This document shows, piece by piece, positions 1 to 38,862 of a stretch of 38,862 nucleotides of DNA. The stretch is from Eimeria necatrix (Eukaryota; Apicomplexa; Conoidasida; Eucoccidiorida; Eimeriidae), in NCBI RefSeq assembly GCF_000499385.1, contig NW_013655308.1, positions 1 to 38,862 of the forward strand, given 5' to 3'. Each line of letters begins with the position of its first letter. Position 1 is the first letter of the stretch. The translations under genes were made by a program, and so were the position numbers. Under the pieces are notes generated by a model. That model saw nothing but the letters and a program-made list of their open reading frames with translations. It had not been told where the DNA came from and searched no databases.

Positions 1-2900
1 GCAACCCACTTGCAGGTGCGACTGGGGTAATTTGCATGTGTATGCTTTGTTTGGAAGGAGGTGTCGAAGCGCGAGTCTGGTTTGTGGCTAGTGCACCAGC
101 ATTTCGTTTGCATGGTGAGAACGATGCATGACGGGGAACGTGGCAGTAATATTTGCATATTGCACGTGTGGAGGTTTCTTTTCACGTTTCGTGTTGCTGC
201 GAATTGCTGTGAAGCGTTTGAATAATGGCTCTCAAGCGTGATGTCTTGAGGATATGAATGGTTGAGGTGTTGCTTTTTTGATGTCGACATAGTCGCCACA
301 GGGTCACTCATCGTGTCCCTTGACTTCATCAGTATCGACATCCTTTGTATCAACCACTGGCGCCGACCGGCCGTTTGACTTTGAGTTGTGCAGTTGTCGA
401 GTGGGATGGAAATGAGCGTTGCTGGAGCCTGGAGCTAGCTGAGCAGTCTGGTGAAATAGTTTTCAGACTACAACCCACTTGCAGGTGCGACTGGGGTAAT
501 TTGCATGTGTATGCTTTGTTTGGAAGGAGTTGTCGAAGCGCGAGTTTGATTTGTGGCTAGTGCACCAGCATTGCGTTTGCGTGATGAGAAAGATGCATGA
601 CGGGGAACTTGGCAGTAGTATTTGCATATTTCACGTGTGGAGGTTTCCTTTCACGTTTTATGTTGCTGCGAACTGCTGCGGAACGTTTGAATGATGGCTC
701 TCAAGCGTAAAGTCTCGAGGATGTTGCGCGCCGCAGGGAATGAGTAGCACAAGGAGCTCAAGTCGAAAGAGCTCTACGAGTATAGGTGGTGACCGAGGCT
801 GACGCCGTTTTACTTGGAGTTGTGCAGTTGCTGAGTGGGATAGAAATGAGCGTTGCTAAAGCCTGGAGCTAGCTGAGCAGTCTGGTGAAATAGTGTGCCG
901 ACAGCAACCCACCTGCACGTTTAAGTGGGGTACCTTGCATGTGCATGCTTTGTTTGGAAGGAGATTTCGAAGCGCGAGTCTGATATGTGGCTTGTGCAAC
1001 AGCATTTCGTTTGCATGGTGAGAACGATGCATGACGGGGAACTTGGCAGTAGTATTTGCATTGTCCACGTGTGGAGGTTCTTTTTCACGCTTCGTGTTGC
1101 TGCGAATTGCTGTGAAGCGTCTGAATGATGGCTGCCAAGCGTGATGTCTCGAGGATATGAATGGTTGAGGTGTTGCTTTTTTTGATGTCGACATAGTCGC
1201 TGCAGGGAGTGAGCAGCACAAGGAGCTGAATTAGTGGTAGCTCTAGGAGCCTAGCGCGTAACCGCGGCTGGCGCCGTTTGAGTTTGAGTTGTGCAGTTGT
1301 TGAGTGGGATAGAAATGAGCGCTGCTGGAGGCTGGAGCTAGCTGAGCAGTCAAGTGAGATAATTTGTTGGTGCGGAACGGTTGAATGGCCGCTGCAAAGC
1401 GAAGCCTCTTGAGGATATGAGTGCTGGTGGTGGTTCTATTTAGTGTCGATGCAGACCCTGCAGGGAGTGAGCAGTTCGCGGAAAGGAAATATGCTTACCT
1501 CTACAAACATGGGTGGCATCCGAGGCTGTTGCTGTTCGACTCAGAGTTCCGCAGGTGCCGAATATGATAGAAATGATTCCTGCGGCTTCCTGGTGCCAGG
1601 TTAGCAGCCTGGTGAAATTACTTGGAGGCAACCGCTCTATTGCGGATCTGAGCTATCCTGCGTGCGTTTGTTTTAGATGGAAGGAGTTGGCGAAACGTGC
1701 AGTGCACTTTCGCTAGTTCACCAGCGTAGCGCTTGTGTGGAAATAGCGTTTTGCATGAGCGACCATGGCAGCACTGTTTATAGATCTCGCTCGTGGAAGC
1801 TTCTGTTCAGCTGTTGCATTTCTGCGAAACGCTTGAGTGGTGGCTGCCACGCGTTCTGTGTCTGAGGGGTAGTGCTGGTGCTTTTGGTTTCCCATTTGCA
1901 CGTAGGCTGCGCAGAAAGTGAGCACGGGGGGGAGCTGAAGTAGCCATAGTTCCTGGGTAGAGACCGAAGTTGGTGCCATTCGACTTGCGTCTCCGCAGTC
2001 GCCGAGTATCACACAAATGAGTGCCGCTGGCCTGCCTGGGGCAGGCCACGCAGTGTGCCGAGGCACTCTGCATACAATAACGTATTTGCAGTTCGGAGTA
2101 GGCTAGCCTGCGTGCGTATGCATTGGATGGAAGGAGTCGACGGAACGCCAGATGCAGTTTCGCTAGTGTTGCAGAATTGTGCTTGCGTGGCGCCCCGTGT
2201 CGTGTAACGGTTGAGCTTGCAGGAGTGCAGGAGTGTTTGCATATCCTAGGCGTGGCGGCTTCTTTTCACTTTATTGTGTTCCTTCGGAACGTTCGAATAA
2301 TGGCTGCCACGCAGTATGTGTCTCAGAGGTTTCCTAAGCTCTACAAACATGGCTGGTAACCGAGACTTGTGCCATTCGACGTGGAGTTCTGCATTTGCCG
2401 AGTAGGCTGCAAATGAGTGCTGCTGGCTGGAGCTAGCTGAGCAGTCTCGTGAGGTAGTTCGCGGACAACGACCCATTTGCAGATCCTTGTGGGCTGCCAA
2501 ATGCCTGTATGATTTGGGTGGAAGGAATTGGCGAAACGCGAGTTTTAGTTTCGTGCTTCAGTGCTGATTGCCATTCGTGATATGCCTGAGATGTTACTAC
2601 TGTTTGCGTTGTTCAAACATTCGCGAGTATGTGGGGTGGGGTGTAGGCGGCGTACACGGCGCAGGTTGACCGGCAATGTAGACATTCTGGATGGTTGATG
2701 GAGCAAATCGTCAATTGCCTACACAGTTGCCGCACAGCGCAGAAATGAGTCGAGGAGATCTGTGAAACGCGAGTGCGACAAGCCCTTCCTGGCTGGCATC
2801 GTGAATAGCAATCTCCGTGGTTTGGTATGTCGTGCGAATTGACCTTGTGTGTTGTGTTGAAAACGTGGACTGCATGAATTTGGTTCGGCCTGTTTTCTGT
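1..2900 (+). repeat. Decaying tandem satellite, units about 400-470 bp, at least six copies
   Basis: The same landmarks recur in the same order. A GTGGGATRGAAATGAGCG-like block or its decayed form lies near 401, 835, 1304, 1561, 2006, 2402 and, weakly, 2732. A CAACCCACTTGCAGG-like block lies near 2, 471, 905, 1629, 2079 and 2467. Full units are about 434, 469, 445 and 396 bp. The unit starting near 1304 has lost about 180 bp and measures 257 bp. Identity falls from left to right and the array fades out around 2700-2900. The left end is cut by the window. Open frames inside it are short, interrupted and differ between units, so I do not annotate them as genes. Three units carry the splice-like core described under the 7-18 kb region, at 1203, 1461 and 1912. 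Confidence 0.9.
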
Positions 2901-3502
2901 CTGAAAAGAGCTGGTGCCTGACAAGAAACAAAAACGAGGCTTCCCCAGCCTACAAGTGTGTTTCATATGGCTTTGCCGATAAGGGATAGGATTGTGAAAA
3001 GCAGCAGGTGTCACGGTCCCCTGTAGAACTCTCACATAGTGCAGTTCGCTGTTTGTAGACGCTGGTCATTTGACATAAAGGACGTTGATCATAGTGAAAT
3101 TGTGTAGCGGCTAATGCACGCATTAGGTCGTGCCAAGCATTCAAGTTCAAGCGCTTCGGAACTTGGAATACCAAATGTTCTCGTCTAGACCTCAATACGA
3201 GGTGAACGCACAGGGCGTGGATAGTGTGCGGCCATTATGCATCAATGCCAGGAGTTTGACGAACTACGAGCTGCCTAGTTGAATTCACAAGGAACTGATT
3301 CTTCTGCTTTTCTATGCAGAACTTTGGTGCCTAAGCTTGCACAATATCATATTAAATCTGTGTATAAACCAAATAATTTTTGGATCTGTGTTCTTCTGCT
3401 TGCTTTTCGAGGACTTTCACTTGCCGGTTACGTCCACGGGGATGTGGTTAAGTGGCATTTGATCAGTTATTTGCCTTTGGTATTGCTTCCTCTATAGCTG
3501 CA

Positions 3503-3547
3503 AAGGTAACGGTGCTTCATAAACACTCTGCTATTAGCAGTTACCTT
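3503..3547. repeat. Stem-loop copy 1 (8-bp stem)
   Basis: AAGGTAAC at 3503-3510 pairs perfectly with GTTACCTT at 3540-3547 around a 29-base loop. The loop contains GCTTCATAAACACTCTGCTATT and is closely matched in copy 2 just downstream, although the stem bases differ completely. This looks like a duplicated foldback whose pairing was kept while its stem sequence changed. Confidence 0.7.
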
Positions 3548-3556
3548 CTCAGCTCC

Positions 3557-3599
3557 CTGTGACTGTGCTTCATACACACTTTGCTATTTGCAGTCACAG
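3557..3599. repeat. Stem-loop copy 2 (9-bp stem)
   Basis: CTGTGACTG at 3557-3565 pairs perfectly with CAGTCACAG at 3591-3599 around a 25-base loop. The loop aligns with that of copy 1 about 50 bp upstream (GCTTCATA-ACAC-T-TGCTATT shared). The two stems occupy the same place but are unrelated in sequence. Confidence 0.7.
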
Positions 3600-4113
3600 A
3601 AAGCCTCAGTAAGCGAGAGCTGGCCAGATTTCCCAGTTATGTGCAGACACCTTTTTCTGGTGATGTGGGTTCGCTGTGGATTATCACCTGTCACCTTCAG
3701 ATACAAACCATCATGAAGCTTGCTCCTTCTGAGCTGATTTGTACTTCTTATGTATGAAGTAAGTGCGTCTGCACTAGTACGTGGCAGCCGGTATTTGTCT
3801 CGTTTCTGGCTGCGTGCTTTTATATTTAAAGACACTTTTATCACACACCTCGTTTGCTGAGTGTGTGGGGTTAATCAGCAGTATATTGTGTCAGCAAGCA
3901 AGACATTCGACGTGCCTTCCAGACAATACGACAGATTTTTTCTACGTGTTTGTTGACGTTGCTTCACAAACTGATAAATGCACAAAGTTGGCATACAGCT
4001 AATATATGATTCCATGAAGTAAATGCAACAAAACTGCAATTCGAAGTGTTCAACATTGTTTTGAGATCGGAAACTCCTCAGTCATTTTCCCTCAAATGAA
4101 ATTTCTACATAGA

Positions 4114-4315
4114 ATCCGATTCAATGGTTTAGCGGTTAGGATTTAGCGATTGCTTTCAGCGTTGCAGGTTTGGCCTTTTGGTGACAAAAACGCCGATTTG
4201 CGGTTTAGGGTTTAGGGTTTTAGAACTCAAGGGCTTAGGGTTTCTGGCCAAAATTTCTAGCTTCCGATTCAGTCGTTTCGCGATTAGGGTTTAGCCTTTC
4301 AGCCTTGCCTCTAGG
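4114..4315 (+). repeat. Two diverged copies of a 55-60 bp leader at the array edge
   Basis: A block beginning TCCGATTCA at about 4115 recurs at about 4263, offset 148 bp. Both copies continue through TTAGGRTTTAGC, CTTTCAGC and TTGC at matching spacing. Telomere-like heptamers lie between them and after the second copy, so this is the ragged left edge of the array. Confidence 0.6.
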
Positions 4316-6510
4316 TAACACACATAATATATAGGTGTAGGGTTTTAGGGTTTACGGCTTACGGTTTACGGTTTAGGGTTTTGCGGTTTAGGGAGTTAGG
4401 TTTTCCGTTTACGGTTTACAGTTTACGGTTTACGGTTTAGGGCTTTAGGGCCTACGGATTACGGTTTACGGTTCACAGTTTACGGTTTAAGGTTTTAAGG
4501 TTTGCGGTCTACGGTCTACTGTTTTAGGGTTTACGGTTTACCGTTTACGGTTTTAGGGTTTAGGGTTTTAGGGTATACGGCATAGGGTTTCCGGTTTACG
4601 GTTTAGAGTTTACGGTTCAAGGTTTACGCTTTACGGATTCGGGTTTATGGTCTACAGCTTACGTTTAGGGTTATAGCGTTGAGGGTTGTAGAGTTCACGG
4701 TTTACGGTTTACAGTTCACGATGTACGGTTTACAGTTTATGGCTTACGGTTTACGGTTTTACGGTTTAGGGGTTTAGGATTTACGGCTTACGGCGTGCGG
4801 TTTACGGTTGTAACACACATAGTACACAGGTGTAGTGTTTTAGGGTTTACGGTTTACGGTTAACGGTTTACGGTTTAGGGGTTTAGGATTTACGGCTTAC
4901 GGTTTACGGTTTACGGTTGTAACGGACATAGTACACAGGTGTAGGGTTTTAGGGTTTTAGGGTTTACGGTTTACGGCTAACGGTTTACGGTTTGGGGTTT
5001 TTGGGTTTGGGTTTACGGTTTACGGTTTACAGCTTACTGTCTACGGTGTACGGTTTAGAGCTTTAGGGTTTACGGTTTGCGACTTACGGTTTACGGCTCA
5101 GGGTTCACGGTTTACGGTTTAGGGTCTCAGGGTTTACGGCTTACGGCTTATGCTTTACGGCTTTAGGGTTTGGGGTTTAGGGCTTAGGGTTTTAGGGTTT
5201 ACGGTTTACTGATTACTTTACTGATTACGGTTAATGGTTAACAGTTTACGGTTTATGGTTTACGCTTTGCGGTTTGCAGTTTACAGTCTACGGTTTACGC
5301 TTCAGGGTTTTAGGGTTTAGGGTCTACGCTTTACGGTTCACGGTTGAGGGTTAGAGCGATTAGGGTATTATGGTTTATGGTTTACGGTTTACGCTTTACG
5401 GTTAACGGTTTACAGTTTAAAGCCTACGGTTTACGGTTTACGGTTCAGTGTTTTAGGGCTTACGGTTTACGGTCTACGATTTATTGTTTAGGGTTTTAGC
5501 GTTTACGGATTACGGATTACGGTTTACGGTTTATGATTTACAGTCTACGGTTATAGGATTTACGATTTACGATTTACCGTTTACGATTTACGGCTTACGG
5601 TTTACGGTTTACGGCTTTTTGATTTAGGGTGTTAGGGTTTAACGTTTACGGTTTCCGGTTTACGGTTTAGAGTTTACTGTTTACGGTTTACGCTTTAGAG
5701 TTTTAGGGTTTACGGCTTACAATTTACGGTGTACGGTTCACGGTTTACGGTTTAGGGTTTTAGGGTTTAGGTTTAAGGTATACGCTTTAGGGTTTACGGT
5801 TTAGAGTTTACTGCTTACGGTTTACGGCCTAAAGTTTTAGGGTTTACGGTTCACGCTTTACGGCTCACGGCTTTCGGTTCACAGTTTACGGTTTAGGGTT
5901 TTAGGGTTTACGGTTTACGGTTTACGGATTGCAGCTTACTGTTTGCGGTTAACGGCATAGAGTTTTAGGATTTACGGTTTACGGTTTACGGTTTACACTT
6001 TACGGTTTATGGTTTACGGTTTACGCTTTATTGTTTAGGGTTTTAGGGTTTACGGATTACGGTTTACGGTGTACGGCTTATGATTTACGGTCTACGATTA
6101 TCGGATATACGGTTTACGATTTACGTTTTACCGTTTACGGTTTACGGTTTACGGTTTCAGGGTTTAAGGTATACGGTTTACGGACTACGGTTTAGAGTTT
6201 AGTGTTAACGGTTTACACTTTAGAGTTTTTGGCTTTACGGTCTACGATATACGGTTTACCGCTTACGGCTCAGGGTTTACGCTTTAGGGTTTTGAATTTA
6301 CGGTTTACGGTTTACCGTTTACGGTTTACGGCTTACAGTTTACTGTTTACGGTTTATGCTTTAGAGTTTTAGGGTTTCCAGTTTAGGGTTTTGGGTGTAC
6401 GGTCCACGGTTTTCGGTTTAGGGTTTTAGGGTTTAGAGTTTACGGATTACGGTTTACGCTTTACGGTTTACAGGGAACGGTCTACGGTTTACGATTTTTA
6501 AGGTAAACGG
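4199..6510 (+). repeat. Telomere-like variant array, mainly TTTACGG heptamers
   Basis: About 2.3 kb consists of degenerate heptamers. TTTACGG is the commonest form, interspersed with TTTAGGG, TTTTAGGG, CTTACGG, TTTACAG and similar one-base variants. All are in the same orientation. The spacing is mostly 7 bases with occasional insertions. No open frame in it is meaningful. TTTACGG differs from the standard TTTAGGG telomere repeat by one base. Degenerate variants of this kind are typical of the chromosome-proximal part of telomere arrays and of old internal telomeric tracts. Confidence 0.93.
4810..5000 (+). repeat. Higher-order repeat, about 109 bp, inside the array
   Basis: A non-heptameric insert (GTAACACACATAGTACACAG at 4810, a close match at 4919 and an older relative at 4315) recurs with the same flanking heptamer variants, including GGGGTTTAGGATTTACGGC. 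The 4810 and 4919 copies are 109 bp apart. Part of the array therefore grew by duplicating a block larger than one heptamer. Confidence 0.7.
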
Positions 6511-6758
6511 TCTAGGGTTTAGGGTTTAGGGTTTACGGTTTAGGGTTTAGGGTTTAGGGTTTAGGGTTTAGGGTTTAGGGTTTTCGGGGGTTAGGGTTTA
6601 GGGTTTTAGCGTTTAGGGTTTTAGCGTTCAGGATGTAGGGTTCAGGGTTTAGGGTTTAGGGTTCAGGGGTTAGGGTTTAGGGTTTAGGGTTTAGGGTTTA
6701 GGGTTTAGGGTTTAGGGTGTAGGGCTTAGGGTCTAGGGTTTAGGGTTTAGGGTTTAGG
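6511..6758 (+). repeat. Canonical TTTAGGG array at the right end of the variant array
   Basis: Runs of consecutive TTTAGGG occur at about 6513-6580 and 6640-6758, with a short patch of variants between. The array stops abruptly after 6758 and is followed by ordinary complex sequence. Placing the cleanest repeats at one edge, with variants inward, matches the proximal-to-distal order of a real chromosome end pointing right. Confidence 0.92.
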
Positions 6759-6759
6759 T

Positions 6760-7281
6760 GCTTTCTGAGCACAGTGCTGCATGAGTCCAAACATAGCAAC
6801 GAAGGCGCGGACTGAGATTGTAAACATACTTCAGGCGTGCTTTCGTGAAGGCACATGCGTTACTGTTAGTTGGAGTGCAGGGAGGCAGCGCACGCGCCAA
6901 AAGTCCCATGACTCAAGGTGGTGAGTCAGGCGCTTTTGCCCATCGTTTATGCCTAACCCGTACAGCATGTTTCTCCTGATTTTTATAATTCAGTTGCACC
7001 TTTTCACTGCACGGCCTCTACTTGAGAAGCTCTTGCCTGCATGAAGCCGTGAAGCTCAGCAACGTGATAAAGTTGCCGGCCCGTCCAATCAACAGCTTGC
7101 ACGTCGTCATGTGCTGTATTATTACGTTCGCTCTTTAAATAAAAGCGGCACTGATTCCTGTTGGTGTCACGTGACGTTTTTTGCAGTTGTTCTGACGTGC
7201 TGTGTCATGGAGAACATATGGAAGTACTGCCATTACGTGGTGGATCGTTCGTGTAAGGTGGTACTGGTAACACCGATATAC
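6760..7281. other. Complex sequence right of the array; nothing recognised
   Basis: No repeat, RNA gene or supported coding frame was seen. One frame of 73 codons at 7111-7332 has no recognisable content and probably arises by chance. Confidence 0.5.
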
Positions 7282-7510
7282 CAGATTGTGAGTTTTTCTT
7301 ATGGCCTCTTACTCCAGCATACATGGTATTGAGACAATATTTGTCAAATGAGGCAGCATTTCGCTAAATGTGGCACTAATTCTGAATTTAAATACAGGAC
7401 GTGAGAGAAACTGCCCAGCACAAACGCTGCTTGTTTGTCGACGCGCATGCCCACTAGCGCTGAAGAACACTATTTCTTGTAGGACCTGCTACGTGCTAGC
7501 AACGCTGAAT

Positions 7511-7595
7511 CACTTCGAAGTACGTGAAGCTAACTTATAGCTGTAACAGCGGAATCTGCCGCCTTCAAAGTCTACGATGCAATATCAGAGCAGGC
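7511..7595 (+). repeat. Dispersed repeat copy A (85 bp), partner at 8525
   Basis: This block and 8525-8612 share GTACNTGAAGCTA, AGCT, GCCTT-AAAGTCTACG and AGCAG in the same order and spacing, about 1015 bp apart. By eye roughly 70% of positions agree. A weaker third relative may lie at about 9451-9475. It probably represents an old duplication of a larger unit. Confidence 0.6.
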
Positions 7596-8524
7596 CGATT
7601 GAACAACCTCCGCCACTGGCGTATTTGAAATGACTTCGATTGTGGCTGCTAATCTCAATTGTGCCAGGGACTACATTACAGGGACGACCCTGTTACAGCA
7701 TTTTACAGGCGCTTTCAAAATGGTTTGCACAAGAACGAGCAGCTGCCTCAGCGGCCAACCTTGCAGGGTGTGTCTCAAAAGGATAATGGGGCATGCCTGT
7801 TCTGCTCAACTACGCAGCTGCGCAATTAGGTCTACGTAGTGCGGACATTTTCCTTTCATTCCTATTGGGCACGTTTTACCTCACAAATGTTTGTTCTGCC
7901 AGCCTGTGCGCAATACCAACTAAGTTGGGTGACGTCTGCAGAATAATTCAAGCGACGAGCTGATTTGCTCTAGGGGTGCCAAGATGTGCGTGCGCCATCC
8001 GGTGAATGTTTTACCAAAATTTGGGCGTTTTGCCGGTAGTTCAAACGAATGTTCTGCAGCGACGTGAATCGTATATTAACGCTGGTGCTATTTTTCCTTA
8101 CAAATTGTGTTGCTGAATATCCAGGAAGTGCGTGCCAGCGCTTAATGAAAGGGCTCTCAGGGGACTCGAGCACGCTGCGTGCTTGTTTTTGATGATATTG
8201 CTACTGCGCTGCAAATTAACTGAATACTAGGCTGTGCGTGTTCTGGGTTTTCAGGTGTAGCGCAATTGCAGGAGGTGCTCTCGGATGGCGGAACAGCCAG
8301 CACATCGTTTTTCTATCATGCTGAGAGGTGGCGTCATAACTGCGCATACAGGGAGTGCGTTGCCACTTCCCACTTGTTATTTCGCATGGCTTGTCCGTGG
8401 CCACCAGTTTCAAGCGGGCTAAACGTCGCTGAATATGTGCAGTGGACTTCAGCCTGTGAGTCGTGTGTCTTCGTAATTGATCTGCGGCGACTAATGCACT
8501 AACCATTAACGGTACCAATATTGG

Positions 8525-8612
8525 GCTTCAAAGTACTTGAAGCTAGCTTGTAGCTATGAGTTGTTGGATTCTAGCGCCTTTAAAGTCTACGGTTCAGTAT
8601 AAAGCAGAACCG
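8525..8612 (+). repeat. Dispersed repeat copy B, partner at 7511
   Basis: Second copy of the block at 7511-7595. It ends shortly before one of the near-match splice-like cores (8635). Confidence 0.6.
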
Positions 8613-9889
8613 TTCGACGTTCATCTACATTAAACAGGATGTGCGGCCGCGATTCTACATGATATATCGCACCATTTCTATCTTTCCAATATCTGACAAG
8701 GTTAATGGCGTCGTGCGCACTGGATCACCGATGCAAACTCAAAGAGAGCTAGTCGCGTTCAAGATTTTGGCACTGGCATTCTTGAGATGAATTCAATGTT
8801 GGAAGAGATTGCTATTCTGGATTGATTATGCCATAGTGCTTTAAGCGCGCCCGTGTGCGCAGGCACTCAGAACCGGGAGCGTGCTTAGGCGTAATTATTC
8901 GGCGTAGAAAGTGCACGTAGTTCACCAGTTTGTTTTGCTGCTTCCTTCACCATTTGGTCTCCAATGAAACACTCGCTTTTGCCGGACGCAAACTTCACAG
9001 CAGTGTAGCCACTAGCAGGCTCTGGAGAAGATTGCTCCTGGCATAGCTTGTGAGTCATTTTTACACGTCTTCTCACAGATGTTTCCCTTATAACGTAAGA
9101 GAAAACGCCCAGACACAGAATTTGCGGAAATTTTGCTGCCATCGTCACTCACATTTTTCACATCGATGGCGCAGCATCATGACGACTGTAGCTTGTATGT
9201 TTTCTTCCGTAGACACAGACAAAAGCACTTCTTAACTTGGCAGAGGCTTGTGCGCAGTTCATTAGTTCGCCTTTGCTGCCGCTGGCTCTCTGCACGTATA
9301 TGTGGTGGTCAGCATAGTCAGCGCTTGCACAGGTTTAAGAGTTCCGTTGTATCGCGCATTTGCCGCCGCCGCCAAGTTTTCAAAGCCTTGGCAGTGAACA
9401 ACATACAGTGCGTGAGATTCGAATGAGACACTGCATGCGCATCTCGAGAATTCAGCACCCTTGAAGCCTACGTGTGTCTTTCCACCCTAGAGTTATGGCT
9501 GCAGAACAGCTTGAATGGCGTGAGAACGCATATTCTATTAATGGGCTGGCGCAACATAATTATAGAGTGGTATGCCTAAGACTCTGAAGCGATATAGCTC
9601 GTGAGCGTCGGAGAATTCTGCGCCAGATCGATACAGAACGCGTTACCAGATGCCTGCCATTGGGGGGCCAGCCGTACGCATGCCCAAACAAGGCAGGCCA
9701 AATAAGGCAGTTTATTTCTTTCACTAATCCGTTTACAGTAGTAGAGGGCCAGAAACAAACATGTGAAAGGTTCTTCAGAACACAAAAGAACCCAAGGCAA
9801 ATTGGTTTGGTGCATTCTTCGTTTCGCAATGCAATGATTTGCTACGAGTGAATCTGGTTGCGAGCACAGCTCGTAAGCCAAATATGTCG
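8613..9889. other. No gene recognised
   Basis: Open frames reach 101 codons but overlap on both strands (for example around 9560-9880) without recognisable domains. One strict splice-like core lies at 9044. Nothing else was seen. Confidence 0.5.
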
Positions 9890-10070
9890 CAAGTTCAATT
9901 ATTGACCGAATGTTTCAATTTGAAAATTATTTTTTTTCAATTTACTTTTAACTTTTCATCTTGAATACTTTTTAAAGGCTTAGCGTATGGTGTAGGCCGT
10001 TCCAAGTTTAAAGGGAATTTTTTATAAGACTTGAATTTAAATAATCCCCCAAATTCACTACTCTATAGGG
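9890..10070. other. AT-rich island
   Basis: Bases 9901-9960 contain 12 G or C out of 60, against roughly half in the surroundings. There are runs of T (eight at about 9930) and AATTT/AAATT patches. It could be a former intron, a promoter-proximal spacer or an inserted AT-rich fragment. Just downstream, GGGATTTTC at 10079-10087 pairs with GAAAATCCC at 10115-10123. Confidence 0.7.
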
Positions 10071-10597
10071 CGCATCCCGGGATTTTCTCTCTTATATAGA
10101 ACCGGGGCGTTCCTGAAAATCCCATGGAAATCGGCGTTGACGAACCTGTGTTTGGTGAGTGTCCGCATTTCCTGAGTGGAACGCGGGTCGCTAGCTCTTG
10201 GCAAGGTTTCTCGACTGCAGGGCGTAGGTCACACGAGTGGGCGTTTGTTCTGAATAGACTTGCTCACTGTATATCCAGGGTTAATATACAATTTTGCTGT
10301 CACGCTAGTAAGCATGGATATTGTGACAACTGCGCAGCCAAAGGCGTATTAAAGGAAACAGTCTTCGCATAAGGGTTGGGGCAAAAGAGCTACGATTATC
10401 CCAGGCAGGGCTCTCATCTTGCAGATAGTGGGTCAATACAGTGTACATGCTATGATTTGGGCGTAGATCTCACCAACCCAGGTGCCAGGCGTGCTCCGTG
10501 AAGGCGTGCATTGCTCTAAGTTGAAGGTCCACTGGTCGCACTCCTCAGGGGATTCCCTTCATCACTGGACAGGATGTAAGTACACGACGCAAACTTA

Positions 10598-11257
10598 ATG
10601 CGTTGTCAGGTGAATGCTAAGCACCGGTTCAATCGCCTTTTTAACTCAGACACTATGGGCTGCAGTTCTGCGGAAAATCCTAAAACGTTTGCGCCAGCCT
10701 GTGGGTTCACGAAAAGCATCGAGCCTACATTGGTTGCTAATCATTTCCTTCAGTATAAATTCGCGAAAAAGCGTAGCTCCAAGGCTGTTTTCGGTCTATT
10801 GCAGCATGTATGTTCTGGACAAAGGTGCACCAAGCACTTCTGCTTGGGACGTAGTTCGTGGTTCGGAACAATAGAATGTAAGTATAGCTCATTTTCAAAT
10901 ATACATCTTCAAATAGATGACGAATATTGCGCGACGAGCCAGTCTAGAAGAACTTGCTGCGAAGATTTTGCGGCAAGAAGACGCCTTCACTGTACTAAAA
11001 AGCAAAGAGGCGGCGAGCTAGCAGTGAAAACCGTTCCTCAGGGCGTAAGCTTCATATGCTGCTGCCCTTCTCGATGCGCCGATGACACTGCATTGAGGCA
11101 ATACATAACGGACCGCTACTTATGTATGCACTTGAACAGTGAGCTAGATGCTGACCTCTGCTGGGTACTTAGAAAGTATGTTGTGGGTCCACGAGAGTCC
11201 TCTTGTATTAAGCCGAATCTCTCTGCAGTTGAACTGCATGCACATAACGCGCGCTAA
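10598..11257 (+). CDS. Cysteine-rich open frame of unknown function, doubtful
   Basis: This 219-codon frame begins with ATG and is one of the two longest in the window. The product would carry about 18 cysteines, including CCC near residues 153-155 and a CC pair near 126-127, with many Arg and Lys residues. There is no signal peptide at the start and no domain I recognise. A frame this long is unusual but not impossible by chance in 39 kb read in six frames. Two strict splice-like cores (10872 and 11039) fall inside it, which would be odd if it were one uninterrupted exon. It may be an exon fragment or a chance frame. Confidence 0.22.
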   Translation: MRCQVNAKHRFNRLFNSDTMGCSSAENPKTFAPACGFTKSIEPTLVANHFLQYKFAKKRSSKAVFGLLQHVCSGQRCTKHFCLGRSSWFGTIECKYSSFSNIHLQIDDEYCATSQSRRTCCEDFAARRRLHCTKKQRGGELAVKTVPQGVSFICCCPSRCADDTALRQYITDRYLCMHLNSELDADLCWVLRKYVVGPRESSCIKPNLSAVELHAHNAR

Positions 11258-14200
11258 CATGCAGGTCGTGAGCTTCTGGATTCCCCATTACCATTCTGGC
11301 CATATAGATCAGCCTTAAAGCGGACGCTTGAAAATCTCGGTCTCAAGCATTATCAGTTATGGTGCAGCGCTCGAGCGAGAACTCGCGATTGACGCTCAGC
11401 TCGTGCGTCTTTGAATCCAGTGGATAACTGTGGAGTTCCAGAAGTGTGCCTTCGCTTTCAAATGCTGTGTAGCTCATACAAACTATTGCAATTAACAGCG
11501 TCCGCATGAGGTGCTGCGAATAAACAGATTATTCATCTGTTTGGCTACAATTTCTGCGTCTATTTCTAAAAATGCATATCAGTACGTGCGTTGACTTGCC
11601 AATTAGACATATGTGCTCTTTCACGCGCGTACGGCACCTGGAGCCAGCGGCCAAGCGACTAAGCTTGAAATTATTGCCTCTGCAGAAATTGCGTTCATTG
11701 CTGCACGCCGCCTTCCACTGATCATCAATATGGCTCAGTCACTCCTAATCAATCTATGTCGCGTTTAGGCTCCGAAAATTAAAGTCAAAAGGTGCCCGGT
11801 TTAATGCAGCCCGTGCGTGTGGCGCTTCTACGCAGAGTGCTGACGGCTCTCTCTAGAAGAAAGTCGTGCTTTCCTCATCATTGCACTTACACTCAAGCGA
11901 ATGGAATGTGGATTTTTCCAGCATTTGTCAATCCAGGAAGTGCGTGCAAGCTGTGATTACAGGCAGTTGAAGCCTGCGGACGTTGAGGCTCCTTTAGTGT
12001 AACTGGTAGCCAATTACTTGATAAATGGATCATGCAAGAAGTTAGTGGTCGTCTGAATTCAAAGCATATGAAGTATGCAATGTGGCCTCCTAGTAACCAA
12101 AACATGTCACTAGGTGTGACAAAGACAGTCACTGGTACACTAGTTTGTGGTGGGCATTGTGCGATCATGTGACCAATGTCAAACCATGATGATCACGCAG
12201 GTGGTGTGTTGTTGCATACGAACCACAAAGCAGCAAGCAGGACATTTCTGTGCTGGTGCTTGTATTCACGTTCAATGAAACATTCAGTCTTCTTGCCGCA
12301 TGAAAAATTCAACTCCTAGGGAGTGAGTGACACATTAGACAGAATGCTACACTCAAAAAGCAACAGTGCGTTTCTGTGTGTTACACTCAGCGCATCAAAC
12401 TGTAGTATACAGTTGGTGACGGGAAGGAGAGTGATAGTTTGAATCTTCCATGATTTTGCTTGCGTTTTAGGGTGTGAGTGGATTGGGGGGAGTGCATCTG
12501 CATTTGGCAAACACTGACACCTTCGTACTGAGAAGACATAGAGTTGGTAATGTACATTCAAGAGGCAATTCGGCAGGCAATGCGTCTTTTACCAAAATTC
12601 ATAGCTCTTTTCGGCTCACATATATCCTTAGTACAGCACGCAAAATTATTGTATTCGTCGTGGCTTCGGCCTCTCCGTTCAGGGAGTTAGAGTCGCAGCG
12701 TTGAGGAACGCGAAAGCATCATTATGCAATTATTGACTGACATTGTCAGAGGTGCTTGCTGTGTGGGCTCGTAGACTGTAAGCCACAGCATCTGCGCAAG
12801 TGCATTCGCCAGGCAATCTGCTTGCTGGAACCCACAAATGTTTCAATCCATTTTGGTGGCTCGTACATTTTCGCATTTTGCCTGTCATTCTATTCGTGGA
12901 GCTGATGGCCGGTTGTATAGGTTGTGAGTTTTACTCTCAGCGTCGTGATATCATGTATTTCACTGCAATTTACGCAAAACTGTTGTTTTGTGTTAATTTC
13001 AAAATGGCTCTTGAGCATTACAGTTTGTTTACCTGATGCTTCAGCATATCTTTTGAAGGGTCAGCTGCGACTTCGGCTCACTAGATTCTGTAGTCATGTG
13101 TGCGGCGTTACATGACCAACGATATTGACACACGAGCAGCATTTGTGACTCGTCGCATACTCAAGTTTTGTCAAGCATTGGTAGCTTCACAGCGCTGAGT
13201 AGCCGGCAGGGCTCGGGATAGATAATGTAAACACGGCGTCACTAGAGAACGATGGTTTTGGCACCTGCAGCAAGTAGGTTACTTTCTGTACGCGCAATGC
13301 TAGACGTAGAACTCGAGCGACGTATATGTTTTACGGTTTCGTCTTTTAATTGATGGTATCTTGTCTAGAGCCTTCGCCTGTTATCTTCTAGGTTCGGTGC
13401 GAAAGAATACAAGCTGGCCTGGTTGTTCTAGAATACTCTCGTCATGTGGCTCTCAGCTCATACGCTCATAATTTGTTCTTGAGATTTTTCCTCAATTATT
13501 GCTGGAACCGTAAAATGCTTGGCGTGACGAAGGTAACAATCTTCGCATTTTGCAAGCAGCTAAATCTCGGATCCCCTTTCTAGCTTTCCCCTTGAAAGCG
13601 CTGCAAAGAGTCTTGTATATACAATTGTGATTAGTGAGCGGGTAGCACCTTGCCCCGAAATGGCTGACTGCATGTGCCTACAGCAAGTAGGTTTAGCCTT
13701 CTGTCGCAGAGGTTTCTGTCTCGTTTCCATCCGGGGGTACTGACCAGCGGGACGCACTGGACTGCAAATGGGGGGATGCGGAATTTAGGGTGCATAAAAA
13801 CTTGCAGGAAGTAAGCAAAACAACCGTAAAGACACTTACACAGTGCCGTACATTATGTGAGCTACTCTTAGATCCTCCACCGCAGGTAAATATGAGGAGA
13901 CCGATTGCTGGTGACCGCCTAGGCTGTGCGTATAGCCTTTCCTCTCCATACGGGACTGGCGTTTGTTCGTTAGCTCGCCTGCGTTTTGCTGACACCGGCC
14001 ATCTTACTATCCAGATTGTAGGACTCAAAACATACGGGGATAATTGGTCAGCTGCGCGAGAAGGTAGCTGCTTGTAGTATTTTTTTGAAGGCAAACGTAC
14101 TAGCAGCCGTGGGAAGTTCTCTGCTTTCTGCTTAGGGTGTAAGTATTGCTAGCCACGTGAAGCTATGGGGGCCAGTGGACATATGGGCTTGCCTGCTTTA

Positions 14201-16699
14201 GGTAGGTATGATGCGCAGCTTGGGCATAGCGGAGCAGATGAGGCACTGGATTGCTGCAGCCCAATAAACGCATGGTATTTGCCACGCCTTCAAACGATGG
14301 GTGGCCTGTCGGTCAGCTGCATGGTATTTTCATTCCTGGGCCGGAGAAAATTGGATTGGTGCAGCGAGTACGCTATCGGCGCTTTTATTATGTTCAGAGC
14401 GGATGAAAGGCAAAGTGCTACACCACCAAGCCACGAGCTATACCTCATGGCTCGATAGTGTAGGATTTTGGCTTTCATCCAAACCTCCCTGCATTCATGC
14501 CTTCACTTCAGCTGGGTAGAATGTGGAATTAGAGCGTTTTCGTCGGTGCAGAATGTGCGTCTAATGCGCCGACGGTGCAGTAACCTCTCCTGTCATTTCC
14601 ATTGCTTTGATCAGCAATGCCAAAGGCTAGCTTTCTATCTTCTGTGTTGTCTACACCATGTTTAAAGGCACGAGGTCTTTAAGAGCATCATAAACATTCT
14701 GTGGTTGCACCACCTCTTCGCCAGAATGTAGGTATTCTGTTTGCCTGGTTATAACTGTTTCGGCTATGAATGACATTACGGTCGCAAACGCCTGTTGCAA
14801 CCGAAACGAAATCAGAGCGTACGTTGCGCACAGGTTTGATGCTTTTGCCCGAGTGTATGGCTGCTGCGTGGCATTTTCACATTCATATCGGTTTGGAGGG
14901 ATAGCAACGCAGCTAGTAGCTGCTCCGTGCACGAAAAGGGGATGCGTCAAATTTACTTGAAAAGCAGTGCGGCATGAAGTGATTTGCATGGCCGCATAAA
15001 ACTGTTGGGAACGCCTAGGGTGATATAGTTCGGAACGTCCTCTGCGGCCTAGGCTTTGAGCCGAGTCACATCATTATGCCTATTTTTACTGTCCCGGGCA
15101 TGAAGATGATCGATATTAAAAATAACATTACAGGAATAGCACAGGCGGACGGGTAATTTCAGCCCAATTGCGCTAGTCTAGTGTCTCAGCAGGAGGCATC
15201 CTGCAATACAGTTAATCAGAAAAAAGCGTCAGCTCTTCAGAAGCTGTGCGACAGGCTTAAAAGTGAAGAAGCCTTATGAGATCACCAGCTGGTGTGTTTT
15301 CAATTAAAGTACAGCTGATTAGGGGGGCTGCTACTGAGATATTGTTTACTTTTGGCGTATGCATTTTTGGCGCATTTGGCTTCAATCTGTCTATTTTTGG
15401 ATATCAAAAGACAGTGCGTTCTTCAATGTTACAGTTAACAGCATGCATCAAAAGCCCGTTTGAGCGTTCTATAAGTCAAACTAAGCGCCTGCATTAGCTT
15501 GGTGCTGCTCAATCGCAGGGACTACGTTTAACAATTTGCTAGGGTCATGGTCCTTCCATTTTACGTTTGGAACCCCACGTGGCGGCGTTGAGATAAAGGA
15601 AAACTTTCGCAAAATGAGCCCACTCACAGCCTGTGAGTTTTCACACCGGGTTGCTAGTTCCAGGATGACAGTTTTGAGCTGCTGGGGCAATAGTTTATAG
15701 AGCACTTCTTGCCCAGTTCTGGCAGCAGAAGTGGAGGCGTTTTTCTTTTAGGGAGGCATGATTTGATGCTCCTGATTATCGACATGGCATGCACATGTGA
15801 TTTGTCGCACCATGGCTTCAAAAACATAGACGGCGCGCGCGGTGGGAGCTGCCAACCACAACTTGGCATTACAGTCATTACTCATCCACTTTTATGCTTT
15901 TTACGTGAGTGACACAGTCTAGGCACATGCTGTATTCAACAGAATGTGAGTCGTATGAACCATTGCCAAACGAAACGGCAGCAAGATTTCGACACAGCAG
16001 GCTGAGCCAGTTGAACTGCACTTGTCATATTTCAGCGTAATATCGGTGCCATTAGGTCTCGCAGTACTTATCCAGTAGACGTCTTTAATTTGTTTTTATT
16101 TTCATCTGCCATGTCGAAATCTTGCTGGGTATTAGGGAGTGCGCTTGCTTGCTGTAGGCTAAGACTAAGACCTATTTAACGTCTGTGCCTTGAGATCCAT
16201 CTAGTGAGCGTACCTAGAGATTTTGGCACTTCATAGGAAGTGCAGCTTCCCCGCATACGTTCAGTTTTTGTTTCAGAGTGTTTCTAATACTTCATGTTTA
16301 ACGTTACATGATCTGTACTGTCACGCATGTGCACAAGACAGCCGCACCTTGGTTTGTTTATTAGGTGCAGCCTCCACTGCATTGACAATTTACGTGCCAG
16401 AATGTGAGCTTGTTGGCAGACTGCATACGAATGAGCTGCGGTGACTAAATCTTAAACTGTTTAGAGCCGTGGCCTGGACATAGTTATTCTGTCAAAGGCT
16501 GCTTAATGCGTCTTCGCAACAGCTTGTGCGTTCATGCTGTGTGCTGTTACAGCACGTTCCTCAGTAACTGCTCTCATGTAAGCAGGCCTTATCGGCCTAT
16601 GTTAAGTTCGTATTCAGAGGAAGAACTCGAGTGTTGTTTTGCCGTGGCAAAAAGAAGTGCGCCCCGCGTTATTTTTACGCAAGGCAGTAGCATTGCAAA
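11258..16699. other. No supported coding gene; motif-dense
   Basis: Frames here are at most 133 codons, many overlapping on opposite strands (for example 13693-14094 minus against 13790-14077 plus). The stretch contains 18 of the 26 strict splice-like cores, densest at 11262-12918. No tRNA or rRNA signature was seen. Confidence 0.5.
15622..15638. repeat. 17-bp palindrome formed by two overlapping splice-like cores
   Basis: ACTCACAG, C, CTGTGAGT reads the same on both strands apart from the central base. Each strand therefore carries a full CAG-NNN-GTGAGT core. It is the only place in 7-18 kb where I find a strict core on the minus strand. Confidence 0.75.
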
Positions 16700-16702
16700 G
16701 TG

Positions 16703-17209
16703 ATGGAATTCACCAGTCTTTGGTCTTGGCTACAGCTCACGCGTGGAGCCTACGTACCTCATGGCTGTGAGGCCTCTAAGATGTACGCCGTAAGTTTTCT
16801 GTTCACGTATAGCATTCCGTGGGGCGTTGATTGCTCCTCTGCTGCCACGTCTATTCTCCTTTCTGTGGTGAACTTGCTTTTGCATACTGGTTTGTCGACC
16901 CCGTATTCGCTAACTCAGTTTTCTTTCCAATTCTTAAGACCAGTGATGCCATATCCTTTCTCGTACATCTGGTGGCACTGCTTGCTCCTTTCTCGTGAGT
17001 TGCTAAACTGGCTTGTAGGTGCTTCGCTTGTTCGGCCAGTTAGTAAGCCGGCGGCAGACGTCCGTCCCTTCCGTCCCAATCCACTCTTTTCTAGAATATC
17101 AATCACATTTTTACTCAATAGCGATTGCCTGTATGATGTGTATCGCATGTTTAAGGTTGTGCGAATACCAGACTCTACACCATTAGCGGTTCCGTTTAAC
17201 GCTGCATGA
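16703..17209 (+). CDS. Hydrophobic open frame of unknown function, doubtful
   Basis: From the ATG at 16703 this is a 168-codon frame rich in Ser, Leu, Phe and Trp, with hydrophobic stretches near residues 45-65 and 85-110. The plus strand is T-rich here, which by itself yields hydrophobic codons. A 152-codon minus-strand frame (16915-17373) overlaps it and reads as a more polar, Lys/Arg/Ser-rich product starting MIRRSMFCVTCQTN. I cannot tell which strand, if either, codes. Neither matches a family I know. Confidence 0.15.
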   Translation: MEFTSLWSWLQLTRGAYVPHGCEASKMYAVSFLFTYSIPWGVDCSSAATSILLSVVNLLLHTGLSTPYSLTQFSFQFLRPVMPYPFSYIWWHCLLLSRELLNWLVGASLVRPVSKPAADVRPFRPNPLFSRISITFLLNSDCLYDVYRMFKVVRIPDSTPLAVPFNAA

Positions 17210-17469
17210 GGGTCTTGCCGGGAGGCTCGGCAAGCTATTGGAGTGACAAAATTCACTTTCCTGCAAACATTCTTTTGTGTTTTGGACCACAGGAGGTTTG
17301 GTGAGTGTCTTTTCGTAAGTCTAGCGAGTGTGTTCGTCTGGCATGTAACGCAGAACATGCTGCGCCTGATCACGCCTCGATGGTAGGCGCTACCTTACAT
17401 TGCTACTCTTACAGGAAGAGCAGATGCGTTCATCCGGAATGATTCAGGGAGTCAATCCGGTGTGCCCCC

Positions 17470-17565
17470 TGCAAACACTATTTTGTTCGTATTTTTGTCT
17501 GCCTTGTATCTAATGCAAACACTATTTTGTTCGTATTCTCGCCTGCCTTGTTCTCGCCTGCCTTG
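17470..17565 (+). repeat. Tandem duplication, about 44 bp, with a 15-bp extra repeat
   Basis: TGCAAACACTATTTTGTTCG occurs at 17470 and again at 17514, each followed by a related TCTGCCTTG/TCGCCTGCCTTG tail. The tail TTCTCGCCTGCCTTG is then repeated once more to about 17565. It is a simple slippage-type duplication. Confidence 0.9.
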
Positions 17566-17749
17566 TGTCTACTTTTGCTGCGCATGAGCGCTGTCTCGTT
17601 TTGCTACATGGGCCTCGTGCCAGGAAACGGTTGCAGATCATACCGTTCCGCTGTCCAATGCACCGAGGTTTTTCATGGGCCTACACTTGCGTCCCATTGT
17701 GTTTATGTAGAAGCATATTTCGCGGACTGAGACTTGACATGAGCAATTA

Positions 17750-18442
17750 GTGGGTCCTGTAGTCTCATTAAAGCCTTTATTAATATTCATTTATCTGGCG
17801 AGCGTAGCTACGCGCTGTTTCACTTCAACTTCGAGCATTTTAGTACACGTTGGCAAAGGCTGTGGATGGAGGGCCTTTCGATCTGTGTTGTTACTTAAGG
17901 TAGCTTCGCTCCCTCAATTTTACCCAGATAACACATGCAATACACTGAGAGCACACCAGACCTGGCACTCATCTGGATCCGCTGTTGGGAGTAGAAATAC
18001 TTTCCAACCCTTTTCTGGCGTCTGCGCAAGCACAGCAGATTCTCTGTTTACGCTGCAGTCCACAGCTTTGAGTGGCTATCAGTACTCGATGCAGCCGGGG
18101 ACCAGAGAACGCAATGCTGCTTCCCGAATATTTTTCAACAATTGCTTTCTTGCCTTCATAGGACAGAGCAATGTAAGCAATACTGCTCGTTTTCCACTGA
18201 ATTTACAATCCCAACGGCCATGGAGAGCGATGGGCTACGCATTGTGTGTCTGTGCAGAATGTAAGCTGCAGTTCTCGCTCAAAGGCCCGGGTCCACAGAT
18301 GAGTGGGCCCAAGTGCACATGCTTTTGCCGTACCTTAGTATTGTTGCCTCGTGTCTGTGCTTTCCAGTCCGTGCTACAATGTTTTGCTGCTGCATCATTT
18401 AGTATGTGGCGGCCCTGGTATATTTATATATACACATGGTAA
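17750..18442 (+). CDS. Longest open frame (230 codons), unknown and doubtful
   Basis: The frame starts at GTG after an in-frame stop at 17735 and has no ATG near its beginning, so it would need an upstream exon or a non-ATG start. The first 25 residues are hydrophobic (LLIFIYLASVATRC) and could resemble a signal or anchor. The rest is Ser, Cys and Phe-rich with no recognised domain. It ends in a TA-repeat that yields YIYIYTW. A strict splice-like core (18255) lies inside it. The T-rich strand favours such frames, so I regard chance as likely. Confidence 0.2.
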   Translation: MGPVVSLKPLLIFIYLASVATRCFTSTSSILVHVGKGCGWRAFRSVLLLKVASLPQFYPDNTCNTLRAHQTWHSSGSAVGSRNTFQPFSGVCASTADSLFTLQSTALSGYQYSMQPGTRERNAASRIFFNNCFLAFIGQSNVSNTARFPLNLQSQRPWRAMGYALCVCAECKLQFSLKGPGPQMSGPKCTCFCRTLVLLPRVCAFQSVLQCFAAASFSMWRPWYIYIYTW

Positions 18443-20088
18443 GTAGCTATTTTGTTGGCCTATTGTGTAGGGTAGTACTTGAGTGGCTCCCCAGTGTGTG
18501 AATGGCAACATATTTGCCATCGATTTACGCGGAAGGTTATTAGCTGTCTTTTTGGCATACCTCTTGGTGTTAGGCACCAGTCAGTGGTTTTCTAGGGTGC
18601 TGTTGCCGCTTCAGTGCAGCTTGTGGGAGCTGGCTCAGCCTTAAAGACAAGCGCTGGGTGTGCGTGGCACGGGGAATCCGGCTGATGTTTTATTAGTGTT
18701 GCGTCGTTTTGCGCATCTGATTCTACCTCGCTGAGGGCATATGTCGCTTAACTGCAGTCAAGTGTCCCCAACACACTTATCTGGTGTTGCCATGGGGGTC
18801 TTGGTTTACTGCACATTTAGAAATAAAGCTCATATCCATATGCTGTCGGTCGCCATAGTCACATGCGTTTTTGTGCTGCACGTGGCTTTTTGTGGGCATT
18901 TTTGAGGTGTCCTATTTGATTTGTGGTATTTTGCAAATCAAGGACGTGCGTTGATGATCCGCTTCCCAAAGTGCCGTACTGTCGTCTCAGCATTTGTTCC
19001 CCACGTTTGGATGGCATGGCGCGGCGAAATTTATTGCGTCTCCTTGTCGGCCGCATTGCGTTTCTGTGTGTTGTGTGGCTCCTGAATCTGCTTCATCTTT
19101 CGGGCGACGGCACCTTGTCATTTTGATGCCTCGCTTGTTGATTTGTCACGTGCTGGCTGCTTTTGCGACATGCATGATTCGCTGAGTTTGAAGCTGTCAA
19201 AATGTGCGTTTCTTCGGGTATTTCTTGTCGTTCGTTGACCCACTTCGTCGCTTCTATTTTCCATTTTTGTGTTAGCACGACTGCATCTACGTTGTGAGTG
19301 AGTTTGTTTGTCCTTCCTGCTTGCTCGTCTCGTCGTGCCCCCTGGTGTGGTGTATTGGTCGACTGTGGTTCGCGAAGCTCGCCGTAGTTTCTAATGGCTT
19401 CGTGGGTATCCTGAAAGGCCAGAACATCACCTCAGTTGTTGTTCAGCTGCCGGACTTTTGATTATTTTTGTTTCGTTTCTATGGCAGAATAACTTTTCCA
19501 CTGTGATATTGCTACTTTTGCTTTGTTGCTTGCCCTTTTCTTCTCAGCTGTATGGGATTTCTGTGTAGTGCTTTGTCAGTAAGGCACTGCCGCCTTAGCG
19601 ACTCTGCTTAGTTGGGAAACTTCTCCTACCCTTTTAGTGGCTACCAACACATTTAGCTGGGCAACGTGTGTTGAAATAGGTGCATGCTGATCGAAGTCTC
19701 AGGCAGTTCCGTTAGGGCCCTTGCCGCTCCGGCTGGCTGGCTTACACGTTTAAATGGCACACAATTTTAGCAGAGTTAGCCTATTCCTCCATGCAGTTTA
19801 ACAGCAGGATTTCTTATTTGCAATACTTCTTCAATCTCTGTCCTGCCTTAGTGAGAGTAAAACACCTGTGAGACACTTAGGCTTCAAAAAGTAGACTTGA
19901 ACAATGTAATCGAATGCTAGCAATGAAAACGCGATAAATAGAAAGGACGCCGGTCTGAGGAAGGCCAAGCCACTCGTTCCTTGCTGAAATGCCAGGACTA
20001 GTCTAAACTTTGGATGTTGGAGAGTCAGCAACGGGAAACGGTATTCAGCCATTTTCTCTGGTACCTGCTAAGCTACGGTTATTTTTAT
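18443..20088. other. No gene recognised
   Basis: T- and G-rich sequence with frames no longer than 73 codons. No strict splice-like core was found here, so the series appears to stop at 18266. Nothing else was identified. Confidence 0.5.
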
Positions 20089-20096
20089 ATCGAAAT

Positions 20097-20351
20097 TCAA
20101 AAAAAGAGCATGAATGCTTCAATCATCAGGTACAAGCGGAGAAACGCTACATAGAGGACTCGGGGACCCTGTTTGACTTTGAGCTCGAATGACAGGAAAA
20201 ACTGGTAGTGCACCAAATACTTTGCGGGGCTACCCTAAACCACATAATCTGAATATCTGTACCAAAAAAGCCGTGCTGAAACGTTTCTAAAACCCAATTG
20301 CCACAAAAGCCAAAACCCAGCACCCCAGCAAAAGATCATGAAACGGGTCAT
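20097..20351 (-). pseudogene. Arm-encoded small open frame, interrupted by one stop
   Basis: Reading the minus strand from the ATG at 20351 gives 84 codons collinear with the intact 83-codon frame in the other arm (22582-22833) and the same TGA end. Codon 39 is TAG here and TGG in the other copy. The only length difference is one extra codon near the end, so the frame is preserved. About ten other codons differ, most of them changing the amino acid, which is what neutral drift would give. Function unknown. Confidence 0.45.
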
Positions 20352-20357
20352 CCTTTA

Positions 20358-20418
20358 CCGTAGACCCTAGACCCTAAAGCCCTAAACCCTAAATCGTAAA
20401 CCCTAAACCCTAAAACCT
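20358..20418 (-). repeat. Telomere-like CCCTAAA tract, inner end of left arm
   Basis: About eight imperfect heptamers (CCCTAGA, CCCTAAAG, CCCTAAA, TCGTAAA) run up to 20418. In the opposite arm the same variants occur in mirror order, including the odd TTTACGA unit. The two tracts therefore descend from one sequence rather than being added separately. Confidence 0.92.
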
Positions 20419-21660
20419 TTAGTGGTGTGCCTTGGCTCGACTCCGAAAATGTAGTTCTGCGTAGTTTTAGAAAATGCAGCCAAGTCAGACTGCTACATGA
20501 ACCTCCTGTGCAAAACGCAGCATTGCTCAATTTTTTTTGTAAAAAAGTTTTTGGTTCAGCGCTCACTCGTATTTTTTCCCTGATGGCTCACCACGAGTCG
20601 AGAGGATTCACCTAGGGAGCAGCACACCAGGTGTGAGTTACGCCACTCGCCAGAGGCAAATGGTGTTTTGCGCTCCGACACGAGCGAAAGCAAAGGGCTC
20701 CGTTTTATTTATGGAGCCGCTTGCTCAGCATCACCCCAATGGTCGAGTATTCTTGAAAAAAGCATGGTAGTAATGCCAGCACGATGTAACAGATGAAGAA
20801 GCGATTAATGCGTGTTATCGAGGAGATGACAAAACAACAGTTCCTAGGTTCTGTTTGATGGGAACATCGGGAATACGCGTTAAACAGTGAGAGACCATTG
20901 ACTTCATTTGTACGATTCCAACATTGAAACGACACATTGGGACGGAGACAAGGCTTGCTGGAATATGCTAAATAGTTTTATACGCCGTACGTCTTCCCAC
21001 TACGTCCGTATGACCAGGGGTTCATGAGACTGCATGGCCAAGAAACGACTGAAAGACGGTTTTCCGGTCCAAAGTATTAGGTAAGTTCCTTTGGGTTTGA
21101 GGGCACCCACGTAACCTTTTGAACCGCGGCCAGCGCGTCCCAATACTACATTCCAAGTAGGGTGCCATTATACTTCTTCATGATATGATTCCAAGATCGG
21201 ATCCAGCTGGGTATTCTATCATGTTGCAACCATCCCGTAGCCTCTTTGTGTAGAGATAATACAAGAGCAAGAGGCTGTGGGCTTGTTGCGAAGAGTGGAA
21301 ATACCTAGGTAGGTCCAAACATTGAAAGTACCACAGGCGCGTTTGCCGCGCATGAGCTCCTCTGCTTAGTGTTAATCATGCGTGCAACAGGTGTTAACAG
21401 GCAGCATGCACGCCATTTGTCTGCATTGAGAAGTACTGTGGTTTTTTTGCAGAGCTTTTCGCAGTTGTCGTCCCCCCTCTCGTTGGCCTCACTAATGAGG
21501 AAGGACTCTTTCACTAAGCTGAAGCTTCCACTCAAATCGAGCAGTGGTTAAGTGGCCATGCAATCCGGAAAATTCTAGAACTTACACCCCTGGCTGCCAG
21601 CGGCAGACAGTTGCACGTAGCCATAACTATAATGCCTTTGCTGAAACACCCGCAACGCAG
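20419..21660. other. Interior of the foldback element, left part: nothing recognised
   Basis: Frames are at most 76 codons, on both strands, with no domain recognised. No repeat was seen. Confidence 0.5.
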
Positions 21661-22061
21661 TAGCACAGGGTGAAGCAGCAGAAGCAGGCAGCGCTGCAAC
21701 CGCTGCACTTGAGGCGCTGTTCAAGTGATAAAGGAGCCCCCACTGCAGCGGCTGAAGAAGAAGGCATCAAAGTAGCAGCGTTGGCAGTAACAGACTCACG
21801 AGCAGCATCGCAACCCGCAGCACCATTCCACGAAAACTCATTGGCGCCTGTACGGGAGCTGACAGGAGTAGCAGAAGCTGCTGCCGTAGATCTGTTGCAC
21901 AGGGATGCCAACTGAGATGCCAAAGAGGGCAGCCGACCGAGATGCGGAAGTGAAGGTAACTGAGAGCAGCCTAGCACAAGTATGTATGAGAGGCCTGGCT
22001 TGGGCCTATGACAAAGGGGGCAGATGCTCTTGATGCTGCAGAAACGTAATGTTAGATTCAT
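21627..22061 (-). CDS. GCA/CAG-rich block, possibly an exon; strand uncertain
   Basis: This block is richer in G+C than its surroundings and full of GCA, GCG and CAG triplets, a bias typical of coding DNA in coccidia. The minus strand is open for 144 codons from an ATG at 22061, giving an Ala, Ser and Cys-rich product with a Cys cluster near the C-terminus (CSGCSAACFCC). The plus strand is also open: 21664-21915 gives an Ala, Gln and Glu-rich product beginning after CACAG, and 21905-22033 gives a second frame from MPTEMPKRAADRDAEVK, with a possible donor GAAG|GTAACT at 21956. The plus-strand codons look at least as natural. I recognise no domain on either strand. Confidence 0.3.
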   Translation of the reverse strand: MNLTLRFCSIKSICPLCHRPKPGLSYILVLGCSQLPSLPHLGRLPSLASQLASLCNRSTAAASATPVSSRTGANEFSWNGAAGCDAARESVTANAATLMPSSSAAAVGAPLSLEQRLKCSGCSAACFCCFTLCYCVAGVSAKAL

Positions 22062-22185
22062 GGCACGTACGCGAAGCAGCGGCTCTGAAAATAAAAGCGA
22101 TGCAGGATGACCACATTGAAAAATTAAAGAATTTTGGATTGTGTAATAGCAAGTAGAACCGTAACATTTTCCGAGGGTTACCCCT

Positions 22186-22377
22186 GAAAGCCACTATCCT
22201 TCACTCATTTGAAACTTCACACCTCAAAGCTTAATGCTGGGAACTACGGGTTTATAATATTGAGTTCACTATTGGGCGACGGAAAGCCACTACACTTCAC
22301 TCAATTGAAACTTCATGGCTCAGCGTTTAGTGCTGGAAGCTACGCATTTACAATATTGCACTCACTACTGGGAGAAA
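22186..22377 (+). repeat. 96-bp tandem duplication
   Basis: GAAAGCCACTAYNCTTCACTC starts at 22186 and at 22282. Both copies continue through TTGAAACTTCA, TAATGCTGG/TAGTGCTGG, AAYATTG and TTCACTATTGGG/CTCACTACTGGG. By eye about 80% of positions agree. Confidence 0.9.
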
Positions 22378-22470
22378 AGTAATTAGAGCACTGCAACAGA
22401 GTCAAGCAATAGGCAAACGTCGCGATAAGGTCAAGGTATAAACAAACTTACCAAATGAATGAGTTCACGC

Positions 22471-22576
22471 TTAGAGTTTAGGGTATAGAGTTTAGGGATT
22501 AGGGTTTGGGGTTTAGGGTTTTAGGGTTTAGGGTTTACGATTTAGGGTTTAGGGCTTTAGGGTCTAGGGTATAGGA
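22471..22576 (+). repeat. Telomere-like TTTAGGG tract, inner end of right arm
   Basis: About fourteen imperfect TTTAGGG heptamers. The part from 22517 mirrors the tract of the left arm variant by variant. Roughly 45 bp more at 22471-22516 has no counterpart on the left. Confidence 0.93.
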
Positions 22577-22841
22577 TAAGGATGCCCCGTTTCGTGATCT
22601 ATTGCTGGGGTGCTGGGTTTTGGCTTTTGTGGCAATTGGGTTTTAGAAACGTTTCAGCACGGTTTTTTTGGTACAGATATTCAGATTATGTGGTTTGGGG
22701 TGGCCCCGCAAAGTATTTGGTGCACTACCAGTTTTTCCTGTCATTCGAACTCAAAGTCAAACAGGGTCCCCGACTCCTGTATGTAGCGTTTCTCAGCTTG
22801 CACCTGATGATTGAAGCATTCATCCTTTTCTGAATTTCGAT
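22517..22841 (+). repeat. Right inverted-repeat arm
   Basis: Inverted copy of 20089-20418 in the order telomere-like tract, unique part, GAATTTCGAT end. The homology stops at 22841. Confidence 0.95.
22582..22833 (+). CDS. Small hydrophobic open frame in the right arm, unknown
   Basis: An ATG-started 83-codon frame fills the unique part of the arm and ends with TGA eight bases before the arm boundary. The product is strongly aromatic and hydrophobic (WGAGFWLLWQLGF near residues 9-21, YVAFLSLHLMIEAFILF at the C-terminus) and could be membrane-associated if made. It starts six bases after the telomere-like tract. The homologous frame in the left arm differs by one internal stop and one in-frame codon. 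I know of no such family. It could be a remnant of an element-encoded protein or a chance frame. Confidence 0.3.
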   Translation: MPRFVIYCWGAGFWLLWQLGFRNVSARFFWYRYSDYVVWGGPAKYLVHYQFFLSFELKVKQGPRLLYVAFLSLHLMIEAFILF

Positions 22842-25800
22842 CTGTTTAAAGCAAGTTGGTTCTTGTTTGTTTAAACAAAGTAAAATTTTCTAATGCCCTT
22901 TTCCTCCAGCTCACACTCCGCGGTGTCGGCTACTTTCCATCTTCCCATACAAGTAGCGGCGGAGGCCGCACGTTCGTAACAAATATGGCTACTGCTGCTT
23001 TAAATAATACGGAAACAGCACGAATCTTAGCTCATCTTGGTGAATAACTGTCCTGAAATATGAAACCACCTGCGTAGCAACTGCATTTTTGTGATAGTAG
23101 TGCGGTCACTAAGCTGCAAAAGTTGCAGGCTCATAGAGCAGCAAAATGATTTTCTTTTCCATGTGTACCTTGAAACATACAATCTGAGGCTCGGTCTGAA
23201 CCGACGCAGTTTAGGAAAGGGCAGCAGCCTTTAGGTGAATGGTGACGGCTAACGAGATCCAAAAACGCAAACTGTCCCGTTGCAGTGGAGTGATAACAAC
23301 AGCTTAGTACCATTACACACTGGATCTAAATGCTGGCCTCTGTCAAATTTCCCAAGGCAAATTAGGGCCACCATAATGCAGTTTTTTTCACAATTTAGGG
23401 AAATTCGTTTATAAGCTTGCAACTTCCGCTCTTCAGTGGTCACCCTGAAAGCTTTATGTAATTGTTGCGGTGCTGTTGCGACATACATAATCTTCCAGAA
23501 TGCAAAGGCAAGCAGTTTCGGCAGCGACTTCAACTTAACTCAAACCCTACGTGCTCGCGCCGCCCGAGAATTGACATCCTGGTGCACTTTCAACGCCTGG
23601 CAATCTAATAGCTTGAAACCACACCAAAACAAGCTCAATATGCTTTGCTAACTTGACGTGCCATCCTCAATTTCATGAATCCGAGTGATTACGGCTTCCC
23701 TGGAATCTCCCCGTCATTTTACGTTACTGTCTAACTGGGCTGGCGATGCTGCTGAACAGTCTCAATAACCGTAGCAGTATTTCTGGGGGTACCGAGTAGT
23801 TTCATAACCTTGGTTTGCAGTTTCGTGGACGCGGCGACACCGCGACGACACGGCAAGATCAAATTTTCTCAGGAAATCTTGATTTTAAGAATGCGTCTTA
23901 ACGGCGTTGCGGGCAAGAAAGATTTTACGTCACAAGTGCCAATAGAATAAAAAGCCACATGCCAATTCAACACATTATGAAACATTCTGCAGTAAGCAAA
24001 AGGTGGCCCAGAGGCAAGCACTTGCCCGTCGTAAACACATGCTTTTGGTGCTTGCTAGAAAGACCATAAAGAAAGACCACTGTACGTTAATAGGGCGCAT
24101 CGGAGGTGTTGCTTACAGATTAGCACTGCTTCCGACTGCCGAATCTCTTTTTGCAACTCCCCGAGCAGGATGCTTCCAGCAACCGGATAGAGCAGTCCAA
24201 TGCCGGATAGATCACCTTCTGCTGAGAGATCAGAAAATGCTCTCCCTATAGCAACACGAATACAGGTCGGCATTCGGAATTAGAATAAAAATTCATTGAG
24301 CACCGAGTTTTCTGGATGTTGCTTCTAACTGGCCAAATAAGGGCTGTGCAATGGCTCCGTGTTGTATAGCTTCTGGCCGAGCAACTTGAGTAAAATTGGC
24401 AAGCAAAGATAAGCAGAGCTCTTATTAGTTTTCAAACTTAATTCATTTTGCCTTTTGTTTAGCAAAGTCGCTTCTCCACTTATTTCATTATGTGTTCTTC
24501 ATAATACATCATTATTGTTGTCTTCTTATTGTGTTTGGCGATGAGCTTCGGTGACCGACTTGCTTTCGGCAATGCTTGCGCCGTATCGACTCTCACATAC
24601 TGTAGATTAACTCAAATGAGCTCCGGGCCCATGACCTCACGTTTCTCTTTTATTTGCAGCTGGCATATACGCGACAGGGGTCTTAGTTCTGACAGCGAAA
24701 TGTTGGGCCGAAACGGACTTCTAGCACATGTGACAAAAATATAGTGCTCAATACCGAAAGCTAGAGAAGAAAGTAAAGAGTTTTATTGAAGGAAGTAGGC
24801 GGACGAACGTGTCACGTGTAAAAGAGAGTGAAAGCCGATCAGCGCACGTGTGTTACTTTGTACGGGTAGCCTCTCAAAATGAGCTGTGCCACAAAATAAC
24901 CGGTGCGATGGGCGGCTAGTTTACATATTGACCGGTATATATGTGGTCCGCACCCGCCAGACTAGATATTGTAAATTGGCGCCAATGACTGCCTTGTCCA
25001 GGATGACTGCTAGCGGCGCAGTTGGGGCTGTTGCACTTCCGAAATTTGTTGAGCAACGAAAAAAATGAAGTTATTGCTAAAACTGTGCCATCCAATTTTG
25101 CTCATTCGAGTGACTGCGAGTGATTCGTGTGTGAAACAGTTTGCCAAGCCTGGGCTGGCATAACGGTGCTTTCCCGCTTCAACCAGTGCTGAAGTAGGCC
25201 CATAACGCCGGGCACAGCTCAATAAAAATTATGTTTCCTCCGGAAACTAGTCATCTCTAAAAGAACTGGTGCTGAAAAGTCTGAGGGCGACGATGGCCTC
25301 CTCTGGCCTGCCCGCAATATATATTCGAGCGGAATACGGAAATAAAAGCTCCATACATATTGTAGAATGCTGCGTAGGTGTCCGCATTATTGCTCGTCTG
25401 TCAGCCCTTACCCTAGAAGGCTACAGGCACCCCTTGAAATTTTTCGTGCCAGCAAGTTTCAAGGGACCGCGCAGCTTTGTACAATGCTGCATACAAGTCC
25501 ATGTACGCCTGCAGAACTGGGCAAGCCATGTCCTCCGAGTGGCCTCCAAAGCCACTGCACAGGTGAGAAAGTACCCAGCTATCTGATACACGAATTTTTA
25601 GACACTGCTAAGCGTCAGCGTTTGAGTTGTATGCCTGGCCGTCTGCAGCTGCCACATAACCGACAGCTCATATCTTCGCGAGAAAGACGCTGGTGTTGAC
25701 TTTCATGCTGCCGACAGTCGGGCTTTCAAGCATCAACAGAAGTGCGCGGCGAGTTTTTCAACAGCGGCGAGTTGTGTGAGGGAAACCTTGCAATGCACTA

Positions 25801-27222
25801 GGTTCTAGACTATAGAGGAAGGGTCGAGAGGAGGGCCCATCGTCCTAGCTCCTCCTCCGAAATCTTCGGTGACAGACTCCCGAAATGTTCGGTTATAGAG
25901 CTTACTTGGAATGGCCACTTCAGTAAGCGAGAAGGCTGGCACGGTTCGGCAAAGCGGAGCTTGCTGGCGCAAGCGCCTTCTGTGGGTTGGTGGAATGTGC
26001 TTGCTAGTTCGCAAACCTGTGGTGCTTACGTCCATGTTTTGTTATATCTGTCAACGGCCACTTGAGCGGTCTATTTGCTGGTGGACTACAATGTGAAAAT
26101 GGGTTCGAAGAAGTCGGGACTGGGCGGAATGGTTGAAACTCTTAGTGTGCAGCGCTACAACGTTGCGCTTGCCTAGCCTCCCACGGTGGTAACGTTTACT
26201 ATTCTATATATGAAATATGAATAGGGAGGTCATGGCTACAGAAACCTGGCCCTTGCTGCATGACTACTTTAGGGTATTCAACTGGAAGGTCAGGGATTGG
26301 GGCGAGCAATATACAGCGTGCGGGAAAACGCGCAACAACAAACACCGAAGGCCTTGGGGAGGCTAAAAGGACGGGAACATGAATGACTATGCATTGAAAC
26401 TTTTTTTTAAAGTCCTGTATCCCTGATGAATATGTGCGCACCTGTGTAGCGAGGTACGAAAACCATGGAGGGCCGCGGGCGCGGCAACCACACTGTATCT
26501 GCAGATGCAACAACTCAAGGGTTGGTTCTGGACAACGCAAGGCCTCGTAGTACTGAAATGCCCCTCAACCTGCGCTAAAAGTGTGCCCTCAAGAAAAAAA
26601 TTGGTGTTTTGGAGGATTTTGCCTCTGAAACCGGCTACCGAGAGCGTTTTCCGTGCCAAAACCCCGAAAGCAACATTGAGCCACTCGGTAGGCCAATGCC
26701 GAGCACAAATTCAAGCGAAGGCCCCCAGAAAACTCTGTTGATGGCAAAAAACGAGTATAAACTACTCCCTTCAACTTCTCAAATTCTTTTTTCAGCTTAG
26801 TGCTCCAGCTGAATAAGACGCTGTCTACACAACTAACCCCAGGCTTCATCCCTGTGTCGCAGATAAGGGAGTGATTTTCTCGTTTTGTTCGTTAATCTTT
26901 GTCGTTTTAACACAAAAAAGTGTCAGCTTGCTACCCCTTGAAGCTAGTCGCGTATTCTGACGCATCAAAACCCGGGTGGAGTGACTGGAGCTGGGCTCGA
27001 TTTTATTTCAAAGAATTGTAGCTTGTCGGTGTTTTACTATTCTTACTCATTGAAAGCACGAAAACAAACAATATAACTCATCGAACGAATTGTTTTTCTA
27101 TGCTCCAATCAGGAGGAAGAACTTGCTCTTCGACGAGTGTGTAATTCCATTGGCAGCACCTATGTCCCTCCGCAAGTTCAAACCCCTTGAACCATGTGTG
27201 AAACAATTTGAGCTTCTTCTGT
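22842..27222. other. No gene recognised
   Basis: Frames reach about 113 codons with overlapping alternatives on both strands, for example 25269-25586 against 25367-25699 and 26199-26540 against 26387-26659. The minus frame 23249-23533 (94 codons, MKSLPKLLAFAFWKIMYVAT start) reads plausibly but has no recognised domain. No repeat or RNA gene was seen. Confidence 0.45.
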
Positions 27223-27318
27223 AGAGCTAACTTTATTCGTATGAGTAACTTCTACTCACACATTAACTGCAAAGCTGACTTTATTTGTATGAATAAAAGC
27301 TACTTACAGATCAAAAGT
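27223..27318 (+). repeat. 48-bp tandem duplication
   Basis: AGAGCTAACTTTATTCGTAT at 27223 and AAAGCTGACTTTATTTGTAT at 27271 begin two adjacent copies. They continue with similar GARTAA, CTACT and CA patterns. Confidence 0.85.
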
Positions 27319-28824
27319 TCTTAGTGCTCAGAAGGTTGGTTCTGCGTGGTGATGCTGCTTATCTGGAGAGTTTGGATCCACAGCGTAGTTGGAACAACTC
27401 AGGAGCATCAGACACCCTGTTATTTAGGAGAGTCGCTAGATACATCTGATTCCACTCTTCTCGACTAGTCTGCACAATTTCATTAAATGTCTCGCATCGG
27501 CTGATTCTGAGCCGTGAACAGAGAAGACAGGCATGCAGTGGTGCGGTGAGAGGAGGCTGGCACCTAAGTCTGGTTGTTCATGAATTAAAGTTGATCTGCC
27601 ACGTTTACGAACCTCTTACAGTCAGTAAAATACGTAGGAAAAAGTGCAGAATGCTAATAGCAGTATCTACAAGCAAACTCCATTGAACTTTGGGTGGAAC
27701 AACTTGAGTAGGATGGACAAACTCTATCCGCCATCCTCTTGGCGCTAATAAAAGAATGTTGAAACGTTATTGCATTGAGAGCAAAGAAATGCTAATTGTG
27801 TGGATTGTGAACTTAAATATGGCAGACCACGGTTTTCGTCAGCTGTCCTATTGTACTCATATGCGGAAGTAGGAATAATTCGAGCCACAAAAGTGCTGCC
27901 CAGAATGTAAAACTAATGAGCAGAAGCCCATTCACTTGCTCCTGTTTTGCATGATGCACAGCTAGAACTCTCGTGTGCAGATTTTTAGGTAATTCTCACA
28001 AAGCTGATGTGTTATGGCCAAGGCTGCGCTCAACCGGCAACCAAAGACGTACTCACTGAGGCAGTGATGGCAAAGGCTGGCTCAAAGCCTCACGGAAGGG
28101 GGGCGGTGCATATACAGAAGCTGGAAAGCCCACTCTGCATCATGAAAAAACAACAGAAACAATACACAAGTAAACATTTTCCAAGTAGAACCACAAAGTT
28201 AGCATTAGCGCGAGCAGTTTTGGCGTACTGGGGTGCACAACCGAATCGGCAGGCACTTCTAATAGTGCATTTGCGTGCTCATGCTATAAAGCACATACGT
28301 AAATCAGAGGCGCAAAAAACATCATTTGAGCTATTGCATCGTTGGGGAACCGTCCTATAGTAAAAGCTTCTACATCCTATGTCGGTCGTCACCTTATCTA
28401 CTTTGTTGTCATATTTCTCTCGAAAGCAACTCACAGCCGTCACAGATGGCTCTCGGTTCCAACGAACATAGCCGTTTCTTCCTCGTACTTTTGCAGACTT
28501 TCGCAAGCTTCTCCAAATGCTGCTATGGCGGCGCATTTGCAGACTGCCATACAACGAATATCTCAGCAACGCAACTCAGGAACACTTAAATACTTCAAAA
28601 AATTGATCATATACCGCTGGGACATTCATTCTCGTACTGTTAAGTTGAGCGGAGCTTAACTTCTAAATGTCTACTGCTATATCGCAGTGTTAGCCGTTTG
28701 CATTCGCAGTAGAGAAAGAGTGAAAACTTTAGCGTCGTTATGAGACTCAGGCCGAAGGCTTTGATTGCGACTTCCTACATCGTAAAACATGTGCAGTAAT
28801 GCTTGAGATAGAAACGAATCTTAA
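27319..28824. other. No gene recognised
   Basis: The longest frame is 117 codons (28007-28360, plus), basic and without a known domain. From about here on the plus strand tends to be A- and C-rich. Confidence 0.45.
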
Positions 28825-29295
28825 TCAGTAATTGTGCTGTGCAACTGCAACAAATCGTTCAACAGCCATTAGAAACTGTTGTGAACAAGCCGCCACACAC
28901 GGAAGCCAGCATACGACATTCCACAACGCAGTTGATGAGTGATCACTTTCCATCTTACATCGGCTCCAGGTCCAAAAACGCGCAATAACACTCTCTGACC
29001 ACGGAAAGATACTGACGGCGCCGCTCACCCCGTATGCTGTGCAGAAACGAGCCGTCTGCGAGAAATAAACCTCTCTGCAGCTGAGCATCTGCGTCGGAGT
29101 CGCTGATTTGCGTGCGCTGTATGCTTTTTGCTCTTTGGACAGTCTGCCAAGCAAACTTCTGTTGAGGCTTATTTTGCTGGTGGAATACTTTGTGGAATGC
29201 AACCAGCGGCGGCTATTAGGAAACAATCGACGATGAAGTTTTCGAACATCCAAGCGGGAGGTTGCACGAATCTCACGTGCTTCGACAAAGTGCAT
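28825..29295 (-). CDS. Open frame of unknown function, doubtful
   Basis: A 156-codon minus-strand frame with an Arg- and Ser-rich first half and a Trp- and Cys-containing second half (ALWNVVCWLPCVAACSQQFL near residues 123-142). No domain was recognised. Part of it is overlapped by a 101-codon plus-strand frame (29128-29433). The length alone does not exclude chance. Confidence 0.15.
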   Translation of the reverse strand: MHFVEAREIRATSRLDVRKLHRRLFPNSRRWLHSTKYSTSKISLNRSLLGRLSKEQKAYSARKSATPTQMLSCREVYFSQTARFCTAYGVSGAVSIFPWSESVIARFWTWSRCKMESDHSSTALWNVVCWLPCVAACSQQFLMAVERFVAVAQHNY

Positions 29296-31384
29296 GAAAC
29301 TGTACGTGAACTCAAAGCACTGGAGCGCACTAATTGCTTTAATTTGGGACTTACGCCGTCGCTACGCAAGGCGTCATGCACAGCTGCCGAACAGGTGAAC
29401 TTTGAAGGCCGGTTTCACTTATGCACATGTTAATTTTCATCAATAGAAGCAATGGTGAGCATATTTAAATTGAAAGAGGGGAAATTCGTTCAAAATTTCC
29501 TGTTTCAGTGATGTACAATTGCGTACAATCTCGCTCAATTTAAAACGGCGCTTTATCGAAGAATTTTTGACCTGGCAACTCCCGCAGTCCATAGAAGATT
29601 TTATAGTCACTTTGCACATAAAAAGCCAATTACAAATAGCTTTTGTGAGGGCACCTCGCAGCAGTACGCAAGGAAGGACACGATATGTGACCTCAAAGTA
29701 AGGAGAAGTTCTTAATGGTACGCATACTCAAAAGAGCGGCCCTTTTTAACGCATATATGCTTCTTATATGCGAATGCAACATTTGCCAAGTTTATTTATG
29801 CATTTGCTTGGGAATGCGCTGGCAGTGACACAAAGGATAGCTTAAAATTGTCCCAAGTCCATGGCCTACTGGAGATGTTGCACTCTAGATCATTGTCCTT
29901 TTGTGTCTCAAAGCTTTTGATCAGCCACACATACTTGCTGTAAACAGAAATAGACCATGCAAAATAGAATAAAGTCTTTTCTTGCGATTACCCTTTCTAT
30001 TGTCGAGGTCCGCCTAGACGCTTTTACCTGACACAGACAACAACCGTCACCAAAGAAAAGTATGATCTTCAGGCCGACATAAAATGATGTTTCTGGTTCT
30101 TTGACACATAAGAAAAGAAATAATTTACACAAAGTGCAACAAAGGCAGTATGTATCTACTGAATGTGGCTTCATCTGTACGCCACTTTGGGCAGCACGTG
30201 CTTCACACCAGAAGAAAATGTTTTGAGCCACATGTAGAAAGAAAGCATAGAAGTAGTTGTGGCAAATTTTTCTTAGGGATATCATTCACGCACATCTGTA
30301 AGCCTGTCGCACTTGTTGTGCTTGCAGCATGTCCTAGGTCCACAAACTCTTGCATTGCAGCCAGTCTGCAAAACGTTCATACATTTGCTCCAAAAGTGTG
30401 TTGCATTTGTATTTAGTGCATGCCACAAGAGTATATCGCCACTCCGTCCAATCCAACCGCAATGAATGGCAATAAAATGATTGAATTTTTCTGCCCTGCC
30501 GCATTGTATTGGCTCACGAACTGGCTCAGATAATATTATCCTCTTACAAGGCCAGGTGACACCACACTCATTATCATAAGCATACGCGTGGTGAGTTTGC
30601 TTGTGTCAAATAGAGCATCTGTGCGTTGCGATGGGTCATTCCCGTGTTTATGCGAGCCACGTCGCAGTTTCTGTTGTCTTTTGCAGCGTGCGCATTCTGC
30701 GCTGGCTTCGTTGCCTAGTATGGGGCGTCAACATGGACTCCTTTCCATATGCCAGGGATGTTTTCAATATGAGCACGGAATATTCAACTGACTATGCGGC
30801 GACTGCTTAGTTCGCCGGCTGCCAAAATGAGAAACACACATGGAAAGCCAATGCCATGTGTTTCGGGTTAGATCCTGCATTACACCCCGCTAGTCTTTCA
30901 TTGTGCAATTTTGATTAATTTCAGCCTCTCACTCTCTGTACATATCCTCCTTCTAGCCATGATATTATCTGTGCAGCTGCCAAATATAGATCACACAAAA
31001 GATGATGATTCAGCACTGTAGGCACGTACCTAAATCCATCAGCAGCAAATACGCACTGAGGCTTTGTCGTTTCAACTTGCATTTCCATGAGACAATATTT
31101 TGGCTCTAGGTTTTAATCTGTTATGACTGCTGTCCTATGTGGTCTTTAGCGTCTCAGTCCGCTGCACGGTCATGCGCATACTCCCTGAAGGGTTACTCGC
31201 TTCAACTCCAAAAGTAGGCCAAATCACATGTTTTCAACTTTGCTGGCCGTCAAGATAGTGTGCTTCATCTTTCAGGTGCTTTTTTCTTGGTGTTCTACAT
31301 ACTTCGTCGCAGGACGCCCCGTAACACGTTGTTAACTTGATAGTTAGCTTGCCAGTCAAATTGAGTGCAGTTGCTCACAGTTCA
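29296..31384. other. No gene recognised
   Basis: Frames reach 125 codons (29908-30285, minus, Phe- and Cys-rich because the strand is T-rich). A small hairpin, CGCATATA at 29750 with TATATGCG at 29765, has a 7-base loop. Nothing else was seen. Confidence 0.45.
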
Positions 31385-31494
31385 GGCTTGCTAGTGTAGA
31401 TGACGTTTCACCTTAGAAAACCCATGGAGGCGATGAGAATGGCTTGCTAGGATAGATGGTGTTTCACCCGAGAAAACCCATGAAAGCGTCCTAA
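31385..31494 (+). repeat. 56-bp tandem duplication
   Basis: GGCTTGCTAG begins copies at 31385 and 31441. Both contain TAGATG, GTTTCACC and GAAAACCCATG at equal spacing. Roughly 80% of bases agree by eye. Confidence 0.9.
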
Positions 31495-31587
31495 CGCACC
31501 TCCTATTTGAAACGTTTGCCCTGCTTTCGTTCTGCTGGACCCTTCTGCGTTCGAAACAAGTTTCGACTAAGGCAGCTGCAGCCTCTT

Positions 31588-31959
31588 CTAAAAAATAGAG
31601 CTTTCTACCATATTTACGCGGACAAATAGTGAGAAAGCAGATGCGACGCACGCATCAGGTGCAACGCTTAGGAGCGCGGCATCAAAAGTTGTAAGCACAA
31701 TACAAACTAGCGTAAAAAATAGCGTCTGTGAGGGCGTCATGTAACACCAGGCTTGTAAGTTCAGCTGGAAAACCCACATGGCTAGTGAAATCACAAATAA
31801 TATGTTTGAAACCAGACAGATCCAACGTGCGGCGTGGCAACACATTCGCTGGCAGATTAAAGCGGCTATTTGTTTCTCTGAGCAGCTACAATCTATCTCC
31901 AAGCAGGCACACTTCCTGCACAGGTCAGTCATGCTGAAATCTCGCGGACCATTGCTCAT
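31588..31959 (-). CDS. Possible small membrane protein, doubtful
   Basis: A 123-codon frame starts at an ATG at 31959. The N-terminal 45 residues are Cys-rich (Cys at about 14, 17, 19, 24, 26, 36, 40 and 41). Two hydrophobic stretches follow, near residues 46-66 and 78-100, and could span a membrane. The minus strand is T-rich here, which produces such frames without selection, and the length is not statistically convincing. No family recognised. Confidence 0.2.
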   Translation of the reverse strand: MSNGPRDFSMTDLCRKCACLEIDCSCSEKQIAALICQRMCCHAARWICLVSNILFVISLAMWVFQLNLQAWCYMTPSQTLFFTLVCIVLTTFDAALLSVAPDACVASAFSLFVRVNMVESSIF

Positions 31960-34900
31960 AAATTGATGTAGAAAGCATGAACATTCACAGTGGAATCAAA
32001 ACTTCTTCCTACATGGATCCTGAACCACTCTCGAGACCCAGACAGTGATACGGTTGCCCTGAGCTCAAAGGCTACGACGACTAATGAAGAAATATACAAG
32101 GTTGTTTGCAGAAGGCAGTGCACCCAGCTGCGCCAATTGGGTATGTGGCACAAAACAGAGGACTTAGCACACATCTTAACAGTGGTATCTGCATGGCCAT
32201 TTATGGATTCCAAAGATAAGCAAAACGCTCTATACACGTTTTGGTCTCCGCGCTGGGCCTACTATCTTTCCATGAGGCGACAAAGTAGTGAGTGAGCATA
32301 GCAGTCCAAGTATTTTAACATAGCGACTACTGAAAAAGGCAAATCACTATTCGCTGATTTCTTGACGGGCCAGATATTAATATTTAGCGAGCAGCATCCC
32401 CTAGAAGTAACTTCTGCTCTCCAACATTGAAGACTCTTTAGCAGATAAAACTGGCTTTTGCGTCGTAGGCCTTTGCTGTTTTCTTTTCCGTCACAAAGTC
32501 CGTTCGTCATCCCTTATTGTTTCCTCAAAACACATTTTTCAAAGCATATTGAAGGCCACTTCTATTCCTCTCTCTGGCGCCTATAATTTCATGGAAAATA
32601 TCGACAAATCTTACTAATAACCATTGATACATAGCTGCTACGCGGAGAAAATACCTTAAAACGTGTTGCTGCGCATTAAGCGCGGCGTATTTCATTGGAT
32701 GATAAACAGTAAGCTCATGCTGCGAAGTATACTCGCGGCATGAGCTGAGCATATTTTTTTCAGCAAAATTTGGACCCACTGCCTGTTTGCTCGCCACACC
32801 CAACCTCTCGAATACGAGAAAATAAGACAGAAAATTTTCGACACCCAGGCAGAACAAAATGCACTTCATAGTTAATATTTCTACATTCTCACACCGAAGC
32901 CGGCAAAGCGTGTTCGTTGTGCTTTGGCATACACAGCTGGCTTAAGCATACAGTTGATTACAGCGAACCCTGCTTCCCGAGGAACGGTAGTGCTCAATCA
33001 CGGCAAAACAATACCGTTCATCGTTGCTGTGAATCAACTGTGCCCACATCCTGAATGTAGCGGGACTTCCGTCTAATAACTGCATCATATGTCACTGCTT
33101 GCGAGTACGTGCACACACACAAGACTTCATATCTCTGTGGGAGCATTTTTCAGCGGAAATTAAGTACAAGATAAAAATATTTTCATGCCCCTTTTACTTC
33201 GTGCTGTCGTTATGACCTACAGCTGAGTGCCTAGGGAAGCAAGGCTGCATTTTAGGGAAAATGTGACTGCTTATTCTGCAGCAGAGTCACTCATGTCCTC
33301 CTGCATGACTAGCTTGCCGGGACACTTTGTAGCCGCTTCAGCTTACAACCTGCAATCACTAGCAACGGATTGCGGGCCCGGGTCGTCATGTCTACAAAGC
33401 GGGACACGGCATGCGGCTTCTGCATACTGATATCTAACTCACCGTCTTTTGAAAAATGCTGGTGAATACAGGACAATAATTATGCAATGATCCCACTGTG
33501 TCAAAATATTGTTGTGCTACGCTACTTCTTCAGGAAGTTTCTAATGATGCTACTTCTGCAGCATGATTTTAGTTCTTGATGATGCTCTTTGTTCTCTCAA
33601 ACGCCCGTTGCCTAGGTCGGAGTCTATTTTGTGAAAAATGTTTCTCGACCGCAATCTGTAGTATCTATTGTTTTTCTTTAAGTGTGAATTGCTATGAAAT
33701 TCGTTGACCTATAGGTTGGAACTACATTTGACAGATGAGACCGTCAGCTTCATGCTGAGATTACGAACACTGCATTTGCCGCACATCCTAGCATTTCTCA
33801 ACTCCAAAGGTGATGGCCAAGTCTGCATCAGCTCTGCTTGCAAACGTATGCAAGCATTCTTTCATGAGAAAGCTTCCGACGGTTAAAAGGCGGACTTCAC
33901 TAGGCTCGCGCCGCTGTGAAAACCCGAAAACTGATACAAACAGGGAACGCACCCACTATATTTTCCACCATTTCACGACGTTTTACACCTACACCTTTGC
34001 AGTAACCTGGGCCACTGTCATACAAGAGTGCGCACTGAAAATCAAGCGACGTCTACGTAATGCAAAGGCGCAGCTTTATTTTCCGCCAGTAGCTCTAACA
34101 GTGCAAAGAACCAATGTACGAGTGGCAATGATTGACAGGGTCCTCGCAGACTCTTCGAGTTAATGCTTACGACCTGTTTTCCGGTATAAAAGAACATTGT
34201 TCTCCCCCATTCTCGCCACACACGACGTCACGAGTCTCATGGAAAAGGATATTTACCTCAAATTTATTATTGCAGAAAAGAAATATACTTCTTTGTCCTT
34301 TGGGCAAAGCTGCTGCGAATAATTTTGATTACAACGGATACACTTCAAGTGCTGTTCTTCAGATAATGCTCACCACCTTCGTAGAAAAAGTAAGAAGCAC
34401 GCGGTGCAGAGTTCTTCACGTAACAGTGCGACTAGTAAAATTGAAAGCGAGTTCGGGCATAGTACTTTCCTTCGGTGTAAGTTTAACTTCTAGCTGAGCC
34501 ACGAAAATGATGTAGCGCATTGCAGATTCAGCACTGAGGTTTCTTTGCATTTTTTATAGCGTTTACCTATTCCACACAAACACGCGGCGAAATGGTCACG
34601 CTTGGTGAAGCGTTCGAAGTCGAAGGAATGTCAGAGCTTAAAAGTGCTCGCGGCAGTGACAAAGAAAAGTATACAGTTGCCAAAAGCGCATGATGCACAC
34701 GTTGTCATCAGTAATGGTGCAAGCGTTCAGCAGGCTCTGTCTCTCATGTCGCTTTGCTTCTTAAAGATAACAAAGCAAGCAATGGCTCAATTTTGATCAA
34801 AATCACGCAAAACTTGTCCTTGCATGGAAAGGTTCTCCTGTGTTGCTTCAAAGCAAGCGAACGTCGGAAATACGGGCCTTAGACATATTTTAGCAAAGGA

Positions 34901-35409
34901 AGGCAGGAATCGCCCACAAACAGTGGATTCACGGGAAAAGCAAGCGCTACGGCAAGGTGCCGTTGCCGCGTCGTCGTGCTCTGACCTACCAGCAATCGTG
35001 GCGATACGTTTTATTAGTAGTCAACACAGCCTCGGGTACCTCCGCAAACGCAGGACAAGTAACTTTATTTAGCACTATTCCCTAGCCTTAGCGATTGCAA
35101 ACGCTTGCTACGAATTAGCTGAAATCGACTGAAAGGAACGTATTGGGTTTACAGTGGCACAACGGCGTGCTAACACACACTCACAGAGAGTAATTATGGA
35201 GGCCAGTATATGAATCGATACATCGGCTTATGAGCTCCAGTAGATTCATAAATATCACTGCAGTGCAATAGTACCTAAAATGGTCAGAAAAAGCTTCATG
35301 CCATCGAATTCCGTTTAACAGTCAGCCATTGCACAATCAGTCCTCTTGGTCCAGATGACAGGGCAAAAGGTGCATTGTTGTTTTCGGCGGCCTACAGACA
35401 AGCAGATGC
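31960..35409. other. No gene recognised
   Basis: Frames reach 121 codons and none has a recognised domain. Plus-strand frames at 33810-34163 and 34132-34497 overlap by about 30 bp and are Lys/Arg-rich and Ser/Leu-rich respectively. I see no feature linking them. Confidence 0.45.
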
Positions 35410-35496
35410 GATCTGACATATATAGGGCGAGAGCTGCCCAGCAAATGTCGAACCGCAACATTTTCTGGGCAGCTCTCGCCCTATATATGTCAGATC
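35410..35496. repeat. Near-perfect hairpin: 39-bp arms, 9-base loop
   Basis: Arm 35410-35448 is the reverse complement of 35458-35496 except for one mismatch (C35442 opposite T35464). The loop at 35449-35457 is CGAACCGCA. The outer bases GATCTGACATATATAGGGCG are the start of the arm. Pairing stops abruptly outside. The size and shape would fit a small-RNA precursor hairpin, a very small foldback element or a recent inverted duplication; the sequence alone cannot decide between them. Confidence 0.95.
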
Positions 35497-36730
35497 AAAC
35501 TCGGCCAGAAATTATTTTAGGCTTTTAGTACGAACGAGTGGCTCTTTGTTCCATTGTTTGATAGGGCACTGGCCGTTACACCGCGTATGAAAGGCACGTA
35601 AATAAAACATGCTCTTGAGGTATTGCCTACAAACAGCTACATGAAGTGACAGAAACGTATACGAGCAGAAATGCTGGGTTTTCAGAGGATAATAATACAA
35701 TTGCGTGCTAGGAGACTCTTGCTTGCCTGGAAAAAGTCCCATAAAGAACGAGCAGTGAAATGAATGAAATGTTAGTGTGACAGCATCATCAGTGCTTGGT
35801 TCTAGATTTATTTCTTTACACGCGTTCTGTGGTTCACTTCACTATAGCCCAATATGCACTTAACAGCCACATGCATCCCCAAGGGGTTTTACAGAGACAA
35901 AAGCACTCATTGATGTCTAGGACCAAAAAATTATATTATGAAAAAAGACATTTTTTTTGGCTTCTACGCAGGCACCTCAACAAGAAAATTAAAGGGATCC
36001 CGATTTTTTGAAAAATGTGATGATTGCAATATCGAACTACTTCAGTGATTTGCGTAGTGCCACGGCCAACGCAAAGACGAAGAAAAATATCTTGCACATG
36101 CAAGCAGCACTTTCCCATTTATGTACACATAATAATTCGCTAACTCCAGAAGCATGCGAAATTCTCGTGTCGCTCAAAGCCATTCTGGAAGGTGTTTAAC
36201 GACCGGTGTAACTGCCAAATGAGGTAGACGAGGCCGCTCGTGAATCCCATTGCGCAATCCACGAAGGCAGACGCTCTGCAAAATTTCCGTTCAGCCAGAC
36301 ATGCGCAAAGCCACGTACGTTCTGCGCAGGGGAATGCGTAGTGCAAAGCCCTGTATGCCTGCACACAACATTTTCACCGATGGCACGAAAACAATGATGA
36401 ATAAAAACTTCGACTAGACTACAAACGCTAATACAAAGCACAGACACCTTTAGAGGCTACTCCGAATATTTTCTGAAATTCTAAACACGTTACCTCCTGC
36501 TCATGACAGTACGGGATAAATATCATCGGAGAGGCACTCGCGCGATGGCGAAAGGCCAGAACTATGCACCAAATCGAGCGCACGAGCACGGCTTACCATA
36601 GCAACCATAGCAACCAATACGAAAACAACAATGCACTTCAAACCATGTTTAAACACGAATAAAACTACGAGTATGTTGGCTTAGTACTATTCGTTTGACA
36701 ACGTAAGTATCACAAAATTCAACGACAAAA
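35497..36730. other. No gene recognised
   Basis: Frames are at most 83 codons. One 9-bp direct repeat (ACCATAGCA twice at 36595) is the only pattern seen. Confidence 0.45.
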
Positions 36731-36862
36731 GACACTGAAGGCACTTTTCCATAATATCTGTACACCACCGCCATACGCCAAACATTTGGCAGTTCCGACA
36801 ATGCCCAACGGAGTTTCCAGCAATCACCAAAACTTGAGATCGCCTGTAGAAAAGGAACCCTT
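36731..36862 (-). repeat. Duplicated block copy A, partner at 37623
   Basis: On the minus strand this block and 37623-37753 share AAACTCC, GAA-TGCCAAATGTTT, TTAYGGAA and CNGTGTCT at the same spacing, about 892 bp apart and about 70% alike by eye. Two reading frames are conserved between the copies. One lies in an 89-codon frame (36649-36918) reading ALSELPNV here and ALSEVPNV in copy B. The other reads LLETPLGIVGTAKCLAYG here and LLQTPSGVVRSAKCFAYG in copy B, but is short in copy A. Which, if either, codes is unclear. Confidence 0.7.
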
Positions 36863-37622
36863 TCGGTGGTACTCATCGGACATGTCCCAAACACCAAGGT
36901 CCCCAAATGTGATGCCAAACTAAGTGATCTGCATGGACTCAGTGTCAGGAACAGAGAGGGCAGTTGTCAGCTGCAGTAAGTAAACGCTTGCCTGGGCACG
37001 ATGCGGATATGCACGAGGTTTCATCATTGCAGTCGCAAGGCAAAGAGTCACCCATGATTCAACTAGACTGCCAGCGGTGTCGCTCTCAATCTTCAGATGC
37101 TTGGTATAGAGGGTTTGCGCCTCTCACCAACGCTGCGTCTTCAAGGAATGTAATATTGCTGTAGGTCTCTGCAGGCAATACGCTTTTACCGTTTGCTGTC
37201 GCCAAATCTCTCAGAAACAGGGTCTTCAACGCACACGCTAGGAATTCCAAAAGCGACGCAACCCCACAGGCACACCGTTCGTTCTAGTGCTGCCTTTCAT
37301 GCAGCAGCCACCACTCTGCATGACATTTCGCACCTCGCGCAGCGGGCAGCTCGAGCCTCTTAGGAAAACGCAGACGCTAAAAAACGCCCTAAGCTTCTCA
37401 CTTGGGTCCTCAAACATCGCTGCTAGACACCTCTAGGACATACTCTCTGCTCGCCACAATTAATAGCGGACACAGAAAGAGAAACAATCCGGTTCAGATC
37501 ATCGCAAGAACCAGCGCGGGAATGCTCGACATTTTCGGTACAGTGCAAATTCTCGCCGATTTGCAGTTGTTCCAGGCCACAGGCGTGCAACAGAGTTGCA
37601 GAAAAATAATGTAGTCCTTCGA

Positions 37623-37753
37623 GACACGGAAAGCAGTCTTCCGTAACACCTGTGTGCACAATCACCGTATGCGAAACATTTGGCACTTCTGACAACGCCC
37701 GAAGGAGTTTGTAACAAGCAAAAAGCTCGATGACCCACTCAGAAAAAGGAATT
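37623..37753 (-). repeat. Duplicated block copy B, partner at 36731
   Basis: Second copy of the block at 36731-36862. Minus-strand frames at 37423-37695 (90 codons) and 37499-37738 (79 codons) cross it in two registers. No named domain was recognised. Confidence 0.7.
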
Positions 37754-38862
37754 TGTCAGGCGTACGATAATGGCAGGGGGAAAATTCATGGACTGTATTC
37801 TGCAAGGGATGTCACGTTCCAACTGCTAAACTGATGTAACCACAAAGATGGTACATCAAACGAAGTCATGAAAGCGTGGAGCGTCTGAGCGAAAGAAGAT
37901 GTGCATGCCAGCCGACAAGAAGAAGATTCAGTTTTTACAGGCTCGTAGAGTTCTGGGAGTTATCTGATGTACTGGAGCGCTCATCAACGGATATGCTAGA
38001 AGCTGTATGACGGTAAAGGCATATCAAGTATGGAACATGAGACACGAGCCACCAACCAACTGTCAGAGAAGAGAAGCGGTACCCTGATGTGCCCCGAGCC
38101 ACCGCATTCAGTGCCAGACGTACTGCTAAAGTTGCAGCCTTCTCAGTAGCCAGCTAAGGCAAAAGCAGAGCATGGGATTTCAAGAAGAAGATGCAGCGTT
38201 TTAGACATTGATACACCATTCATCCCGAGGTTGCTCGATGAAACACTCGAAATGCCTCCCCAAAGCGACGCTTTGGAATACAAGAAAACGTCTTTAGACA
38301 TTGTGTTGAAGGTATCCTCACGCAAGCGCTCACAAGGAGAAAGGCGTGCAAACGTACTCTCTGTATTTTGGAAAGGGCCCTCCATCCTGAGTATTTCCCA
38401 ATTCTCAGCGCGTATGGCTATACCTCTATTCACGCCCACTTGAGGCTTGATGCAACAGAATGATGGAACCCCCCCCTTTCTGCTGTTCGTTCAGGCTGGA
38501 GAAATGCAACAAGTCTTCTGACTGGCCAAGGCACAATCATCATGCCAAGATGCTTCTTAAGTTGGCGAAGCCCACAACATCCCTCCAAATTAGTGTGCCA
38601 ATCTGAAGAGATGGCAATAATAGGAGCATATAATTGCGCCTGTGTTTGTATTAGAACAAAATGCTCGGCACAACGCATCTCGTGTCTGGATGTTGAAAGC
38701 TTCTCACATTTGTTGGCGATGGTGTCGTTCAGTCATATACACCATTAATCGGTCTCATCACCAGGGTGCGTGGCATTGGAGGCTAAATTCGAATTTCTTC
38801 GAGATAGAGCTTTTGGAGCCGATAGGATAATCAGGGCGTGCAGTGGCGATGCTTGTAGCCTA
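37754..38862. other. No gene recognised
   Basis: A 98-codon minus frame at 38143-38439 starts with GTG and reads plausibly (ENWEILRMEGPFQNTESTF) but matches nothing I know. A 7-base C run lies at about 38470. Nothing else was seen up to the right edge. Confidence 0.45.

Follow-up and report, generated by a model that had tools for sequence, protein, structure and literature searches.

Oriented arrays of putative three-nucleotide micro-exons in Eimeria necatrix

Tiny exons and stepwise splicing in other organisms

In the micro-exon genes (MEG) of Schistosoma, exons of 3-81 bp are separated by introns of up to 5 kbp (PMC10526429). The putative exons of the Eimeria arrays described here would likewise be very short, coding and placed between much longer introns. 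However, exon sizes vary in Schistosoma MEG, whereas in Eimeria size 3 dominates and tens of exons would follow in series; the organisms are unrelated and the likeness drawn here is one of architecture. Exons this small can be spliced, as the 3-bp exon of Drosophila homothorax indicates (PMC7392893), and in Arabidopsis APC11 a 1-nt exon is spliced, for which stepwise splicing is also discussed (PMC4674806). As far as these texts show, both tiny exons are isolated in ordinary genes, in contrast to the series of tens in Eimeria. In recursive splicing of Drosophila and vertebrates, acceptor and donor are likewise so close that stepwise removal is needed (PMC8605326). There, however, both elements of the ratchet points are directly joined, while in the Eimeria sites they stand a constant 3 bases apart, stop triplets are absent and the introns are short.

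For Eimeria tenella, gene-poor subtelomeres, bands of TTTAGGG-like repeats and gene deserts are described (PMC9131526). Belonging to the same genus, this is plausibly the same kind of sequence as studied here, and section 8 of that paper, which deals with it, describes no micro-exons. The genome analyzed is that of an Eimeria near E. tenella; a NOC/CBF-type protein matched that species at 86%, and alpha-tubulin was uninformative for placement. Among the papers that our literature search listed, none reports serial 3-nt exons, though Eimeria genome papers may mention them.

Site arrays in the window and across the genome

The window, a stretch of 38,862 nucleotides from E. necatrix, contains a putative array of serial 3-nt micro-exons on the plus strand (7282..18266), comprising 34 strict sites (YAG-N3-GTRMGY, exact pattern scan) and 16 sites with a relaxed donor (GTRNGN). 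Dinucleotide-preserving shuffles of this strand (200 here and for each shuffle mean below) gave a mean of 0.81 and a maximum of 4 strict sites, which argues against an artefact of composition and bears out the first-pass annotation, which had placed the sites far above chance. All 26 site starts of that annotation are exact, but its count was incomplete, as it lacks the cores at 8228, 9595, 9867, 12772, 13920, 14362, 14813 and 17037. On the minus strand of the interval, 1 strict site was found (shuffle mean 0.59, maximum 4); it lies at 15633, overlaps the plus-strand site 15627 as a near-palindrome and corresponds to the single palindromic match noted earlier. The whole window holds 38 strict sites on the plus strand (shuffle mean 2.65, maximum 7) and 11 on the minus strand (mean 2.31, maximum 9). 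Neighbouring strict sites within 7282..18266 are 101-1218 bases apart.

The putative micro-exons, all on the plus strand, are given here with the start of their core in brackets. Common to the paralogue C3 are CCT at 7903..7905 (7900), GCT at 8231..8233 (8228), GGA at 8352..8354 (8349), CCT at 8453..8455 (8450), CTC at 9598..9600 (9595), GAT at 10573..10575 (10570), GGC at 11042..11044 (11039), GTC at 11265..11267 (11262), CTC at 11400..11402 (11397), CCC at 11810..11812 (11807) and GAA at 11937..11939 (11934), while CTC at 9870..9872 (9867) is CTT in C3 and TAC at 11583..11585 (11580) is CAC. The others are ATT at 7285..7287 (core 7282-7293), GAA at 8125..8127 (8122), CTT at 9047..9049 (9044), AAT at 10875..10877 (10872), GGA at 12320..12322 (12317), GGT at 12471..12473 (12468), ACT at 12775..12777 (12772), GTT at 12921..12923 (12918), GAA at 13808..13810 (13805), GCT at 13923..13925 (13920), GGT at 14136..14138 (14133), CGA at 14365..14367 (14362), AAT at 14552..14554 (14549), AGC at 14816..14818 (14813), CCT at 15630..15632 (15627), AAT at 15943..15945 (15940), GGA at 16136..16138 (16133), AAT at 16401..16403 (16398), CTT at 16523..16525 (16520), TTA at 17040..17042 (17037) and AAT at 18258..18260 (18255).

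The 16 weaker sites with the relaxed donor (7395..17333, plus strand) enclose no stop triplet. Their cores start at 7395, 8635, 9189, 9406, 10218, 10422, 10695, 10802, 11170, 12198, 13268, 13681, 14012, 14722, 15286 and 17322. Core 10802 is doubtful, the next site being only 70 bases away, and a few of the 16 are expected to be chance matches: all relaxed sites considered, positions 6601-18600 hold 52 with spacer 3 compared to a mean of 3.5 for other spacers. Two of these 52 sit within TTTAGGG repeats.

A second, sparser array runs along the minus strand (28047..38363) with 17 relaxed spacer-3 sites, while other spacers reach a mean of 1.7 and a maximum of 3 (27501-38862). Nine of the 17 are strict (5' ends of the cores at 38363, 37240, 36324, 34176, 33958, 33352, 31505, 30523 and 28058); the relaxed cores lie at 37449, 33790, 33053, 32785, 31918, 31187, 30938 and 29940. 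The last site of this array encloses TGA. Among ten ordinary open reading frames of the window none exceeded the Pfam cut-off, with one weak sub-threshold match, and no Rfam family reached its gathering score in the window or in L031, L028 and L003.

The first-pass annotation had further named a sharp peak at spacer 3 on one strand as the outcome that would support it. In the window, the other spacers from 0 to 10 gave 0-4 matches per strand. In a scan of 44 Mb of the genome on both strands with the reversed pattern as control, spacer 3 yielded 7,651 matches (3739+3912) versus 2,768 (1379+1389). Spacer 4 showed no excess genome-wide (1674+1658 versus 1738+1734); spacer 6 gave 1909+1939 versus 1579+1585 and spacer 2 gave 2517+2611 versus 1833+1875. 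Among the first 100 spacer-2 matches listed, many are one word, CAGGTGTACGT. From the roughly 4,900 excess sites at spacer 3, a rough guess would be that perhaps 200 arrays exist genome-wide.

Six arrays were analyzed together. They comprise 116 spacer-3 sites, compared to a mean of 4.5 and a maximum of 8 for the other spacers from 0 to 15, and their strict sites are strongly strand-biased (sense:antisense 34:1 in 7282..18266, 26:1 in L031, 19:2 in L028 and 13:0 in L030). Spacers of 0-99 revealed no other exon size with a peak comparable to spacer 3 in the six arrays; small bumps occur in single arrays, for example at spacer 9 in contig C12. The flanks of 115 sites were compared all against all. 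Setting aside pairs of neighbouring sites whose flanks merely overlap, the matches are duplications local to C12, L030 or L031, plus a single weak match of 29 bases that links two arrays (C12 and L030). While some sites were copied by local tandem duplication in L030, L031 and C12, as a repeat remnant would allow, flanks are otherwise unrelated and the six arrays do not match one another at E 1e-3. We consequently reject a repeat-family origin, find no support for the former suggestion of the surviving core of an old repeat, and assign next to no probability to a repeat remnant or composition artefact.

Splice-site signatures and the proposed mechanism

Several features suggest that the sites behave as spliceosomal exons, and splicing is in our view well supported by the sequence. 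An AG within 12 bases upstream occurs at 24 of 116 sites, compared to 977 of 1,792 other YAGs of the same arrays (P=9e-13). None of 110 strict intervals is shorter than 91 bases, while the null gave a mean of 21.6 such intervals and no fewer than 11 in 5,000 simulations; once relaxed sites are included, 7 intervals out of 170 fall below 91. A minimum spacing of 91 implies introns of at least 88 bases. In the two arrays with the highest site density, intervals average 333 and 294 bases, near the mean intron length of 298 bases in E. tenella (PMC8515493). Furthermore, tolerated variants of the core obey splice-site rules: with the Y position unrestricted, the acceptor letter in three arrays was C 40, T 18, A 7 and G 5 times, and in the donor +4 is free and +5 is G. 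The pyrimidine tract is weak (7.6 versus 7.1 of 14).

Paralogous arrays add to this picture. C5 and C6 are 73% identical overall (60-82% in 57 blocks of 200 columns; best 60-column windows 53-54/60), and cores were kept in 7 of 11 and 7 of 10 cases, compared to 257 of 1,745 (15%) for permuted patterns, while the enclosed triplets are 69% identical and thus drift about neutrally. Among three pairs compared, core retention beyond permuted patterns was found for this pair only. The window and C3 (94% identical; cores 13/17 and 13/18 versus 68% permuted) and L031 and C1086 (92% identical; 4/7 and 4/4 versus 58-60%) showed no excess, both comparisons having little power.

A fixed spacer, and cores that are kept in C5/C6 while the spacer drifts, would also fit an unspliced bipartite DNA- or RNA-binding motif, YAG-N3-GTRMGY, in oriented arrays. 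However, such a motif would predict neither the exclusion of upstream AG nor the sharp 91-base minimum nor the missing stop triplets, and the tolerated variants conform to splice-site rules; we thus consider it very unlikely.

Instead, each array is likely to be a series of 3-nt spliceosomal micro-exons, each a whole codon, that would be joined stepwise. YAG would serve as acceptor, GTRNGN as donor and NNN as a whole codon in phase 0, with introns of ordinary length between the exons, reaching about 1.2 kb in the array of the window. When only three bases separate an acceptor from a donor, the two cannot be occupied simultaneously, and consequently one-by-one removal of the introns is most likely. 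Each joining to an acceptor would lengthen the growing mRNA by one codon and place the following donor at its end; such a ratchet would gain one amino acid per splicing step. The support computed for this explanation consists of the spacer-3 excess, strand coherence, AG exclusion, minimum spacing, C5/C6 core retention and the lack of stop triplets. The suggestion of the first-pass annotation that 3-base micro-exons lie in series is hence the best fit, on the strength of the last four features. Its recursive-like stepping merges with this reading, as stepwise removal is likely, while directly joined AG-GT is not enriched (2 matches at spacer 0 versus 116 at spacer 3 in the six arrays).

Putative coding content of the triplets and its implications

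Stop triplets were found in 0 of 176 relaxed sites, compared to 6.3 expected from their own base composition or 7.7 from intron triplets. This avoidance is partly confounded, because TAA and TGA after YAG make a competing GTRAGT donor. TRC triplets, which make GTRCGT, are a partial control only and show no excess genome-wide (112 versus 156 reversed). Since the reversed-pattern control is unfair for some triplet classes, the clustering of sites was tested as well. Counted within 5 kb of a TYA site, same-strand and opposite-strand neighbours numbered 1 and 2 of 73 for stop-triplet (TRA) sites, 10 and 0 of 83 for TRC sites, and 16 and 2 of 100 for TYA sites. Near TRC sites, the counts were 4 and 2 of 100 for other TRC sites and 5 and 4 of 83 for stop triplets.

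Translation of the triplets is likely. Five of five concatenated peptides lacked a Pfam match, and a homologue search with one of them found none. For the joined-triplet peptides of C5 and L031 the match has P=0.004, uncorrected for 34 pairs. Amino-acid similarity in 12 C5/C6 triplet pairs was not significant (mean BLOSUM62 3.75 versus 2.41, P=0.09). No convincing first exon with a start, terminal exon or longer exon was identified in the arrays; in the window, candidates for a first exon begin with ATG at 6781 or 6908, just past telomere-like repeats, one being in phase with a poor donor and the other out of phase.

Two scenarios without translated triplets could be envisioned. The sites might be recursive-splicing stepping stones that divide very long introns of a product encoded elsewhere, the triplet being a mechanical spacer that is lost or irrelevant in the mRNA. 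This shares the evidence of AG exclusion and minimum spacing and fits triplets that drift as introns do and other exons not being identified within the arrays. However, in known ratchet points the donor follows immediately on the acceptor (PMC8605326), spacer 0 is not enriched here, and the lack of stop triplets would be left unexplained, so that we regard stepping stones as rather unlikely. Alternatively, non-coding RNAs might be spliced from 3-nt exons and stay untranslated, in line with neutral triplet drift and with neither protein family nor homologue found for the joined triplets. Given the complete absence of stops, and stop-triplet sites that do not cluster with TYA sites, this is in our opinion quite improbable.

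Returning to translated one-codon exons, we infer that splicing does occur and proceeds stepwise, that the triplets are translated, and that many genes in seemingly gene-poor sequence are made up of such arrays. 3-nt exons are placed poorly by standard aligners. If RNA confirms the exons, runs of tens of one-codon exons would represent an extreme gene architecture and reveal the reach of stepwise splicing, with a strict three-base size that present exon-recognition models do not predict. The arrays would then allow a direct test of whether the reading frame or the spliceosome itself imposes this size. It is an evenly balanced possibility that the spliceosome of this Eimeria lineage reads AG-N3-GTR as a unit and that hundreds of genes with one codon per exon lie in apparent deserts, where genes could acquire or shed single residues with no frameshift, yielding hidden, fast-changing proteins invisible to gene finders and read mappers. 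If the one-codon exons are confirmed by RNA, annotation would have missed part of the Eimeria proteome.

Spacer-3 sites in the window and across the genome

The interval at 7282..18266 of the plus strand contains an array of putative serial 3-nt micro-exons, each defined by the strict pattern YAG-NNN-GTRMGY (acceptor, three-base spacer, donor). All 26 plus-strand sites listed by the first-pass annotation are present, and a further eight raise the number within the interval to 34; the whole window comprises 38 strict sites on the plus and 11 on the minus strand. The proposed excess over shuffled sequence was confirmed, with 34 plus-strand sites in the interval vs. 0.81 under a dinucleotide-preserving shuffle, and scanning spacers of 0–10 bases in the window gave the predicted sharp peak at three (0–4 matches per strand at the other spacers). 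A second, sparser spacer-3 array lies on the minus strand at 28047-38363 (9 strict sites; 17 with the relaxed donor GTRNGN vs. 1.7 at other spacers). The last site of this array, which is not part of the relaxed set of 176 sites analyzed below, encloses TGA, which may be the stop codon of that exon or a chance match.

Genome scans covered the assembly of 44.0 Mb in 1,148 contigs, using the reversed pattern as control; the window constitutes one complete contig of this assembly (C102, 38,862 bases). Spacer 3 gave 7,651 sites vs. 2,768 for the control, spacer 4 gave 3,332 vs. 3,472, spacer 6 gave 3,848 vs. 3,164, and spacer 2 gave 5,128 vs. 3,708, with one repeat word prominent among the 100 spacer-2 matches listed. 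Spacer-3 sites form one-strand clusters in some contigs (C3, C5, C6, C12, C200, C514, and C570), while the large contigs C1, C4, and C8 (96–98 kb) hold 7, 11, and 7 sites, respectively, a density close to the control's 6 per 100 kb. At about 20 sites per array, the roughly 4,900 excess sites would correspond to some 200 arrays, which is a guess rather than a direct count.

Other features of the assembly were recorded as well. Exon–intron structure is ordinary in the beta-tubulin gene, and a NOC/CBF-type protein shares 86% identity with Eimeria tenella and 49% with E. brunetti and Cyclospora cayetanensis. Poly-glutamine/alanine runs and TTTAGGG-like repeats are present, both of which are on record for Eimeria (PMC9131526). 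The assembly is taken to belong to an Eimeria close to E. tenella. In the window, TTTAGGG/TTTACGG repeats that resemble degenerate telomeric sequence and are strongly skewed in G and T extend over ~4000-6757 and stop where the unit common to the window and its paralogue C3 starts; C3 has repeats of this kind at the same junction. Two CAGGGAGTGAGC matches with similar flanks, at 1203 and 1461 in a G+T-rich stretch, are probably a local repeat outside the array. The right end of the window (37817-38862, ~1 kb) is represented in contig C2 (stretch L011) by several related copies at 80–90% identity.

Splice-site-like character and spacing

About 200 kb of genome sequence beyond the window was read, partly picked for containing sites; thus, the six arrays compared here (the window, C5, C12, L028, L030, and L031) are a non-random genome sample. 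No cross-matches among them were found at E 1e-3. Together they hold 116 strict spacer-3 matches vs. a mean of 4.5 at the other spacers from 0 to 15, 176 relaxed matches vs. 16.9, and 9 AAG acceptors at spacer 3 vs. 2.9. At positions -12 to -1 upstream of the sites, AG occurs 29 times vs. ~86 expected, and only 24/116 sites have such an upstream AG, compared with 977/1,792 among the remaining YAGs of these arrays (P = 9e-13). Exclusion of upstream AG is characteristic of 3′ splice sites that are located by scanning. The upstream pyrimidine bias is weak. Judged by these sequence features, spacer-3 sites look like exons. In its final position the triplet seldom carries G (7/116 strict and 14/176 relaxed sites), the opposite of the G that is usual just before a splice donor.

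None of the 110 intervals between consecutive strict sites is shorter than 91 bases, whereas random placement predicts 21.6 such intervals (minimum 11 in 5,000 simulations). Consequently, the shortest predicted intron would be 88 bases. In the relaxed set, which includes some chance matches, 7/170 intervals fall below 91, three of them being 4 bases. Sites lie on average 333 bases apart in the window and 294 bases apart in L031, close to the mean E. tenella intron of 298 bases (PMC8515493).

The enclosed triplets as probable codons

Among the 176 relaxed sites of the six arrays no TAA, TAG, or TGA triplet was found, while 6.3 stops are expected from the base composition of the sites (P = 0.002) and 7.7 from intron triplets; TAC (5), TAT (2), TGC (4), and TGG (1) do occur. 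Genome-wide, TAA/TGA sites show no excess over the control (86 vs. 78) and neither do TAC/TGC (TRC) sites (112 vs. 156), whereas TTA/TCA (TYA) sites do (138 vs. 52). Since the reversed control is unfair to some triplet classes, clustering within 5 kb was analyzed in addition, with the first 100 matches listed forming the TYA and TRC sets. Near TYA sites, among the matches listed, stop triplets occurred once on the same and twice on the opposite strand (n = 73), TAC/TGC 10 and 0 times (n = 83), and TYA 16 and 2 times (n = 100). Near TRC sites, again among the matches listed, the respective counts were 5 and 4 for stop triplets (n = 83), 9 and 0 for TYA (n = 100), and 4 and 2 for TRC (n = 100). 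Thus stop-triplet sites resemble background. TAA or TGA after YAG would also create a competing GTRAGT donor, a confounder for the missing stops. However, the GTRCGT donor that TAC and TGC create is of a type common in these arrays, and both triplets are tolerated, so donor competition alone is unlikely to be the cause. It is concluded that phase-0 translation of the triplets is probable.

The conceptual reading of the window array (50 residues, relaxed set) starts with I-D-P-E-A-G-P-D-L-L-C-L-L-G-I-D-P-H-N-G-K-V-L-Y-P-E, and this predicted peptide matched no Pfam family. The predicted peptides of C5 and L031, whose DNA lacks similarity, have G-V-T-x-x-x-P-x-L-T-L in common, which is suggestive only (uncorrected P = 0.004, 34 pairs compared).

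Paralogues, known systems, and a possible mechanism

The paralogous contigs C5 and C6 are 73% identical overall (60–82% across 57 blocks of 200 columns, among which no long well-conserved exon stands out; the best 60-column windows reach 54/60). Cores are retained at 7/11 C5 and 7/10 C6 sites, compared to 257/1,745 for 3,000 permuted patterns. The enclosed triplets, at 69% identity, resemble their surroundings, and the BLOSUM62 score of 12 triplet pairs (3.75 vs. 2.41 for intron triplets) is not significantly raised (P = 0.09). No excess retention was seen for the window and C3 (13/17 and 13/18 vs. 68% for permuted patterns) or for L031 and C1086 (4/7 and 4/4 vs. 58–60%), two pairs whose 92–94% identity leaves the test little power. 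Thus the closer pairs, one of which contains the window's own array, lend no support to constraint, and some array copies may be in decay.

Local tandem duplications copy micro-exons in L030 (~2450-3610) and L031 (~4384-4928), where sites recur 546 and 233 bases apart, a possible route for array growth. In C12 (L009+L010), eight double acceptors CAG-NNN-NAG-NNN-GTR occur at offsets 5462, 6499, 6970, 7655, 7852, 8317, 9339, and 10580 as putative 9-base exons, with an AG retained exactly three bases before the donor; those at 7655 and 7852 stem from a single duplication. None of the six whose inner acceptor is GAG or AAG has a counterpart in the nine other stretches checked.

Schistosome micro-exon genes have mixed exon sizes (PMC10526429), in contrast to the arrays described here with nearly always three bases, and at ratchet points the acceptor abuts the donor (PMC8605326), whereas spacer 0 is not enriched in our arrays. 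Single exons of 3 nt (PMC7392893) and 1 nt (PMC4674806) are on record. A term search of an apicomplexan splicing review (PMC6381282) found no mention of microexons, recursive splicing, or short exons. In the literature searched, which covers Eimeria genome papers incompletely, no report of serial one-codon exons was found.

Because of its small size, an acceptor-triplet-donor unit leaves no room for both splice-site complexes at once, and introns would therefore be removed in order, every splicing step adding one codon and regenerating a donor. Since reading frame accounts for multiples of three, yet not for three alone, a splicing constraint is likely to act as well. Gain or loss of a single unit would add or remove one residue of the protein while preserving the reading frame.
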